From: Hymenobacter cellulosilyticus
GTDB taxonomy: Bacteria; Bacteroidota; Bacteroidia; Cytophagales; Hymenobacteraceae
NCBI RefSeq assembly: GCF_022919215.1
Contig: NZ_CP095046.1
Location: 2,036,501-2,100,500 of the forward strand
DNA: 64,000 nucleotides
Direction of reading: 5' to 3'
Positions 1 to 64,000 of this stretch are shown here, in pieces. Within the stretch, counting starts at the first letter, position 1. Every line of letters begins with the position of its first letter. The notes beneath the pieces are model-generated. The model was not told the DNA's origin. It made no database searches and worked only from the letters and a program-made list of their open reading frames with translations. The position numbers and the translations under genes are program-made.

Positions 1-2075
1 GTTACATCGACGGCACCGTGGACTTTATCTTCGGTAGCTCCCGGGCCGTGTTTGAGCGGTGCATCGTGTATGCCAAAACCCGGCAGGACGGCCTGAGCGG
101 CAGCTACATCACCGCCGCCAACACCCAGCCCGGTCAGGCTTTCGGCTACGTGTTTCGCAGCTGCACGATTCCAGCCAACCGCGGCACGACCAGCTACGTG
201 CTGGGCCGCCCCTGGCAGAACTCGACCGGCAGCTCGCCGCTGGCCGAAAACAAAGTGGTGTGGCTGAAAACCACCATGGCTACCGGCATCATCAAGCCCG
301 AGGGTTGGCAGGTGTGGGACGCGGGCACCAACACCGCCCTGATTACCTACGCCGAGTACAGCAGCCGCAAGTTCGACGGCCGCCCCATCAACGTGAGCCA
401 GCGCGTGAGCTGGTCGAAGCAGCTGACCTCGGCCGACACGGCCCAGTACACGGTAGCCAACCTGTTTGGTACCTGGAACCCCTGCGCCGTTGCGCCCAGC
501 GTGTGCACCGCCTTCACCCCCGACATTGCCGTAACCAACCTGCGCGGCACCAAAGGAGCTACCACGGCCACCTTCACCTGGAACCTGGCCTGGGCCGTGA
601 ATCAGGCTAAGTTTGAGGTGTTCCGCGCCACCACGCGCAAGGGCACGTACGCCAAAATCGGTACGGACATCGTGGTGCCGAACGACACGACCTACAACTT
701 CCAGACTTCCGACGCGCTGCCCGCCGCCGGTGCGGCCTACTTCTACTACATCCGTGCTTCGAAAGCTGGTCTGGCCACGCAAATCACCGACACGGTGGAA
801 GTTTCGCGCGTGCCCACCATCACTACCACCGGCAGCCTGGGTACGTTTGCCCAGTATGCCTCGGGTCCTTCGGCCGTGCGCACCTACCAGCTGTCGGCCG
901 TCAACCTGACCAGCAACCTGACCGTGACGCCCCCGGCCGGCTACGAAGTGTCGCCCAACAACGGCGTCAACTGGTTTACTGCCACCACGCCTTTGGTACT
1001 GGTGCCTACCAACAACGCCCTTCCTAACACGGCCATCAGCGTGCGGCTCAATGCTACCACGACTGGCTCGTACGCCGGCAACATCGTGCACAGCAGCCCG
1101 GGTGCCGGTTCCGTATCGGTAGCAGTGAGCGGCAACAAAGTGAATACCAACGCGCCGGTGTCGGAGCGCCTGCAGATGTGGTCCATGCGGGTAAGCGCCC
1201 AGGACAGCGCTAATGTCCGGTCGCCGTGGGTGGCCGCCAGCACGCCTACGCTGCGCAATCTGTACGTTTCCAACGGCACCACGGTAGCCGGCATCCCGGC
1301 TTACTCGGCGCGCTACGGTCAGGCCTTTGGCGCCACGGCAAATGGCGACGGTTCGTGGGGCACGGGTGTCGGTGGCCCGGGCGGCAACCTGAACCGCCGC
1401 TTCTACGAGCAGTTCACTATCAAGGCTGAGGGTGTCGCCGTCCGCGTCGACTCTCTGCTGCTGTGGTCAGCTTTCTACAACACGAACAGCAACACCAAGC
1501 TGGCCGTGGTCTTCTCCAAAACGGGCTTCACTACCGCCGACTCCACCGACGTATCGGGCGGCATGGGTCCGGCCGGCGCGCTGAACAGCACCGCCAACGG
1601 CGGGTTTGCTACGCCCATCGTGCTGAACAACCAGAACACGGGCCCCAACCAGAACTACCGTTTGGCCCTGGCCGGTGCCAGCGGCGTGCGCCTGGAAAAC
1701 GGCCAGACGCTGACTATTCGGATGTACTGGAGCTGCGGCAGCGGCAGCGCGGGCCGCTACGGCCTGCTGCGCGACGTGCAGGTGAAAGGGGAGCCCCTCA
1801 TCATTACGGGTACTCACGCGGCCGCGGCCTTGGCGGCTGGCCTGACGGCCTACCCCAACCCGGCCCAGCAGGAACTAACCCTGACCCACCCCAAAGCCGG
1901 AGCCGATGCCCAGGTTACCGTCTACTCGTTTGATGGTCGCAAGGTGGCCACGTTCAGCCCCAAGCCCGGGGTCGAGCAGACGCCCCTGAAGCTGGATGGC
2001 CTGGCCAAAGGCACTTACCTGCTGCGCTTTAGCAGTGGCACTCAGAGCCTGACTACCAAGTTTGTTCGAAACTAA
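1..2075 (+). CDS. Pectinesterase (CE8) C-terminal part with T9SS sorting domain, 5' partial
   Basis: The reading frame is already open at the window edge (frame of position 3), so the N-terminus lies outside. The first visible residues are the pectin methylesterase active-site motif TVDFIFGSS, followed about 55 residues later by the substrate-binding LGRPW motif; the CE8 beta-helix ends near residue 150 of the visible part. Next come an FN3-like module (about 175-265), an Ig-like module of the kind rich in LTVTPPAGYEVS (about 270-375), a further beta-rich module, and a terminal sorting domain (YPNPAQQEL ... GTYLLRF ... TKFVRN) typical of type A type IX secretion substrates. It would remove methyl esters from homogalacturonan at the cell surface. 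The first gene visible in the pectin locus, it ends just before a strong terminator. No frame break is visible. Confidence 0.9.
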   Translation, partial: YIDGTVDFIFGSSRAVFERCIVYAKTRQDGLSGSYITAANTQPGQAFGYVFRSCTIPANRGTTSYVLGRPWQNSTGSSPLAENKVVWLKTTMATGIIKPEGWQVWDAGTNTALITYAEYSSRKFDGRPINVSQRVSWSKQLTSADTAQYTVANLFGTWNPCAVAPSVCTAFTPDIAVTNLRGTKGATTATFTWNLAWAVNQAKFEVFRATTRKGTYAKIGTDIVVPNDTTYNFQTSDALPAAGAAYFYYIRASKAGLATQITDTVEVSRVPTITTTGSLGTFAQYASGPSAVRTYQLSAVNLTSNLTVTPPAGYEVSPNNGVNWFTATTPLVLVPTNNALPNTAISVRLNATTTGSYAGNIVHSSPGAGSVSVAVSGNKVNTNAPVSERLQMWSMRVSAQDSANVRSPWVAASTPTLRNLYVSNGTTVAGIPAYSARYGQAFGATANGDGSWGTGVGGPGGNLNRRFYEQFTIKAEGVAVRVDSLLLWSAFYNTNSNTKLAVVFSKTGFTTADSTDVSGGMGPAGALNSTANGGFATPIVLNNQNTGPNQNYRLALAGASGVRLENGQTLTIRMYWSCGSGSAGRYGLLRDVQVKGEPLIITGTHAAAALAAGLTAYPNPAQQELTLTHPKAGADAQVTVYSFDGRKVATFSPKPGVEQTPLKLDGLAKGTYLLRFSSGTQSLTTKFVRN

Positions 2076-2088
2076 CCCTTCTGAAAAA

Positions 2089-2119
2089 CGGCCCCGGAAG
2101 CAACTCCGGGGCCGTTTTG
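2089..2119 (+). terminator. Rho-independent terminator after the T9SS pectinesterase
   Basis: A perfect 10-bp GC-rich stem (CGGCCCCGGA with TCCGGGGCCG), a 6-nt loop and a TTTT tract lie 13 bp past the stop codon. Confidence 0.85.
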
Positions 2120-2164
2120 CGTTTTAATAGAACCTGTTTCCTTTCCGTTGAAAACCAGTTTTGA

Positions 2165-3799
2165 ATGGTAAAATCCACCCGAATCCTGCTGCTGGCTGCT
2201 GTGGCCGTCCTGTCCTTTCTACCCCGTTTTGCGGCGGCCCAACAAGCTTCCTTATCCAAGGTGTGGGTGCCCGACCTGGGCAACGGTACCTACAAAAACC
2301 CGGTGCTCTACGCCGACTACTCCGACCCCGATGTAGTGCGTGTGGGCGACGATTATTACCTCACCTCGTCTAGCTTCAACGCCGCGCCGGGCTTGCAGAT
2401 TCTGCATTCCAAGGACCTAGTCAACTGGACGATAATCGGGGCGGTATTCACCCAGCAGCCGCCCCAGGCTCGCTACGACCTGCCCCAGCACGGTAACGGG
2501 GTGTGGGCCCCCGCCATCCGCTACCACAAAAAGGAGTTCTATATCTACTACCCCGACCCGGACCTGGGCGTTTTCGTGACCAAGGCCAAAAATCCGGCCG
2601 GACCATGGTCGGCGCCGGTGTGCGTGAAGGCCGCCAAGGGGTGGATTGACCCCTGCCCACTGTGGGACGAAGACGGTAAAGCCTACCTCGTGCACGGTTT
2701 TGCCGGCAGCCGGGCGGGCTTTAAGAGCGTGCTAGCCGTAAGCCGCATGAACCCCGATGGTCTGAGCCTGCTCGGCGACGATGTGCTGGTGTTTGATGGC
2801 CACGAAAACCACCCGACCATCGAAGGACCCAAGTTCTACAAGCGCCAGGGCTACTACTACATTATGGCTCCGGGTGGGGGAGTGCCCACCGGTTGGCAGG
2901 TGGTGATGCGCTCAAAAAACGTGTTCGGGCCCTACGAAGACCGGATTGTAATGGACCAGGGCAAAAGCACGACCAACGGTCCGCACCAGGGCGCCTGGAT
3001 TGACACGCCCTCGGGCGAAGACTGGTTTATGCACTTCCAGGACCAGGGCCCCTACGGCCGTGTGGTGCACCTGCAGCCCATGGTCTGGAAAAACGGCTGG
3101 CCCGTTATCGGTACCGATACCGACGGCGACGGCAAGGGTGAGCCGGTACTTACCTTCCGCAAGCCCGCCAGCAAGGGCAAAGTGGCCATGGCTACCCCGG
3201 CTACTTCCGATGAGTTTGATGGCAACCAGCTAGGCCTGCAGTGGCAGTGGCACGCTAACCCGCAGGTGGGCTGGGCCTTCCCGACCGGAGCCGGCTTCCT
3301 GCGCCTGTACTCGGTGCCCGTGCCCGAGGGCTTCAAGAACTTCTGGCAGGTGCCCAACCTGCTGCTGCAAAAGCTGCCGGCCGAGGTGTTTACCGTCACG
3401 ACCAAGCTGAGCTTTACGCCGCGCTTTGAAGGCGAGAAAACCGGCCTGATTATGATGGGCATGGACTACGCCTACCTCTCGGTGACCAACCAGGGCGGCA
3501 AGCTGCAACTCAGCCAGACCACCTGCCAGAACGCCGACAAGGGCAGTGCCGAAACCACCGGCGCACCCGTAGCCGAAGTGCCGGCCAAGCAGCCCGTGTA
3601 CCTGCGTGTGGCCGTGACGCCGGGCGCCAAGTGCCAGTTCAGCTACAGCCTCGATGGGCAGACGTTTCAGCCCGTAGGCAGCTCCTTTCAGGCCCGGGAG
3701 GGCAAGTGGATTGGCGCCAAAGTAGGCCTGTTCTGCACCCGGGCCGGCAAAACCAACGACGCCGGTGCTGCCGATGTGGATTGGTTCCGGATAGAATAG
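2165..3799 (+). CDS. GH43 family glycoside hydrolase, secreted (beta-xylosidase / alpha-L-arabinofuranosidase type)
   Basis: Predicted exported exo-glycosidase that would remove arabinose or xylose side chains from pectic or xylan oligosaccharides. The ATG start gives a clear signal peptide (about residues 1-25, ending FAAAQQ). The GH43 five-bladed propeller begins at NPVLYADYSDPDVV, where the Asp of SDPD is the expected catalytic base. A Glu in IEGPKFY fits the catalytic acid, and an Asp in GWIDPCPLWDEDG may be the pKa modulator. After about residue 345 a beta-sandwich of the DUF1349 / GH43_C2 type follows, an arrangement common in the GH43 subfamilies that include xylosidases and arabinofuranosidases. 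544 residues is normal for that layout. It has its own terminator downstream. The substrate is inferred from the neighbours, not from the sequence. Confidence 0.9.
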   Translation: MVKSTRILLLAAVAVLSFLPRFAAAQQASLSKVWVPDLGNGTYKNPVLYADYSDPDVVRVGDDYYLTSSSFNAAPGLQILHSKDLVNWTIIGAVFTQQPPQARYDLPQHGNGVWAPAIRYHKKEFYIYYPDPDLGVFVTKAKNPAGPWSAPVCVKAAKGWIDPCPLWDEDGKAYLVHGFAGSRAGFKSVLAVSRMNPDGLSLLGDDVLVFDGHENHPTIEGPKFYKRQGYYYIMAPGGGVPTGWQVVMRSKNVFGPYEDRIVMDQGKSTTNGPHQGAWIDTPSGEDWFMHFQDQGPYGRVVHLQPMVWKNGWPVIGTDTDGDGKGEPVLTFRKPASKGKVAMATPATSDEFDGNQLGLQWQWHANPQVGWAFPTGAGFLRLYSVPVPEGFKNFWQVPNLLLQKLPAEVFTVTTKLSFTPRFEGEKTGLIMMGMDYAYLSVTNQGGKLQLSQTTCQNADKGSAETTGAPVAEVPAKQPVYLRVAVTPGAKCQFSYSLDGQTFQPVGSSFQAREGKWIGAKVGLFCTRAGKTNDAGAADVDWFRIE

Positions 3800-3820
3800 T
3801 TGACCCAAACGAGAATTTGA

Positions 3821-3852
3821 AAAGCCTTCTGCGCCAGTGGAAGGCTTTTTTC
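3821..3852 (+). terminator. Rho-independent terminator after GH43
   Basis: Stem AAAAGCCTTC with GAAGGCTTTT around a 10-nt loop, followed by a T run, 20 bp past the GH43 stop. Confidence 0.85.
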
Positions 3853-4108
3853 GTGTCCGGCTGGTCCGCGCCAAGTAGTAGAGAAATTTTGTTTCTGCGG
3901 GAACCCGGTACTACTGCAATTGCATTTGCAGAAGCCCAGGCTAAACCCACAGCAGTCGAAGCCGGATAGAAAGTGAGTGATTACTCATAAGTGCGGAATA
4001 ATTCAATTTTTGTCTATGTTTCGTAAAACGTACGCCGGGAGCTTAATTCTCTTTAAATATAATTATAAACATAATATTATTGGACTAAATAAATACAAAA
4101 GCTATGGC

Positions 4109-4140
4109 GGCAACGTTGCCGGGAACGTTTGCGCAAATAA
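4109..4140. promoter_or_regulatory. Composite LacI-type operator upstream of susC
   Basis: The first 12 bases, GGCAACGTTGCC, are a perfect palindrome. Directly adjoining is GGGAACGTTTGCGCAAATA, which contains a second AACGTT core and a TTTGCGCAAA palindrome. LacI-family operators (for example PurR, ACGCAAACGTTTGCGT) use this kind of half-site. The same 32-bp arrangement recurs at 15420-15451 with two mismatches, upstream of the CE12-CE8 operon. The inference is that one uronate-responsive LacI-family repressor controls both units; no such regulator gene lies in this window. Confidence 0.65.
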
Positions 4141-4141
4141 A

Positions 4142-4173
4142 AACCCCCGCTGTGTTCCCATTTGCGAGGGGTT
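4142..4173 (+). other. Possible leader hairpin in the susC upstream region
   Basis: AACCCCCGC pairs imperfectly with GCGAGGGGTT around a 13-nt loop immediately after the operator. The stem is followed by AGTGTAA and not by a T run, so it is a weak terminator candidate. It could be an attenuator-like leader element or chance. Confidence 0.25.
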
Positions 4174-4366
4174 AGTGTAAACTTATAGAACCATTCAATC
4201 GGTCAACAATACAAAATCGACTCATTGAACTGATAGGAGTACAAAAAGCATTTTGACCGTTCTGCGCCGGCTACAACTTTCCAGGGGTAGGTTCTTACAC
4301 ACCCGCCGTCAGTTGGCCTGAAACGGTTTCCCAATTGTCATTTTCAAATTCCCACACCTACTTCAA

Positions 4367-7300
4367 ATGAGAAAGCACCTACTGTTCCTCTGGCTGCTGC
4401 TGAGCGTCGCGCTGAATGCAGTTGCCCAGCAGCGCAGCATTCAGGGGGTCGTTCGATCCACTGAGAAAGACGAACCCTTGCCCGGGGTGACGGTGGTCGT
4501 GAAGGGTACCACCAACGGCGCCTCCACGGATATGGACGGCAAGTTCTCCATTAGCCTGCCCGCTTCCACCCAGGACGTAGTGCTGCGCCTGAGCTACATT
4601 GGCTTCGTGTCGAAAGACGTGCCGGTGGGCAGCAGCAACAACGTGACGGTGCAGCTCAGCCCCGACACCAAGGTGATGGAAGACGTGGTTGTAATCGGCT
4701 ACGCTGCCGTAAACCGCCGCGACGTAACCGGCTCGGTATCGTCGGTAAGCGCCCAGCAGATCAAGGACGTGCCGGTAAACTCCGCCGCCGAAGCCCTTTC
4801 GGGCCGTTTGGCTGGTGTGCAGGTTACGGCTTCGGAAGGCCAGCCCGGCTCGGATGTGCGCATCCGGGTGCGCGGTGGCGGCTCGATTACCCAGGACAAC
4901 TCGCCGCTGTACGTAGTAGACGGCGTGCAGCTGGAAAATGCCCTGTCGGTGATTTCGCCCCAGGATATCCAGTCGGTTGACGTCCTGAAGGACGCCGCCG
5001 CTACCGCTATTTATGGTGCCCGGGGCGCCAACGGTGTGGTTATCATCACGACTAAAGGAGGTCGCGAAGGCAAAACCACGGTGGCCTACACGGGCTTCGC
5101 CGGTTTCCGCCGCATTACCAAGACCCTGGACGTGCTGCAGCCCGCCGACTACATCGACTACGCCTACGAGAAGTCGCGCATTTCGGGCGCCGACCAGATC
5201 CGCAGCTTCCGTAACCGCTTCGGCAGCTCTACCTTCCGCGACACCCGCGACTACTCGGGCACTGCTGGCTACGATACGCTGGGCGTGCTGCGCAACTCGG
5301 AGTTCATCAACTGGCAGGACCGGGTATTCGGCCGCGACGCTTTCCAGCAAACCCACAACCTGTCGGTATCCGGCGGGGCCAAGGGCACGACCTACTCCCT
5401 GAGCGTGACCCGCAACGACGAGGACGGCATTCAGCTCAACTCGGGCTTCACCCGCAACCTGGTTAACTTCCGCTTCGACCACAAAGCCAACGACAAGTTC
5501 CGCGTAGGCTTCAGCACCCGCCTCACCGACCAGGCCGTAACCGGCGCCGGCACCTCGGCCGCCGGCACGGGCTCGACCACCAACTCCCGCCTGCGCAACA
5601 CACTGGTGTACCAGCCGCTGGTAATTCCCGGCCAGGTGCCCGAGGGAGTGAGCATCGATGAAAACCCCGACACGGAAGACTTCTTCAACGCTTCAGGCTC
5701 CTTGTCGAACCCTGTGCTGACTATTAACAACGAGTACCGCCGGGATCTGCGCCGCGTGTTCAACTTCAGCGGCAACGCGTCTTACAACATCCTGAAGAAC
5801 CTGACCCTGCGCTCGGTGCTGGGCTTTGATAACACCTACAACCGGGGGGAGCTGTTCTACGGCCAGTACTCGCCCAACACCCGCAACTTCGCCAGCCTGC
5901 CCTACGTGCAGATCGGTACGGGCCAGAACATTACCATCAACCAGTCGAACACGCTGGCCTACAACTTCAAGAAGGACCTGCATTCGTTCGACTTTCTGAT
6001 TGGTGAGGAAATCTACACCCGGAAGAACACCTTCCTGAACGTAACCAGCTACTACCTGCCCAAGGCCATTACGGCCCAGCGCGCCCTGGACAACATTACC
6101 CAGCGCGACCCCAGCGCCCCGAGCACGCCCCAACCGGCTCCTACTACCGGCATCAACGAAAACTCCCGCCTGCTCTCCGGCTTTGGTCGTTTCAACTACA
6201 CCTATAATGAGCGTTACCTGCTGACGGCCACCTTCCGCGCCGACGGCTCGTCGAAGTTCAAGAGCCCAAACAAAGTGGGTTACTTCCCCGCCGTGTCGCT
6301 GGCCTGGCGCATTTCTCAGGAAGACTTTATGCAGCCCTACGCCGCCACGGTTTCCGACCTGAAGCTGCGTTTGAGCTACGGTTTGACGGGTAATAATCGC
6401 ATCAACGACTTCCTCTACGACCCGCTGTTCTCGACGGGCAACAACGGCAACAACTACGCTATCAACGACCAGATTGTGCCCGGTGCCGCCGCTATCTCGC
6501 TGGCTAACCCCAACCTGAAGTGGGAAACCACTGCTTCGACCAACGTGGGTATCGACCTGAGCCTGTTCAACAACCGGGTGCAGTTCACGGCCGACGCGTA
6601 TTACAACAAAACCAGCGACCTGCTGCTCAACCTGGCTATTCCGGCTACCACCGGCTACATCTCCCAGCTGATCAACGTGGGTTCGACTTCGAATCGCGGT
6701 GTGGAACTGCAGCTGAGCGGCACCCCCTGCAAACCCCGGATTTCACCTGGACGGCCAACGCCAACGTGTCGTTTAACCGCAACCGCGTAGAAAGCATCGG
6801 GGGCGGCGAGGCACTGCCGCTGCAGTACTCGGGCTGGGCCAGCACGGCCATTGCCGCCGACTACTTTGTAGGCGTCGGTCAGCCCGTAGGTTTGATGTAC
6901 GGCTACGTGACCGACTTTGAAAGCGGCAACGGCAAAGGCTTCTACGACGCCGACGACTTCTCGGGCTACGTGAACGGCCAGTGGGTGCTTAAGCAGGGCG
7001 TGGTTTCGGACCGCGGCATCACCGGCTTCTCGGCCGCTGGCCAGCAGGTAACACCCGGCACCATCCGCCTGAAAGACATCAACAACGACGGTGTGGTAGA
7101 TGCCAACGACCGTCAGGTTATCGGCAACGCCAACCCCAAGTTTACCGGTGGTCTGAATCAGCAGTTCAACTACAAGAGCTTTGACGCCAGCATCTTCCTG
7201 AACTTTGTGTACGGCAACGATGTGTACAATGCCAACAAGATTGAGCTGACTTCTTACCTGCCCAACTCCCAGCTTAGCAACGGCTTGGGTATCATGAAGG

Positions 7301-7677
7301 ACCGCTACCGCCAGATCGACGAAAACGGCGTGCTGATTACCGACCTCGAAACCACCCGCCGCGTAAACCAGAACGCCAGCATCTGGTCGCCAACGCGCAC
7401 GCTGTTCCCCCACTCGTGGGCCATCGAGGACGGCTCGTTCCTGCGCATCAACAACCTGACCGTGGGCTACACCCTGCCTAAGTCCATCAGCGGCTACGCC
7501 AAGCTGAGTCAGGCCCGCTTCTACGTGACGGTGAACAACCTCTACACCTTCACCAAATACACGGGCTACGACCCCGAGGTGAACACCCGCCGCTCGTCCC
7601 CGCTGACGCCCGGGGTAGACTACGCCGCCTACCCGCGTAGCCGCGCCTTCCTGGCTGGCCTCAACCTTACTTTCTAA
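4367..7677 (+). CDS. SusC/RagA-family TonB-linked outer membrane transporter (one frame break in the assembly)
   Basis: Outer-membrane TonB-dependent pore importing pectic oligosaccharides with its SusD partner. Signal peptide at residues 1-21; carboxypeptidase-D-like regulatory domain at about 25-105 (PLPGVTVVVKGTTNG); plug at about 115-235 with the SusC signature PLYVVDGVQ and DVLKDAAATAIYGARGANGV; the rest is barrel, ending in LAGLNLTF with the terminal Phe usual for outer-membrane barrels. The frame breaks inside a C run at 6723-6727; adding one C restores SGTPLQTPDFTW and joins 4367-6727 to the rest, giving about 1103 residues, normal for the family. The break looks like a base-calling error because everything downstream is conserved. 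susD follows 19 bp after the stop, so the two form an operon. Confidence 0.93.
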
Positions 7678-7696
7678 TACCTGACCCACCCATCCG

Positions 7697-9505
7697 ATGA
7701 AACGCATATTTCGCTCCACAATGGCTGCCCTGGGTATTGTCTGCCTCTCGGGCTTAATGACGGCCTGCAAAGACTTCCTGGAGGTAGAGCCTACCGCAAT
7801 TGATACGTCCGAGGCCGTTTTCAGCACCGTCAGCGGGGCCTACAGCGCCGTAATCGGGGCCTACGCGCCCATGGCCGGCGACGCGGCCTACGGCAACCGT
7901 ATCAGCTGCTACTTCCCCTACGACTCGGAAGACTTCCTGAACGTGCCCACCGGCGACGACGCCGGCGAAGGCCGCCGCGGTATTGCCCGCTACAACTCGA
8001 ACGTAACCAATGCCGACGTGCGCAACGCCTGGAACGCGTTGTACAAGGGCATTGAGCGCGCCAACATCTGCATCAAGTACATCCCGACGATGGCGCAGTA
8101 CAACGGCGGGGCCGACCAGAAGGTGATTCAGCGCCTGCACGGCGAGGCTCTCACGCTGCGCGCCCAGTACTACTTCGAGCTGATCCGCAACTGGGGCGAC
8201 GTACCGGCGCCTTATGAGCCCACCGTGACCGGCCAGGACTTCAACATTCCGCGCACCGACCGCAACGAGATTCTGGACAAGATGCTGGCCGACCTGGAGC
8301 TGGCAGCTACCCTGGTGCCCTGGCGCACGGAAGTTGCCGCCGATGAGCGCATCACCAAGGGTGCCGTGAAGGCCCTGCGCGCCCGCCTGGCGCTGTACCG
8401 GGCCGGCTACTACACCAGCTCCAAAACCGGGGCCGCCGAGCGTGCTTCGGACTATAAGCAGTTCTACGACATCGTACGCCAGGAGTGCGCCGAGCTGATG
8501 GCCAAGCGCGGGGAGCACGACCTGAACCCGAACTTCGAGGAGCCCTTCCGCAGCATTGCCGAGTTGCGCCGCGACGCCAAGCGCGAAATCATGTTTGAAG
8601 TGGCCATGGGCGGTACCGTTAACGGCTCGACCACCGACAGCAAGCTGGGCTACTACAACGGGCCGCGCATCACGGCGGCCTCGGCCAACCTTGGCCTGAG
8701 CAGCGGCGCCATCGTATTGCAGCCGACGTACTTCTACGCCTTCGACTCGACCGATACGCGCCGGGACGTGACCATTGCGCCCTATACTATCAACGCAATA
8801 CCGGCCAAGATTCCGACCAACATGATTACCGCCTACGACGGCAAGTTCCGGCGGGAGTGGAGCACCAACCCCACTATCCGCAGCGGCTCGGCCCAGGCCC
8901 TGGGCTACAACTGGCCCCTGATCCGCTTCTCGGACGTGCTGCTGATGTTTGCCGAAGCCGAAAACGAAGCCACCGGCAGCCCCACGCCCGCTGCCCGCGC
9001 TGCGTTGAAAGAAGTGCGTGACCGGGCCTACCGGAATGCTACGGCCCCGGCCGTGCCAACCGGCTACAGCGAGTTTCAGGCTGCCGTGATGAAAGAGCGC
9101 CACTTGGAGTTTGGCGGCGAAGGCATGCGCAAGTATGACCTGATTCGCTGGAACAAGCTGGGCAGCACTTTCCAGGAAATTAAAACCACGCTGCGCGGCT
9201 GGATTGCCGACCAGACCGGGGGCGGGCAGTACGCCAACATTCCCCTGAACATCTTCTACAACCTGCGTCCGGCCACCGGCACCCCGCCCATCAGCAACTA
9301 CGTGCTGGCCCGCTCGCTCTACCGGCCTTCGCCCTCGGTGGACACGCCTCCGGCTAACACCACCGCGGTGGCCTGGCGCCGGAGCGTAACCGAAGCCCGC
9401 ATCGCCGACATTGCCTCCGGCTACCAGCCCGCCCGGCAGTTGCTGCCCATCCCGGCTGAGGCGCGCAATACCAATAACCAGCTCACGCAGAACGTCAGCT
9501 ACTAA
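7697..9505 (+). CDS. SusD/RagB-family outer membrane lipoprotein
   Basis: Surface glycan-binding partner that caps the SusC transporter. The N-terminus has a lipoprotein signal ending LSGLMTAC, so Cys24 would be lipidated, followed directly by KDFLEVEP, the usual start of mature SusD proteins. The helical TPR-like scaffold is visible in stretches such as GEALTLRAQYYFELIRNWGD. The C-terminal part carries the conserved ERHLEFGGEGMRKYDLIRW block common to RagB/SusD proteins. 602 residues is at the long end of normal. It lies 19 bp after susC. No frame break. The substrate is inferred to be pectic because of the neighbouring esterases. Confidence 0.94.
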   Translation: MKRIFRSTMAALGIVCLSGLMTACKDFLEVEPTAIDTSEAVFSTVSGAYSAVIGAYAPMAGDAAYGNRISCYFPYDSEDFLNVPTGDDAGEGRRGIARYNSNVTNADVRNAWNALYKGIERANICIKYIPTMAQYNGGADQKVIQRLHGEALTLRAQYYFELIRNWGDVPAPYEPTVTGQDFNIPRTDRNEILDKMLADLELAATLVPWRTEVAADERITKGAVKALRARLALYRAGYYTSSKTGAAERASDYKQFYDIVRQECAELMAKRGEHDLNPNFEEPFRSIAELRRDAKREIMFEVAMGGTVNGSTTDSKLGYYNGPRITAASANLGLSSGAIVLQPTYFYAFDSTDTRRDVTIAPYTINAIPAKIPTNMITAYDGKFRREWSTNPTIRSGSAQALGYNWPLIRFSDVLLMFAEAENEATGSPTPAARAALKEVRDRAYRNATAPAVPTGYSEFQAAVMKERHLEFGGEGMRKYDLIRWNKLGSTFQEIKTTLRGWIADQTGGGQYANIPLNIFYNLRPATGTPPISNYVLARSLYRPSPSVDTPPANTTAVAWRRSVTEARIADIASGYQPARQLLPIPAEARNTNNQLTQNVSY

Positions 9506-9541
9506 ACCTGGCTGGCCTGAATGCGGAAAGCGAATGCCCGG

Positions 9542-9571
9542 GCCACGGTCTTCCTGCGAGGAGGCCGTGGC
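9542..9571 (+). terminator. Probable terminator after susCD
   Basis: A GCCACGG / CCGTGGC stem with further pairing inside (TTCCT with AGGA) lies about 36 bp past the susD stop. The T tract behind it is weak (TTGTGGTTT), so termination may be partial. Confidence 0.5.
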
Positions 9572-9649
9572 TTGTGGTTTACGCCCCTCTGTTTTAAGCC
9601 AAGCCAGTGTGCTGTATCCCACTCAGAGTCTACCAGCCGCTGCTTTTTT

Positions 9650-11166
9650 ATGACTTATCTCTCCCAACGATTACTCGGCAGGCTAACTCCGCCGTAGCGC
9701 TGCCCGAGGCCTCCCTGCTGACGCTGCCCGAAAAAGTGCTGCAGTTTGGCACCGGCGTGCTGCTGCGCGGCCTGCCCGACTACCTCATCGACAAAGCCAA
9801 CCGCCAGGGCATTTTCAACGGCCGCATCGTGGTGGTCAAGTCGACCGATGGTGGTGACATCAACGCCTTCAGCCGCCAGAGCGGGCTCTACACCCTGGGC
9901 ATCCGGGGCATTGAGGACGGACAGCAGGTCGAGGAAAACGTGGTGTGCTCAGCCATCAGCCGGGTCTTATCGGCCAAAAGCCAGTGGGCCGAGGTGCTGG
10001 AATTTGCCAAGAGCCCTGAACTGCAGTTGGTCATTTCCAACACGACCGAAGTAGGCATTCAGCTGGTGGCCGACGATGTGCGCCAGTCTCCGCCCCAGTC
10101 GTTTCCGGGCAAGCTGCTGGCCGTGCTCTACACCCGCTGGCAAACCTTCGGCGGCGACAAAACCAAAGGCCTGGTGATAGTGCCCACCGAGCTCATTTCC
10201 GACAACGGCAGCAAGCTGGAATGCATTCTGCTGGAGCTGGCCCACCGCAATGAGCTGGAAGCCGAGTTTATCGACTGGCTCGAAACGGCTAACACCTGCT
10301 GCAACTCTCTGGTGGACCGCATCGTGCCCGGTCGACCCGACGCAGCCATGCAGGCGGCTCTGGAAGCCGAGTTGGGCTACTCCGACGATTTGCTCACGAT
10401 GTCGGAAGTGTACCGGCTCTGGGCCATTGAGGGCGACGAAAAGGTGAAGGCGGTGCTGTCGTTTGAGCAGGTCGACAAGGGCGTGGTGATTCAGCCCGAC
10501 ATCAACCTGTTTCGGGAGCTCAAGCTACGCCTGCTCAATGGCACGCACACGCTCAGCTGCGGCCTGGCTTTCCTCAGCGGCGTCGACACGGTGCGCAGCG
10601 CCATGGAAGACGAGGTGCTGAGCAGCTTCATTACCCACCTCATGCAGGACGACTTGCGGGCCGGCATTCCCTACCCGGTGGCCGAGGACGTGTCGCGCGA
10701 GTTTGGCCGGCAGGTGCTGGACCGGTTCCGCAACCCCTTTATCGAGCACCGCTGGCTGGGCATTACCCTGAACTACTCGGCCAAGCTGCAGATGCGGACC
10801 GTGGCCACGCTGGCCTGCTACGCCGAGCGGAAGCAGCAGGCCCCGCGCTACGCGGCCCTGGGCTTTGCGGCTTATTTACTGTTTATGCGCGCCACCCGCC
10901 AGCAGGAGCACACCTGGTACGGGGCGCTGAACGGCGCTGAGTACCCGATTCAGGACGAAAAAGCCGGCTATTTTGCCGACCTCTGGCAGCGCCTGTCGCC
11001 CGCCGAGCTGGTGAGCACCGTGCTGCGCAACCACACGCTGTGGCAGCAGGATCTGACTCAGCTGCCGGGTTTTGCCGACCAGGTTTCGGCCGACCTGCGT
11101 CAGATGCTGAACCAGGGTGTGTATGCCACCATCAGCAGCTTGCTGAACACGCCGGTTTCGGCTTAA
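9650..11166 (+). CDS. uxaB: Tagaturonate reductase / altronate oxidoreductase
   Basis: NAD-dependent enzyme of the mannitol dehydrogenase superfamily that reduces tagaturonate to altronate in galacturonate catabolism. The body is clear: EKVLQFGTGVLLRGLPDYLIDKAN at the nucleotide-binding end and the central LKLRLLNGTHTLSCG motif of UxaB/MtlD enzymes. The start needs comment. The conserved frame has no ATG and opens only from a GTG at 9607. An ATG at 9650 encodes MTYLSQRLLGRLT in the neighbouring frame and joins the conserved frame (AVALPEASLLTLPEK) if one C is added at 9689-9690. That N-terminus resembles UxaB proteins and the error fits the pattern elsewhere, so 9650 is preferred. It follows susD and probably handles sugars released by the locus. 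Confidence 0.88.
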
Positions 11167-11196
11167 GCAGATAAGCCAAACATGTACTGCTAATCG

Positions 11197-11232
11197 AAAA
11201 GCCTGGGTGGATTCTTCTGCTCAGGCTTTTTT
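11197..11232 (+). terminator. Rho-independent terminator after uxaB
   Basis: AAAAGCCTG pairs with CAGGCTTTTTT around a spacer of about 16 nt, some 30 bp past the uxaB stop. Confidence 0.8.
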
Positions 11233-11259
11233 GGTCAACACTTCTTTCCCCGACTCCCG

Positions 11260-13272
11260 ATGCCGCACCCACGACTGAAACACGTTCTGCTACTCTTGCT
11301 CGGCCTGCTGAGCCTGCAACCGGCCCAGGCCCAGAAGCAGTACGACGTGCTCGACTGGAAAGCCAATGTGTCGCTCAATACGTCTCTGGTGCAGCAGATG
11401 CACCAGCAGTACGACGGGCGCCGCGCGGCTCTGGCCCAGGCCCGGCAGTCGGAGGCGGGCCTGCGGGCCTACCGCGACAGTGCCCGGGCGCGCTTTCGCC
11501 GGATTCTGGGGCCCATGCCGGCCAAAACACCCCTCAAAGCCCGCGTGACCGGCCAGCTGCCCCGCGACGGGTACCGCATCGAGAAAGTGGTGTACGAAAG
11601 CACGCCCAAGCACCACGTGACGGCCAACCTTTACGTGCCCAACGGGTCCAGAAAGAAGCTGCCCGGCGTGCTGCTGTTTTGCGGGCACGAGGCCGAGTCG
11701 AAAGCCACCGAGTCGTACCAGAAAACCGCCATTCTCTTCGCCAAAAACGGCTTTGTGGTGTTCGTCATTGACCCGATTTCGCAGGGTGAGCGGTACCAGC
11801 TGGTAGATGCGGCCGGCAAGCCCCTGACCCGCGGCGGCACCACCGAGCACACCTTGCTCAACAGCGAATCGGCGCTGCTGGGCACCGGCAGCGTGGCCGA
11901 TGAGCTCTGGGACAACGTGCGTGGCCTCGACTACCTACTCACCCGCCCCGAAGTAGACGCCGCACGAATCGGAGCCTTGGGCAACTCCGGGGGCGCCACC
12001 CAAACGGCCTACTTCATCGGCTACGACGAGCGGGTAAAAGTGGCCTCGCTGTGCAGCTACGTGGCCACCGGTGAGCGGGTCCTGGAACTCACCGGCCCTT
12101 CCGACGGCTGCGTGATGATTCCCGGCGCCGGCGCGGCCCGCCTCGATGTGGCCGACTGGCCCATCATGTTTGCGCCCCAGCCCCTGCAAATCCTGGCCGG
12201 CCGCTTCGACTTCGTGGATTACAACATCATCCAGGAAACCTACGCCGAGCTGCGTCAGGTGTACACTGGCCTGGGCCAACCCGAGAAAGTCAGCCTGTTT
12301 ACCTACGACGACGGGCACGGCATTTCCCAACCCAAGCGCGAGGCCGCCGTGCAATGGTTTCGCCGCTGGCTCTACCAGGATAACCAGCCGGTGCAGGAGG
12401 GAAGCCTGGCTACTCTGAAACCCGAGGAGCTGTGGAGTATCCGCACCGGGCAGGTTTCGACGGCCTACAAAGACGAAGTACTGCTGCCCCAGCGCAACCT
12501 AGTTCGGGCGGCCGAGCTGGCCCGCCACCGTCCCAAAGCCGACGCTCAGCACAACCTGCCCGCCCTGATTCGGGAGCAGCTGCGCCTGCCCGCCCAACTC
12601 GACGCACCCGTGGCGGTAGAGTGGAAAGGCGAGGTCCAGACCAAAGGCAACGTGACCCTGCGCAAGCTCATTATCCGGCGTGAGGGCGAAGTCCCGCTAC
12701 CGGCGCTACTGGCCTTGCCCGCCGGCGAAGCACCCGTGACCAAAGTGGTGCTGTGGCTGCCCGAGCGCGGCAAACGTACCCTGGCCGACAGCACGGCCCT
12801 GCTGCAAAGCTGCCTACAGCAAAACTGCGCCGTGCTGCTCGCCGACCTGCGCGGCCTGGGCGAAACGGCCGACCCGGAGCAGTTCAACGACAAGAAGTTC
12901 TACAACAGCGAGTACCGCAACGCCTTGCTGGCCCTACACACCGGGCAGCCGCTGTTGGGGCAGCGCGTGGTGGATGTGTTTATGGCGTTGCGCTTTCTAG
13001 CGCAAACGCCGCGCCTGCAGCCGGCGCCCGTGGAGCTATACGCCACGGGCCGGGCGGCGCTGGTAGCCCAGCATGCCGCTCTGCTCGCGCCCCGCATTAG
13101 TGGCGTCTGGCTTGGGCCGGGTACCATCACGTCGTTTACGCAAGTGCTGGCCCAGCCCACGGCCAAGGACTGGTACTCGCTGGTGCTGCCGGGCGTGCTG
13201 CTGCGCTACGACCTGCCTGATCTGACCACCGCGTTGGAGCAGCAGCAGCGGCTGATTCCGGGGAATAAGTAG
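11260..13272 (+). CDS. Secreted two-domain alpha/beta-hydrolase, probable pectin or xylan esterase
   Basis: Signal peptide at residues 1-24 (LLLLLGLLSLQPAQAQ). The N-terminal alpha/beta-hydrolase (about 90-375) has the nucleophile elbow GALGNSGG with Ser243, a likely acid around Asp317-Asp320 (GRFDFVDYN) and His353 in DDGHGIS, so the triad looks complete. A second alpha/beta-like domain (about 430-670) has YATGRAALV where an elbow would be and lacks a nucleophile serine, so it is probably non-catalytic. The size and layout resemble Bacteroidota esterases annotated as acetylxylan esterase-like, including CE19 pectin methylesterases; family assignment is an inference. It sits between tagaturonate reductase and the uronate symporter, which fits de-esterification of pectin. 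No frame break. Confidence 0.78.
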   Translation: MPHPRLKHVLLLLLGLLSLQPAQAQKQYDVLDWKANVSLNTSLVQQMHQQYDGRRAALAQARQSEAGLRAYRDSARARFRRILGPMPAKTPLKARVTGQLPRDGYRIEKVVYESTPKHHVTANLYVPNGSRKKLPGVLLFCGHEAESKATESYQKTAILFAKNGFVVFVIDPISQGERYQLVDAAGKPLTRGGTTEHTLLNSESALLGTGSVADELWDNVRGLDYLLTRPEVDAARIGALGNSGGATQTAYFIGYDERVKVASLCSYVATGERVLELTGPSDGCVMIPGAGAARLDVADWPIMFAPQPLQILAGRFDFVDYNIIQETYAELRQVYTGLGQPEKVSLFTYDDGHGISQPKREAAVQWFRRWLYQDNQPVQEGSLATLKPEELWSIRTGQVSTAYKDEVLLPQRNLVRAAELARHRPKADAQHNLPALIREQLRLPAQLDAPVAVEWKGEVQTKGNVTLRKLIIRREGEVPLPALLALPAGEAPVTKVVLWLPERGKRTLADSTALLQSCLQQNCAVLLADLRGLGETADPEQFNDKKFYNSEYRNALLALHTGQPLLGQRVVDVFMALRFLAQTPRLQPAPVELYATGRAALVAQHAALLAPRISGVWLGPGTITSFTQVLAQPTAKDWYSLVLPGVLLRYDLPDLTTALEQQQRLIPGNK

Positions 13273-13298
13273 GTGGCGGGAAGGGCCGATCAGGGTTT

Positions 13299-13314
13299 AC
13301 GCAATCGGTTGCGG
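13299..13314. promoter_or_regulatory. LacI-type operator candidate upstream of the SSS symporter
   Basis: ACGCAATCGGTTGCGG is a near-palindrome (CGCAA / TTGCG around TCGG) of the PurR/LacI operator class, 168 bp upstream of the symporter ATG. It shares the CGCAA/TTGCG half-sites, but not the AACGTT core, with the composite operators of this locus. It could be bound by the same or a related regulator. Confidence 0.45.
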
Positions 13315-13481
13315 TAGTTTATGTGGCCTCAGAGAGGGTTAAAACCGGGATTTACCGCTTTATTTAGACTCCCAAGGGTGGAACTCAGAGCGCAGAAACT
13401 TAGCTTTAGCCGACCTTTCCGCGTGCAGTTGGTCCTGGCTCCGCGCTCCACCTCGAATTCCCTACTCTTTCACCGCTTTCA

Positions 13482-15163
13482 ATGAATCAACTCGCCACCC
13501 TAGATTACATTGTATTCTTTGTCTATTTCCTGATTGTATCGGGATACGGCATCTGGATCTACCGTCGCAAAACCGGCCATGATGGTACGGCGGAAGGCGA
13601 CTCCAAGGACTACTTTCTGGCCGAAGGCTCCCTGACCTGGTGGGCCATCGGCTCCTCACTCATTGCCTCCAACATTTCGGCTGAGCAGTTTGTGGGCATG
13701 TCGGGCTCGGGCTTTAAGATGGGCCTGGCCATTGCCACCTACGAATGGATGGCGGCCCTCACGCTCATCATCGTGGCCGTGTTCTTTATTCCGGTGTATC
13801 TGAAGAACCACATCTTCACGATGCCCCAGTTCCTGCACCAACGCTACAACGGCACCGTGGCCATGATTATGGCCATTTTCTGGCTGATGCTCTACGTAGT
13901 CGTCAACCTGACCTCCATTCTGTACCTGGGCGCCATTGCCATCAGCAGCATTGCCGGCCTCAACCTGACCTTCTGCATGTACGCCCTGGCCGTGTTTGCC
14001 GTCATTATCACCCTGGGGGCATGAAGGTAATCGGCTTCACCGACGTAATTCAGGTGTTCTTCCTGATTCTGGGCGGTTTAGCTACAACCTATCTGGCCCT
14101 CGACATGGTGGCCCACCACTACGGGGAATCGGGTGTTATCAGCGGCTTTAGGCTGATGCAGGATCAGGCCGCCGACCACTTCCAGATGATTTTCAAGCAG
14201 GACAACCCCAATTTCATCGACCTGCCGGGCCTGACCGTGCTGCTCGGCGGTATGTGGATTGTAAACCTGAACTACTGGGGTTGCAATCAGTACATCACCC
14301 AGCGCGCCCTCGGTGCCGACCTGCCCACGGCCCGCGCCGGTATTCTGTTTGCGGCTTTCCTGAAGCTGCTCATGCCCATCATCGTGGTGCTGCCCGGCAT
14401 TGCCGCTTACGTGCTTTTCAAGCAGGACATCTTCGGCCCCGAGATGATGCAGGATGGGGAAGTAAACCCCGACCGCGCCTACCCCGTGCTGCTCAACATT
14501 CTGCCCGTGGGCTTGAAAGGCCTGTCCTTCGCCGCCCTGACGGCCGCCGTAGTAGCCTCGCTGGCTGGTAAGGCCAACTCCATTGCCACCATCTTCACCC
14601 TCGACATCTACAAGAAAGTTCTCAACGAAGGCGCTTCGGAAAAGAAGCTTGTCGCTGTGGGTAAGATTGCCGTGGTAGTTGCCATGATTCTGGGCGTACT
14701 GATTGCGCCCCACCTGGGTATCGACAAGAAGGGCGGCTTCCAGTACATTCAGGAATACACCGGCTTCGTGTCGCCGGGTATTTTTGCCATGTTCATTCTG
14801 GGCTTCTTTTGGAAAAAAACGACTTCCAACGCGGCCCTGTTTGCCACCATTGGCGGCTTTTTGCTCTCCATCATGTTCAAGTTCCTGCCCGGCCTCGTGG
14901 ACCTCTCGTTCCTGGCCCCGTTGGGCTTCGCGGTGAAAAGCCAGGCCGGCGTCTACGAAATTCCCTTCCTCGACCGGATGGGCTTCGTGTTCGTCATCTG
15001 CATTATCGTGATGGTCATCATCAGTCTGTTCGAAACCAGCCGCGGCGTGGTAGCCAAAGGTCTGGAAGTAGATGCCAGCATGTTCAAGCCCCAGCGCAGC
15101 TTCACCATCGGCGCCATGGTCATTGCCGTCCTGCTGACGGCCCTGTACACCATTTACTGGTAA
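13482..15163 (+). CDS. Sodium:solute symporter (SSS / SLC5 family), probable hexuronate uptake (one frame break)
   Basis: Inner-membrane Na+-coupled sugar or uronate transporter. The N-terminus DYIVFFVYFLIVSGYGIW is the first helix, and SSLIASNISAEQFVGMSGSG is the conserved SSS helix-2 stretch; about 13-14 hydrophobic segments follow to the C-terminus. The frame breaks in the G run at 14015-14019; one added G gives ITLGGMKVIGFTDVIQV and restores a protein of about 560 residues, normal for the family. The gene is preceded by a LacI-type site and followed by a strong terminator, so it is probably its own transcription unit. Galacturonate or glucuronate as substrate is inferred from uxaB and the pectin esterases nearby. 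Confidence 0.88.
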
Positions 15164-15201
15164 CATCGGTAGGAGGGAAGACCTTCGGTACTTTTGAGCA
15201 A

Positions 15202-15236
15202 GGCGGCTGCACTCTCGTGCAGCCGCCTTTTGTTTT
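15202..15236 (+). terminator. Rho-independent terminator after the symporter
   Basis: Perfect 10-bp stem GGCGGCTGCA / TGCAGCCGCC, 6-nt loop, then TTTGTTTTT. Confidence 0.88.
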
Positions 15237-15257
15237 TCCTATCCTAAAATTTCAGGC

Positions 15258-15355
15258 CGTCATGCTGAGCTTGCCGAAGCATTTCTACCGCTTCGTTGTG
15301 CATGCCTCAGGGATTAGCAGGGCTGTAGAGATGCTTCGGCAAGCTTAGCATGACG
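15258..15355. repeat. Intergenic inverted repeat, family B, complete copy
   Basis: A 25-bp arm beginning CGTCATGCTGAGCTTG and its reverse complement (24/25 identical) at 15331-15355 enclose about 48 bp. A truncated copy of the same arm plus part of the interior (ACCGCTTCGTTG) occurs at 34564. No coding capacity; MITE/REP-like. Confidence 0.75.
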
Positions 15356-15419
15356 TTCTTTTTGTAACAATAAGTACTTGTCTGTTCGCTTCGTGCCACA
15401 CCGAATGACAGTAACTAGT

Positions 15420-15451
15420 GGCAACGTTCCCGGCAACGTTTGCGCAAATAA
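15420..15451. promoter_or_regulatory. Composite LacI-type operator upstream of the CE12-CE8 operon
   Basis: GGCAACGTTCCC followed directly by GGCAACGTTTGCGCAAATA, with the same spacing as the element at 4109-4140 and 30 of 32 bases identical. It ends about 150 bp before the first CE12 start. The repeat of so long an element in front of two functionally linked units is the strongest regulatory signal in the window. Confidence 0.68.
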
Positions 15452-15603
15452 ACTCTTGAAGCTCCTCTTTTCTGGCGGGGAATTGGCCTTACTTGCCTAA
15501 ACGCGCAACCCGGCTCGGGGTACAAGCGGGCTGACAGGCCGGCGGCCACCCCGGATGGGACACGCAGACGAACTTGCCACATCCCACCCTTCACCCGATC
15601 TGC

Positions 15604-16388
15604 ATGGTTCACCGTGTGCTTTCTATGGCCGCCGCGTGCTGCCTGCTGGCCTTGCTGGCCTTCACCGGCGCCCCGCCCGCCGCCATCAAAGTCTACCTCA
15701 TCGGCGACTCTACCATGGCCAACAAGGAGGAAAAAGCCTTTCCCGAAACCGGCTGGGGCATGCCGTTCAAGTACTTCTTCGACGAAACCGTCACCGTCGA
15801 CAACCGGGCCATGAATGGGCGTAGCACCAAGTCGTTCCTGGCCGAAAACCGCTGGCAGCCCGTGGCCGCTGACCTTAAACCCGGTGATTACGTCTTCATC
15901 CAGTTTGGCCACAACGACGAGGTGCCGACCAAGGCCAACTACACTCCCGAAGCCGATTTTCGGGCTAACCTTGTGCGCTTTATCACTGAAACCCGGGCCA
16001 AGAAAGCCACGCCGGTGCTACTCACGCCCGTTGCCCGCCGCAAGTTCGATGCCGCGGGCAAAGTCGAGGAAACCCACGCCGTGTACGCCGGCATTGTGCG
16101 CACCGTGGCTCAGGAGCAGAAAGTAGCCCTGATTGACCTGGACGCCACTAGCCTGGCTTTGCTTCAGCAGTTCGGGGTCGAAAACTCTAAGCTGCTCTTC
16201 AACCACCTAGCCCAGGTGAGCACCCCAACTACCCCGCCGGCCGCGACGACAACACCCACTTCAGTGAGTTGGGTGCCCGCAAGATGGCCCAGCTCGTGCT
16301 GGCCGACATCCGCACCCTCAAGCTGGAACTGGCCGACCGTATTGTGAAGCGAGAAGTCAAAAAGACTGTGGACGCGCAGGCCCGGTAA
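15604..16388 (+). CDS. Rhamnogalacturonan acetylesterase-like SGNH hydrolase, CE12, first copy (one frame break)
   Basis: Secreted esterase that removes acetyl groups from rhamnogalacturonan I. ATG at 15604 gives a signal peptide (VLSMAAACCLLALLAFTGA). The SGNH blocks are present: IGDSTMA with the nucleophile Ser, NGRSTKSFLAENRW, FIQFGHNDE, and DNTHFSELGA with the catalytic Asp and His. The last block is reached only after adding one G at 16215-16216, which turns the end into a close match of the second copy (HPNY ... DNTHFSELGARKMAQL) and gives about 261 residues. Strongly similar to the next gene along its whole length, so the pair is a tandem duplication. It is the first gene after the composite operator. 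Confidence 0.88.
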
Positions 16389-16409
16389 ACAAGGGCCTCT
16401 TTCTTCATT

Positions 16410-16560
16410 TGTCATCCTGAGCCTGCGAAGGACCTTCCTCTTCTAGCCTACTAAGCCAACTACCAGCGTGCTTTAGCTCTGCTCAAGGCTAGACAGGAAG
16501 TACATTGAAGAAAGCTTTGTCACTACTCAGAGCAAGGTCCTTTGCAGGCTCAGGAAGACA
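16410..16560. repeat. Intergenic inverted repeat, family C
   Basis: A 27-bp arm beginning TGTCATCCTGAGCCTGCG is repeated inverted at 16534-16560 with 25 of 27 bases identical, enclosing about 97 bp. It lies between the two CE12 genes, within 35 bp of the second start. No ORF inside. Confidence 0.72.
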
Positions 16561-16594
16561 GAATAATTATTTGTTGTTCCCAAACCCACCCGCT

Positions 16595-17413
16595 ATGCAA
16601 ACATCCTGGCTGAAACGCCTCTGGCCCCTGGCCGTGCTGCTGTTGCTTTCCTTTGCCGGAGCGCCGCCCAAGAAGATCAAGCTCTACCTCATCGGCGACT
16701 CCACCATTGCCCAGAAGGTCAAGCAGACCTTCCCCGAAACCGGCTGGGGCATGCCGCTGCCCACGTTCTTCGACTCGACGGTGGTCGTCGACAACCGGGC
16801 CCAGAACGGGCGTAGCACCCGCACGTTTCTGGCTGAGAACCGCTGGCAGCCCATTGTGGACGCCCTGCAGGAAGGCGACTACGTCTTCATTCAGTTCGGC
16901 CACAATGACGAGTCGGAAGCCCACCCGGACCGCTATACCTCTCCAGCCGACTTCCGCCAGAACCTGCGCAAGTTCGTGACCGAGACGCGGGCCAAGAAAG
17001 GCTACCCGGTGCTAATTACGCCCGTCACCCGCCGCAAATTCGACAAGGAAGGCAAGCAGCAGGAAACCCATGCGCCCTACACTACCGCCACGGTGGACGT
17101 AGCCCGGGAGCTAAAGGTGCCGCTGATTGACCTCGACAAGATGAGCCGGGAGCTGCTGCAGAAATACGGCGTCGAAAACTCCAAGCTGCTGTTTCTGCAG
17201 CTTGAGCCCGGCGACCATCCCAACTACCCCTACGGCCGCAACGACAACACCCATTTCAGTGAGCTAGGCGCCCGCAAGATGGCCCAGCTGGTCATGAGCC
17301 AGGTAGTAGCCCAGAAGCTGCCCCTTTTGTCGGAGCGCATTGCTAAGCCCACGGCCAAAAACGCCGTGCCGCCCGCTAAAACCGGCAAAGACGCCCAACC
17401 CACCACGCCATGA
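16595..17413 (+). CDS. Rhamnogalacturonan acetylesterase-like SGNH hydrolase, CE12, second copy
   Basis: Intact paralogue of the preceding gene, 272 residues. The ATG at 16595 precedes a good signal peptide (LWPLAVLLLLSFAGA); an upstream in-frame start would add a non-secretory leader from inside the repeat, so it was rejected. Catalytic residues: Ser36 in IGDST, the Gly/Asn blocks NGRSTRTFLAENRW and FGHNDE, and Asp217/His220 in DNTHFSELGA. The C-terminal 30 residues are a Lys/Pro/Ala-rich tail that the first copy lacks. Its stop overlaps the next start (ATGA), so it is translationally coupled to the CE8 pectinesterase: deacetylation and demethylation enzymes in one transcript. Confidence 0.92.
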   Translation: MQTSWLKRLWPLAVLLLLSFAGAPPKKIKLYLIGDSTIAQKVKQTFPETGWGMPLPTFFDSTVVVDNRAQNGRSTRTFLAENRWQPIVDALQEGDYVFIQFGHNDESEAHPDRYTSPADFRQNLRKFVTETRAKKGYPVLITPVTRRKFDKEGKQQETHAPYTTATVDVARELKVPLIDLDKMSRELLQKYGVENSKLLFLQLEPGDHPNYPYGRNDNTHFSELGARKMAQLVMSQVVAQKLPLLSERIAKPTAKNAVPPAKTGKDAQPTTP

Positions 17414-18366
17414 GGAAATTCCTAACACTGCTCAGCCTGAGCTGGGTGCTGCTAATCGGCCGCGCCTTTGGCTACGATTTCGTGGTGGCCCAGGACGGCT
17501 CGGGGCAGTACCGCACCGTGCAGGAAGCCTTCAACGCCGTGCCCGACTTCCGCAAGAAAGTCACCACTATCTTCATCAAAAAGGGCGTTTACAAGGAAAA
17601 GCTCATCCTGGCCGGCTCCAAGAATCTGGTCAAGATTATTGGCGAGGACCGGGAAAAAACCATCCTGACCTACGACGACTACAACCAGAAGAAGAACATC
17701 TTCGGTGAGGACAAGGGCACCTCGGGCTCGTCGAGCATCTACATCTACGGCTCCGACTTCTCGGCCGAGAATATCACCTTCCAAAACTCCTCGGGTCCCG
17801 TGGGCCAGGCCGTGGCCGTGTGGGTGGCCGGCGACAAAGCCCGGTTCCGGAACTGCCGCTTCCTGGGCTTCCAGGACACGCTCTACACCTACGGCTACGG
17901 CAGCCGGCAGTACTACAAAGACTGCTACATCGAGGGCACTGTGGACTTCATCTTCGGCTCCAGCACGGCCTTTTTCGAGGACTGCACTATCTTCTGCAAG
18001 AAGGGTGGGGGCTACGTCACGGCTGCTTCCACCCCCGACAGCACCCGCTACGGCTACGTGTTCCAGAACTGCAAAATCACCGGCGACGCCCCGGCAGGCA
18101 GCTTTATGCTGGGTCGGCCCTGGCGGCCCTATGCTAAGACGGTCTACATCAAGTGTGAGCTGGGCGAACAAATCAGCGCCGTGGGCTGGGACCATTGGGG
18201 CAAGGAAACCAACAAGCAAACCGCCTACTACGCCGAGTACCAAAGCAAGGGCAAAGGCGCCCAGCCCAAGCAGCGCGCAGCCTGGAGTAACCAGCTCACC
18301 GACGAAGAAGCCAAGCAGTACACCCGCGAAAAAGTGTTCCGCAACTGGGACCCGACCAAGGACTAG
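17410..18366 (+). CDS. Pectinesterase (CE8), periplasmic or secreted
   Basis: Hydrolyses methyl esters of homogalacturonan. Signal peptide about 1-21 (LLSLSWVLLIGRAFG). Single CE8 right-handed beta-helix with every signature block: DGSGQYRTVQEA, GQAVAV with Gln133, QDTLY with Gln155 and Asp156, GTVDFIFGSS with Asp179, and LGRPW with Arg236. 318 residues, the usual size for a one-domain enzyme. It overlaps the upstream CE12 gene by 4 bp and is therefore in its operon. Unlike the first pectinesterase in the window it has no T9SS sorting domain, so it probably acts in the periplasm. Confidence 0.95.
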   Translation: MRKFLTLLSLSWVLLIGRAFGYDFVVAQDGSGQYRTVQEAFNAVPDFRKKVTTIFIKKGVYKEKLILAGSKNLVKIIGEDREKTILTYDDYNQKKNIFGEDKGTSGSSSIYIYGSDFSAENITFQNSSGPVGQAVAVWVAGDKARFRNCRFLGFQDTLYTYGYGSRQYYKDCYIEGTVDFIFGSSTAFFEDCTIFCKKGGGYVTAASTPDSTRYGYVFQNCKITGDAPAGSFMLGRPWRPYAKTVYIKCELGEQISAVGWDHWGKETNKQTAYYAEYQSKGKGAQPKQRAAWSNQLTDEEAKQYTREKVFRNWDPTKD

Positions 18367-18392
18367 CGCTTATCTGGTTGCCCCGCCAAAAG

Positions 18393-18466
18393 AACGTCAT
18401 GTCGGTTGCCCTCGCGCCCGAGATGGTTCCTCTCTGCTTGAAGCGCAGAATGGTCGACATGAGGTT
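18393..18466. repeat. Weak intergenic inverted repeat
   Basis: Ends AACGTCATGTCG and CGACATGAGGTT resemble the GTCATGTCGACC ends of the repeat at 34618, but the arms pair over only about 8 bp and the centre does not match. Possibly a decayed member of the same family. Confidence 0.35.
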
Positions 18467-18501
18467 CTGTTATCCTTTTTATAGAAGTATTGAGCTGCTG
18501 A

Positions 18502-19521
18502 ATGCAATTTTTCCCGCTTGTTCTCGCTGCCACGCTGCTGCTTAGTGCTACCCAGCTTCGCGCCCAAACCACGCCAACGGTTCCTGCTACCCCAGCCGCC
18601 AAGCCCGCCCCAACGCCCGCGCCACCGCAAGTCACGCGCATGACCGTGGCCCAGGATGGCTCGGGTGACTACCGCACTATTCAGGAGGCCGTGAATGCCT
18701 CCCGGGATCTGTCGCAGGTAACCGTCACGATTTTCATCAAGAACGGTACCTACCGGGAAAAGCTGGTGGTGCCCTCGCACAAAACCCACGTGACGCTGCT
18801 GGGTGAGAGCAACACCGGCGTCATTATCACCTTCGGCGACTACTCCGGCGACGCCGAAAAGCACAGCACCTACACTTCCCACACCGTGCTGGTGCAGGCC
18901 AACGACTTTACGGCCGAGAACATCACCTTCGAAAACTCCGCCGGACCGGTGGGCCAAGCTGTGGCCCTGCATGTGGAAGGCGACCGGGCCACGTTCCGCA
19001 ACTGCCGGATGCTGGGCAACCAGGACACGCTGTATATGGCCGTCGAGAACAGCCGGCAGTACTACCAGAACTGCTACATCGAAGGCACCACCGACTTCCT
19101 CTTCGGCACGGCCACGGTGGTATTCGAGGGCTGCGAGCTGCGCAGCAAGCGCAACTCTTACATCACGGCGGCCTCCACTACCGCCCACCAGCGCTACGGC
19201 TACGTGCTGCTGAACTGCAAGCTCACGGCTACCGACGAGGCTAAAAAAGTATACTTGGGCCGACCCTGGCGGCCTAATGCCAAAACCGTGTTCATCAACT
19301 GCGAGCTGGGCGCCCACATCACGCCCGCCGGCTGGGACAACTGGCGCAATCCGGAGAATGAGAAAACGGTGTACTACGCCGAATACAACTCCACCGGCCC
19401 CGGCGCCAACGCCAAGGAGCGCGTGAAGTGGGCCCGCCAGCTCACGGCCAAGGAAGCCAAAAAGTACACGCTCAAAAACATCTTCGCGGGCGGCGCAGGC
19501 TGGGAGCCAGCCCGGAAGTAG
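18502..19521 (+). CDS. Pectinesterase (CE8), second single-domain copy
   Basis: Pectin methylesterase, 339 residues. Signal peptide 1-21 (LLLSATQLRAQ), then a Pro/Ala/Thr linker of about 25 residues before the catalytic helix, which the neighbouring CE8 lacks. Signature blocks: DGSGDYRTIQEA, GPVGQAVAL with Gln152, QDTLY with Gln174 and Asp175, GTTDFLFG with Asp198, LGRPW with Arg254. Clearly a paralogue of the preceding gene but quite diverged (DFLFG against DFIFG), so the duplication is old. Separated from it by 135 bp holding a degenerate repeat, so it may have its own promoter. No frame break. Confidence 0.94.
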   Translation: MQFFPLVLAATLLLSATQLRAQTTPTVPATPAAKPAPTPAPPQVTRMTVAQDGSGDYRTIQEAVNASRDLSQVTVTIFIKNGTYREKLVVPSHKTHVTLLGESNTGVIITFGDYSGDAEKHSTYTSHTVLVQANDFTAENITFENSAGPVGQAVALHVEGDRATFRNCRMLGNQDTLYMAVENSRQYYQNCYIEGTTDFLFGTATVVFEGCELRSKRNSYITAASTTAHQRYGYVLLNCKLTATDEAKKVYLGRPWRPNAKTVFINCELGAHITPAGWDNWRNPENEKTVYYAEYNSTGPGANAKERVKWARQLTAKEAKKYTLKNIFAGGAGWEPARK

Positions 19522-19555
19522 AGGGATACTGGGTGCGCTGGAGTAAAACCGACTT

Positions 19556-19700
19556 TCATGCAGCGCGCAGCGAAGCATCTCGCGGGCAATGGTAATCAGA
19601 TGGCATTGCAACATCAGCATGAAGATGCTTTGCTCTGCATGACGTTCTGTTCCCCGTAACGACAGCACGCGAGATGCTTCGGCTTCGCCTCTGCATGACG
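19556..19700. repeat. Intergenic inverted repeat with internal palindrome
   Basis: The arm TCATGCAGCGCG ... GAAGCATCTCGCG at 19556-19587 matches the reverse complement of 19665-19700. An inner segment at about 19618-19650 (CATGAAGATGC ... CTGCATGACGTTC) repeats the outer end. This suggests a nested or twice-inserted element. It sits between the CE8 and GH43 genes. Confidence 0.6.
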
Positions 19701-19744
19701 TTCTGGGTTATAGAATCCAGACAAAAAAACCAACTCACTTCCCG

Positions 19745-20760
19745 ATGAAGAACCTGCTCTTGCTTGTCTGTCTGCTGTTAAGTCAACTGGGTGGCAGAGC
19801 CCAAACCCCGGCCGCTGGGCCCGTGAAGAAAACGGTGAAGGATTTCCCGCATACCGGGGAGCCACCCATGCCGCCGGTGAAGCCCATCTTGGACACGCCC
19901 CTGCGCGACGCCAGCATCTGCCTGGGACCCGACAAAACCTACTACCTCACCGGCACCATCGGCCCCGACTTCATGGTGTCCAACGAAGGCATCAAGGTGT
20001 GGAAGTCGAAGGATATGAAAACCTGGGAGCCGCTGGGCCTGGTGTGGAGCATTGAGCGCGACGGTACCTGGCAGAAGCAGTGGACGGTGAAGAACGGCAA
20101 CCGCCGCCGGGCTCTGTGGGCCCCGAAATCCGCTACCTCAACGGCAACTTCTTTATTGCCTACTGCGTCACGGGACTGGGCACGGGTCTGCTCAAAAGCA
20201 CCACCGGCCGGGCCGAAGGGCCCTACGTGAGCACCAACACCCCCGATGCGCCCCTGACGCCTACCGGCATCGACGCCTCCCTGTTCCAGGACGACGACGG
20301 CAAGGTGTACTTCCTTTACGGCAGCGGCAGCATCGCCCCCATGAATGCCGACCTGAGTGCCCTGACCGGACCCTTTGTGCCCCTGCGCAGCGCCCTGGCC
20401 GATACCGACATCGACCATCACCACCCCAACCGACCCTGCAAGACCGAGGAGCTGAATCACGTAGGCTTCGAGGGCGCATATTTGTTTAAAGCCAATGGGC
20501 GCTATTATCTATCTTGCGCCGAGCGGTATTATGAGCGCTACCACTGCATGACGGCCGAATCCAGCACGTTGTTAGGCCCCTACGGTCCGCGCTACGTGTC
20601 GGTGCCCTACGCGGGCCACAACGTCTTTTTCCAGGACGTGAAAGGCAAGTGGTGGAGTACTATGTTCGGCAACGACGACGATGCACCCGTGCAGAAGCAA
20701 GCTGCCGTGGTGCCGGTTGAGTTTGATACCCAGGGCCACATCCGACCCGTAGTGAACTAA
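19745..20760 (+). CDS. GH43-like glycoside hydrolase, secreted (one frame break)
   Basis: Signal peptide 1-19 (LLLLVCLLLSQLGGRAQ). A five-bladed propeller with GH43-like landmarks follows: TPLRDASICLGPD with the probable catalytic Asp, GIDASLFQDDDGKVYF with the second acidic residue, and VGFEGAYLFK with a candidate catalytic Glu. The frame breaks at the GGGCCCC run at 20118-20124; one added base restores ALWAPEIRYLNGNFFIAYC and a protein of about 338 residues, typical of a single-domain GH43. Likely trims arabinan or galactan side chains of rhamnogalacturonan I, inferred from the locus. The aromatic-rich HHHPNRPCKTEELNH stretch is unusual and may be a binding-site loop. Confidence 0.83.
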
Positions 20761-20780
20761 GAAAAAGCCGTTTGCCCGCC

Positions 20781-21484
20781 GTGAGAGAGTATGTGCTGTT
20801 CGTCGATACCGAAACCTCCGGCATTCCGCAGGACTGGAATCAGCCCTACTCGGTGCTGGGCAACTGGCCCCACATTGCCCAGTTGGCCTGGGTGATATAC
20901 ACCAAAGACGGAGCGGAAATCAAGGCCGAAACCCACTACATCCTGCCCAGCGACTACGACGTGAGCCCCGCCTCGGTGAGCGTGCACGGCCTGACCCGGG
21001 AGTTTTTGCTCGAGCACGGCAAGCCCCGGCACGAGGTCATGCACCGCCTGTTTCAGGACTTGCTGCGCTATGAGCCCCTGGTGGTGGCCCACTTCATGAA
21101 GCTCGATTTTCACATGCTGGGCGTGGGTTTTTACCGGGCCGGCCTGGAAAACCCGCTGGAAGTATTGCCCACCTTTTGCACCATGCTTACCACCGGCCGC
21201 TTCGTGCGCAGCGGCCTGCGCACCCACCTGCGCCTGGGGAGCTCTACGAGCGGCTGTTTCAGGAGCCCCTGGAGCGGCAGCACGACGCGCTGGTGGATGC
21301 CTACGCCACAGCCCGCTGCTTTTTCGAGCTGTGGCGGCAGGGCGACGTTACCGACGCCATCATTGCCGCCCAGGCTCCGTTCCGGCAACCCACGGCGGCG
21401 GCCGAACCCCGCTATTGGCTTATACTTGCCGGGCTGATCCTGCTTTTGCTGCTGGTGCTGGCCGCCACCCTTATACTGCTCTAA
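20781..21484 (+). CDS. DnaQ-like 3'-5' exonuclease with C-terminal membrane segment (one frame break)
   Basis: DEDDh-family exonuclease: FVDTETSG carries the first Asp and Glu, HFMKLDFHML the second Asp, and HDALVDA the His and last Asp. The catalytic domain covers about residues 1-190. The protein then ends in a single hydrophobic helix (about 21 residues, ILAGLILLLLLVL) preceded by RYW, so it would be anchored in the inner membrane, unusual for this family. The frame breaks in the G run at 21236-21239; one G restores LRLGELYERLFQEPLERQ. The start is GTG 20781 or TTG 20772; no ATG is available. It lies 2 bp before the DUF294 gene, so they form one operon. Not obviously part of pectin use. 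Confidence 0.82.
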
Positions 21485-21486
21485 CA

Positions 21487-23397
21487 ATGACCGAACGGAT
21501 AGACTTCCTGCGCACCGTCCAGCCCTTCGACTTGCTGCCCGAAGACGTGCTGCGGGAAATTGCCGAGCTGCTGGAAGAAGTAACTCACCCCCGCGAGGCC
21601 GTTATCTACATGCAAGACGTGAGCAAGCTGCGCGGGCTCGACATCGTGGTGGCCGGGGAGTACGAAACGTTTTTCTACGACAGCCAGCAAACCAAGCGCC
21701 TGGTGGAGCACTGCGGACCGGGCTGCTGCTACGGCGGAATTTCGGTGCTGCTGAATAAGAAACGCTCCTTGCGCACGGTGCTGGCCAAGAAGGGCACCAA
21801 GGTCTACTTCCTGCACCGCCGCGACTTCCGCGGCCTGTGCCAGGCCTACCCGGCCTTCTTCGAGTACTTCACCACCAAGTACGGGCAGCGCATGCTCAAC
21901 GACGAGTACGCGCACTTCGTGAAGCTCAACCAGGGCGGCGTGGCCCAGAATTACCTGGCGTCCGACCAGCTCTATTCCCGTCGCCTCGAAGCCGTGGAGC
22001 TGCGCGACATCGTGGCCTGCCCCGGCACCACGCCCATTCAGGAAGTGGCCCGCCGCATGGCCGAGGCCCGCACCAGCTGCTACTTTATTACCGACGCCCA
22101 AAGCGGCGACATCACCGGCTTCGTTACCGACATTACCCTGCGCGACAAAGTGGTGGCCGGCCTGCTCGACGCCCGCCAGCCGGTCAGCACCATTGCCGAT
22201 GCGCCGGTGGTCAGCATCAGCGCCCAGGCCTACGTGTATGAGGCCATTCTGCTGATGTTTCAGACCAAAACCCGCTACCTGCTGGTGCAGGGCGAGGCCG
22301 GGACATACGTGGGGTTTGTAAGCCGCAACAAGCTGCTCAGCGACCAGGCTCAGTCGCCGTTTATCTTTATCCAGTCGGTAAAGCAGGCCGTGTCAGGTGC
22401 CGAGCTGCGGCGGCGCTGGGAGCAGGTGCCTGACATGGTGTACCAGCTACTGGACCGGGGCGTGAAGCCCGAAATCGTGAACCAGCTCATCACCAGCATT
22501 TCCGACACCATTGCCCTGAAGGTCATCGAGGGCGTGATTCAGGAGCTGGGGCCGCCGCCGGCCAAGTTCGTGTTTATGGTGTTGGGCAGCGAGGGCCGCA
22601 AGGAGCAAACCCTGCTCACCGACCAGGACAACGCCATTATCTACGAGGACAAGGCCAACGAGCAGCGCGAGGCCGTGCGGGCCTATTTCAAGCAGTTTGC
22701 CACCCGCGTCTCCGACCAGCTCAACGACATCGGCTTCAGCTTTTGCGAGGGTGGCTTCATGGCCAAAAACCCGAAGTGGACGCACTCTTTGTCGCACTGG
22801 AAGCGCAATTACACCGAGTGGATCAGCGAGTCGAACCCCGAGGCCGTGATGCAGTTCGCGGCCTTCTTCGACTGCCGCTACCTCTACGGCGACGCCACCA
22901 TTATGGAAGAGTTGCAGGCGTTTCTGAGCGAGCAGCTGCAAGTGCCCCACGACCGGTTTTTCTACTACATGGCCATCAACGCCCTGCAGTTTGAGCCCCC
23001 GCTGACCTTCTTCCGCAACATCCGCACCTTCACCGTGGGCTCCCAGCAGGTCTTCAACCTAAAAAAAACGATGACGCCCATCGTGGACCTGGCCCGCATC
23101 TACGCCCTCAAGCACCGCATCTTTCTGACCAATACCGGCGAGCGGCTGGCGGCTCTGCAGGAGCAGGGCGTGTTCTCCGACAAAGAGTACCACGAGCTGC
23201 TGCAGTCGTACTACTACCTGATGGGCATGCGCCTCAAGAAGCAGGCCGTGCAGATTATCAGCGACAAACGCAGGCCTGACAACTACCTGGACCCCAAGAC
23301 CCTGACCAGGGTGGAGGAAGTCAGCCTGAAGGAAATTTTCAAGGTTATCGGCGACTTTCAGCTCAAGATTAAGGTCGGCTTTGCTAAAATTCTCTAG
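21487..23397 (+). CDS. CNMP-binding / CBS / DUF294 nucleotidyltransferase-like signalling protein
   Basis: About 636 residues. The layout is a cyclic-nucleotide-binding-like domain (about 1-130), two CBS repeats (about 155-280, each with a GFVTDI or GFVSRN end), a DUF294 nucleotidyltransferase-like domain (about 300-440, LGSEGRKEQ and TDQDNAI, which keep the GS and DxD-like acidic positions), and the DUF294 C-terminal helical domain. It is related to GlnD-type uridylyltransferases in fold; the substrate is unknown. The ATG at 21487 is chosen because it follows the exonuclease stop by 2 bp. In many bacteria the same protein is encoded beside a DnaQ-like exonuclease, often near an acetate/solute symporter; here an SSS symporter lies about 6 kb upstream. 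No frame break. Confidence 0.85.
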   Translation: MTERIDFLRTVQPFDLLPEDVLREIAELLEEVTHPREAVIYMQDVSKLRGLDIVVAGEYETFFYDSQQTKRLVEHCGPGCCYGGISVLLNKKRSLRTVLAKKGTKVYFLHRRDFRGLCQAYPAFFEYFTTKYGQRMLNDEYAHFVKLNQGGVAQNYLASDQLYSRRLEAVELRDIVACPGTTPIQEVARRMAEARTSCYFITDAQSGDITGFVTDITLRDKVVAGLLDARQPVSTIADAPVVSISAQAYVYEAILLMFQTKTRYLLVQGEAGTYVGFVSRNKLLSDQAQSPFIFIQSVKQAVSGAELRRRWEQVPDMVYQLLDRGVKPEIVNQLITSISDTIALKVIEGVIQELGPPPAKFVFMVLGSEGRKEQTLLTDQDNAIIYEDKANEQREAVRAYFKQFATRVSDQLNDIGFSFCEGGFMAKNPKWTHSLSHWKRNYTEWISESNPEAVMQFAAFFDCRYLYGDATIMEELQAFLSEQLQVPHDRFFYYMAINALQFEPPLTFFRNIRTFTVGSQQVFNLKKTMTPIVDLARIYALKHRIFLTNTGERLAALQEQGVFSDKEYHELLQSYYYLMGMRLKKQAVQIISDKRRPDNYLDPKTLTRVEEVSLKEIFKVIGDFQLKIKVGFAKIL

Positions 23398-23465
23398 TAT
23401 TGACCGGGCAAGAAGTTTCTGATTTCAGCCCGGTTCCGTCGCCTTCTCACCCACTTCTGCGTTTT

Positions 23466-24700
23466 ATGATACCATCCACGACTACCTCCCTATTCTCTTT
23501 GCGCTCTGCTTTATGTGCGGGCAGCCTCATGGCCAGCCTGCTGGCGGGCTGCGAACAAGCTAAAAAGCCCGAGCAAACGGCCGCCGAGTCTGGCTCCGCG
23601 GCTTCCAACCCCGCAACTGAATCCACTCCAATCATGCCCACATCCGCTTCCTTCGGCAAAACCTCAGACGGCACTGAGGTGCAGCTCTTTACCCTGACCA
23701 ACGCCCACGGCCTGCAAGCCACCATCAGCACCTACGGGGCATCGTAACCAGCCTGCTCGTGCCCGACAAAGCCGGCAAACTCGGCGACGTTGTGCTGGGC
23801 TTCGATAACGTGAGCGGCTATCAGAGCCCCGCCTACCAGAAGTCGGGACCCTACTTCGGGCCCTGATTGGGCGCTACGGCAACCGCATTGCCAAGGGCCA
23901 GTTTACCCTGGAGGGCAAAACCTACACGCTGGCCAATAACAACGGGCCCAACCACCTGCACGGCGGGCTCAAGGGCTTCGACAAAGTCATCTGGCAGGCG
24001 GAGCCCGGCAGCTCGGCGGCGGGCCAGACGCTCACGCTGACCTACGTAAGCAAGGACGGAGAGGAAGGCTACCCGGGCAATTTGACCGTGACGGTGGTCT
24101 ACACCCTGACCCCGGACGACGCGCTGCAGATTGACTACTCGGCCACCACCGACAAGGCCACACCCGTCAACCTGACCAACCACAGCTATTTCAACCTGAG
24201 CGCGGGCCAGAGCCAAGACGTGCTGGCCCACCAGGTCACGCTGCCCGCCGACCGCTACACCGTGGTCGATGCCGACCTGATTCCCACCGGCGAGCTGCGG
24301 GCGGTGAAGGGTACGGCCTTCGACTTTACCACGGCCCACGCCATCGGTGAGCGGATTGCCCAGGTGCCCGGCGGCTACGACCACAACTGGGTGCTGAACG
24401 CGGCCAGCGAGGGCCGCACCCGGCGGCCACCGTGTACGAGCCCACGTCGGGCCGCACGATGCAGGTGAGCACCACTGAGCCCGGGGTACAGTTCTACACC
24501 GGCAACTTCCTCGACGGCAGCCTGACGGGCAAGGGGGGCGGGTCTACGGCAAGCACGCGGGCTTCTGCCTGGAAACCCAGCACTTCCCCGACTCGCCCAA
24601 CCAGCCTAAGTTCCCCTCCACCACCCTGCAGCCCGGCCAGACCCTGCGCTCCACTACGGTGTATAAGTTTGGGGTTCAAGGTGGCAGCGCACAAAACTAA
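23466..24700 (+). CDS. Aldose 1-epimerase (GalM-like) lipoprotein, four frame breaks in the assembly
   Basis: Interconverts alpha and beta anomers of released sugars. The N-terminus is a lipoprotein signal with Cys29 in SLLAGCE, then a linker, then the GalM beta-sandwich: [28 protein letters not shown] (substrate-binding His), [14 protein letters not shown], and [13 protein letters not shown]. The frame is broken four times, at G runs 23736-23739, 23858-23860, 24422-24423 and 24533-24538; one added G at each restores a continuous protein of about 412 residues ending [14 protein letters not shown]. Four hits in one gene could mean real decay, but each has the same signature as breaks in housekeeping genes here, and the conserved blocks are all intact. 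It would act in the periplasm for the pectin locus or for general sugar uptake. Confidence 0.8.
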
Positions 24701-24746
24701 GCCACTCGGCGACCCTACGCCCCGCATTGCCTGAACAGTGACTGAA

Positions 24747-24781
24747 ACCGCCTGGGAGAAGCTTCCCAGGCGGTTTTTTGT
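24747..24781 (+). terminator. Rho-independent terminator after the epimerase
   Basis: ACCGCCTGGGA pairs with TCCCAGGCGGT around a short loop, then TTTTT. Confidence 0.9.
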
Positions 24782-24920
24782 ATTGTGGGTGTCTTTGTTA
24801 GACTGGCACTTTAAGGGTATGACTGGGTTTTTTTCCAACACCGGAGGAGTTTTCCCGTAAGAGACCTTACCGTGGATAACCATCCCGGTTCCTTCTCTCT
24901 ACTTCATACACTCTCACACT

Positions 24921-25460
24921 ATGAAAACTGCATTCGCTCTCGCCGCCCTTTTCGCTGCTGGTATCACTTCGGCTTCGGCTCAGACCACTTCCGGCTCTAC
25001 TACGGCTGGTGCTTCAACATCAGGCACTTCTACTTCCGGCTCCATGACGAGCGGTTCGTCGACCAGCGGCTCTTCAACTAGCGGCACGATGGGCACTACC
25101 TCGGGCACCATGGGTACGGGTACCACTTCGGGTACGTATAACAGCGGTTCTACCGGCACCACCAGCGGTACGATGGGTACTACCTCGGGCACCATGGGTA
25201 CCGGCACCACCAGCGGTACGATGAGCACCGGCACTACTTCGGGCTCGATGGGCTCGGGTACTACCTCGGGCACTTATAACGGCTCTACCGGCACCACCTC
25301 GGGCTCGGGCACTATGAGCACGGGCACCACCTCGGGTTCGACCATGAACTCGGGTGCCATGGAGAGCGGCAAGGTGAAAACCAAAGCCGACAAAAAGAAC
25401 AAAATGAAGGCCAAGGACGAAAACATGAAGGCTAAGGCTAAGACCAAGCCCGGCATGTAA
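24921..25460 (+). CDS. Secreted Gly/Ser/Thr-rich repeat protein with basic tail
   Basis: No family recognised. A classic signal peptide (AALFAAGITSASAQ) is followed by about 125 residues made almost only of Thr, Ser, Gly and Met, in loose repeats of the type SGTMGTTSGTMGTGTTSG with occasional SGTYN. The last 30 residues switch abruptly to a Lys/Met-rich tail (GKVKTKADKKNKMKAKDEN). The repeats are also visible in the DNA as near-tandem copies, so the length may vary between strains. The Lys tail shares the heptapeptide GKVKTKA with the lipoprotein at 28345-29007. Possible roles are an adhesive or cell-surface filler protein; this is speculation. It is coding because of the signal peptide, clean frame and terminator. 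Confidence 0.75.
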   Translation: MKTAFALAALFAAGITSASAQTTSGSTTAGASTSGTSTSGSMTSGSSTSGSSTSGTMGTTSGTMGTGTTSGTYNSGSTGTTSGTMGTTSGTMGTGTTSGTMSTGTTSGSMGSGTTSGTYNGSTGTTSGSGTMSTGTTSGSTMNSGAMESGKVKTKADKKNKMKAKDENMKAKAKTKPGM

Positions 25461-25480
25461 TTCCTCCCGGATATCTTTAC

Positions 25481-25521
25481 CGCAGCCCCGTTACCTCAGG
25501 TAGCGGGGGCTGCGCGTTTTT
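25481..25521 (+). terminator. Rho-independent terminator after the repeat protein
   Basis: GCAGCCCCG pairs with CGGGGGCTGC around 13 nt, followed by GCGTTTTT, about 20 bp past the stop. Confidence 0.75.
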
Positions 25522-25726
25522 GGGCATTCAGAGCCCAGCCGTGCAGCTTCATAGCTCCAACTGCTGCCTCATAAGACTTGAGCCGGGCTTCCGCAGCCTT
25601 AGGCCCTGCCTTAGCATGGTCACCGCCTGCTTTCTTAACCACAGTGGGCCCTTTCAACATCTCGGCGCGAGCTTCCAAGACCTCGGCGCGAGCAATTATT
25701 GGAACCGGGAAAGCAGTTGTGCACAT
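25496..25726 (-). CDS. Doubtful small secreted protein
   Basis: An open frame reads FMCTTAFPVPIIARAE and then an Ala/Glu/Lys-rich helix; counting residues just before the ATG (LRYLALF) it would have a signal-like start. The only ATG leaves half of that hydrophobic stretch, and the 3' end runs into the terminator hairpin of the opposite gene. It may be a remnant or chance. The rest of 25522-25788 holds nothing recognisable. Confidence 0.2.
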   Translation of the reverse strand: MCTTAFPVPIIARAEVLEARAEMLKGPTVVKKAGGDHAKAGPKAAEARLKSYEAAVGAMKLHGWALNAQKRAAPAT

Positions 25727-25788
25727 GAAAAGCGCCAGGTAGCGCAGGTTCTATTCGCCCTCCCAAACTCAGACCGCGAAATGCACAG

Positions 25789-25825
25789 AAAAGCCCGTCG
25801 GAACTGCTTCCGACGGGCTTCTTTG
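25789..25825. terminator. Bidirectional terminator hairpin
   Basis: AAGCCCGTCGGA pairs with TCCGACGGGCTT and has A and T tracts on both sides. It serves the leftward gene ending at 25857. Confidence 0.8.
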
Positions 25826-25856
25826 TTCGTTAAAAAAGTAAAAAGTATTGGGAAGA

Positions 25857-26204
25857 CTAGCCTTGCAGGTCGGTGCCGAGGCGCAGCAGCAGGTCGCCGA
25901 TGGAGCGGATGCCCGCCTGCTGCTCAGACTCAGCTTGGAAGGCGTACTGCGTAGTCTGGGAGCCCAGCAGGCTGAGGGCGCGGCCGATGGCGGGGCCATC
26001 AAGTTTGGGCGCGGTCAGCAACGACTGCAGGTTGCCTAGTTCCCGGGCAATATCCTGCAGGGCCGGAATCCCGCTCTGCAGGAAGTCTTGTTGCCAGGCC
26101 TCCGTGTTGTCCATAGCGGCACTGATGGGGATATTGGTCAACCCTTGTTTGAGGGCGGCAATGGTATTGGCAAGGTGATTTTGGGGCAGGGTTTCGTTAG
26201 CCAT
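25857..26204 (-). CDS. Conserved hypothetical protein, helical, 115 aa
   Basis: No family recognised. A soluble, almost entirely alpha-helical sequence with no signal peptide (MANETLPQNHLANTIAALKQ at the start, SIGDLLLRLGTDLQG at the end). It ends just before a bidirectional terminator and lies 35 bp downstream of uvsE on the same strand, so the two are probably co-transcribed. Codon use is like the neighbours, which supports it being a real gene. Confidence 0.65.
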   Translation of the reverse strand: MANETLPQNHLANTIAALKQGLTNIPISAAMDNTEAWQQDFLQSGIPALQDIARELGNLQSLLTAPKLDGPAIGRALSLLGSQTTQYAFQAESEQQAGIRSIGDLLLRLGTDLQG

Positions 26205-26239
26205 GAAGCTGGGAAGAAGAGGGGAAAGGAAAGTATAGA

Positions 26240-27154
26240 TCAGGAAGGGGAACCAGCCTCGGCGGCTACCAATTGCAGCTCACGCAACACACTGATGGCC
26301 CGGCAGGCACTGGCTTCCTTGTCCTTTATTTCGAGCATGATATCAACGTCCAAGCCGTGCAGGTGGGTGAGAAACTCGCGGAACAGTTCTTCCTCCAGCG
26401 TGCTGGTGTGCTTGCCTTTTCGCTCACCAACTTGCTGGGAGCTGTAGTCCATCATCAACACTCCATCGCGCTCCGGGTGCCAGGTGCTGGCCGCCAGCTG
26501 CAAGGCCTCGGCCATCGGCTCGCCATGGTTGAGACACTCGTGGTGAAAGTTGTCGAACAGAATCGGAATGCCCACCGCCTCGTGCACCCGCAGACAGTCA
26601 CGCAGGCTGAACAGACGGTCGTCGTTCTCGATAACCAAGCGCCGCTGCACTGCCGCCGGCAGGTCACGGTAGGTGGAAATAAACCGGCTGATGGCCAAGT
26701 CCCGGTCGCCGTACAGCCCACCCACGTGAATCTGCAGCTTGGCGGTGCTGTCGAGGCCCATCAGGTCCAGCATCGAGCCCTGATACACTAACTCGGCCAC
26801 ACTGCGCTGCACGATGTCCTCACTGGGCGAGTTGAGTACCACAAACTGGTCAGGGTGGAAGGAGATGCGCATGCGCTGGGCCTTCACGTAGTCCCCAATG
26901 GCCTGGAACTCGGCGGCAAAGCGAGTCTGCCACGGAAAAGTGTTGATGGGGTGGGAGCCAAAGGGCACGATGCCCGAGCTGATCCGGAAAAACCGCAGCT
27001 CGTTGGCCACATTATACTCCAGAATTCGCTGCAGGCACATCAGGTTGGCCGCTACGGCCAACTCTACCCGTTCCGCCGAATACGACGCCAGTCGAAACGT
27101 GGCCGACGAGGTGCAGTCCAACGATTCATTTACGCAAGGATACCCAATTCTCAT
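26240..27154 (-). CDS. uvsE: UV damage endonuclease UvsE/UvdE
   Basis: Mn-dependent TIM-barrel endonuclease that nicks DNA 5' of UV photoproducts and other lesions, starting alternative excision repair. Family blocks are clear: MRIGYPCVNESL at the N-terminus, FFRISSGIVPFGSHP, MRISFHPDQFVVLNSP with the metal-site His, LQIHVGGLYGD, RLVIENDD with the Glu, and LFDNFHHECLN with His residues; VDIMLEIKDKE near the end carries the last metal-binding Glu and the conserved Lys. 304 residues, normal length. The ATG is unambiguous. No lexA-type site was recognised upstream, where a family A repeat ends about 70 bp from the start. Confidence 0.95.
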   Translation of the reverse strand: MRIGYPCVNESLDCTSSATFRLASYSAERVELAVAANLMCLQRILEYNVANELRFFRISSGIVPFGSHPINTFPWQTRFAAEFQAIGDYVKAQRMRISFHPDQFVVLNSPSEDIVQRSVAELVYQGSMLDLMGLDSTAKLQIHVGGLYGDRDLAISRFISTYRDLPAAVQRRLVIENDDRLFSLRDCLRVHEAVGIPILFDNFHHECLNHGEPMAEALQLAASTWHPERDGVLMMDYSSQQVGERKGKHTSTLEEELFREFLTHLHGLDVDIMLEIKDKEASACRAISVLRELQLVAAEAGSPS

Positions 27155-27224
27155 ACCCGAGGTTTACGCGGGGAGAAAGGTGAAGTTGTGCAAGGTGGAC
27201 TGTTAGGGGCGTCATTTAGGGTCC

Positions 27225-27374
27225 TTGTGAGCAGCGCGAAGCAATCCGTCCTCTGCTAGTGACAACCGCTCTTTTACCAGAAAGCCCTTTACTCCTGCTG
27301 GAATAAAGGGCTTTCACTTAGGAATGCTCGGTACATTTCAGAGGACGGATTGCTTCGCGTTGCTCGCAATGACA
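27225..27374. repeat. Intergenic inverted repeat, family A, copy 1
   Basis: About 150 bp. The right arm reads AGAGGACGGATTGCTTCG and continues to GCTCGCAATGACA; the left arm matches it inside (GCGAAGCAATCCGTCCTCT) but is degenerate at its outer end. The centre holds a terminator hairpin. Copies at 54740 (inverted) and 58402 share both arms and centre. Confidence 0.8.
27280..27315. terminator. Terminator-like hairpin inside repeat A copy 1
   Basis: GAAAGCCCTTTA pairs with TAAAGGGCTTTC; A and T tracts on both sides make it potentially bidirectional. Confidence 0.55.
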
Positions 27375-27416
27375 CATTAAGTATTGGCGCATCAGCACAT
27401 TTGCCTCATTCGAGCA

Positions 27417-28087
27417 TCATTCGTAGCCGCGGTTATCCTTAAAGTTCTTGTTGTACTTCTGGCGGGCTTTTTCGGCGGCCTCGGCTTTCTCCTGAAGTCT
27501 AATAGCCTCCATCTTGCGGCGCTCCTGTCCTTCCCGGGAAAACTGGTCATAGATCAGGCTGATGGGGCTTGCCAACGTGGGAATCGGGTCACGAGGAGCA
27601 ATGGTATCAACGGGAAACAGCGGCTTGGGCGGCGGCGGGCGGCGTACGGCGTTGGCTGGGGCGTGGGTCGGCGCACATTGCGCAGGGCCCGGTTTATCGT
27701 CGACCGGTCGGGGCGGCCTTCCTGAATGCGCACTTCCCCGAGCTGAATACTGTCGCGCACCAAGTAAATCTGGACGACAATCTGGGACAGGCCGGTGCGG
27801 TCCAGGGGCAGGCGCTGGGGCTTGAAGCCCACGGCTCGAAACAGCAGCGTATCGGTATTGGATACAGTAATGCTGAAGTCGCCCTCGTTGTTGGCCACCG
27901 TGCCCTTGTTAGTGCCTTGTACAAAGACGGCCGCCCCGGGAATGGGCTTACGGTCTTTGGCTCCGGAAACTGTACCCGTCACGCGGACCTGCGCCAGGGC
28001 TACCCCAGCCCACAGCCACAGGCCGGCCAGCAGGCAGAGCGCCCGCGCTGCGCATAAATGCTGTAATACTTGAAAGAAACCCTTCAC
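27417..28087 (-). CDS. Carboxypeptidase-regulatory-like domain protein, secreted (one frame break)
   Basis: A GTG start at 28087 places a signal peptide at the front (MKGFFQVLQH ... LWLWAGVALAQ). The mature protein opens with a CarboxypepD_reg-like beta-sandwich (VRVTGTVSGAKDRKPIPGA ... FVQGTNKGTVANNEGDFSI). The C-terminal part is a charged helix (SREGQERRKMEAIRLQEKAE) ending KNFKDNRGYE. The frame breaks at the GGG run 27637-27639 (plus strand); one base restores RPPPPKPLFPVDTIAPRDP and about 223 residues. Bacteroidota encode many such envelope proteins of unknown role. The break falls in a Pro-rich linker, so the exact linker sequence is uncertain. Confidence 0.68.
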
Positions 28088-28285
28088 GAAACGGATAAGA
28101 ATACAAACGACTGGCAAAGTAGTTCCCAATGGAGCCCAAAACCCCGGGCACCGTTGCAGGTAGCAGTGCCGAAACAACGAAAAAACTCCCGCAAAGGTGC
28201 AGAGTCTGCCGCGAGAGTCCCACTTGCCGCTGCCGGGTTACGCCCGCTTTTAAGTTGGTAAAGAAGCTACCCTGACAGAAATAAA

Positions 28286-28315
28286 AAAAGCCCGATCGAC
28301 CAGACCGGGCTTTTT
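28286..28315 (-). terminator. Terminator for the lipoprotein gene at 28345
   Basis: AAAAGCCCG pairs with CGGGCTTTT around an 11-nt loop, 30 bp past the leftward stop; the A tract on the plus strand gives a U run in the transcript. Confidence 0.75.
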
Positions 28316-28344
28316 ATCTGCTAGTTCAGTGGTTTGGCAGATGC

Positions 28345-29007
28345 CTACTCCGTTTTGGTTTTGGTACCGTCGGCGGCTTTGGTTTTCACCTTGCCGTTGT
28401 CCTTTACCTTGAGCTTGTTGCCCTCGGCGTCCTTGGCCTTGAGCTTTTCCAGCTGCGTACCGTCCGACACAGAGCCGCTGGCCGACGAGCCCTCAGTCGA
28501 GGTGGTCGTGCTCGTTTCCGTGGTAGTCGTGGTGCTCATGTTCGAGTCATCCGTATTCGACGACATGGCCGAGTTGTCGTCCATGTAGTTCGACTCATCG
28601 TAGGCCGAGCGGTTGGTTTCGTAAGCCTGGTACTGGGTGGGGTCGGTGAAGATGGACTTGAATTCCGTGTCCGTTTCTGTGCTGGCCTCGCGCATCGCGG
28701 CGGCCATGCCGGTGGTATCTGTGGTGTACTGGTTGCGCAGCTCAGCCATGCGGCGGGCGCGGTTGTAGTAGGCCATTCGCACCCGCGAAACCGTAGCCGT
28801 ATCCTGAATTTTCAGGTCTGAGGCCATGCGGGTAGCAATGGTATTGGCCCGGGTGCGGTACTGCGAATCCATGTCACTGGTATTCATTGCCGTGCCTTCG
28901 GCCCCGTCGGTTACGGTGGTCGTAGAGGTATCGGTCGTCTTTTCCTGCGAGCAGGCCGCCATGGTGAGTGCCCCGGCACACGACAACAGCAAGAGGGTCT
29001 TTTTCAT
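28345..29007 (-). CDS. Lipoprotein with Ser/Thr-rich linker and basic tail, unknown function
   Basis: Lipoprotein signal with Cys19 (GALTMAACSQE). Residues about 50-140 form a helical region with many Arg and Tyr (VRMAYYNRARRMAELRNQY), reminiscent of small periplasmic helical proteins in this phylum. A Ser/Thr/Asp-rich linker follows (TTTTTETSTTTSTEGSS), and the final 35 residues are Lys-rich (LKVKDNGKVKTKAADGTK). The GKVKTKA heptapeptide is shared with the repeat protein at 24921-25460, 3 kb away; the two differ otherwise. No family is assigned. No frame break. Confidence 0.72.
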   Translation of the reverse strand: MKKTLLLLSCAGALTMAACSQEKTTDTSTTTVTDGAEGTAMNTSDMDSQYRTRANTIATRMASDLKIQDTATVSRVRMAYYNRARRMAELRNQYTTDTTGMAAAMREASTETDTEFKSIFTDPTQYQAYETNRSAYDESNYMDDNSAMSSNTDDSNMSTTTTTETSTTTSTEGSSASGSVSDGTQLEKLKAKDAEGNKLKVKDNGKVKTKAADGTKTKTE

Positions 29008-29105
29008 AGAAGAGAAGTCGAGAGTTGTGAGAGAGAAATCAAAATTGCTGAGGACTATACGCGGCAGTAAATTGCCCGGTTGCTCCTGGTGAAGTTGGAA
29101 AATAA

Positions 29106-29138
29106 AAAAAGCGACTAGGAATAATCCTAGCCGCTTTT
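29106..29138 (-). terminator. Terminator for the metallophosphoesterase gene
   Basis: AGCGACTAGGA pairs with TCCTAGCCGCT (one mismatch) around ATAA, with A and T tracts at both ends. Confidence 0.8.
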
Positions 29139-29160
29139 TCGCGGAGAAAAATTGTTGAGC

Positions 29161-30403
29161 TTAGGCCCGTCGTAGCTCAAACACGGTGATTTCGGGCAGG
29201 AAGCCCACCCGGCCGGGGTAGCCGATAAAGCCCAGACCGGCATTGACGTACAGGTACTGCTTGCCGCGCTGGTACAGGCCGGCCCACTGCTTGTAGGCGT
29301 ATTGCACCGGGCTCCACTTCAGAAACGACAGGTTGACGCCAAACTGCATGCCGTGGGTATGGCCCGAGAGCGTGAGGTCAATGTCCTCGTACTGATGCAC
29401 TTCGCCGTCCCAGTGGGAGGGGTCGTGGGAGAGCAGGATTTTGAAGGGGCATCGGCCTGGGAATGAGCCTTGGCCAGGTCGCCGTACTTAGGAAAGCCCA
29501 TGCGGGCACCCCAGTTCTGCACCCCGATGACGGCAATTTTCTCACCGTTGCGCTCAATGTGGTGGCTTTCGTCGAGCATCAGCTTCCAGCCGATTTTGGC
29601 GTGGTTCTGCTTCAGACGAGCCAAGTTGGCTTCCTTAGCCGCCCGGCCGCCCTGCTCGTTCCAGTTGATGTAGTCGGCGTAGTCGTGGTTGCCCAGCACC
29701 GACAGAATTGGCAGCTTGGACTGAATGCCGGCCAGCGTGTCGATGTGCTCTTCCACTTCGTGGGCGTAGTTGTTTACCAGGTCGCCGGTCATGAAGATTA
29801 GGTCGGCGTTCTGCTTGTTGATCATGTCTACAGCACGGCGCAGCGGCTCTTTCGACTGAAAGGAGCCCGTGTGCAAGTCCGAAATCTGCAGCAGGGTAAA
29901 GCCGTCGAAGGAAGCGGGCAGGTTGGGGAAGCGCAGGGTCACGCGTTTCACGGTGTAGTCGGTGCCGCCCTTTACCATGCCCCAGATCAGGGCTACGAAG
30001 GGAATAGCACCCAGTACCAAAGCCAGCTTGCTGATAAACTCACTGCGGGAAATGGCCGGCCCACCGGCGGTGCCGTCGGACTGGGCCATCTTTTGGTACG
30101 CCCAGCGCCCTACCCGCACGATATCCTCGATGAGCAGGGGCAGCAGAATCACGATTTTGGCCGCTATCATAGCCAGCATTAGTCCCCGAAGTAGGAGCGG
30201 AACGAGGCGTGCTGGGTGCGGTTCATCAGGGCCCAGAAGCCCAGACCCCAGATGCCGATTGTGAGCAGCCAGTACAGGGCCGAGGCCGCCTTGCGGGTTA
30301 CGGGAGTGGCGCTTTGCAGCGCGGTGCGCACGGCCTGAAAGCCGTACCATTCGGCCACCAGAATCAGCAGCAGAAAGAAGATACCAGAAAGAGAACGAAA
30401 CAT
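29161..30403 (-). CDS. Membrane-anchored metallophosphoesterase (two frame breaks)
   Basis: Calcineurin-like phosphoesterase. Four N-terminal membrane helices (FFLLLILVAEWYG, ALYWLLTIGIWGLGFWAL, LMLAMIAAKIVILLPLL, LALVLGAIPFVALIWG) precede a catalytic domain with the full metal-site set: ISDLHTG, MTGDLVNN, VLGNHDYAD, LLSHDPSHWD and LSGHTHGMQ. The order matches YkuE-like enzymes. Two breaks, at the C run 30184-30187 and the G run 29446-29449 (plus-strand positions), are each repaired by one base, giving about 414 residues from an ATG at 30403. Substrates could be lipid phosphates or nucleotides. Divergent from radC, with 111 bp between the starts. Confidence 0.85.
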
Positions 30404-30514
30404 ATGGGGGATAAAAGCTCCGGGAACGGCCTGCTAAAGCAAGCCCGTGTATCAACGAAGACGATGGAATCGGGTTTTTACTTTATTTTCCGGTCACTAC
30501 AACAAGTATACCTT

Positions 30515-31278
30515 ATGCAAGAGTTTGACAATCTGACCAGAAAACTATCCTTGCCGGACGCCGAAGCTGCCAATCCGGTGTATTACCAGACCCCGCCAGC
30601 TTCAGCATCAAGAGCTGGGCCGAGGAAGACCGGCCCCGCGAAAAACTGATGCAGAAAGGCCGCACAGCCCTTTCCGACGCCGAGCTGATGGCCATTCTGC
30701 TGGGCTCGGGCACGGCCAAGCTCTCGGCCGTGGACGTGGCCAAGCTAATCTTGGCCGCCGTGAAAAATGACTTGAACGAGCTGGCCCGACTATCGGTCAA
30801 GGAGCTAATGCGCCACAAGGGCATCGGCGAAGCCAAAGCCATTACCATCGTGGCCGCTTTGGAGCTGGGAAGGCGGCGCAAGGAAACGGCCGCCGCGGCC
30901 CGCACCACCATCACCTGCTCCCTGGACATCTACAACCTGGTGCGGCCCAACCTGCAGGATTTGCCTCACGAAGAGTTCTGGGTGATTCTGCTGAACCGGG
31001 CCAACGTGGTGATGCGCAAAACCAGCGTGAGCAGCGGGGGAGTGGCCGGTACCGTGGCCGACCCCAAGATGATTTTTAAGGAAGCCCTGGAACAACTGGC
31101 CAGCAGCATCATTCTGGTCCATAACCACCCCAGCGGCAACCGCCAGCCTTCGGCCGCCGACATAGCCCTGACCCGCAAACTCAAGGAAGGCGGGCAGTTT
31201 CTGGATTTGCCCGTGCTCGACCACCTCATCTACACCGACCACGGGTACTACAGCTTCGCCGACGAGAATATTCTGTAA
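30515..31278 (+). CDS. radC: RadC family JAB-domain protein (one frame break)
   Basis: UPF0758 protein with a helix-hairpin-helix at about residues 60-120 (LMRHKGIGEAKAITIVAALELG) and a C-terminal MPN/JAB domain with the metal motif HNHPSGNRQPSAAD. The conserved N-terminal block SIKSWAEEDRPREKL is out of frame with the ATG at 30515; one C added at 30591-30594 joins MQEFDNLTRKLSLPD to it through YQTPASFSIKSW. The next internal ATG at 30649 would lose that block. Length about 254 residues, slightly longer than usual because of the N-terminal extension. The role in DNA repair is historical; the molecular activity is uncertain. Confidence 0.88.
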
Positions 31279-31334
31279 GGTTGGAGTCGCCCGTAGCGCA
31301 AACTGTGCGGTTTGGACTACGGGCGACTCCAACC
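31279..31334. repeat. Perfect 18-bp inverted repeat after radC
   Basis: GGTTGGAGTCGCCCGTAG and its exact reverse complement flank a 20-bp centre that is itself partly palindromic (CGCAAACTGTGCGGTTTGG). It begins right at the radC stop and could end that transcript. Its shape suggests another REP-like family; only one copy is in the window. Confidence 0.65.
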
Positions 31335-31367
31335 TTTAGTGGCAGATGCTTTGCCAGGTCTGGGTGC

Positions 31368-31375
31368 TACCTTTG
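31368..31375 (+). promoter_or_regulatory. Bacteroidota -7 box for the DUF1684 gene
   Basis: TACCTTTG matches the TAnnTTTG consensus of the phylum's primary sigma factor. It lies 8 bp before the ATG at 31384, so the transcript would have almost no leader. The nearest TTTG is 14 bp upstream, a short spacing. Confidence 0.45.
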
Positions 31376-31383
31376 CGCCTGCT

Positions 31384-32025
31384 ATGCGCATCAACCCCAA
31401 ACTTCTCATCGGCCTGGGCCTGCTGGTCGTCTTTGCCTACTTTCTGCAGGACCTCGTGCTGGGCCACGACCAATACGCCACCGGCATCCAGAAAGCCCGG
31501 ACCGAGAAAAACAACTCCTTCCGGCGAATGAAGGACTCGCCGCTCAACGCCGAGCAGCGCGACCATTTCGACTCGCTGCAGTACTTCGCGCCCGACAAAG
31601 CCTTCCGCGTGACGGCCCAGCTGGAGCGGTTTGCCCGACCCGATACCATTGCCATGCCGCTCACCGATGGCAAAGCCGACAAGTATTTGCGCTGGGGCAA
31701 GGCTTTGTTTACGCTTAATGAGCAACCCCAGCAGCTGGTTTTGTTTCTGAAGGTGAATGACGAAAACCCCGAGCTGTTCGTGCCCTTTACCGACAAAACC
31801 AACGGCTTCGACACCTACGGCGGCGGCCGCTACCTCGACGTGGCCCTGCCGGCCGAGCAGGACAAGGAAGTGGTGCTGGACTTCAACGGGGCTTACAACC
31901 CCTTCTGTGCCTACAACAACGAGTATGCCTGCCCCGTGCCGCCGGCCGACAACCGCCTAGCCATACCCATTCCGGCCGGGGAGAAAAGCTTCCCCGAGGA
32001 AGACCATACCGGCCACTCGCACTAG
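31384..32025 (+). CDS. DUF1684 domain protein, membrane-anchored
   Basis: About 213 residues. One N-terminal hydrophobic helix (LLIGLGLLVVFAYFLQDLV) acts as anchor or uncleaved signal. The rest matches the DUF1684 family: an N-terminal region with KNNSFRRMKDSPL and DSLQYFAPD, then a beta-rich core ending in the conserved GGGRYLDVALP, VVLDFNGAYNPFCAYN and NEYACPVPP blocks. The Cys and Tyr residues of the last block are invariant in the family. Function unknown. A His/Glu tail (EEDHTGHSH) might bind metal. The ATG is chosen to keep the helix at the very N-terminus. Confidence 0.85.
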   Translation: MRINPKLLIGLGLLVVFAYFLQDLVLGHDQYATGIQKARTEKNNSFRRMKDSPLNAEQRDHFDSLQYFAPDKAFRVTAQLERFARPDTIAMPLTDGKADKYLRWGKALFTLNEQPQQLVLFLKVNDENPELFVPFTDKTNGFDTYGGGRYLDVALPAEQDKEVVLDFNGAYNPFCAYNNEYACPVPPADNRLAIPIPAGEKSFPEEDHTGHSH

Positions 32026-32028
32026 GTT

Positions 32029-32057
32029 TTTGCCGCCCGCCCGAATCCGTACCTTTG
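32029..32057 (+). promoter_or_regulatory. Bacteroidota-type promoter for pheT
   Basis: TTTG at 32029-32032 and TACCTTTG at 32050-32057 are 17 bp apart, close to the TTTG-N19-TAnnTTTG consensus. The start codon is 60 bp further on. Confidence 0.6.
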
Positions 32058-32116
32058 CCCCGCCCGTGCCCAGCTGTTTGCTGAGGGCAGAGCTTCTTGC
32101 TAATTGACTTCTACCG

Positions 32117-34552
32117 ATGAAAATATCCCTCGACTGGCTCCGCACCCTGATTCCGACCGACAAATCCGCCGTGGAACTCGGCCAGCTGCTTACCGGCTCC
32201 GGCCTGGAAGTAGAGGGGATTGAGGAACTGGAAAGCATCCCCGGCGGCCTGCGCGGCCTGGTGCTGGGCACGGTGCTCACCTGCGAAAAGCACCCCGACG
32301 CCGACAAGCTCAGCCTGACCACCGTGGACGTGGGCGACGGTACGCCCCGCAATATCGTGTGCGGCGCGGCCAACGTCCGGACCGGTCTGAAAGTGGTGGT
32401 AGCCCTGGAAGGCGCCCAGCTGTACCCGGTGAGCGGGGAGCCGTTCAAAATCAAGAAGTCCAAGATTCGCGGCGCGGCTTCCGAAGGCATGATTTGCGCC
32501 GAGGATGAAATTGGCCTGGGCACTTCCCACGCCGGCGTCATGGAGCTGGACACCGACCTGCCCAACGGTACGCCGGCCGCCGAGTACTTCGGTCTGGGCT
32601 CCGACTCGGTTTACGAAATCGGCCTGACGCCCAACCGTGCCGACGCGGCCTCGCACTACGGGGTGGCCCGGGAGCTGCGCGCCCTGCTGCGCCAGCCCTG
32701 CCAGCTGCCCGACATCAGCCAGTTTCACGCTCCGGCCTCGGCCGAGCAGAACATTACGGTTGAAATTCAGGACGCGGAAGCCAGTCCGCGCTACGCCGGT
32801 CTGCTGCTGGAGAATGTGCAGGTAGGCCCGTCGCCGGAATGGCTGCAGCGCCGCCTGCGCAGCATCGGGTTGTCGCCCATCAACAACGTGGTAGACGTGA
32901 CCAACTTTGTGCTCCACGAACTGGGGCAGCCCCTGCACGCCTTCGACGCCGACCAGATTACGGGCAACAAAATCATCGTGAAGCGGGCCGCGGAAGGAGA
33001 GAAGTTCATCACCCTGGACGGTACCGAACGAACCCTGAAAGCCGCCGACCTCGTCATTGCCGATGCCAATGGCGCGCCCATGGCCCTGGCCGGCGTGTTC
33101 GGGGGCAAAACCTCCGGCGTGTCGGACGCTACCACCCGCGTGTTCCTGGAAAGCGCCTACTTCCAGCCGGCGGCCGTGCGCAAAACCTCCCAGGTACACC
33201 AGCTCAAAACCGACGCTTCGTTCCGCTTCGAGCGGGGCACCGACCCGCACATGGTGCCCGTGGCCCTGAAGCGCGCTGCCCTGCTGCTCCAGGAAGTAGC
33301 CGGCGCTACTATTGCCGCGCCCATCGTGGATGAGTACCTGCAGCCCATCAGCCACACGCCCGTGCGCCTGCGCCTGCCCCGCGTCGAGCGGCTGGTGGGC
33401 CAGTTCATTGCGCCCGAACGGATCCGTCAGATTCTCACCGACCTCGACATTCTCATTGCCGAAGAAAGCACCGACGCAGCCGGCCACGCTGAGTGGATCT
33501 TGAGCGTGCCCCCGCACAAGGTGGACGTAACCCGGGAGGCCGACGTTATTGAGGAAATTCTGCGCATCTACGGCTACAACCACGTAGCCTTGCGGCCCCA
33601 CAACTCGGCCTCTTACCTGGCCAAATTCCCCAACCCCGACCCCGAAGTGCTGCGCCAGAACACGGCCCGTCTGCTCAGCGGCCAGGGTTTCTCGGAAATC
33701 ATTACCAACTCGCTGACCAACTCGCTTTACTTTGAGAAAGAAGGGGAGAAGGACGAGACCCTGGTGCCGGTGCTCAACTTCAACAGCGCCGACCTGAACG
33801 TGATGCGCCCCACCATGCTGCACTCCGGCCTGGAAATTATCCGCTACAACGTCAACCGTCGGCAGCGCGACCTGAAGCTCTACGAGTTCGGCAAAACCTA
33901 CCACCGCGAAGCCGAGGGCAAGTACACCGAGAAAAACAAGCTGGTTATCTTCCTGAGTGGCAATGCCGCCGCCGAAACCTGGCAGCAGAAGTCGGATAAA
34001 GCAACTTTCCACCAGCTGGCTGCCGCCGTGCAGCAGGTTCTGGCCTCCTTCGGCTTTGCCCAGCCCGCTTCCCAGTCCGTGCAGCACCCGTATCTGGCCG
34101 GCGGCCTCACCTTGCTGGCCCAGAACCAGCCGGTGGCCTACCTGGGCGCCGTGTCGCCCGCCATCCTCAAGCGCCTCGATGTGAGCCAGGCCGTGTGGTA
34201 CGCCGAGCTTGACTGGGACTGGCTCATGAAGAAGTACAAAAACACGCTCACCGCGAAGGAATTAGCCAAGTTCCCCGAGGTGCGCCGGGACCTGTCGCTG
34301 GTTGTCGACCGGACCGTGACCTTCGACCAGCTCCGCCAGATTGCCCAGCGTACCGAGAAGAAGCTGCTGCAAAGCGTGAACGTGTTCGACGTGTACGAGG
34401 GCGAAAACCTGGGCGCGGGCAAGAAGTCGTACTCCGTCAGCTTCACCCTGCAGGACCCCACCCAGACGCTCACCGACCAGGCCATCGACTCCGTGATGCA
34501 GCGCCTTATCGGCCAGTTCGAAAAGCAGGCCGGGGCACTGATCCGGAAGTAA
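32117..34552 (+). CDS. pheT: Phenylalanine--tRNA ligase beta subunit
   Basis: Beta chain of the alpha2beta2 enzyme that charges tRNA-Phe. 811 residues, the normal length, intact. In order: tRNA-binding OB fold (about 40-155, VLTCEKHPDADKLSL), B3/B4 editing region (about 200-395, with SIGLSPINNVVDVTNFVLHE), B5 domain (about 400-475), catalytic-like core (about 480-690) and the C-terminal anticodon-binding FDX-ACB fold (about 715-808, EVRRDLSLVVDRTVTFDQL). The alpha subunit gene is not adjacent, as is common in Bacteroidota. It has a recognisable promoter and is followed by repeats, so it is monocistronic. Confidence 0.97.
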   Translation: MKISLDWLRTLIPTDKSAVELGQLLTGSGLEVEGIEELESIPGGLRGLVLGTVLTCEKHPDADKLSLTTVDVGDGTPRNIVCGAANVRTGLKVVVALEGAQLYPVSGEPFKIKKSKIRGAASEGMICAEDEIGLGTSHAGVMELDTDLPNGTPAAEYFGLGSDSVYEIGLTPNRADAASHYGVARELRALLRQPCQLPDISQFHAPASAEQNITVEIQDAEASPRYAGLLLENVQVGPSPEWLQRRLRSIGLSPINNVVDVTNFVLHELGQPLHAFDADQITGNKIIVKRAAEGEKFITLDGTERTLKAADLVIADANGAPMALAGVFGGKTSGVSDATTRVFLESAYFQPAAVRKTSQVHQLKTDASFRFERGTDPHMVPVALKRAALLLQEVAGATIAAPIVDEYLQPISHTPVRLRLPRVERLVGQFIAPERIRQILTDLDILIAEESTDAAGHAEWILSVPPHKVDVTREADVIEEILRIYGYNHVALRPHNSASYLAKFPNPDPEVLRQNTARLLSGQGFSEIITNSLTNSLYFEKEGEKDETLVPVLNFNSADLNVMRPTMLHSGLEIIRYNVNRRQRDLKLYEFGKTYHREAEGKYTEKNKLVIFLSGNAAAETWQQKSDKATFHQLAAAVQQVLASFGFAQPASQSVQHPYLAGGLTLLAQNQPVAYLGAVSPAILKRLDVSQAVWYAELDWDWLMKKYKNTLTAKELAKFPEVRRDLSLVVDRTVTFDQLRQIAQRTEKKLLQSVNVFDVYEGENLGAGKKSYSVSFTLQDPTQTLTDQAIDSVMQRLIGQFEKQAGALIRK

Positions 34553-34563
34553 GTATAACAGGA

Positions 34564-34589
34564 CGTCATGCTGAGCTTGTCGAAGCATC
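34564..34589. repeat. Intergenic repeat family B, truncated copy
   Basis: CGTCATGCTGAGCTTGTCG and the following GAAGCATC match one arm of the element at 15258, with part of its interior (ACCGCTTCGTTG). The opposite arm is missing; the copy is cut where the 34618 element begins. Confidence 0.6.
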
Positions 34590-34617
34590 TTTACCGCTTC
34601 GTTGCTCACTAAGGAAC

Positions 34618-34713
34618 GTCATGTCGACCAACGGGAGACATCTCGCGTGCTGAGGTTACAAGAGTAATCGGGTTACCATTGCACGCGAGATGTCTCCCGT
34701 TGGTCGACATGAC
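34618..34713. repeat. Perfect 33-bp inverted repeat, family D
   Basis: The arms start GTCATGTCGACCAACGGG and end GACATCTCGCGTGC. The arm at 34681-34713 is an exact reverse complement over all 33 bp, separated by 30 bp. A stem this long without mismatch points to recent insertion or selection on the structure. Confidence 0.8.
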
Positions 34714-34870
34714 CGTTTAGGTTACGCTATTTGCAACTCTACACAAGTAAACTCCCTGGCCCTTTTTGGTGTTAAGGGCGGTTGACTTCCAGACCTAAAG
34801 CACAACTTTAACTGCGAAGTACCAGAGCCCGTAACTTCGTCTTACATTAGCCTTCAAAAATTTCTGTTCG

Positions 34871-35167
34871 ATGGCCTCTTCCAAGCAACTTGCCCAACTA
34901 GACCGCTTAGAGCGTCAGGTGACGTCTTTAGTAGCTGCCTATCAGGGCTTGCGCGAGGACCTGGCCGATGCCCAGACCACCATTCAACAGCTCCGGGCCG
35001 ACGTGCGCGACCGGGAGCGGCAGTTGAAGGATTTCCAGAATCAAGAGAATATCGCTAAACTTGTCAATACCATAGCAGGGGAACCTGCCAACGCAAACGA
35101 GCTGAAACTTCGCCTCAACGAATATATCCGCGAAATAGATAAGTGCCTTGCCTACTTGAGAGAGTAA
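34871..35167 (+). CDS. Small coiled-coil protein upstream of zapA (ZapB-like candidate)
   Basis: 98 residues, almost wholly coiled coil (LDRLERQVTSLVAAYQGLRE, then TTIQQLRADVRDRERQLKD), no signal peptide. It ends 31 bp before zapA in the same direction and is surely co-transcribed. The position and size fit a ZapB-like partner that cross-links ZapA to the FtsZ ring, though the sequence gives no direct family hit by eye. The C-terminal half (NELKLRLNEYIREIDKCLAYLRE) looks like the conserved interaction end. Confidence 0.75.
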   Translation: MASSKQLAQLDRLERQVTSLVAAYQGLREDLADAQTTIQQLRADVRDRERQLKDFQNQENIAKLVNTIAGEPANANELKLRLNEYIREIDKCLAYLRE

Positions 35168-35198
35168 CAAACCTTACATCCCACGACTGCTGCTCCCG

Positions 35199-35489
35199 AT
35201 GAGCGAACTTTCCATCAAAATACGCATTGCCGACCGGGATTACCCTATGCGGGTAGCACCCCAGGAAGAGGAGCGCCTGCGCATGGCAGGCCGCCTCTTG
35301 GGTGAGCGGATCAAGGAATTTCGCGAGCAGTACGGCATTCAGGACAAGCAGGATCTGCTGGCCATGATTGCCTTGTCCACCATGGCTGACAGCTTGAAAG
35401 TCAGCAAGGAAAAGGACGGCACCGATGCGGCTCTCACCGAACGCCTCGCGCGTTTGGACGAGCTGCTTTCGGGAGTGGTGCTGGGCTAA
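35199..35489 (+). CDS. zapA: Cell division protein ZapA
   Basis: 96-residue FtsZ-ring stabiliser. The N-terminal globular part (SIKIRIADRDYPMRVAPQEEERL) and the helical C-terminus (LLAMIALSTMADSLKVSKE) are the ZapA pattern. It sits between a coiled-coil gene and rny, the usual order in the phylum. The stop codon begins a segment with strong secondary structure (35488-35578). Confidence 0.9.
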   Translation: MSELSIKIRIADRDYPMRVAPQEEERLRMAGRLLGERIKEFREQYGIQDKQDLLAMIALSTMADSLKVSKEKDGTDAALTERLARLDELLSGVVLG

Positions 35490-35578
35490 ACGCACTGGCG
35501 CCGGCATAGTTTCAGACTCGAATCGGGTGGGGCAATCGGCTCCGCCATTCGTTCGTCGTCGGCAGTATTTTCCGTGTT
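35488..35578 (+). ncRNA. Candidate structured RNA between zapA and rny (6S-like position and shape)
   Basis: The spacer folds on paper into one long hairpin. A closing stem ACTGGCGCCGGC pairs with GTCGTCGGCAGT (two mismatches); an unpaired 5' bulge ATAGTTTCAGACT opens the middle; an upper stem CGAAT + GGTGGGG pairs with CTCCGCC + ATTCG around a 7-nt loop; and outer AACGC can pair with GTGTT. A long rod with a large central bubble, immediately downstream of zapA, recalls 6S RNA, whose gene follows zapA in Proteobacteria. At about 90 nt it is only half the usual 6S length, so the identity is open. Confidence 0.4.
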
Positions 35579-35612
35579 ATGGTTTTTCCCCACCCCCTAA
35601 AACCATAGCTCA

Positions 35613-37308
35613 ATGCCCGACATTTTGTATATCATCCTGGCCGCCGTGCTTGCCCTTGTGGTCGGCGTCGTGGTCGGCAGGCAGTTGGCCGGCAAGGCCC
35701 GCCTGGACCACGAAGCCGACGCCAAAGCCCGCGCCCAACAGATCATTCAGGAGGCCGAAACTCAGGCCACCCGCACCCGCGACGAGCGGATTCAGCAGTC
35801 GAAAGACAAATTCCGTCAACTTAAAAACGAATTCGAGCAGGAAAGCAAGCGTCAGAAGCAGGAGCTCGAAGCCGAGCTGACCCAGCGCCGCCAGGGAGTG
35901 GTCGAGCAGGAGCAGAGCATCAAGCAGCTTACCCTGACCACCCAGCGCCAGCTCGAGCAAATTCAGAAAAAGGAGCAGGACATGGACGCCCTGCGCGAAA
36001 AGCTCCAGAACGAGTCGCAGCAGCAGCGCGAACGGCTGGAGGCCCAGGAAGAAAAGCGCCGGGCCACGCTGGAAACCCAGCTGGCCAAGCTTCAGCAGCG
36101 CGAGCAGGAAGTAGAAGAGGAGCTGGAAAGTACCCGCGAGTCGCTCAACGCCCAGCTCAGCCAGGTGCAGCAGCAGCTGGAAACAATTTCGGGCCTGACC
36201 GCTGCCGAAGCCCGCGAGCAGCTGGTGGAGTCGCTCAAAAACGAAGCCCAGATTCAGGCCAGCTCCTACATCAAGGACGTGGTGGCCCAGGCCAAGCTTT
36301 CGGCTACCAAGGACGCCAAGAAAGTGGTGCTCGAAACTATTCAGCGCACCGCCGCCGAACACGCCATTGAGAACTGCGTGTCCATCTTCAACATCGAATC
36401 GGACGACGTAAAAGGTAAAATCATTGGCCGTGAGGGCCGCAACATCCGCGCCCTGGAAGCCGCCACCGGCGTCGAAATCATCGTCGACGACACCCCGAGG
36501 CTATCATCATCTCCGGCTTCGACCCCGTGCGCCGCGAAGTTGCCCGCCTGAGCCTGCACCTGCTCGTGAAAGACGGCCGCATTCACCCGGCCCGTATCGA
36601 GGAAATCGTCGCCAAAACCCGCAAGAACATCGACGAGGAAATTGTTGAAATCGGCGAGCGGACCATTATCGACCTGGGCATCCACGGCCTGCACCCCGAG
36701 CTAATCAAGATGGTGGGCCGCATGCGTTTCCGCTCATCCTACGGCCAAAACCTGCTCCAGCACTCGCGCGAAGTAGCCAACCTCTGCGCCACGATGGCCG
36801 CCGAGCTGGGCCTCAACGTGAAGCACGCCAAGCGAGCCGGCCTGCTGCACGACATCGGTAAAGTAAGCACCGAGGAGCCCGAGCTGCCCACGCCATCCTG
36901 GGTATGGAGATGGCCAAGAAGTACAAGGAGCACCCTGATGTGGTTAACGCCATCGGCGCCCACCACGACGAAATCGAGATGACGGCCATGATTTCGCCCC
37001 TCGTGCAGGCCTGCGACGCCATTTCTGGCTCCCGTCCCGGCGCCCGCCGCGAGATGATGGAAAGCTACATCAAGCGCCTCAAGCAGCTCGAAGAAACCGC
37101 TGTGTCGTTTGATGGCGTGCTGCAGTGCTACGCCATTCAGGCCGGCCGCGAACTGCGCGTGATGGTCAACGCCGACAACGTCACCGACGAGCGCGCCCAG
37201 GAGCTGAGCTACGAAATCTCGCAGAAAATCGAGAAGGAAATGCAGTACCCTGGCCAGATCAAAATCACGGTAATTCGCGAAATGCGCGCCGTAGCCTACG
37301 CCAAGTAA
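35613..37308 (+). CDS. rny: Ribonuclease Y (two frame breaks)
   Basis: Membrane-bound endoribonuclease starting mRNA decay. One N-terminal helix ([19 protein letters not shown]) anchors it; a long Gln/Glu-rich coiled coil spans about 30-215; a KH domain has [15 protein letters not shown]; the HD domain contains AGLLHDIGK and [12 protein letters not shown]. Breaks at C runs 36493-36496 and 36887-36889 are each repaired by one C ([19 protein letters not shown] and [16 protein letters not shown]), giving 565 residues. That is longer than typical Rny (about 520), the extra being coiled coil. Two breaks in a core RNase argue strongly for assembly error. Confidence 0.93.
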
Positions 37309-37328
37309 GCTGCTCGTATTTATATCAA

Positions 37329-37364
37329 GCAAAAGCCCCCGCAACGGAAGTCGCGGGGCTTTTA
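37329..37364 (+). terminator. Rho-independent terminator after rny
   Basis: AAAAGCCCC and neighbouring CGC pair with GCGGGGCTTTT around about 9 nt. Confidence 0.85.
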
Positions 37365-37419
37365 CGTTAAGTCTGGCGCGGGTTTAGCGCAGCGTAACGC
37401 GTGACATTTTAAGTATGTA

Positions 37420-37878
37420 TCAGCGAAGGTTCAGACTGTGACTCTTTCGCCATAAAGAAATTACTTTTTCAAAGAATGCTCTTTTCTCCTGAGTATCTCC
37501 GTCAACATAGGCCCTGAATTTCGTTCCGTTCTTCGAGGTAATGATCATATAAGGACAATCGAAATAAGGTACTTTGTACACTGTATCAATTGAAACTATA
37601 TCCTTATAAAAGGAAAATTTAATTTCAGTTTTTGCCGGTTGGTCCTCCAGCCAATAGCGTGCTATTCTCTTGTCTGTGAAAAAGCTGCCTGCACGACTTT
37701 TCTTATAGTTAGAGTAGAAATAAACAATCTGTTCGTCTTTATCCAACAAGCCGAGAGAGGTAATAAGATTGGTTGTCTCCGCATCTAATGCATTGCCTGG
37801 TTCAATCTTTTCACAGCTTGTAAAGAGGATTAATAAAACGAGGCACCATACCTGGATAAAAACGGAAATTCTAGGCAT
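37420..37878 (-). CDS. Lipoprotein of unknown function, AT-rich
   Basis: 152 residues. Lipoprotein signal with Cys22 (LLILFTSCEK). The mature part is beta-rich with many aromatic residues and Lys (VYFYSNYKKSRAGSFFTDKR; YFDCPYMIITSKNG). The base composition is markedly more AT-rich than every neighbour, and codons such as TTA, ATA and AAA are frequent, which suggests recent acquisition. No family recognised. It is followed by no obvious terminator of its own. Confidence 0.7.
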   Translation of the reverse strand: MPRISVFIQVWCLVLLILFTSCEKIEPGNALDAETTNLITSLGLLDKDEQIVYFYSNYKKSRAGSFFTDKRIARYWLEDQPAKTEIKFSFYKDIVSIDTVYKVPYFDCPYMIITSKNGTKFRAYVDGDTQEKRAFFEKVISLWRKSHSLNLR

Positions 37879-37932
37879 TTCAAGGGTTAGCTAGTGATAC
37901 ACATTCCTTATTCCATTCCTCAAATAAACAAA

Positions 37933-37965
37933 AAAGCAGGCGGCGCCCACGCCCCGCCTGCTTCC
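37933..37965. terminator. Terminator downstream of the helical gene at 37981
   Basis: AAGCAGGCGG pairs with CCGCCTGCTT around 11 nt; an A tract on the plus strand gives the U run for the leftward transcript. Confidence 0.75.
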
Positions 37966-37980
37966 CAAAAGCACTAGTAC

Positions 37981-38972
37981 CTACTTACACCACCCGCCGC
38001 ACCACAATCGTCGCCTCCCCGCCGCCTTCCCCGCAAACCGCCCTACCAGATACCGCGCCGTCTCCGGCCCCAGTGCCGCCCGCGTTACCACCGTCACCTG
38101 CCCCGCCGCGCACGTCTGCGGCGTCGTTTCGGCCCCGTCCTTCTGCGCCATCCATAGCAGCAGCGCATTGCCCGAGCGGTTTTCCACCGTCAGCGTGTAG
38201 GCCGCCCCATAGTTCGTATCCGCCAGCCGCACAGCCTGCCCGTCCTGCCGGTGCAACAAGAGCCGGCGCACCACCCGCGGCTTGGCCCCGATGCCCTCCG
38301 CCGCCGGCCGACCCGTCGGCACCGTCCGCCGCTTATTCGCATCCCGAAAAGCCCGATACAGCTCCTCCCAACGCGGATTTGGGTCCGTCCGCATTCCCGC
38401 CACCAGCCGTTCCATTAGCGCCAGCTGTGCCCGCAGCCGCGTCAGCAGCTCCGGCAGCGCCAGCGTGGCCAGCCGCGTCCCGCTTTTCACCTCCCACTGA
38501 TTTTCGGCCGCTTGCTCAAAGGCCGTAGCTGCTGTCAGGGGCGCCTGTAGCACCGGCACCGTAATCCGAAACCGCGTCAGCGCCGCCGCGGGTAGCGCCT
38601 GCGCCCGCTCCACCAGCGCCCTGACGGCGGCCACATCCTCCGCCGCGTGTCCGTAGCGCACATCCGTGTAGGTTAGCGTCAGCGCCTGCTTCAGCCCAGG
38701 TCGCCCACGCTCAGCGCATACGCCACCGCCCGATCCGAGAGCGTGGCCGCCGTCCGCGCCAGCTCTTCCCGCAATTCCTCCTTACTGGTCGTCACCCAGG
38801 CCGTTTCCTGTTGCTGCGCCCCCGCCCGTTGCCCAATGGCTGCCACCAACTCTGCCCGCGCCTCATTGGCCTCCTTCAGCGGCGCAAAATCTTCTACCTC
38901 CACCTCATAATTGGCCAGTGCCAGTCCCACGCGCTGCGCACTTTCCAACACCGCACTTTCTCGATTTTTCAT
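37981..38972 (-). CDS. Hypothetical protein, helical N-terminus and beta-rich C-terminus (one frame break)
   Basis: About 330 residues after repair of one break in the C run at 38695-38697 (plus strand), which joins LSVGDLG to LKQALTLTYTDVRYGHAAED. The first two thirds are amphipathic helices rich in Ala, Leu, Glu and Arg; the last 90 residues are beta-rich (AYTLTVENRSGNALLLWMAQ; QVTVVTRAALGPETARYLVG) and end in a basic tail. No signal peptide, no known family. Such a helical-plus-sandwich layout occurs in hypothetical proteins of Bacteroidota, but no function can be claimed. A decayed heptad-type repeat array lies beyond its start. Confidence 0.7.
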
Positions 38973-39672
38973 ACTTCAATAAACATTAGATGAATGCTAT
39001 ACTATCGGGAATATACCAGAGCTCAGCTTAATAGCAAGGGTCTGAATCGTAAGTCATTCGCATCCCTGTCCACTGCATGTTGGCCCGGCCTAACTAGGCA
39101 GATAGTACCGGATACAAAGCCGCAGTTAGCCTACCAAAGTCACACGTCATTATCCGGAAGGCATGTGCTACTGCCCCAAAGTCGCGAATCACTACTCCAA
39201 AGCTTCCTGTCACCGTCTCAAAGTCACGTGTCACTAAGCCAAAGTCGTGTAGCACCGCCCCAAAGTCATCCATAACTGCCTTAAAGTCCTATGTTCCTAC
39301 TTTAAAGTTCTATAGCATCACTCCAAAGTCGTACAGCACCCTCCCAAAGTCTCTTACAAGCACACCAAAGCCCCCATCCGCTCCCAAAATCACCTGCCCG
39401 GCACTAATCGCACCGATTCAGCACCTCACCCCACCCCCCACCAACGAAGTATTCACCCGCCCTAATAGCAAATACAATGTCTAATGTAAGCAAATGCCCA
39501 TCCGCTAAAAACACCGATCAAAGCTTACAAAGTAAATTTATTACCCCCATCTAGCAGCTCAAACAAGCTTTTTGTAAAGTCCCATAAAGTTAAAATCTCG
39601 TTTCCAGCGCGAGAGCCGCCGCAGTACGTTTGATTCATTCTTCACCACCACCGGCTGCCTCACCATACATCC
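38973..39672. other. 700-bp gene-poor stretch with a 21-bp repeat array
   Basis: No gene is supported. A plus-strand open frame at 38994-39275 is produced by the repeat itself (recurring PQS/SQS). The region becomes AT-rich towards 39470-39620. Apart from the array at 39134-39385 nothing was recognised, but the promoters of the two flanking, divergent genes must lie here. Confidence 0.6.
39134..39385. repeat. Twelve-unit degenerate tandem repeat, exact 21-bp period
   Basis: Units begin at 39134 and every 21 bp after it to 39365, with the loose consensus CCAAAGTCnnnnnnCACnnCn. Individual units differ a lot, yet spacing never slips. On the minus strand the units read as a heptad DFGxVxx (for example MDDFGAVLHDFGLVTRDF), interrupted by stop codons in two units. 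Confidence 0.8.
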
Positions 39673-40458
39673 ATGAAATCTATTACTACTTACCTCGCTA
39701 CGTTTTGCCCCTTGCTATGCTGCTGGCTACCAGCTGCACCGTGTATACCCCATGCAGCCTACCGTTTCCACCATCCGGGCCCAGGGCGAAACGGAACTGG
39801 TCGCCAGCCTGCAGCCCAAAGGCCGCCTCGAAGCCAGCGTAGTACATAGCCCCTTGCCCCACCTGCTCGTCTCGGCCGCCGGTTCCTTCCGCCCCAAGCT
39901 CGGCGATTCTACCTATGCCGCCACCCGGCAGTGGGAGGCTGGCGTGGGCACCTACTGGAATCTAGGTCCCCATTGGTCGGTTACCGCTTTGGCCGGTGGC
40001 GGCCACGCCTACGTCGACAAGTCCTTCAAGCCTTTCCAGTTGGGTGGCTATTCTTCCCCATCGAATACCAGGGCCGCTACCGTAAACTGTTCGGGCAGGT
40101 TGGCTTAACACGTCAGGTAGAGAACCGCGCGTTTGGGGTGGTATATCGTCTGGCCGACATTCAGTTCGACCAGCTTGTGTATTCCCCGGCCTACTCCACC
40201 CAGTCTGTGAACCTGGCCAACCGCGACATGACCCGGCACGAGGTGCTCTTGTTCCAACGCTTTGGCTTCGGGGAGCAGCAGCGCTGGCAGATACAGCTCA
40301 CCGGCGGCCTCTCCGTCGATGGCCAGGCCCGCAATACCGGCACAGTACCGGATAACACCTATCAGGAAAACCGCACGGGCCGGCCGGTCTTGCTGGCTAG
40401 CGCCGGCGTAGTGTTCAAGCCCACGCTGCTGCGTAAAAAACAGCCCGTGCAACCATAA
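39673..40458 (+). CDS. Outer-membrane lipoprotein of a three-member local family, member 1 (three frame breaks)
   Basis: With one base added at each of the T run 39703-39706, the C run 39748-39751 and the C run 40056-40059, a continuous 262-residue protein appears. It starts MKSITTYLATFLPLAMLLATSC (Cys22 lipidated) and continues TVYTPMQPTVSTIRAQGETEL, closely similar in layout to the next gene. The body is beta-strand-rich with aromatic ends (WSVTALAGGGHAYVDKSF; FGVVYRLADIQFDQLVYSP), suggesting a small barrel or sandwich. Function unknown. It lies beyond the 21-bp repeat array. Confidence 0.68.
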
Positions 40459-40519
40459 GTACTACCCATAGGGTCTAAGGTGTACCTCAGCAAACTACTG
40501 CTATCCTTACTGTACACCT

Positions 40520-41287
40520 ATGCCTTCAACGCTACGCTTATCTTCTTGTGGGCTATTATTACCGCTGCTATTAAGCGCCTGCACCGTTTACGCCCCCATG
40601 CTGCCCGCTACGCCTCAATTGAGCGACAAAGGCCAGGCCGAGGTGCAGGCCACCACCTTTCTGAACGGTCGCTGGGAAGGAGCCGCCGCGTATTCGCCCT
40701 GAAGCACGTGCTGGTACGAGCCGCCGGCGGCTTCCGCAATGACTCCAACGACACCACCTACTTCCGCATCCGGCAGTACGAAGTCGGCCTGGGTGGCTAT
40801 TATCCCTGGGCAAGCACTTTCTGGTAACTGGCCTGGGCGGTTTCGGGCAGGCCGTCAGCCGCCGCGGCTACGAGCAAACCATGCTCTTCAACGGTGACCC
40901 CTACTTAGTCGATTTCAACGCGCGCTACAACAAGATCTTCGGAGAAATAGCCGCCTCCTACCGCAACCCGTGGTTTACCACCGGCACCACGTTCCGTATT
41001 ATCCAGGCCCGCTTCAGGTCTCTGCTCTATAATGGCGAGCCGCTCGGCCTGCACAGCATGACCCGCATTGAGCCTCTTTTCTTCGTGCGGTTTGGTGGCG
41101 ACGAAGGCGTCATGCGCTGGCTGCAGGTGCAGGCTTCCGGCGGCCTGTCCGGCGTCCCCATCAGCACGTTTACCGTGGATGAGAGCAACCCCGCGAGTTT
41201 GAGTACAGGCGCATTCGGCAGGGGCAGATGGTTTTGGGCATCAGCCTCATTTTCTACCCACACCGGCTTGCCCAGCCTACGGAGTAG
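40520..41287 (+). CDS. Outer-membrane lipoprotein, member 2 (three frame breaks)
   Basis: Lipoprotein signal with Cys21 (LLPLLLSACTVYAPM). Breaks at 40697-40699, 40808-40810 and 41217-41218 are each fixed by one C or G, giving about 256 residues with AYSPLKHVLVRAAGGF, YYPWGKHFLVTGLGGFGQ and a final strand MVLGISLIFYPHR. It resembles member 1 in signal, in the Cys-Thr-Val-Tyr start and in strand pattern, so the two are tandem duplicates. Its 3' end overlaps that of the convergent oxidoreductase by 11 bp. Confidence 0.7.
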
Positions 41288-42671
41288 GGTCCTGCAGCTT
41301 GCTGAACACGTTGTTTAGCCCTTCCGCCCAGGTCGGGTGAGCAATAACCATGTTCTGCAGCTGAGGGTAGCGCAGCTTGCCCATCATCACCAGCTGAAAC
41401 ATGGTCATGATTTCGCCGCCTTCCGCCCCCAGAATGGCCGCCCCGATAACGCGGTCCTGCCCATCGACCAGCACTTTCCAGAAGCCCAGGGTACGGCCCA
41501 TTTCGCGGGCCCGCCCAATGGTACGCACCGGCATGCTGGCCACCCGGTACCGGATGCCCTGCTCCCGGGCCTGCTTCTCGTTGAGCCCGATGCGGCCCAG
41601 CTGCGGGTCCGTAAATACGGTGTAGGGCAGGGGCCGCTGCTTGGCCGAGCGCCACGTGCGGTGCAGCAGTCCGTCGCGCACCACGCGGTAGTCGTCGTAG
41701 CTGATGTGGGTAAACTGCGGTCCGCCGTGCACGTCGCCGAGGGCGTACACCCCTTAGCCGCCGTTTCCAGGCGGTTACTGACCTGGATGTACCCCTTCTC
41801 ATCCGTCTTGACCCCGATAATGTCCAGGCCCAGCTTGTCGGAGTTGGGCACCCGACCCGTGGCGATGAGCAGGTGCGTGCCGCGCAGCCGCCGTTCGCCC
41901 GTGCGCGTGTGGGCCGACAGCGTAATAACTCCCTCAGCATTATGCGACACGTGGTGAGCCTTGGCGCCTAGCACAAATTCTATTCCCTCAGCCGCCAGTA
42001 TTTCCTCCATGGCAGCGCATACGTCGTCGTCCTCGTGCTCCAGCAGGTGCGTGTCCGAGCCCACGATGGTTACTTTGCTGCCAAACCGGCGAAACATCTG
42101 CCCAAATTCCAGCCCGATGTAGCCCCACCCAAAATCAGCAGGTGCTCGGGTAGCTCCTGCAGGTCCAGCAGCTCGGTGGTGGTCAGGTACGGCACGTCGC
42201 TCAGGCCCGGCAGCTCGGGCAGGGCCGCCCGGGTGCCGGTGTTGATAAAGATGAGCGGCGCTTTGATTTCCTGAGCGGTTTTGTCGGCTAGCTGCACCTG
42301 CAGGGTGCGGGGGCGCTGAAAGCTGCATGGCCGTGCAGCACCGTAATGCCTTGGTGTTCTTCCGTCAGGTTGGCCCGCACCCCTTTGCGGGAGCGTTGAA
42401 CAATGGCATCCTTGCGTGCTATAACGGCTGGAAAGTCTACCTCGGGCTCGGTGCTGCGAATACCGTATTCGTCGGCAGTACGCAGCTGATGAGCCCGCTC
42501 GGCCGCCGCCAGCAGAGCCTTGGTGGGCGAGCAGCCGTAGTTGATGCAGGAGCCGCCCAGATGATTTTCCTCAATCAAAGCCACGGTGCGGCCGGCTTCG
42601 GCGAAGGCTGTTGCCAGTGGGTTGCCGGCCTGGCCCGAGCCGATAATTACAACATCGTACGAAGTAGGCAT
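41277..42671 (-). CDS. FAD-dependent pyridine nucleotide-disulphide oxidoreductase (three frame breaks)
   Basis: Group I flavin oxidoreductase of the mercuric reductase / dihydrolipoamide dehydrogenase type. FAD-binding DVVIIGSGQAGNPLA opens the protein; the redox-active disulphide is GGSCINYGCSPTK; an NAD(P)-binding stretch follows (LLILGGGYIGLEFGQMF); ATGRVPNSDKLGLD and YALGDVHGGPQF are the next landmarks; the dimerisation domain ends in MVIAHPTWAEGLNNV with the catalytic His. Breaks at 42309-42313, 42123-42126 and 41750-41753 (plus strand) are each repaired by one base, giving about 465 residues. The true substrate is unknown; there are no mer genes nearby. Confidence 0.85.
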
Positions 42672-42829
42672 AAAAAGCAGAAATTGGCAGAACAAACGAG
42701 GCCCGCACGCGGCCGTCCCGCGCCCTGTTGAGCTTAAGTATTAAACTCTATACGCGGGCCTGCTGGAGTAGCCGCCCCGGGCGCCGGGGTTTTTGTGTTT
42801 TCTTCGACTATTCTGCCTTTCTTGCGGCT

Positions 42830-43582
42830 ATGACGGTTTTGTTGCGGCTCCGGCTGCTGAGTATTTTGGTAGGATTGAGCGGTTGCTCGTCGTTGTATTT
42901 CCCGCCCCCGCCCCAGGCGCCGCTGCTCACCCAGAAAGGCGAGTTCAGCGGGGGCATTCACACCAATTTCAGCCAGAATACCGCCCTGCAGGGTGCTTAC
43001 GCCCTCGGCGACCATATCGGGGTGCAGGGCAGCGCCTCCTTTCTCCGCTCCGACAAAAAGCAGTCATTCTTCGGTAGCAAAAACAACCGCAAATACGAGG
43101 AGCACGACTTCGGCGAGCTGGGCCTGGGCTACTTCACCCGCATGCGCGACGAGCGGGTTCTGGAATTTTACGGGGGCTACGGCTTTGGGCACGGTAAGCG
43201 CACCGAGCGCAGTGAGGGCGTCACTCAGACCTTCGACGGCGACCTGTCGAAGTACTATCTGCAGGCCAATTTCAGCAAGAAGGAAAGCAAGACCTGGCAC
43301 TTTTTCGACCGGGACTGGCCCGTGTCGTACGGCATGGCGCTGCGGGCCAGCTACGTGCAGCTGCACGATTTTACCATCGACGGCAAGCCCCAGCCGATGG
43401 AGGACAACGTGTTTCTGGAACCCATCAGCTTTACCCGAATCAGCGTGCTGGGCCCTATTCAATTTCAAATGATCAGCGGCAGCAACTTCGGGCTACGTCA
43501 CCGGCGGTACCTGAAGGCGGCCAACTCCGTGTTTCAGCTCGGTATCATCGTGAACCTGGGCGGGCAGGAGGGAAGACGGTAG
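42830..43582 (+). CDS. Outer-membrane lipoprotein, member 3 of the local family
   Basis: 250 residues, intact. Cys19 follows LVGLSG. The mature start CSSLYFPPPPQAPLLTQKGE parallels the CTVYAP ... LSDKGQ start of member 2. Strand-rich body with repeated Gly/aromatic pairs (FGELGLGYFTRM; EFYGGYGFGHGKRTE; FQLGIIVNLGGQ), consistent with a small barrel. The oxidoreductase gene lies between it and the first two members on the opposite strand. Function unknown. It uses the ATG that places the lipobox at the usual distance. Confidence 0.75.
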   Translation: MTVLLRLRLLSILVGLSGCSSLYFPPPPQAPLLTQKGEFSGGIHTNFSQNTALQGAYALGDHIGVQGSASFLRSDKKQSFFGSKNNRKYEEHDFGELGLGYFTRMRDERVLEFYGGYGFGHGKRTERSEGVTQTFDGDLSKYYLQANFSKKESKTWHFFDRDWPVSYGMALRASYVQLHDFTIDGKPQPMEDNVFLEPISFTRISVLGPIQFQMISGSNFGLRHRRYLKAANSVFQLGIIVNLGGQEGRR

Positions 43583-43585
43583 GAC

Positions 43586-43632
43586 TTGCCGCAAAAAAGC
43601 CCCGGCCTGCAGGTTGGGGCTTTTTTGCGGCA
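43586..43632. terminator. Bidirectional terminator between convergent genes
   Basis: Perfect 18-bp arms (TTGCCGCAAAAAAGCCCC and its complement) flank a 12-nt loop, with A and T tracts built into the stem, 4 bp past one stop and 18 bp from the other. Confidence 0.9.
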
Positions 43633-43649
43633 AATAGCAGAGGAGAAAG

Positions 43650-44423
43650 TTACTGGGTAGCCGGGAGCTGAATCCCGCTAGCTGCCATTTTCTGACTAAG
43701 CAACGCATTGATGTGCACGGTGCAGTAGGAGCGGGCCGGAAACAGGCCCATGCGTGCCCAGGCGCGTTGCACACCGTGGTTTTGCACCTGAGTAGTGGCT
43801 CTAACCCGTCGCAGACCCTGATCCTGCATGTACTGCTTGGTATAGTTGAGCAGGTCGACGTACAGGTTCTTGGCCGGGATATTAGGACGGGCCCCAAAGA
43901 TAATTCCCTCGCCATACGTCTCATGCACCTCGTTGGTAGCATACGCCACAGCTTGTCCGTCGAGGTAAAATATAAAGCAAACCCGCTTGTCGCCGGGCTC
44001 TAGGGCGCTGAGGGCCCACTCTTTATACCCGGCCAGCACCAGTTCGGGGTCAAACAGGGGGTTGCTGTTGTAATGGGTACGGTAATCTTTAAAGCTAAGG
44101 TCAACTAGTTCCTCTAGTACGGCTCTGTCTGCCATAGTCCCGTGGTGCACCTCCAGGCGCGTGTTGCGCAGGGGAGCAGCGGGATACTCGCGCAAGTCAC
44201 CATCAAACGAGACGAGGGTATCGGCTACTATAGTTGGAAACGGAAGCAGGTTTAGCTGGGATAATTGATGTTGCTGGCTGGTAGGCAGGCGCAGAATGGC
44301 CACATCGGCCCGCTCATCCACAATAGTGCGGAGCAACTCATACGGCTCAATTTTGGAAAAAGAGCCGCGCAAAATGCGCATTCCGAAGCGCGCACTTTCT
44401 AAAGGACTGTACTGTAATGACAT
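43650..44423 (-). CDS. GNAT-type N-acetyltransferase
   Basis: 257 residues. The N-terminal 90 residues resemble the leader domain of WecD-like acyltransferases (ELLRTIVDERADVAILRLP); the GNAT fold follows with an acidic strand (KRVCFIFYLDGQAVAYATNE), a loop leading into helix KNLYVDLLNYTKQYMQDQG, and the final NHGVQRAWARMGLFPARSY. The canonical Q/RxxGxG/A loop is not well preserved, so the acyl donor is uncertain. Likely a nucleotide-sugar or surface-glycan N-acyltransferase; that is inference from fold similarity. The glycosyltransferase upstream is on the same strand 134 bp away. Confidence 0.7.
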   Translation of the reverse strand: MSLQYSPLESARFGMRILRGSFSKIEPYELLRTIVDERADVAILRLPTSQQHQLSQLNLLPFPTIVADTLVSFDGDLREYPAAPLRNTRLEVHHGTMADRAVLEELVDLSFKDYRTHYNSNPLFDPELVLAGYKEWALSALEPGDKRVCFIFYLDGQAVAYATNEVHETYGEGIIFGARPNIPAKNLYVDLLNYTKQYMQDQGLRRVRATTQVQNHGVQRAWARMGLFPARSYCTVHINALLSQKMAASGIQLPATQ

Positions 44424-44557
44424 AAGCGGAGAGAGGAGAGTAATGTACTTAGCGGAGTAAAATGGTGAGCCCCACTACAATTCTTTGCAATTTACAATAC
44501 TGTTCAGGTATAGATGCAATAAGAAGGCTGTTTACCTAACTTTTATTTGCAGCGTTT

Positions 44558-45526
44558 TCAGGAAATCTCCGCCGCCGTGCCTACTTCCTCGCGCACCACG
44601 TAAAGCGGCCGGTTTTTGACTCCCTCGAACGTGCGGCCCACGTAAAGCCCCACCAAGCCCAGTCCTGCCAGCATGAGGCCTCCCAGCAGCCACAAACTCA
44701 GCAGCACGGCCACCACCCAGGATCTGGTACCCCAGCCGGCCGACCACCGCCAAGTGGTTAGTACCACTCCTCCCAGCAGGGTTGTAACCACGATGCCCGT
44801 GCCCAACTTGACGAGCAGGCGCAGAGGTTTGTCGCTGTAAGCCAGGATTATATTAAATGCCATCCGAACAAGCTGGCTGAACCGGTAGCTGCTCTTGCCA
44901 TGGGTGCGGGCGGCGTGCTGCACGTCGAGGGCGCCTTGCCGAAACCCCAGCCAGCGCACCTGTAGCGGGAAAGCGCGCGTGGGCTCCCGCAGTAGCCGCA
45001 GCCCCGCCACCACTCGCTGATGAAAAATGCCGAAGTTGCCCGTCGCCGGGTCCTGGCGCGGCCCTCCGAGCCAGCCCAGCACCCGGTGAAATGCTTGGCC
45101 GCCCCACTGCTTGGTAGCCGTATCCTGCCGGTCGGCCCGGCGCCCAAATACAACATCCAGACCTTGGCTTCGGGCGTACTCGTACAGGTTGGGAATTTCC
45201 TCAGGCATGTCCTGCAGGTCGCAGTCCATCACCACCACCCACTCGCCCGAAGCCCGGTCGAGGCCGGCGGTAATGGCCGCGTGCTGCCCAAAGTTGCGGC
45301 TCAGACTAAGGCCCAGCACGCATGGGTCGTGGGCCGCCAGCCCCTCGACCAGGCTCCAGCTATTATCCGGGCTGTGGTCGTTTACCAGAATAATTTGGTA
45401 GTCAGCCGTGAAGCTCGTTAAGGCCGTAGTCAGGCGGCGGTGAAGCTCTGGTAGGCACTCGGCACAGCCATACACTGGAATAACAACCGAAATGGAAGGC
45501 CGAGCAGGGGCTGGTGCAGCAATCAT
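44558..45526 (-). CDS. Membrane-bound family 2 glycosyltransferase (DPM1/ArnC-like)
   Basis: About 322 residues from the ATG at 45526; a longer form would add a leader encoded in the terminator of the upstream gene. GT-A domain: ISVVIPVYGCAECLPELHRR, LVNDHSPDNSW with the first Asp, VVVMDCDLQDMPEEI with the DxD-like motif. Two C-terminal membrane helices (LGTGIVVTTLLGGVVLTTW and VVAVLLSLWLLGGLMLAGLG) are the usual layout of polyprenyl-phosphate glycosyltransferases. It would transfer a sugar from a nucleotide donor to undecaprenyl phosphate. No glycan cluster surrounds it. Confidence 0.9.
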   Translation of the reverse strand: MIAAPAPARPSISVVIPVYGCAECLPELHRRLTTALTSFTADYQIILVNDHSPDNSWSLVEGLAAHDPCVLGLSLSRNFGQHAAITAGLDRASGEWVVVMDCDLQDMPEEIPNLYEYARSQGLDVVFGRRADRQDTATKQWGGQAFHRVLGWLGGPRQDPATGNFGIFHQRVVAGLRLLREPTRAFPLQVRWLGFRQGALDVQHAARTHGKSSYRFSQLVRMAFNIILAYSDKPLRLLVKLGTGIVVTTLLGGVVLTTWRWSAGWGTRSWVVAVLLSLWLLGGLMLAGLGLVGLYVGRTFEGVKNRPLYVVREEVGTAAEIS

Positions 45527-45543
45527 GGCTGAAGGGAGGCTAG

Positions 45544-45591
45544 TTTCAGCGAAAAAGGCCCCGGCAACAACCGGGGCCTTTTTCGCTGAAA
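45544..45591 (-). terminator. Perfect 21-bp-arm terminator after sucD
   Basis: TTTCAGCGAAAAAGGCCCCGG, 21 bp of stem including an A5 tract, is exactly complementary to 45571-45591 around CAACAA. It follows the sucD stop and just precedes the glycosyltransferase ATG on the same strand. Confidence 0.92.
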
Positions 45592-45611
45592 ACCGCAAAG
45601 GGTTTAAAAAT

Positions 45612-46493
45612 CTACTTGTTGCCTAGTACGCGCAGCATCGTGTCGCCAATCTCGGCGGGTGAGTCCACTACGTGGATGCCGCACTCGCGCATGATGGCCA
45701 TTTTGGCAGCAGCCGTGTCATCGGCACCACCTACGATAGCACCAGCGTGGCCCATGCGGCGGCCGGGAGGAGCCGTCTGGCCGGCGATGAAGCCAACGAC
45801 GGGCTTCTTGTTGCCGGTTTCCTTGATCCAGCGGGCAGCCTCAGCTTCCATACCACCACCGATTTCGCCGATCATCACGATGCCCTCGGTCTCGGGGTCG
45901 TTCATGAGCAGTTCTACGGCTTCCTTGGTGGTCGTGCCGATGATGGGGTCACCACCGATGCCGATGGCCGTGGTCTGGCCCAGGCCGGCCTTGGTCAGCT
46001 GGTCTACCGCTTCGTAGGTCAGCGTGCCCGACTTGGAAACGATACCGACGCGGCCTTTCTGGAAGATAAAGCCGGGCATGATACCCACTTTGCACTCGCC
46101 GGCGGTCATGACGCCGGGGCAGTTGGGCCCGATCATGCGCAGGCCCTCGCGGCCTTTCAGGTACTCCTTCACCGCAATCATGTCCTTGGTCGGAATGCCT
46201 TCGGTGATGGTTACGATAACCTTGATGCCGGCATCAGCGGCTTCCATGATGGCGTCGGCGGCGAAAGCCGGGGGCACAAAGATGATGCTGGTGTCGGCAC
46301 CGGCTTTCTCAACGGCTTCAGCCACGGTGTTGAACACGGGACGGTCGAGGTGGGTGCTGCCGCCTTTGCCGGGCGTTACGCCGCCAACCACGTTGGTGCC
46401 GTACTCAATCATCTGCTGGGCGTGAAACGAGCCTTCGGAGCCCGTAAAACCCTGCACAATCACTTTGGAATCCTTGTTGACCAGAACGCTCAT
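45612..46493 (-). CDS. sucD: Succinate--CoA ligase alpha subunit
   Basis: TCA-cycle enzyme subunit binding CoA and carrying the phosphohistidine. 293 residues, normal. N-terminal CoA-binding Rossmann part with [20 protein letters not shown], then [19 protein letters not shown], and the active-site [10 protein letters not shown] with the His that is phosphorylated. No frame break. The beta subunit gene (sucC) is not next to it, which is common in this phylum. Divergent from the cystathionine synthase-like gene. Confidence 0.97.
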
Positions 46494-46790
46494 TCGGAGA
46501 AGTGTTAAAGGCTACTATCAATTTGGGGTGGGAGCCAGCGGCCTGCTGGCTACCGGTGTGCAAAAGTAGCCTTTTTTGGGGGTGCAGCAAGCCGCCCGCG
46601 CAATCGGTTGTCAGTCAGAAAGCAGGAAGCTAGTCAGGATATCATTCCGGCGACCAAACGCAGTAGGCCAAGAAGGCATTGATCGAGTTTTTGGGCTCGA
46701 CTAGAACCAGTCCAGTCTACGAAGTTGTTGCCGGTGCCTAGAGCTGCGCCGGCCGCCGCAGCCGGCCTGTTCGGAAAAGCAGAACGGGGC

Positions 46791-46821
46791 TTAGGGCTCC
46801 GCCGGCAAATCCGTACCTTTG
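46791..46821 (+). promoter_or_regulatory. Bacteroidota-type promoter for the CBS-like gene
   Basis: TTAG at 46791-46794 and TACCTTTG at 46814-46821 are 19 bp apart; the -7 box is a full match to TAnnTTTG and lies 41 bp before the start codon. Confidence 0.55.
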
Positions 46822-46862
46822 CGGTCCTCTCACTCAAAAAAACACCGCTTACCTCTCTCGCA

Positions 46863-47840
46863 ATGTATTTGAATCATATCGTTGAGGCCATCGGCAACAC
46901 GCCTCTGGTGAAGCTCAACAAAGTCGCCGACGGCATCAAGGGTACGGTCCTGGCGAAGGTAGAATATTTCAATCCCGGCAACTCGGTAAAGGACCGGATG
47001 GCCATGAAAATGATTGAGGACGCCGAAAAAGCCGGTATTCTCAAGCCCGGCGGCACCATCATCGAGGGCACCAGCGGCAACACCGGCATGGGCCTGGCCC
47101 TGGGTGCTATTGCCAAAGGCTACAAGTGCATCTTCGTGATGAGCGACAAGCAAAGCAAGGAGAAGCAGGACATTCTGCGGGCCGTCGGCGCCGAAGTAGT
47201 GGTTTGCCCCGTCGACGTAGCGCCTGAAGACCCCCGCTCGTACTACTCGGTAGCCAAGCGCCTGAGCCAGGAAACGCCTAACTCGTTTTATCCCAACCAG
47301 TACGACAATATGTCGAACACGGCGGCGCACTACGAAAGCACCGGTCCCGAAATCTGGAAGCAAACCGAAGGCACCATCACACACCTGGCCTGCGGCGTGG
47401 GAACGGGCGGTACCATCTGCGGCACGGCCAAGTACATCAAGGAGCAAAAGCCCGAGCTGGTAACCGTGGGCCTGGACACCTACGGCTCCGTATTCAAGAA
47501 GTACAAGGAGACCGGGATTTTCGACGAAAACGAAATCTACCCTTATAAGACCGAGGGCATTGGGGAAGATATTCTTCCCAAAAATGTTAACTTTGACCTG
47601 ATTGACTTGTTTATCAAAGTCACCGACCAGGACGCAGCCGTGATGACTCGGCGGCTGGCCAAGGAAGAAGGCCTGTTTGTGGGCTGGTCATGTGGCTCGG
47701 CGGTGCACGGCGCGCTTGAGTACGCCAAAGAGCATTTGAAAGAGGAGGACGTGATGGTCATCATTCTACCTGACCATGGCACGCGTTACCTCGGCAAAAT
47801 CTACAACGACGACTGGATGCGCGAGCAAGGCTGGTTGTAA
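46863..47840 (+). CDS. Cystathionine beta-synthase / cysteine synthase-like PLP enzyme
   Basis: 326 residues, fold-type II PLP enzyme. IGNTPLVKLN at the N-terminus, NPGNSVKDRMA with the PLP lysine, IEGTSGNTGMGLA, and the PLP-phosphate loop GVGTGGTICG. The C-terminal EGIGEDILPKNV and LFVGWSCGSAVHGAL are closer to cystathionine beta-synthase than to CysK, but the regulatory CBS domains are missing. It would combine serine (or acetylserine) with homocysteine or sulphide. The ATG at 46863 follows a good promoter; an upstream in-frame ATG would read through it. Confidence 0.9.
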   Translation: MYLNHIVEAIGNTPLVKLNKVADGIKGTVLAKVEYFNPGNSVKDRMAMKMIEDAEKAGILKPGGTIIEGTSGNTGMGLALGAIAKGYKCIFVMSDKQSKEKQDILRAVGAEVVVCPVDVAPEDPRSYYSVAKRLSQETPNSFYPNQYDNMSNTAAHYESTGPEIWKQTEGTITHLACGVGTGGTICGTAKYIKEQKPELVTVGLDTYGSVFKKYKETGIFDENEIYPYKTEGIGEDILPKNVNFDLIDLFIKVTDQDAAVMTRRLAKEEGLFVGWSCGSAVHGALEYAKEHLKEEDVMVIILPDHGTRYLGKIYNDDWMREQGWL

Positions 47841-47893
47841 CAGAATCCCCCTGTTTGCGTTAGGCAGGGCTTACGCTTTCAACGGACAATCAT

Positions 47894-48319
47894 ATGCCTA
47901 AGAAACTGCGCAATGTGGTGCTGGTCGATGACAACGAAACGACTAGCTTCCTCAATAACCGTCTGCTCAGCCGCCTCGACGTGGCCGATAAGGTCTATAC
48001 CTTTTCCCGCGCCGAGCAGGCCTACGACTTTCTCTGGGGCAATGGCACGGACCGGACCAGCTCAATGGAGCCCGACGCTCCGCAGCTGGTATTCGTGGAC
48101 CTGAAGATGCCCGGTATGGACGGCTTCGAGTTCCTGGAACAGTACAGCCAGCTACCCGACGACATCAAGGAAAAGACGGTAATGGCCGTGCTGACGACTT
48201 CCATGCACTCGGCCGATACGGCCCGGGTGGCCAAGTACGAAGGCGTAGAATACCTAGCCAAGCCCCTGACCGAAGAAAAGATGCGGAAGCTGCTCGACAA
48301 GCGCTTCGTAACGAACTAA
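47894..48319 (+). CDS. Single-domain response regulator (receiver only)
   Basis: 141 residues consisting of a REC domain: VVLVDDNETTS with the acidic pair, FVDLKMPGMDG with the phosphoacceptor Asp, LTTSMHSAD for the switch Thr/Ser, and the conserved Lys in YLAKPLTEEKM. There is no output domain, so it may pass signals to a separate partner. It follows the CBS-like gene by 53 bp in the same direction. No kinase gene is adjacent. Confidence 0.92.
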   Translation: MPKKLRNVVLVDDNETTSFLNNRLLSRLDVADKVYTFSRAEQAYDFLWGNGTDRTSSMEPDAPQLVFVDLKMPGMDGFEFLEQYSQLPDDIKEKTVMAVLTTSMHSADTARVAKYEGVEYLAKPLTEEKMRKLLDKRFVTN

Positions 48320-48339
48320 GCTCAACAACTGAATTAGAT

Positions 48340-48376
48340 AAAAGGCCGCTGCAAGTTCTTGCAGCGGCCTTTTTAT
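48340..48376. terminator. Bidirectional terminator between the receiver gene and ade
   Basis: AAAAGGCCGCTGCAAG pairs perfectly with CTTGCAGCGGCCTTTT around TT; it serves both convergent genes. Confidence 0.92.
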
Positions 48377-48398
48377 GTTCGGCTCGAATCGAGCAGTT

Positions 48399-50050
48399 TT
48401 ATACCACAGCCTCCACAAAGCGGAATGCCTCGCCGTCGAACAGGCCTTTGTCGCTGAGCTTGAGGCTGGGAATTACTAGCAGGGCCATGAACGACAGGGT
48501 CATAAACGGGGCTCCCAGCGGGCTACCCAGGCGCTTCGACAAGGCATCAACGGCAGCATAAGCTTCGGCTACGTGGTAGCCCGGCTGGTCCGACATGAGG
48601 CCGGCGACGGGCAAAGGCAGCAGAATTTCCTCCCCATTGGGACCCACGGCGGCCAGGCCGCCCTTGGCTTCCATCACCAAGGTCACGGCCCGGGCCAGGC
48701 TTTCATCGTCGCAGCCCACGGCGGTGATGTTGTGAGAGTCGTGGCCCACGCTGGAGGCCAGAGCGCCCTGCTTTAGCCCAAAGCCCGTGATGAACGACAC
48801 GGCCGGCGCGGCGGGCTGGTAGCGGTTCACCACGGTCAGCTTCAGAATATCATTAGTCACATCAGGCACCACCAAGCCGTTTTCAACCTTGGCCGCTACG
48901 TCGTGGCGGGCCGTGATGAGCTGCCCGTCGAAGCACTCAATAACGCGCACCGTGGCCGCGGGAGCCGGGGCGGGCAGCGCAAAATCCCGGGCTGTGACGG
49001 GCTGGGCGTGGAAATTGTTGACGACGGCCACGGGCACGGAGGCAATGCGGGTTTCGCCGTTTTCGGCTACCAGAACGCCATCCAGGTAAGTCTGGCGTAC
49101 CAGGAAGTCCTGCAGGTTGTCTACCACGATGAAGTCGGCCGGGTCGCCTTCCCGCAGCAAGCCAACGGGCAGCTTATAGTGCAACACCGGGTTGAGGCAG
49201 GCCACGCGCAATACCTTCAGGACATCTTGCCCGCGGGCCACAGCGCGCTGCACCAGCTGGTTGATGTGGCCCAGCACCAGCGTATCGGGGTGCTTGTCGT
49301 CGGAACAGAACATCATGTGCTCGTAGTGTTCGGGCAGCAGGTCAATCAGGGCCTCGAAGTTGCGGGCCGCCGAGCCTTCCCGAATCAGGATTTTCATGCC
49401 TACGGCCAGCTTATCCAGGGCTTCTTCGGCCGTAAAGCACTCATGGTCGGTGCTGATACCGGCTTCGGCGTAGCGGCGGGCATCGTCGCCGCGCAGGCCG
49501 GGGGCGTGGCCATCCACGGGGCGGCTGTAGCGTTGGGCCAGGGCAATTTTCTGCATCACGTCGGCGTCGCGGTGCAGCACGCCGGGCCAGTTCATCATTT
49601 CCGCCAGGTAGCCGATTTCCGGGTTCTGAAACAGCTGCTCAATGTCGGCAGCCGTTATTTCGGCCCCGGCCGTTTCAAACGGCGTAGCCGGTACGCACGA
49701 GGGCGCGCCAAAGCAGAACTTGAACGGCACCGCCCGGCCACTTTCCAGCATGTATTCCACGCCGGCCACGCCCAGCACGTTCCCGATTTCGTGGGGTCGG
49801 ACACCGTAGCCACCGTGCCGTGCGTCACGGCCAGGCGGGCAAACTCGGCCGGCACCAGCAGGGAACTTTCTACATGCACGTGCGCGTCCACAAACCCGGG
49901 TAGGGCATAAGGCAGCGTGGCATCGGGTGCCGCGGCCGAATCCAGGGCTATGGCCTGAACCTTGCCCCCACTCACGTGAATAGTACCGGGAAGTATGGTG
50001 TTCGAAAACAGATTGATAACGTTGGCGCGCAGGCTGAAATCGGCGGGCAT
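48399..50050 (-). CDS. ade: Adenine deaminase (one frame break)
   Basis: Metal-dependent amidohydrolase converting adenine to hypoxanthine in purine salvage. GFVDAHVHVESSLL holds the first metal-binding His pair; DGHAPGL, STDHECFTAEEA and CSDDKHPDTL are the next active-site blocks; the C-terminal adenine deaminase domain contains VGHDSHNITAVG. The break at the G run 49793-49796 (plus strand) is repaired by one base to SDPHEIGNVLGVAGVEYML. About 550 residues from the ATG at 50050, the normal length for this family. Confidence 0.95.
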
Positions 50051-50111
50051 AGGGCAGCAGGAAAGAAGGGGGAAAGTTGAGCTTGAGCAAAGGCGAACGG
50101 GTAAAGAACCG

Positions 50112-50119
50112 TATATTTG
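50112..50119 (+). promoter_or_regulatory. Bacteroidota -7 box for the small lipoprotein gene
   Basis: TATATTTG is a full match to TAnnTTTG, 16 bp before the GTG start at 50136; the leader would be very short. No clear -33 element. Confidence 0.5.
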
Positions 50120-50135
50120 CCGAAAATCCGTGCCG

Positions 50136-50294
50136 GTGAGAAAGATTGTGACTTTGCTGTTGGCCGCCTTGATAGCAGGTTCGGGCCTTACCCTGACGAG
50201 CTGTGCCCAGCGCACCGTTCAGCAGAAAAAAACAGCTTCCTTTAAGCGCAAAGCCAAATTCGGCAAAGTCCCTTGTCCCTGCGATAGTCACTAA
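50136..50294 (+). CDS. Small lipoprotein, 52 aa
   Basis: Reads MRKIVTLLLAALIAG then LTLTSCAQ, a textbook lipoprotein signal with Cys23. The mature part is only 30 residues, strongly basic (QQKKTASFKRKAKFGK), and ends VPCPCDSH with a Cys-Pro-Cys pair. Start is GTG, as the frame has no ATG; GTG 50130 is a second option. A -7 box lies just upstream. The paired Cys might bind metal or form a disulphide. Divergent from ade. Confidence 0.65.
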   Translation: MRKIVTLLLAALIAGSGLTLTSCAQRTVQQKKTASFKRKAKFGKVPCPCDSH

Positions 50295-50361
50295 TCCGGT
50301 TAAAATACTTGGCCGGACCGCCTCCCCGTGCCCGTTTGATCTGAACCCGCGTCCTCCCTTT

Positions 50362-51063
50362 GTGAACTACTTCCGCGCCCTTGTGCCTGTGCCCCCCAAC
50401 TATCTGCTGGCCGCTGTGCTGGTGGTGGCCGGGCACTTCGTCGGGCTGGGGCAGCGGCGGCCACACGCGGCATTTATTCCGCCCACGTCTTACGACGAGC
50501 GCACCCGCAACCCCACGCTGCGCTACGAGCCCGGTGGCCGGCCCGGCACGTTCCGCGGCCTCGACGGCGCCTGGCACCCGGTGCAGATTGCCGACTGGCT
50601 GCCCGACCGGGTGTATCTGAACGAGAGCGGCAATTATTACCGGGCCTACTCACCCGAGGAAATGACGGCCTTTGTGCTCAGCGATTCGGACACGGTAATC
50701 ACGGTAGCGGGCGTGGCTCCTGGCAAGCTGGGCGTGCTGCCCGTAGCCTTCGGGCGGCAGATGTTCCGCGGTGCCGGCATGCAGTTGGTCGACGTTTCTG
50801 AGCCGGTGACTTCCCTTATCAGCGTGTTTATGCGGCCGCATAAGCTGCTGCTGCGCAAAAATGCCGGCGACTGGGTGTTGCTGCCTAAGCAAAAGGCCAT
50901 ACTGCAGCCCTTGCTGTTGGTAATGCTGGCTGATGCTCCGCCTTTGGTAGCCCAGGTGCAAGCCAAGCGCGTAGGGCGTTGGCAGGTAGAGCGCCTGCTG
51001 CGGCAGTACGCCGATTTTCGAACTACGCAATTTTTGCAAACGGCTGCTCAGCCGCGTCCTTAG
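50362..51063 (+). CDS. Hypothetical protein with one N-terminal membrane segment
   Basis: 233 residues from a GTG start that places the hydrophobic stretch (YLLAAVLVVAGHFVGLG) near the N-terminus. The rest is soluble, beta-rich in the first half (YNESG-like NYYRAYSPEEMTAFVLSDS; TVITVAGVAPGKLGVLPV) and helical at the end (RWQVERLLRQYADFRT). Probably periplasmic. No family recognised; no partner suggested by the context except the next small gene 10 bp away. Confidence 0.65.
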   Translation: MNYFRALVPVPPNYLLAAVLVVAGHFVGLGQRRPHAAFIPPTSYDERTRNPTLRYEPGGRPGTFRGLDGAWHPVQIADWLPDRVYLNESGNYYRAYSPEEMTAFVLSDSDTVITVAGVAPGKLGVLPVAFGRQMFRGAGMQLVDVSEPVTSLISVFMRPHKLLLRKNAGDWVLLPKQKAILQPLLLVMLADAPPLVAQVQAKRVGRWQVERLLRQYADFRTTQFLQTAAQPRP

Positions 51064-51073
51064 CCTGTAGCCT

Positions 51074-51466
51074 ATGTCTTCTGAAAATCCTTTGATTGCC
51101 CTGCGCAAAGCCGCGGAAGCCGTGCGCCAGCAGCTTCAGGTAAACGAGTTCGATGCCGTCGGTGTGGAGCGTCTCGATACGTTTATCAATGAGCAGCGCG
51201 CCAGCATCAAGGAAGCCGAGCGCGAAGGCGTAATTTCGGCCCTGGGCTGCTTTCTGGGCCAGTGCCTGGTGAGTACTTACCAGGGCGAGTGGGCCCTGGG
51301 CCCCGACAAAAGTACCGGCGTCGGTATCGGCGGCCAGCATTTTTTTAACCCCTTCTACCGCGTGTCGCAGCAGCTGGCTCATGGCCAAAAAGAGTCCGTT
51401 GCCGTATTCTTCGCGGGTGTACCTGAACGCTTGGCCGTCGTGCCCCGTCGTAAAAATTGGATTTAG
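51074..51466 (+). CDS. Conserved hypothetical protein, 130 aa
   Basis: Soluble protein without signal peptide. An N-terminal helical part (PLIALRKAAEAVRQQLQV, then VERLDTFINEQRASIKEAE) is followed by a compact region with Gly and aromatics (ISALGCFLGQCLVSTYQGEW, GIGGQHFFNPFYRVSQQ). This pattern, with a conserved Gly-Cys and Trp, recalls uncharacterised families of roughly 130 residues; no function is known to me. It precedes cmk by 34 bp and probably shares its transcript. Confidence 0.68.
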   Translation: MSSENPLIALRKAAEAVRQQLQVNEFDAVGVERLDTFINEQRASIKEAEREGVISALGCFLGQCLVSTYQGEWALGPDKSTGVGIGGQHFFNPFYRVSQQLAHGQKESVAVFFAGVPERLAVVPRRKNWI

Positions 51467-51500
51467 TGAATTCTACCAGCCCCAGCCCACCGACTTTGCC

Positions 51501-52238
51501 ATGAGAAAAATCGTCATTGCCATCGACGGCTACTCTTCCTGCGGCAAGAGCACCACGGCCAAAGCCGTGGCGGCCGAGCTGGGCTACGCCTACATTGATA
51601 CCGGGGCCATGTACCGGGCCGTAACGCTTTATTTGCTGGAGCGCGACATTGCCTTCGACGATTTGCCCCGCGTGGAGCAGGCTCTGCACGACATTCATAT
51701 TGCCTTCAAGCGCAACCGCAAAACCGGCCGCAACGAGCTTTGCCTCGACGGCGTGATTCGGGAGGATGAAATCCGGCAGATGCGCATTTCCAACTCCGTG
51801 AGCGAAGTGTCGGTCATTCCGGCCGTGCGCCACACCCTGGTAGCTCAGCAGCAGCGCATGGGCCGCAAGCGGGGCGTGGTCATGGACGGGCGCGACATTG
51901 GCACCACCGTTTTTCCCGATGCCGAGGTCAAGATCTTTATGACTGCCGACGTGGAAACCCGGGCCCGCCGCCGACAGGAAGAGCTGGCCCTGAAAAATGA
52001 GCAGGTAGAGCTCGAAGAAATTGTCGAAAACCTGCGCAAGCGTGACTACATTGACTCGACCCGCACCGAAAGCCCCCTGCGCCGCGCCTCCGACGCCGTC
52101 TTGCTCGACACGACCCACATGATGATTGACGAGCAGGTTGATTTCGTGCTGGAGCGTGTGTCGGCCCGGCTGTTTGAGCGTAGCGTGCTGGCTATTACGG
52201 GCGGTGAGGAACGCAACGCTTCTGGAGCTGGTCTATAA
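51501..52238 (+). CDS. cmk: Cytidylate kinase
   Basis: Phosphorylates CMP and dCMP. P-loop GYSSCGKSTTAK, substrate-binding YIDTGAMYRAV, GRDIGTTVFPDAEVK, LID region RARRRQEEL, and RDYIDSTRTESPLRRA. About 245 residues, with a 15-residue C-terminal extension beyond the usual end. The ATG at 51501 directly precedes the conserved IAIDGYSS strand. ispH follows 58 bp later, a frequent neighbour in Bacteroidota. Confidence 0.96.
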   Translation: MRKIVIAIDGYSSCGKSTTAKAVAAELGYAYIDTGAMYRAVTLYLLERDIAFDDLPRVEQALHDIHIAFKRNRKTGRNELCLDGVIREDEIRQMRISNSVSEVSVIPAVRHTLVAQQQRMGRKRGVVMDGRDIGTTVFPDAEVKIFMTADVETRARRRQEELALKNEQVELEEIVENLRKRDYIDSTRTESPLRRASDAVLLDTTHMMIDEQVDFVLERVSARLFERSVLAITGGEERNASGAGL

Positions 52239-52296
52239 AAAATAAGGGCGCGAATGTTGCTGTCAGCGCCGCGTGTTTGCTACTGAAGGAAGAGTC

Positions 52297-53184
52297 ATGA
52301 ACGTCACGATAGATAAAAATTCGGGGTATTGTTTCGGAGTTGAATTCGCTATTCAGATGGCGGAAGACGAGCTGGCGCACGAGCCGACTTTATACTGCCT
52401 GGGCGATATTGTGCACAACCGCATGGAGGTGGAGCGCCTGCACCAGCAGGGTTTGCGCATCATCGAGCGGGAGCAGCTTCAGAACCTGCACGACTGCAAG
52501 GTGCTAATCCGGGCCCACGGCGAGCCGCCGGAAACCTACGAGCTGGCGTTGCGCAACAACCTCGAGTTGATTGACGCTTCGTGCCCGGTGGTGCTCAAGC
52601 TGCAAAACCGCGTGAAGCACGCCTTCGACAGTACTACCCGCCAGAATGGGCAGATTGTCATCTACGGACAGCCCGGCCACGCCGAGGTAACCGGCCTCAA
52701 CGGGCAAACCGGCAACCGCTCCATCATCGTGATGACCGAAGCCGACCTCGACCAGATTGACTTTGCCCGGCCCGTGACCCTGTTCAGCCAAACTACCAAG
52801 AGTACTGCGGGCTTCTACCACATGAAGGCGCTCATCGAACAGCGCATTGCCGCCGCCGGGGGCAGCCTGGACGCCTTCGACGCCAATGACAGTATCTGTC
52901 GGCAGGTCAGCAACCGGGAGCCCGCCCTGCGCAAATTTGCTGTGGACTACGACGTGGTGCTGTTCGTCAGCGGCCGTAAGAGCTCCAACGGCAAGGCTTT
53001 GTTCAGCGTCGTAAATCAGACGAATCCGCGCAGCTACTTTATCGAAAACGAACAGGAACTGGACGAGACCTGGCTGCAGGGCACCCACAGCGTGGGCATC
53101 TGCGGGGCTACCAGCACCCCAATGTGGCTGATGCAGCGCGTGGCCGACCGGGTTGCGCAGATTGCCGAAAGCCTGCCGGTATAG
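52297..53184 (+). CDS. ispH: 4-hydroxy-3-methylbut-2-enyl diphosphate reductase
   Basis: Last step of the MEP pathway to IPP and DMAPP. The three iron-sulphur cysteines are visible: GYCFGV (Cys12), DASCPVV and NDSICRQV. Other landmarks are IRAHGEPP with the substrate-binding His, YGQPGHAEVTG, VSGRKSSNGKAL and VGICGATSTP. 295 residues, typical length. ATG 52297 is chosen since MNVTIDKNSGYCFGV is the family start. No frame break. Confidence 0.97.
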   Translation: MNVTIDKNSGYCFGVEFAIQMAEDELAHEPTLYCLGDIVHNRMEVERLHQQGLRIIEREQLQNLHDCKVLIRAHGEPPETYELALRNNLELIDASCPVVLKLQNRVKHAFDSTTRQNGQIVIYGQPGHAEVTGLNGQTGNRSIIVMTEADLDQIDFARPVTLFSQTTKSTAGFYHMKALIEQRIAAAGGSLDAFDANDSICRQVSNREPALRKFAVDYDVVLFVSGRKSSNGKALFSVVNQTNPRSYFIENEQELDETWLQGTHSVGICGATSTPMWLMQRVADRVAQIAESLPV

Positions 53185-53235
53185 CGCCGGGGCGGAGCTA
53201 AAAACTCTGATTTCCTACTCGCAAACTTCGTTACT

Positions 53236-53268
53236 TGCCCGGCCGGTTTTGGCCGGGTATTTTTTTGC
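53236..53268 (+). terminator. Rho-independent terminator after ispH
   Basis: CCCGGCC pairs with GGCCGGG around 6 nt, then TATTTTTTT. Confidence 0.88.
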
Positions 53269-53280
53269 CTTTTACGCGCT

Positions 53281-53838
53281 ATGAGCAGGTTTTTCAACTA
53301 CTTCCTGAACGGGTTCCTCATCGTGGCGCCCATCAGCCTGACGATTTACATCCTGGTCGCCGTCTTCAACTGGCTCGACCATATGTTTGACCTGAGCTGG
53401 GACGGCAGCCACATTCCGGGTTTGGGCCTGCTCATTATCGTGGCCATGGTAACGGCCGTGGGCTTTATTGCCAAGTCGTTTATGGTGCGGCCTTTTCTGG
53501 TGCTGGCCGAGCGGATTCTGCACCGCACGCCGCTGGTAAGCATCATCTACTCCAGCCTCAAAGACCTGCTCGACGCCTTCGTGGGCGACAACCAAAAGTT
53601 CAACCAGCCCGTGCTGGTGCTCATGAACAAGGCCACGCAGTGCTACAAGATGGGCTTCGTAACCCAAACCAGCATGACCGTAATTCACCGCGAGGCGCTG
53701 ATGGCCGTGTACTTTCCGCACTCCTACAACTTCTCCGGCGAGCTGGTACTCGTGCCCGCCGACAACGTGAGCTACCTCGACCTGCCCAGCAGTGACGTCA
53801 TGAAATTCATTGTTTCCGGCGGCGTTTCCCGGCTCTAG
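53281..53838 (+). CDS. DUF502 family membrane protein
   Basis: 185 residues. First helix FLIVAPISLTIYILVAVFNW, second LLIIVAMVTAVGFIAKSFMV, then a soluble beta-rich part with HRTPLVSIIYSSLKDLLDAF, KMGFVTQ and HSYNFSGELVLVPA. This is the DUF502 order. Function unknown; a related plant family is linked to trafficking of membrane proteins. Begins 13 bp past the ispH terminator tract. Confidence 0.88.
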   Translation: MSRFFNYFLNGFLIVAPISLTIYILVAVFNWLDHMFDLSWDGSHIPGLGLLIIVAMVTAVGFIAKSFMVRPFLVLAERILHRTPLVSIIYSSLKDLLDAFVGDNQKFNQPVLVLMNKATQCYKMGFVTQTSMTVIHREALMAVYFPHSYNFSGELVLVPADNVSYLDLPSSDVMKFIVSGGVSRL

Positions 53839-53937
53839 CTTGAGCAGCCGATAAGCTCAAAATAGGAAGAAATGTGGGGCCCGCCACCAGCGCCGGCCGG
53901 TTTCTGCCGTACTAACGGGTCTATTCTTCCTTGACCC

Positions 53938-54732
53938 ATGAAAACCACGCTGCATTTTCGCAAGTACGGGGCTGGGCCGCGGGTAGTGCTGGCGTTTCAC
54001 GGCTACGGGCAGAACGAAGGCCACTGGCGCGGCATGGCCGCCATGCTGGGCGCCGACGTGACGCTCTACGCCTTCGACCTGTTTTACCACGGCCAGAGCA
54101 AGTTGGCTAAAGCCGATGCACCCCTGCGCAAAAAACGCCTGGGCGAGCTGCTGGGCCAGTTTCTGTCGGAGCATAACATCGAACATTTCGGGCTGCTGGC
54201 CTTCAGCATGGGCGCCAAGTTTGCCCTGACAGCCGTGGAACACTTCCCCGATAAGGTGGAAAAGATCTGGCTGATTGCGCCGGACGGCATCAAAACCCAG
54301 TTCTGGTACGCCCTGGCTACCTACCCGCCCTGGATGCGGGGCGTGCTGGGCCGGGCTGTGCTGCGCCCCGAGCGGCTGCTGCGCTTTATTAACACGCTGG
54401 CCCAGCGCCGGCTGGTCGACTCGGGGCTGGTACGCTTTGCCGAGTGGCAGCTGGAAAGTCGGGAGAAACGCCTGCGCGTGTACCGCAGCTGGGTCGGGTT
54501 TCGCCACCTCGTATTCGACACCCGGCGGCTGGCTTTCTTACTAAACCAGCGGCCCACGTCCGTCACGTTTTTTCTGGGCAAGTACGACCGGGTTATTCCC
54601 CACGCCGGCTTGCAGGAGTTCATTGCTTCCCTTCGCAACGCCCACACGGTGCTTCTGGAAGCCGGCCACGCGGGTTTGATCTACGACGTAGGCAGCTACC
54701 TGCGCCGCCACCTGGAGGAAGTGAAATGGTAA
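53938..54732 (+). CDS. Alpha/beta-hydrolase
   Basis: 264 residues, no signal peptide. Oxyanion-hole strand VVLAFHGYGQNEGHW, nucleophile elbow LLAFSMGAKFAL with Ser (replacing the usual GxSxG first Gly by Ala), GKYDRVIP with the Asp, and LEAGHAGLIYDV with the His. A lid region of helices lies in the middle (about 120-195). Substrate unknown. It ends 8 bp before repeat A copy 2. Confidence 0.85.
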   Translation: MKTTLHFRKYGAGPRVVLAFHGYGQNEGHWRGMAAMLGADVTLYAFDLFYHGQSKLAKADAPLRKKRLGELLGQFLSEHNIEHFGLLAFSMGAKFALTAVEHFPDKVEKIWLIAPDGIKTQFWYALATYPPWMRGVLGRAVLRPERLLRFINTLAQRRLVDSGLVRFAEWQLESREKRLRVYRSWVGFRHLVFDTRRLAFLLNQRPTSVTFFLGKYDRVIPHAGLQEFIASLRNAHTVLLEAGHAGLIYDVGSYLRRHLEEVKW

Positions 54733-54739
54733 GCCAACA

Positions 54740-54903
54740 TGTCATTGCGAGGAAGCATGACGAAGCAATCCGTCTTCTGAAATGTGCGGAGTTGCCTGAA
54801 GTGAAAAGCCCTTTACTATTGCGGTAGTAAAGGGCTTTCTGAGTAAAGGTCATTTGTCACTAGTAGAGGACGGATTGCTTCGTCATGCTTCCTCGCAATG
54901 ACA
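54740..54903. repeat. Intergenic inverted repeat, family A, copy 2 (inverted orientation)
   Basis: The best-preserved copy: 39-bp arms starting TGTCATTGCGAGGAAGC, 38 of 39 identical, around an 86-bp centre with a terminator hairpin. The centre matches copies 1 and 3 only after reverse complementing. It fills the gap between two convergent genes almost exactly (8 bp and 6 bp left). Confidence 0.85.
54804..54838. terminator. Terminator-like hairpin inside repeat A copy 2
   Basis: AAAGCCCTTTACTA pairs with TAGTAAAGGGCTTT; it could end transcription of both convergent neighbours. Confidence 0.65.
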
Positions 54904-54909
54904 CGTTTT

Positions 54910-55478
54910 TTACTTGCCTAATTCCTGCTCATACAGCCGAGTGCTTTCGTCGTCGAAAGTGACGAATACGACGGTGTTCGGTAGCTCATGACTTTCCAGA
55001 AACTCTCGGACTTCGCGCACGGCAATGGCGGTGGCTTCGGGTTTGGGGTAGCCATAGTCGCCGGTGCTGATGGCGGAAAAGGCCACGCTTTCGAGGTGGT
55101 GGTCGGCGGCTAGCTGCAGGCTGGAACGGTAGCAACGGGCCAGCAGTTCGGGTTCCTGCTCGTGGCACCGTGCCAGATGGGCCCAACCGTGTGAATAACT
55201 TTCTGACTGGGCAATTCCCCAGCGTTGGTCAGCACAGCTTCGCCGATAGGCAGCCCGTCGGGGTAGCGCTGGACCCGAATCTGGCGGCACTCTTCCACAA
55301 TGGCCGGGCCCCCGGCCTTGTGAATGGCCCCGTCGACGCCCCCGCCGCCAAGGATGGTGGAGTTGGCCGCGTTAACGATGGCCGTAGTATCAAGTTGGGT
55401 AATATCACCCTGGTAAAGCAACAGGCGGCCAAAGGCCCGGGTTTGGGTGCCCCAGGCAGAGGAGGTGGTAACTGACAT
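54910..55478 (-). CDS. Macrodomain protein (ADP-ribose / O-acetyl-ADP-ribose hydrolase type, one frame break)
   Basis: Macro fold with the ligand-binding blocks [33 protein letters not shown] and [11 protein letters not shown], in the MacroD/YmdB subclass (NAAN ... [10 protein letters not shown]). Repairing one base near 55166-55169 (plus strand) joins [11 protein letters not shown] to [19 protein letters not shown], giving about 189 residues from the ATG at 55478. It would remove ADP-ribose from proteins or nucleic acids, or hydrolyse O-acetyl-ADP-ribose. No toxin-like ADP-ribosyltransferase is adjacent, so no toxin-antitoxin role is claimed. Confidence 0.88.
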
Positions 55479-55667
55479 ACGGATACAGTTGATTCGGTAC
55501 AAAAGCCGGGTAGTTCCGCGGAACCAGCCTGGAGTTCTGTACGCTTCATCCGGTAATTTTGCTGCTTCAGACCAGCTTCCGGCACAAGCCGGTATATTAG
55601 GCTTTGACTATGTGGCGGCGAATGAATAGGTTCGTTGCATAATCATTAACCAAACACTGAACCCGCC

Positions 55668-55972
55668 ATGGAAGCTACCAACCGTGACCCCCAACTCTGG
55701 CGCATGGCCAAAGCCCGCGCTAAATTCAAAACCCACCTGTTTACCTACCTGGCCGTAAATGCCCTGCTCTGGGCTATTTGGCTGCTCACCAATGCCAACA
55801 ACGGGGGCACTACGTGGGTCGTCATTTCGGCTTCATTCCCTGGCCGGTTTGGTCCACGGTGTTCTGGGGCTTTGGCGTGCTGATGAACGGTATCCGGGCC
55901 TACAGCGGCTTCGGCGGGCAGCAGCCGGAACGGGAGTACGAGCGGCTGGTGCGTCAGCGGGAAAGCCGGTAA
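55668..55972 (+). CDS. 2TM domain protein (one frame break)
   Basis: About 101 residues after repair of the G run at 55829-55830 (VVISGFIPWPVWS). The 2TM family layout is clear: MAKARAKFKTHLFTYLAVNAL with helix 1, a short loop, then IPWPVWSTVFWGFGVLMNGI with helix 2, and a charged C-terminus (QPEREYERLVRQRESR). Members are often found fused or next to LytTR-type regulators in Bacteroidota; none is adjacent here. Confidence 0.8.
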
Positions 55973-55989
55973 GTCCGTCCACCGCGCCA

Positions 55990-57126
55990 CTATTGACCTA
56001 CCCGCTGCCACCAGGGCAGCTGCGGTAGCGGGCCGGCGCCCAGCACCACGGGCTGCCCCAGCTCGGGTGTGGTAATGGGCAGTTTTAGGCGGGCAGCTTC
56101 GGCAGTAGCCCGCAGGATGGGGTCATTCCAGGCGTGGTTGGCCTCAGTAAACGCGCCCCAATGCACGGGCAGCATCGTCCGGGCCTGCACGTCGAGGCCG
56201 GCCTGCACGCTTTGCTCGGGCGTCATGTGAATCTGGCTCCACTGCGCGTCGTACTGCCCGCATTCCAGCAGCGCCAGGTCGAAGGGGCCGTGTTGTGCCC
56301 CAATGGATTTGAAATGGGGCCCGTAGCCTCCGTCACCGCTGTAGAACACGCGCTTGGTAGCCGACTTGAGCACCCAGGAGCTCCAGGAAGTAGAGTTGCG
56401 GTTGGTGAGGCCCCGGCCCGAGAAATGGCGGGCCGGCGTGCTCACAATAGTCAGTCCCGGCAGCTGCACCGAGTCCTTCCAGTCCAGCTCGTGCACTTTT
56501 TCGGGCGCTACGCCCCAGGCCCGCAGGTGGGCACCCACGCCCAGGGGCACGTAAAAATTCCGGGCCTTTTCCTTGAGTCGCCGGATAGTTTGGTAGTCGA
56601 GGTGGTCGTAATGGTCGTGGGAAATCAGCACGGCTTCGATGGCGGGCAATTCCTCGGCGGTAATAGCCAGGCTGGGGTTGTAGCGCTTGGGCGTGGCCCA
56701 CGACACCGGCCCCATCTTCACGCTTAGCATCGGGTCGAACAGGATGTTATAGCCCGCTATTTCAACCAAGCTGGCCGAGTGCCCAAACCAGGTAGCGCGC
56801 AGCATTTCGGGCGTTTTCTTGCTGATGCTGAGCGGGTCGAGTGGCCGCTGGGGTAGGGGAGCCGGGGGCATCACGTTAGGCGCCTTGTTGAACAGAAACT
56901 TCCAAAGAATGGAAATCATGCTGCCGCCCGTGCTGACGCTGGTAGGCACCAGGTTCTGAAACTCGCCGTCCTGATAGTGGCCCGACTTGGCGTAAGCGGC
57001 CCGCTGGGCCTTAGTGGGCTTGCCGCCCAGCTCGGGGCTAAGGTTGGCAAAGGCTACACCGGCCAAAAGCAGAACGGTGAGCAGGCTGGCCACAAGGCGG
57101 CCCAGGAGGCGCAGGGGTTTGGACAT
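55990..57126 (-). CDS. MBL-fold metallohydrolase (NAPE-PLD-like)
   Basis: 378 residues. N-terminal hydrophobic helix (LVASLLTVLLLAGVAFA), either an anchor or signal. The beta-lactamase fold has TWFGHSASLVEI, VLISHDHYDHLD (HxHxDH metal motif), STPARHFSGRG with the next His, YSGDGGYGPHF with the bridging Asp, and VHWGAFTEANHAW with the last His. The sequence order matches N-acyl-phosphatidylethanolamine phospholipase D-like proteins, so a membrane-lipid substrate is plausible. No frame break. Confidence 0.9.
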   Translation of the reverse strand: MSKPLRLLGRLVASLLTVLLLAGVAFANLSPELGGKPTKAQRAAYAKSGHYQDGEFQNLVPTSVSTGGSMISILWKFLFNKAPNVMPPAPLPQRPLDPLSISKKTPEMLRATWFGHSASLVEIAGYNILFDPMLSVKMGPVSWATPKRYNPSLAITAEELPAIEAVLISHDHYDHLDYQTIRRLKEKARNFYVPLGVGAHLRAWGVAPEKVHELDWKDSVQLPGLTIVSTPARHFSGRGLTNRNSTSWSSWVLKSATKRVFYSGDGGYGPHFKSIGAQHGPFDLALLECGQYDAQWSQIHMTPEQSVQAGLDVQARTMLPVHWGAFTEANHAWNDPILRATAEAARLKLPITTPELGQPVVLGAGPLPQLPWWQRVGQ

Positions 57127-57259
57127 CAGTACAGGAAGAAGCTGGTTGGAGAGGCTTGGCTACCTCCGCTGACGAATGGATACGACAAATACCTTAGTCG
57201 GGCGGTGTGGGGCCGGGCTGTGCTGCAACCTTCAGGTAGACGTTGGTGTTTGAAACAGT

Positions 57260-58381
57260 ATGATTCGCCGCCTTCTTCCCCTCGCCCTGCTCGCGCCCCT
57301 GGCCTTTGGCTTTACTGCCGAAAAACCCACCGCCGCTGCCGACGCCAACCTGAGTAAAATCAAGCTGCCCGCCGGCTTTACTATCAGCTACTTTGCCCAG
57401 GGCGTGAAAAGCGCCCGGGAACTTGCCGTGGGCCCCGACGGTACTGTGTACGTGGGCACCAAGGACGACAAAGTGTATGCTTTGCCCGACCGCAACAAGG
57501 ACGGCCGCGCCGATGAAGTCGTGACCGTGGCTACCGGCCTGAATGCGCCCAACGGCGTGGCCGTGCGCAACGGGGCGCTTTACGTGGGCGAAATCAACCG
57601 CATAGTGCGCTACGACAACATCGCCAAGACGCTCAAGCAAAAGCCCAAGCCGGTGGTGGTTTACAACCAGTTGCCCAACAAGGACTGGCACGGCTACAAG
57701 TACATTGCCTTCGGCCCCGACGGCAAGCTGTACGTGCCGGTGGGCGCGCCCTGCAATTCCTGTGAGCAGGAAGAAGCTATTTACGCTACCATCAACCGCA
57801 TGAACCCCGACGGCACCGGCTTCGAAACCGTGGCCAAGGGCGTACGCAACACCGTCGGCTTCGACTGGAGCCCGGTGGACAAGGCTCTGTGGTTTACCGA
57901 CAACGGCCGCGACCAACTCGGCGACAACCTGCCCGCCGATGAACTGAACCGCGCCGCGGCCCCCGGCCTGCACTTCGGCTTCCCGTACTTCTTTGCCGGC
58001 GACGTGCCCGACCCCGAATTCAGCCAGGGCCGCTCGGCGGCTACTTACACCAAGCCCGCCCGCAAGCTTGGGCCCCACGTGGCGGCTCTGGGTATGAAAT
58101 TCTATACCGGTAAGCAGTTTCCGGCCCAGTACCGCAACCAGATTTTTATTCCCGAGCACGGTTCCTGGAACCGTAGCAGCAAAATCGGGTACCGCATCAG
58201 CCTCGTTAAGCTCGATGCCACCGGCAAGCAAACCACCAGCTACGAAACCTTTGCCGAAGGCTGGCTGCAGGGCAAAACCAGCTGGGGCCGCCCTGTGTGC
58301 CTGCTCCAGATGCCCGACGGCTCCCTGCTGCTCTCCGACGACCAGAACGACGCCGTTTACCGCATCAGCTACAAAGGATAA
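57260..58381 (+). CDS. Secreted sorbosone dehydrogenase-like (PQQ-type glucose/sorbosone dehydrogenase fold) protein
   Basis: 373 residues, six-bladed propeller. Signal peptide about 1-20 (LLPLALLAPLAFG). Conserved stretches: LPAGFTISYFAQGVKSAREL, VYVGTKDDKVYALPD, GLNAPNGVA, WHGYKYIAFGPDGKLYVPVG, and WFTDNGRDQLGDNLP with residues that coordinate PQQ and calcium in homologues; IFIPEHGSWNRS near the end. Oxidation of sugars or aldoses in the periplasm is likely, but the PQQ synthesis genes are not in the window. No frame break. Confidence 0.88.
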   Translation: MIRRLLPLALLAPLAFGFTAEKPTAAADANLSKIKLPAGFTISYFAQGVKSARELAVGPDGTVYVGTKDDKVYALPDRNKDGRADEVVTVATGLNAPNGVAVRNGALYVGEINRIVRYDNIAKTLKQKPKPVVVYNQLPNKDWHGYKYIAFGPDGKLYVPVGAPCNSCEQEEAIYATINRMNPDGTGFETVAKGVRNTVGFDWSPVDKALWFTDNGRDQLGDNLPADELNRAAAPGLHFGFPYFFAGDVPDPEFSQGRSAATYTKPARKLGPHVAALGMKFYTGKQFPAQYRNQIFIPEHGSWNRSSKIGYRISLVKLDATGKQTTSYETFAEGWLQGKTSWGRPVCLLQMPDGSLLLSDDQNDAVYRISYKG

Positions 58382-58401
58382 TGTGCTGAATGTAGAGGAA
58401 T

Positions 58402-58560
58402 GCGTCATTGCGAGCGAAGCGAAGCAATCCGTCCTCTGCTAGTGACAAACGTTCTTTTACCAGAAAGCCCTTTCCTGCACGCCGTAGGAAAGGGCTTTTT
58501 ACTTTGGAAGGCTCCACCCGTTTCAGAGGCCTATTAGCGACGCGCTGCTGGCAATGCCAT
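58402..58560. repeat. Intergenic inverted repeat, family A, copy 3
   Basis: Left arm GCGTCATTGCGAGCGAAGCG and following GAAGCAATCCGTCCTCT are well kept; the right arm (58525-58559) is degenerate. The centre (CTAGTGACAAACG, TTTTACCAG, hairpin at 58463-58501) is nearly the same as in copy 1. Confidence 0.78.
58463..58501 (+). terminator. Terminator hairpin inside repeat A copy 3
   Basis: AAAGCCCTTTCCT pairs with AGGAAAGGGCTTT and is followed by TTTAC; likely the terminator of the sorbosone dehydrogenase-like gene. Confidence 0.7.
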
Positions 58561-58607
58561 AGTTCTGCCGTTCGCACATCAGCACATTAGACCTATCTTG
58601 CCTGCCG

Positions 58608-59084
58608 ATGAAAAAACAGCGAGTGCCAAAGCGCGTGGTGGGCCGCCGGGAGTTGGTCGACTTTCCGCAGTTTGATATTCAAGGGGTGGAGGCCAAAGTG
58701 GACACCGGGGCCTACACGGGCGCTATTCACTGCTCCAACATCCATGTGGAGCAACTGCCCGACGGCCGCCAGATTCTGCGCGTGCAGCTCCTCGACGATT
58801 CCCATCCCAACTTCAACGGCCGCGCCATGTACTTCGCCAACTTCGGCCTGCGGGACATCAAGAGCTCCAACGGCGACGTGCAGGAACGCTATGTCATCCA
58901 AACCGTTATCCGCCTCTTCAACGAAGATTACGTCACCGAATTCTCCTTATCCGACCGTTCCGATATGAGATATCCGGTCCTGATTGGGCGGCTGTTGCTA
59001 CGCCGCGGCCGGTTTGTGGTGGATGTAGCCCGGCGCAATCTTTCGGCTAAATTTCAACACACCGCGAACCAAGCGCATCCCTAA
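58608..59084 (+). CDS. RimK-associated aspartic (retropepsin-like) protease, PF05618
   Basis: 158 residues. The family was once called ATP-dependent zinc protease; it is a retropepsin-like aspartic protease, with the active-site EAKVDTGAYTGAIHC visible near residue 30. Other family blocks: VVGRRELVDFPQF at the N-terminus and RYPVLIGRLLLRRGRFVVDV at the C-terminus. In other bacteria it is encoded beside RimK and is thought to act on the poly-glutamate tails RimK adds. Here it precedes the RimK-like gene by 69 bp, with a -7 box in between. Confidence 0.9.
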   Translation: MKKQRVPKRVVGRRELVDFPQFDIQGVEAKVDTGAYTGAIHCSNIHVEQLPDGRQILRVQLLDDSHPNFNGRAMYFANFGLRDIKSSNGDVQERYVIQTVIRLFNEDYVTEFSLSDRSDMRYPVLIGRLLLRRGRFVVDVARRNLSAKFQHTANQAHP

Positions 59085-59098
59085 GCGCTTTGGGTAAT

Positions 59099-59106
59099 TA
59101 CTTTTG
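59099..59106 (+). promoter_or_regulatory. Bacteroidota -7 box before the RimK-like gene
   Basis: TACTTTTG fits TAnnTTTG, 48 bp before the ATG. It suggests that rimK can be transcribed apart from the protease gene. Confidence 0.4.
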
Positions 59107-59153
59107 CTAGCCTGCTTCTGCTCTTTCCCTCTATCCTCCAAGACACCTTTCCG

Positions 59154-60112
59154 ATGAAACTTGCGATTCTGTCGCGTGAGCCGAAGCTGTATTCCACGAC
59201 TCGTCTGGTAGAAGCCGCGCAGCAGCGCGGCCACGACGTGGCGGTTATCGACCATATGAAATGCAACCTGGTGCTCGAGAAAGGAGCCCCCGGCATTGTG
59301 TATCTCGACAATAAACTCGAAAAATTCGACGCCATTATCCCCGTATCGGGGCCTCCGCCACTTTCTACGGCACGGCTGTGGTGCGGCAGTTTGAGATGAT
59401 GAAGGTGAAAACCGCCGTCGAAAGCCAGGCCATCATCCGCTCCCGCGACAAGCTGCGCTCCATGCAGATTTTGTCCCGGGCCGGCGTGGGCATGCCCAAG
59501 ACTGCCTTTACCAACTATTCCAACGAAGTATCCGAGCTGATCGGGCTGGTGGGCGGCGCGCCGGTCATCATCAAGCTGCTCGAAGGCACCCAGGGCCTGG
59601 GCGTGGTGCTGGCCGAATCGGAAAAGGCGGCGCAATCGGTGATTGAGGCCTTTCACAACCTCAAGGCCCGCATTATCGTGCAGGAGTACATTGCCGAAAG
59701 CAAGGGCGCCGACCTGCGGGCCTTTGTGGTCAACGGCGAAGTAGTGGGGGCCATGAAGCGGCAAGGCAAGGAAGGCGAGTTTCGCTCCAACCTGCACCGC
59801 GGCGGCACCGGCACCCTCGTCAAGCTCACCCGGGCCGAAAAAGCCGCTGCCCTGCTGGCCACCAAAGCCCTGGGCCTGGGCATTGCCGGCGTCGATATGC
59901 TGCAAAGCAAGCGTGGCCCGCTGGTGCTGGAGGTAAACTCCTCGCCGGGCCTGGAAGGCATCGAAAAAGCTACTGGCCTCAACATTGCCGGCAAAATCAT
60001 CGAGTATACCGAAGCCCTAACTCAGCGCAAGGCGAAAAGCAAACCTACCGGCGACCTAGATAAAACGCCCGCGCCCATGCCCGACTCGCAGTCGGACACG
60101 CCACGGGGGTAG
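59154..60112 (+). CDS. rimK: RimK-family ATP-grasp alpha-L-glutamate ligase (one frame break)
   Basis: Adds glutamate residues to a protein C-terminus (ribosomal protein S6 in E. coli). The frame breaks in the C run at 59340-59343; one C restores [22 protein letters not shown], the RimK hallmark. ATP-grasp domain: [35 protein letters not shown] (ATP loop), [28 protein letters not shown], and [13 protein letters not shown] with the Mg-binding Glu and Asn. About 319 residues, with a 20-residue Lys/Pro/Asp tail beyond the usual end. Confidence 0.92.
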
Positions 60113-60144
60113 GCCGCTGAGAAAGGCCGGACCTGCTACTGAAT

Positions 60145-60570
60145 ATGGGTTGTATCATCACTGAGTATGCGCCCCACCACACTGAGCCGTTGCGGCAGCT
60201 ATACCTAGCCGCCCGGCAGCAGGCCTTCACCTGGCTCGATTCGGCGCAGTTTGCCCTAGCTGACTTTGATACGGTAACGCAGGGAGAAACCATCCTGGTG
60301 GCGCTGTTGCAAGACCAGCCTGTGGGGTTTATTGCCTGGTGGCCGCCCGACAACTTTATTCACTTTCTCTTTGTGGCTCCCGCGCAGGCGGGTAGCGGCG
60401 TGGGCAAAGCCTTGCTGCAGGCTTGCCTAGCGCAAATTGGCCGCCCGGCCACGCTCAAATGCCTGCAGCAAAACAGTTCGGCCCTGGGCTTCTATCAGCA
60501 CCTGGGGTGGACGATTCAGGACGTCGGGACCAGTTCGGAAGGGCCTTACTATTTGCTCAGGTTGCTGTAG
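60145..60570 (+). CDS. GNAT family N-acetyltransferase
   Basis: 141 residues. LVALLQDQPVGFIAWWPPDN is the central strand pair, FLFVAPAQAGSGVGKALLQA the acetyl-CoA pyrophosphate loop (Q/RxxGxG/A as AGSGVGKA), and LKCLQQNSSALGFYQHLGWT the C-terminal motif. Substrate unknown. Starts 32 bp after rimK and may be in the same transcript. Confidence 0.87.
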   Translation: MGCIITEYAPHHTEPLRQLYLAARQQAFTWLDSAQFALADFDTVTQGETILVALLQDQPVGFIAWWPPDNFIHFLFVAPAQAGSGVGKALLQACLAQIGRPATLKCLQQNSSALGFYQHLGWTIQDVGTSSEGPYYLLRLL

Positions 60571-60779
60571 CTACGGGGTAGTAAAGGTCCCAGAGAAGGG
60601 GAGAGGCGCTGTCATTTCCGGGCTTGGCTAAAAGGCTGACAGCAAGGGTTAGCCGATTTTTTTGAAACTTGCGGGCTTTCTGAGCGGGCAAGGGGCCGGC
60701 TCCCGGCCTGCGTCCGGTGGTTACGCAGCCTTAGCGTGCCTCAATTTTGCTGGAAGCTCCGTTTGCCGCCCCCGCCAAC

Positions 60780-61802
60780 ATGCTCATCAACGGCCTTACG
60801 ATTCGGCCGGGCGAACAGGTCCTGACGCGGCTGGTTATTTCGCGCCTGCCCTCGGGCACCGTTATCGACGTGCCCGTGCACGTGTACCGCTCTGAAAAGC
60901 CGGGCCCCACGGTTCTGCTGATGGCCGGCATGCACGGCGACGAGGTAAACGGAATCGAAACCATCCGCCGCCTCGTCCGGCGCGACCTGCTGCACCCCTT
61001 GCGCGGAACCATCATTGCCATTCCCATCCTCAACATCTACGGCTTTCTGAATTTCAGCCGGGAAGTGCCCGATGGTAAAGACGTGAACCGCAGCTTTCCC
61101 GGCCATCCGCGCGGTTCGCTGGCCAGCCGCGTGGCCCACCGCTTCATGCGCGAAATCATGCCCCTGGTCGACTGCGGCATTGATTTTCACACCGGCGGCG
61201 CGGCCCGCAGCAACTTCCCGCAGGTGCGCTGCCAACTCGGCTCCCCCGACAGCGACGATTTGGCTCAGGCCTTTGGGGCGCCTTTCACGCTGCACTCCGC
61301 CCTGCGGCCAGGCTCCTTACGGGAGGCGGCCTTTAAGCAGGGCAAGTCCATTATTGTGTACGAAGCCGGCGAGTCGCTGCGGCTCGATGAGACCGGAATC
61401 GACATGGCTATTGCCGGCACGTTTCGGGTGCTGCATCATTTGGGCATGGTGCCCGAAGCCAGCCCGCCGACTCAGCCTACCATTGTGTGTTTGCGCCACA
61501 CCTGGCTGCGGGCCAAGTTTGCGGGTCTGTTTCGCAGCCACGTGCAAAACGGGCAGTACCTGGAAAAAGGCCAGACCTACGGCAGCGTAGCCGACCCCTA
61601 CGGCGAGCAGGCCGTGCGGCTGGAGTCGCCGGTAGCGGGCTACATTATCGGGCTCAACCACATGCCGGTGGTCAACCAGGGTGACGCTTTGTTGCACGTG
61701 GGTTTGGTAGACGAAGCCGAAGCTGCCCGGCTGGCCCGCAATCCGCCGTTCAACGAAAAGCCCGGCGACCCGGAAGAGTCGGAAGAAATAGAAATCGAAT
61801 AA
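60780..61802 (+). CDS. Succinylglutamate desuccinylase / aspartoacylase family (AstE/AspA-like) zinc carboxypeptidase
   Basis: About 340 residues. Zn-site motif VLLMAGMHGDEVNGIE with the His and Glu, then GKDVNRSFPGHPRGSLASR, CGIDFHTGGAARSNFPQVR with the third metal ligand, and YEAGESLRLDE with the catalytic Glu. A C-terminal beta-barrel carries the GYIIGLNHMPVVNQGDAL end. The start is uncertain: ATG 60780 fits MLINGLTIRPGE, while TTG 60747 would add 11 residues. Close neighbours of this type are found with RimK and the PF05618 protease in many genomes, so it may act on the same amino-acid tails. Confidence 0.9.
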   Translation: MLINGLTIRPGEQVLTRLVISRLPSGTVIDVPVHVYRSEKPGPTVLLMAGMHGDEVNGIETIRRLVRRDLLHPLRGTIIAIPILNIYGFLNFSREVPDGKDVNRSFPGHPRGSLASRVAHRFMREIMPLVDCGIDFHTGGAARSNFPQVRCQLGSPDSDDLAQAFGAPFTLHSALRPGSLREAAFKQGKSIIVYEAGESLRLDETGIDMAIAGTFRVLHHLGMVPEASPPTQPTIVCLRHTWLRAKFAGLFRSHVQNGQYLEKGQTYGSVADPYGEQAVRLESPVAGYIIGLNHMPVVNQGDALLHVGLVDEAEAARLARNPPFNEKPGDPEESEEIEIE

Positions 61803-61851
61803 GCACCGCTGCCGCCGGTGCTACTGACGGCAGCATTTTTCCCTTGTCCAT

Positions 61852-62415
61852 ATGAGTTCAGTTCCTGCCCTGCCGCGTACGGCCCGCCTGCAGCTGCGGC
61901 CTTTTCAGGCTGCTGATCTGCCTGCTTTTGCCGCTTACCGCGCCAACCCCGCCGTAGCCCGTTTCCAGAGTTGGGAACCGTACACTGCGGCTCAGGCCGA
62001 GGCTTTCGTGGCCAGTCAGGCTGGCGCCACTATTCCTGGCCCGCCCGGCACCTGGGTTCAGATTGCCATTGCCCGCGCCGACACCGACGAGCTGCTGGGC
62101 GACTGTGCCCTGTGCCTGCAAGCCGATGAGCCCCGGCTGGCCGAAATCGGTATTACGCTGGCGCCGGCGCAACAGGGGCAAGGGTACGCCACCGAAGCAT
62201 TGCGGGCCCTGCTGGAATACTGCTTCCGGGAGCTACACCTGCACCGGGTAATGGCCGTGACCGACTGCCTCAACCACGGCTCGGTCGAGTTGCTGGCTAG
62301 GGTAGGAATGCGGCGGGAAGCTCATTTCCGGCAGCACGTCTGGTTTAAGGGCGCTTGGGGCGACGAATACGTGTATGCGCTGCTAGGGCAGGAATGGCAG
62401 CAAAACCACGGATAA
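61852..62415 (+). CDS. RimJ/RimL-type N-acetyltransferase
   Basis: 187 residues. LPRTARLQLRPFQAADLPAF is the characteristic N-terminal strand of this group; GITLAPAQQGQGYATEALRA is the acetyl-CoA loop; VMAVTDCLNHGSVELLARVG and GMRREAHFRQHVWFKGAWGD complete the family pattern. Acts on protein N-termini or small molecules; target unknown. Follows the AstE-like gene by 49 bp. Confidence 0.9.
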   Translation: MSSVPALPRTARLQLRPFQAADLPAFAAYRANPAVARFQSWEPYTAAQAEAFVASQAGATIPGPPGTWVQIAIARADTDELLGDCALCLQADEPRLAEIGITLAPAQQGQGYATEALRALLEYCFRELHLHRVMAVTDCLNHGSVELLARVGMRREAHFRQHVWFKGAWGDEYVYALLGQEWQQNHG

Positions 62416-62503
62416 AGGCTTTGATAGGCAGGTAGCTTGCCACTTTTTGTGTTTCTTTGGTCAGCCATTGACGGGCTTTTTCTCTTTTTCTCTTTTTTCT
62501 CGA

Positions 62504-63163
62504 ATGAACAATCCCCTGCGCCTGATAATCGACGCCGTGCTCGTAGTGGCCGTAATCGTACTGTTTTACCTACACTTCTCTTCTAAGCCCGCCGTGGCGC
62601 CCGCAGCGGCTACGCCTGCTGCCGTAGTGCAGCCCGCCGCCAAAGATGATGACGACACCACCGCCACTGCTGCCACTACCACGGTAGTGCCCGTAGCCGA
62701 TACCGATAAAGTAGCTTATGTGGAATCGGGCAAGCTGCTGGAAGGCTACAAAGGCATGCAGGACGCCCGCCGCAGCTTCGAGGCCAAGGCCAGGGGTTGG
62801 GAGCGCCAGAACCAAGCCCTGGTAACCAGCTTTCAGTCGGCCGTGCAGCAGTACCAGAAGCAGGCCGAAAGCCTGACGCCCGAGCAGCGCGCCGCCACCG
62901 AGCAGAAACTGCAGACCCAGCAGCAGCAGGCCGGTATGGCCCAGGAAAAGCTGCAGCGCCAGGCCCAGCAGGAAGAAGCCAAGATGACTGAGCAAGTACT
63001 CGGCCGCATCAACAAGCAGATCGAGAAGTACGGCAAAGACAACGGCTACAAACTGATTCTCATTGCAGCCCCCAGCGGCACCATCGCCTACGGCCGCAAA
63101 GACATCGACATCACCGACCAGGTGCTCAAGCACCTGAACCAGGAGTACGCCGGCAAAAAATAA
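62504..63163 (+). CDS. OmpH/Skp-like periplasmic chaperone, membrane-anchored
   Basis: About 219 residues. One N-terminal hydrophobic helix (LIIDAVLVVAVIVLFYLHF), an Ala/Pro/Asp/Thr-rich linker (about 30-70), then the OmpH core: VAYVESGKLLEGYKGMQDAR, a long Gln-rich coiled coil (about 100-175), and the final strand YKLILIAAPSGTIAYG followed by DITDQVLKHLNQEY. Classical Skp has a cleaved signal; here the linker suggests it stays anchored. It would guide outer-membrane proteins, for example the TonB-dependent receptor encoded just downstream. Confidence 0.85.
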   Translation: MNNPLRLIIDAVLVVAVIVLFYLHFSSKPAVAPAAATPAAVVQPAAKDDDDTTATAATTTVVPVADTDKVAYVESGKLLEGYKGMQDARRSFEAKARGWERQNQALVTSFQSAVQQYQKQAESLTPEQRAATEQKLQTQQQQAGMAQEKLQRQAQQEEAKMTEQVLGRINKQIEKYGKDNGYKLILIAAPSGTIAYGRKDIDITDQVLKHLNQEYAGKK

Positions 63164-63187
63164 GTTTAACCTTATATATGAACCCGG

Positions 63188-63224
63188 AAATGCCTGTCGT
63201 TTAGTGCAAACGGCAGGCATTTTT
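63188..63224 (+). terminator. Rho-independent terminator after the OmpH-like gene
   Basis: AAATGCCTGTCGTTT pairs with AAACGGCAGGCATTT (one mismatch) around AGTGC, followed by T residues. Confidence 0.88.
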
Positions 63225-63354
63225 ACTAAGGCAGCCAGCCAACCTTCCAGCCCGCTTCCGCATCCTACACTACGCCGGCCGCTTGCCGGTCCCACCTGCC
63301 CTGCGGGTGTTCATTCCTTAGCCACTCATTTATAGCTCTTATCTACCCTTTTTT

Positions 63355-64000
63355 ATGAGCCGAATTCGCTCACTTCTTTTGCTCGGCGGCCTGCTGGCAG
63401 GGGCCACTGCGGTCCAGGCCCAACAGCCCGGCAAACTTACCATCAGCGGCTACGTCCGGGACCTGGCTACGGGGGAAAACCTCATTGGCGTGGCCGTGAT
63501 GAACCCAGCCACCGGCCAGGGCACGGCCACCAACAACTTCGGCTTCTACTCCCTAACGCTGCCCGCTTCCGCCGACTCCGTGCGGCTGTTCGTGTCGTAT
63601 CTGGGCTACGAGAAGGGGCGCTTCGCCGTGAAGTCGGAGCGCAGCGTGAGCCACGATTTCCGCCTGCGGCCTTTGTCGGCTGAAATAGCCGGCGTGGAAG
63701 TGGTGGGAACCAAAGAGGAAAAAATTGCCCAGAGCACCCGCATGGGCACCATCAACGTGCCCATCAGCCAAATCAAGGCCCTGCCCGCGCTGTTTGGCGA
63801 AACCGACGTGCTCAAGGTGCTGCAGCTGCTGCCCGGCGTACAAAGCGGGGGCGAGGGGCAGAGCGGCCTGTACGTGCGCGGCGGCTCGCCCGACCAGAAC
63901 CTGGTGCTGCTCGACGGTACGCCCGTGTACAACGCAGCCCATTTATTCGGCTTTTTCTCCGTGTTCAATGCCGATGCGCTGAACAATGTGGAGCTGATTA
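63355..64000 (+). CDS. TonB-dependent receptor with CarboxypepD_reg-like domain, 3' partial
   Basis: Runs off the window end. Signal peptide about 1-22 (LLLLGGLLAGATAVQAQ); a carboxypeptidase-D-like domain (about 28-110, ISGYVRDLATGENLIGVAVM, NNFGFYSLTLPAS); then the plug with KALPALFGETDVLKVLQLLPG, GLYVRGGSPDQNLVLLDGTPVYN and FGFFSVFNADALNNVEL. This PDQN/LLDG pattern is of the FecA/CirA-like group with a regulatory domain and not the SusC group, so the cargo may be a siderophore, metal or peptide. Confidence 0.9.
   Translation, partial: MSRIRSLLLLGGLLAGATAVQAQQPGKLTISGYVRDLATGENLIGVAVMNPATGQGTATNNFGFYSLTLPASADSVRLFVSYLGYEKGRFAVKSERSVSHDFRLRPLSAEIAGVEVVGTKEEKIAQSTRMGTINVPISQIKALPALFGETDVLKVLQLLPGVQSGGEGQSGLYVRGGSPDQNLVLLDGTPVYNAAHLFGFFSVFNADALNNVELI

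Follow-up and report, generated by a model that had tools for sequence, protein, structure and literature searches.

How are the pectin genes of this Hymenobacter cellulosilyticus locus controlled, and what protein reads the nearly identical sequence that stands upstream of both susC and a CE12-type esterase gene? We analyzed a stretch of 64,000 nucleotides (the window), in which the original prediction had placed two 32-bp copies, at 4109-4140 and 15420-15451, agreeing at 30 of 32 positions and without counterpart in intergenic DNA elsewhere in the window. The coordinates, the match, and the absence of further copies in the window all proved correct. A 27-base pattern taken from both copies (AACGTTNCCGNNAACGTTTGCNCNAAT, allowing up to 3 mismatches) found three matches in the window, namely the two copies and a 3-mismatch match on the reverse strand that overlaps copy 2, and none in 100 shuffles of the window. 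The 18-bp core alone gave 6 matches against a mean expectation of 1.81, a count reached in 5 of 100 shuffles; in the window, the long element is significant and the core alone not clearly so. We confirmed the G/C swap described between the copies: the inner 18 bp of one are the reverse complement of those of the other, the two forms lying on opposite strands. Distances to the start codons, put at about 230 and 150 bp, measured ~226 bp for susC and ~153 bp for the CE12-type gene. The features of the locus are as follows.

18..2075, + strand: pectinesterase with a T9SS tail (PF01095, PF18962), starting before the window, after the site at C1:2035832
2165..3799, + strand: GH43 with a C2 domain (PF04616, PF17851)
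4108..4141, + strand: element copy 1, 34 bp, before susC (extent from 123 unique ortholog-locus sites)
4109..4120, + strand: dyad 1, GGCAAC-GTTGCC, center ~-75.5, with a G-N4-CG-N4-C core
4121..4132, + strand: dyad 2, GGGAAC-GTTTGC, center ~-63.5
4133..4141, + strand: A-rich tail GCAAATAAA, conserved although outside the search pattern
4178..4185, + strand: inferred -7 box TAAACTTA of susC, offset 69
4367..7677, + strand: susC, two frames in the assembly (4367-6790 and 6520-7677), with PF07715 and PF00593 in the first
7697..9505, + strand: susD (PF07980, PF14322)
9607..11166, + strand: tagaturonate reductase, uxaB-like, downstream of susC (NF002969, 586.7 bits, cut-off 359)
11260..13272, + strand: AXE1-type esterase (PF05448, 2.5e-07)
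13482..15163, + strand: sodium:solute symporter (PF00474 on the scanned part, 13745-15163; 13482-14024 is another frame)
15419..15452, + strand: element copy 2, 34 bp, before the CE12-type gene, with the inner 18 bp in the opposite orientation to those of copy 1
15489..15495, + strand: inferred weak -7 box TTACTTG of the CE12-type gene, with 3 of 5 key bases
15604..16347, + strand: GDSL esterase, CE12-type (PF13472; partial match to pectin acetylesterase PaeY)
16505..17413, + strand: GDSL esterase (PF13472)
17410..18366, + strand: pectinesterase, CE8 (PF01095, 1.8e-73)
18502..19521, + strand: pectinesterase, CE8 (PF01095, 7.6e-81)

The second susC piece (6520-7677) has no Pfam match and was called susC from its position and by eye. 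The CE12-type frame, whose CE12 name comes from the original prediction, was listed from a TTG at 15574 and has an ATG at 15604. Just outside the window, ~640-800 bp before its first base, lies a divergent pair of sites (C1:2035698 and C1:2035832). The pectinesterase at 18..2075 matches from C1:2036053 in the whole genome, within an open frame of 886 aa.

Across the genome, the 27-base pattern gave 17 matches, 7 of them exact, and the reversed-pattern control gave none. Three were dropped: C1:1980934, which adjoins another LacI gene (L028); C1:2051914, a reverse-strand match overlapping the CE12-type site; and C1:3468386. Among the remaining 14 element-like sites, those at 474711, 4885601, and 2837442 are at the weak end of the list and less secure. 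With each site assigned, by our choice, to the first long open reading frame in the direction the element points, pectin-role genes follow 11 of the 14, including pectate lyases, pectinesterases, a GDSL/CE12-type esterase, GH28, susC, and kduD-kduI. One site sits between kduD and a LacI-family gene (C1:4466921-4467943). Other uronate genes, a lacI-family gene, and related species had all been named as places to look for the element. It was found in each: before kduD-kduI and the pectate lyases, beside lacI, and in the relatives.

The protein encoded by that LacI-family gene, which lies outside the window, is our candidate regulator. It is 340 aa long, with an N-terminal LacI helix-turn-helix (PF00356, 48.3 bits, cut-off 27) and a C-terminal periplasmic-binding-like sensor (PF13377, 1.3e-35; PF00532, 1.2e-32). 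Its relatives in the PDB are CcpA and PurR, CcpA being the closest solved structure by sequence. Of the 10 LacI genes in the genome, the one at C1:4466933 is alone in being next to one of the 14 sites. In relatives, a search whose pattern fixed most core positions found the element at 55 of 56 ortholog loci (125 sites; reversed-sequence control, 0), and at 43 of the 56 a site lies within 400 bp upstream of lacI. These 56 are the 67 loci found minus 11 distant ones (27-34% identical), and they are loci, not species (H. negativus appears twice). Among 98 relatives, tabulated by hand from the ortholog and element lists and with kinship ignored, 44 have both ortholog and element, 1 the ortholog only (G064), 3 the element only (G016, G053, and G088), and 50 neither; for the 54 with a KduI match, the corresponding counts are 44, 1, 2, and 7. 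Counted as ortholog positive were G005 and G032, with partial LacI matches, and G083 and G098, with one internal stop each. Some one-mismatch matches in relatives may be sites of L028-type paralogs, and the reversed-pattern control gave one match, in G039. This genomic association suggests that the LacI protein binds the element.

What would such a protein recognize? Over 123 unique ortholog-locus sites, the conserved unit is 34 bp long (positions -1 to 32) and asymmetric, consisting of two LacI-type dyads with centers 12 bp apart followed by the A-rich tail. Both dyads have the LacI-type operator feature of an even palindrome with a central CG and outer G/C at -6/+6, and each departs from perfect symmetry at most sites. 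The search pattern fixed most dyad positions, and the bias-free one is the outer G of dyad 1, which is G at 123/123 sites though absent from the pattern. When we searched for box 2 plus tail without requiring box 1, box 1 was retained at 12 bp in 114 of 116 matches. The inner 18 bp occur in both orientations.

The position of the element relative to the promoter bears on the sense of regulation. The Bacteroides -7 consensus TAnnTTTG was rejected because it gave 1 element-strand match in 139 sites against 10 on the reverse strand downstream. By reading the aligned sequences, among those listed, we arrived at the box TAANNTT. In 91 nonredundant sites, the exact box fell at offset 69 (20 sites), 70 (11), 68 (1), 80 (8), and 79 (2), over a background of 0.16 per offset elsewhere. 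In 43 held-out sites, it fell at 69 (8), 70 (6), and 68 (1), with at most one at any other offset, and it is present at 68-70 in 11 of the 39 held-out sites whose downstream DNA shares less than 60% identity with every used site. As the exact box at 68-70 is present only in 32/91 and 15/43 sites, the box is degenerate at most of them; in H. cellulosilyticus itself, it is exact at 2 of 14 sites, and the CE12-type box is weak. A second class, at offsets 79-80 (10/91 sites), lies about one helical turn further away. Eight of these ten promoters precede one orthologous GDSL gene, one a SusC-type gene, and one a related gene with a box also near 69 (targets in relatives being the longest open reading frame starting within 420 bases, whose frame may be wrong). 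Because this class is missing from the held-out set (0/43) and comes mostly from one orthologous promoter, tolerance of a one-turn shift is only suggested. With the promoter taken from sequence, the element precedes the -35/-33 region and keeps a constant distance from the promoter, as class-I activator sites do; judged from the offset of the box, it would lie ~49-82 bp before the start, a placement like that of an activator.

A paralogous LacI regulon (L033 type) bears on the number of dimers bound. Of its 23 same-genus sites, 17 have TT at 74-75 together with dyad 2 and the tail, and lack box 1; the last two A's of the tail, again outside the pattern, are conserved here also. The TT was counted after the sequences had been read, in 23 same-genus loci drawn from 43 same-genus matches (three of the 23 from near-identical genomes), 7 loci of other families having been dropped; the reversed control gave 3 matches within the genus and many beyond. 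Exact TAANNTT showed no enrichment at the paralogous sites (all 30 loci), where the box differs. Post hoc, then, this regulon appears to have one dyad at the same spacing to the promoter box. That arrangement argues against a single LacI dimer centered on CC-GG, with an 18-bp even palindrome and the AACGTT boxes as half-sites, since such a dimer would have its center shifted by 6 bp, onto roughly the opposite face of the helix. We consider the single dimer, with which activation would still be possible, unlikely. In its favor, the center is CpG, as is usual in LacI even palindromes (PMC4052901), the inner 18 bp are found in either orientation, and there is coupling between positions 9 and 14, with C9-G14 at 0/152 unique sites and purine9-G14 at 13/152. 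However, these two positions are mostly noncomplementary (C-C or C-T in 118 of the 152).

LacI-family proteins, sugar regulators included, are mostly described as repressors, which counts against an activator and in favor of a classical repressor that keeps the promoters off without inducer, as two dimers on the double operator. Double sites are also common in the family, preceding ~20% of regulated operons (PMC4052901). Nevertheless, the inferred -33 and -7 region lies downstream of the element, and repression does not require a constant distance to the box. The L028 gene provides a contrast: its double AACGTT site lies, by eye, directly against a TATCTTTG box, an arrangement that looks repressor-like. 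Repression at the present element seems to us rather improbable, and the label of repressor in the original prediction is probably wrong, since the inferred box follows the element at a constant offset; association supports three other parts of that prediction, namely a single LacI-family regulator, uptake and de-esterification controlled together, and two adjacent dyads. It is very unlikely that another regulator (AraC-type, hybrid two-component, or GntR-type with a periplasmic-binding domain) acts on 12-bp direct repeats with lacI a mere neighbor or target: the Bacteroides pectin sites of HTCS_Rgu-1 are 12-bp direct repeats with a 9-bp spacer (PMC3878776) and GntR-type proteins make up 6 of 42 open reading frames after the element in relatives, but all 42 AraC-type domains of the H. 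cellulosilyticus genome are more than 10 kb from the 14 sites (the closest at ~14 kb), its only two GntR domains are more than 70 kb from every site, and the boxes are contiguous LacI-type dyads that track the LacI ortholog.

We return to the reading that we favor and hold to be probable, in which one LacI-family pectin regulator binds and activates at the element through two dyads near -63.5 and -75.5. The sequence supports the element, its targets, its association with the LacI gene, and its spacing to the promoter box; from these, we infer LacI binding, activation by binding, occupancy by two dimers, and the effector. The regulator would occupy two adjacent LacI-type dyads, 12 bp center to center, with the inner 18 bp functional in either orientation and the A-rich tail after them. 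Spacing to the sigma-A-type -7 box would set the dyads at ~-75.5 and ~-63.5 and the tail at ~-55 to -49. The bound protein would most likely touch RNA polymerase in a class-I-like manner, perhaps with the alpha C-terminal domain on the tail, and the pectin genes would be switched on when a pectin breakdown product is present.

In class-I activation, the CRP site lies at ~-61.5. The element resembles it in being centered near -63.5 with a fixed spacing to the promoter box, as inferred from sequence, and differs in that the protein is of the LacI family and the polymerase contact is predicted. CcpA and Cra/FruR, also LacI-family proteins, activate from upstream sites, as proposed here, but are global regulators of other phyla with single operators. 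In Bacteroides, KdgR, UxaR, and UxuR are LacI-family uronate regulators (PMC3878776 and PMC4052901), sharing family, phylum, and control of galacturonate/glucuronate catabolism with the present system; the Hymenobacter regulon also takes in secreted lyases, esterases, and SusC and uses a 34-bp double site. HTCS_Rgu-1 likewise controls pectin use with 12-bp direct repeats, but has an AraC-like DNA-binding domain and a 9-bp spacer (PMC3878776). Titles and abstract openings in the open-licence PMC literature yielded neither a LacI-family pectin activator nor this element, a weak negative.

The closest precedent concerns geometry. Overlapping LacI-family operators ~13 bp apart are known and unexplained, for example, that of E. 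coli GntR at gntKU, and on standard structures two dimers at that distance should clash, an argument that counts against two dimers 12 bp apart here (PMC4052901). In both cases, the two LacI dyads are too close together for two dimers to be expected to fit; here the distance is 12 bp and nearly obligatory, with an A-rich tail and a fixed promoter-box distance. A bolder version, possible but doubtful, is that one lineage of LacI-family proteins in Hymenobacter and relatives consists of class-I activators of carbohydrate genes, whose pectin member uses an obligatory, invertible 24-bp double operator with two dimers in a single major groove; the overlapping mode of LacI binding, so far unexplained, would then serve as an activation platform.

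With this element come over 100 predicted natural cases of closely overlapping LacI sites, the puzzle raised in 2014 (PMC4052901), and its regulon flags candidate pectin genes, such as one for a secreted protein of unknown family. If the favored reading is true, the signal would be sensed in the cytoplasm and not by membrane-bound SusR or HTCS systems, and a family of mainly repressors would have become, in Hymenobacter and some relatives, a dedicated activator of plant-wall digestion.

The original prediction described a 32-bp repeat in the window, and its two copies (4109-4140 and 15420-15451) do match at 30 of 32 positions, an observation that we confirmed and extended. A 27-base search pattern derived from both copies, with up to 3 mismatches tolerated, matched in the window only these copies and an overlapping reverse match (0 matches in 100 shuffles). 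Across the 6.09-Mb genome it gave 17 matches, 7 of them exact, and the reversed pattern gave none. We kept 14 of the 17 as element-like sites, dropping C1:1980934, C1:2051914 and C1:3468386 (C1, whole-contig coordinates), and took as the target of each the first long open reading frame (ORF) in the element's direction:

C1:2035698, pectate lyase or PelZ-like protein, partial PelZ match
C1:4468065, pectate lyase or PelZ-like protein, gene split in the H. cellulosilyticus assembly
C1:1843964, pectate lyase (PF00544)
C1:4048950, pectate lyase (PF00544)
C1:474711, PelZ-like protein, weak PelZ match (5.5e-8)
C1:2035832, pectinesterase
C1:2837442, pectinesterase
C1:2051923, GDSL/CE12-type gene
C1:4466766, kduD-kduI
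C1:4477738, GH28
C1:2040612, susC of the window pectin locus
C1:5216055, second susC
C1:4472442, secreted protein assigned to no family apart from its T9SS tail
C1:4885601, Gfo/Idh-type oxidoreductase

Genes with a pectin role follow 11 of the 14 sites, all but the last three, and the first five sites precede pectate lyases or PelZ-like proteins. In this assembly several pectin genes are interrupted, with their parts in different frames, through either assembly error or real decay: susC (window 4367-7677), the symporter (window 13482-15163), the pectate lyase after C1:4468065 and the pectinesterase after C1:2837442. The pectate lyase has single-frame relatives, and in H. lucidus (locus L050) the ORF after the element partially matches PelZ and the pectate lyase of PDB 9buj. 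Secreted T9SS proteins that follow an element (L038:7299-8405; L048:12466-13506) gave no Pfam match beyond the tail and no PDB relative by sequence, and are candidates for a new pectin-related protein. Just upstream of the CE12-type element, we also observed an inverted repeat with 25-base arms (window 15259-15354; third arm copy at 34565-34589) that resembles a REP or MITE.

Among 10 LacI-type genes above the cut-off in this genome, one (C1:4466933; here, the pectin LacI) is flanked by the kduD site and by the pectate lyase site 4468065. Its product has LacI helix-turn-helix and sensor domains, and the structures nearest to it in sequence are those of CcpA and PurR. No AraC-type domain was found within 10 kb of any of the 14 sites. 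From 67 related loci we used 56 with orthologues at 70-98% identity (L048-L102, L105), excluding 11 at 27-34%; the 56 are mostly from Hymenobacter, with Solirubrum, Arsenicibacter, Larkinella, Fibrella and one Flavobacterium record. At least one element was present in 55 of the 56, totaling 125 sites with at most 1 mismatch (111 exact; 0 in reversed sequences), the exception being Fibrella L105, and 43 of the 56 have a site no more than 400 bp upstream of lacI. Among 98 relatives' genomes, scored for an orthologue (at least 58% identity or a strong partial match) and an element (at most 1 mismatch; the reversed pattern matched once, in G039), raw counts uncorrected for shared ancestry were 44 with both, 1 with the orthologue only (G064), 3 with the element only (G016, G053, G088) and 50 with neither; for the 54 with a KduI match they were 44, 1, 2 and 7. 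The predicted regulon is well supported, and one LacI-family regulator for it is supported by genomic association. GntR-type regulators carrying a periplasmic-binding domain account for 6 of the 42 ORFs downstream of the element in relatives (five of them identified: L147, L164, L166, L178, L180), which suggests a second-tier regulator.

Over 123 unique orthologue-locus sites, the conserved unit spans positions -1 to 32, YG RSAWCGTTCCCG RYAWCGWTTGC RCAAAWAAA, in which the search pattern dictates most core positions (A or G at 1 and 13; A or T at 4, 16 and 19) and leaves -1, 0, 2, 9, 14 and 24-32 free. All 123 sites have G at the unconstrained position 0, which completes for box 1 a LacI-type dyad, G-N4-CG-N4-C, whose form recurs in box 2, 12 bp on. 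A search for box 2 plus the A-rich tail, which did not require box 1, found it in 114 of 116 matches. At positions 9 and 14 of 152 unique sites, we observed C-C or C-T in 118, purine-G in 13, purine-pyrimidine in 16, C-G in 0 and other pairs in 5; window copy 4109 is one of the purine-G sites, and its inner 18 bp are the reverse complement of the common form. On these patterns, recognition of the core appears symmetrical, and its two boxes are not independent.

Aligning the sequences after the element, we noticed a promoter box near offset 69. The 139 sites (125 plus our 14) were reduced to 91 with downstream DNA less than 60% identical, which prefer TAANYTTA at columns 69-76 and TT at 46-47. 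Exact TAANNTT, the inferred -7 box, begins at offset 69 in 20, 70 in 11, 68 in 1, 79 in 2 and 80 in 8 of them, compared with 0.16 per offset elsewhere. The 79/80 class comprises ten promoters, eight before one orthologous GDSL gene, the others before a related gene (L062) with an additional box near 69 and before a SusC-type gene (L090). A test set of 43 sites (60 picked from the 98-relative list, less 17 already used), some orthologous to promoters already used, had the exact box at 69 (8 sites), 70 (6) and 68 (1). Ten other offsets had it a single time each, and 79-80 had none; in 9 of the 43, nothing between offsets 60 and 91 reached 4 of 5 bases. Restricting the set to the 39 sites with less than 60% downstream identity to every used site left 11 with the box at 68-70. 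In our genome, the exact box occurs at 2 of 14 sites (susC and kduD, both at 69), and six more carry 4 of 5 bases at 68-70. According to PMC9723704, flavobacterial sigma-A -7 boxes cover -12 to -5; this places offset 69 at -12, the dyad centers at about -75.5 and -63.5, and the whole element between about -82 and -49.

The original prediction of a repressor is a possible reading of the element's position. Repression, however, would need no fixed spacing to a promoter box, and this idea is probably wrong. The LacI-family proteins CcpA and Cra can act as activators. From the element, targets, LacI association and spacing established at the sequence level, we propose that LacI would bind the element, contact RNA polymerase and activate in response to a pectin product. 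Two dimers may bind each element, as originally suggested, or just one. PMC4052901 gives LacI double sites peaking at 13, 22 and 32 bp, with overlapping pairs of ~13 bp in front of 110 operons, and states that interaction between dimers is not possible at such distances. According to PMC3878776, Bacteroides KdgR, UxaR and UxuR are LacI-type, and HTCS_Rgu-1 sites consist of two directly repeated 12-bp sites separated by a 9-bp spacer. Titles and abstract openings in the open-licence literature yielded no LacI-family pectin activator.

Upstream of another LacI gene, L028 (C1:1980518), a double AACGTT site, likewise 12 bp apart, abuts a TATCTTTG box, a geometry that by eye looks repressor-like; a third, L031 (C1:973517), has a long palindrome, CAATTGTGCAAACGTTTGCGCAATTG, upstream. 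The LacI gene C1:1968482 is 42% identical to the pectin LacI and adjoins the site GTAAACGTTTACGTAAATAAA. Genomes G008, G030 and G046 have KduI without a pectin LacI orthologue and carry sites of this paralogous regulon (L033-type) on KduI's contig; there the paralogue may have taken over. In 23 same-genus paralogue-type sites, counted post hoc once the sequences had been read, TT occurs at 74-75 in 17 and A at 31 in 21 and at 32 in 19 (both outside the pattern), and box 1 is not conserved. This suggests that dyad 2, the tail and the promoter distance form a platform common to both LacI regulons, to which box 1 is a pectin-specific addition.
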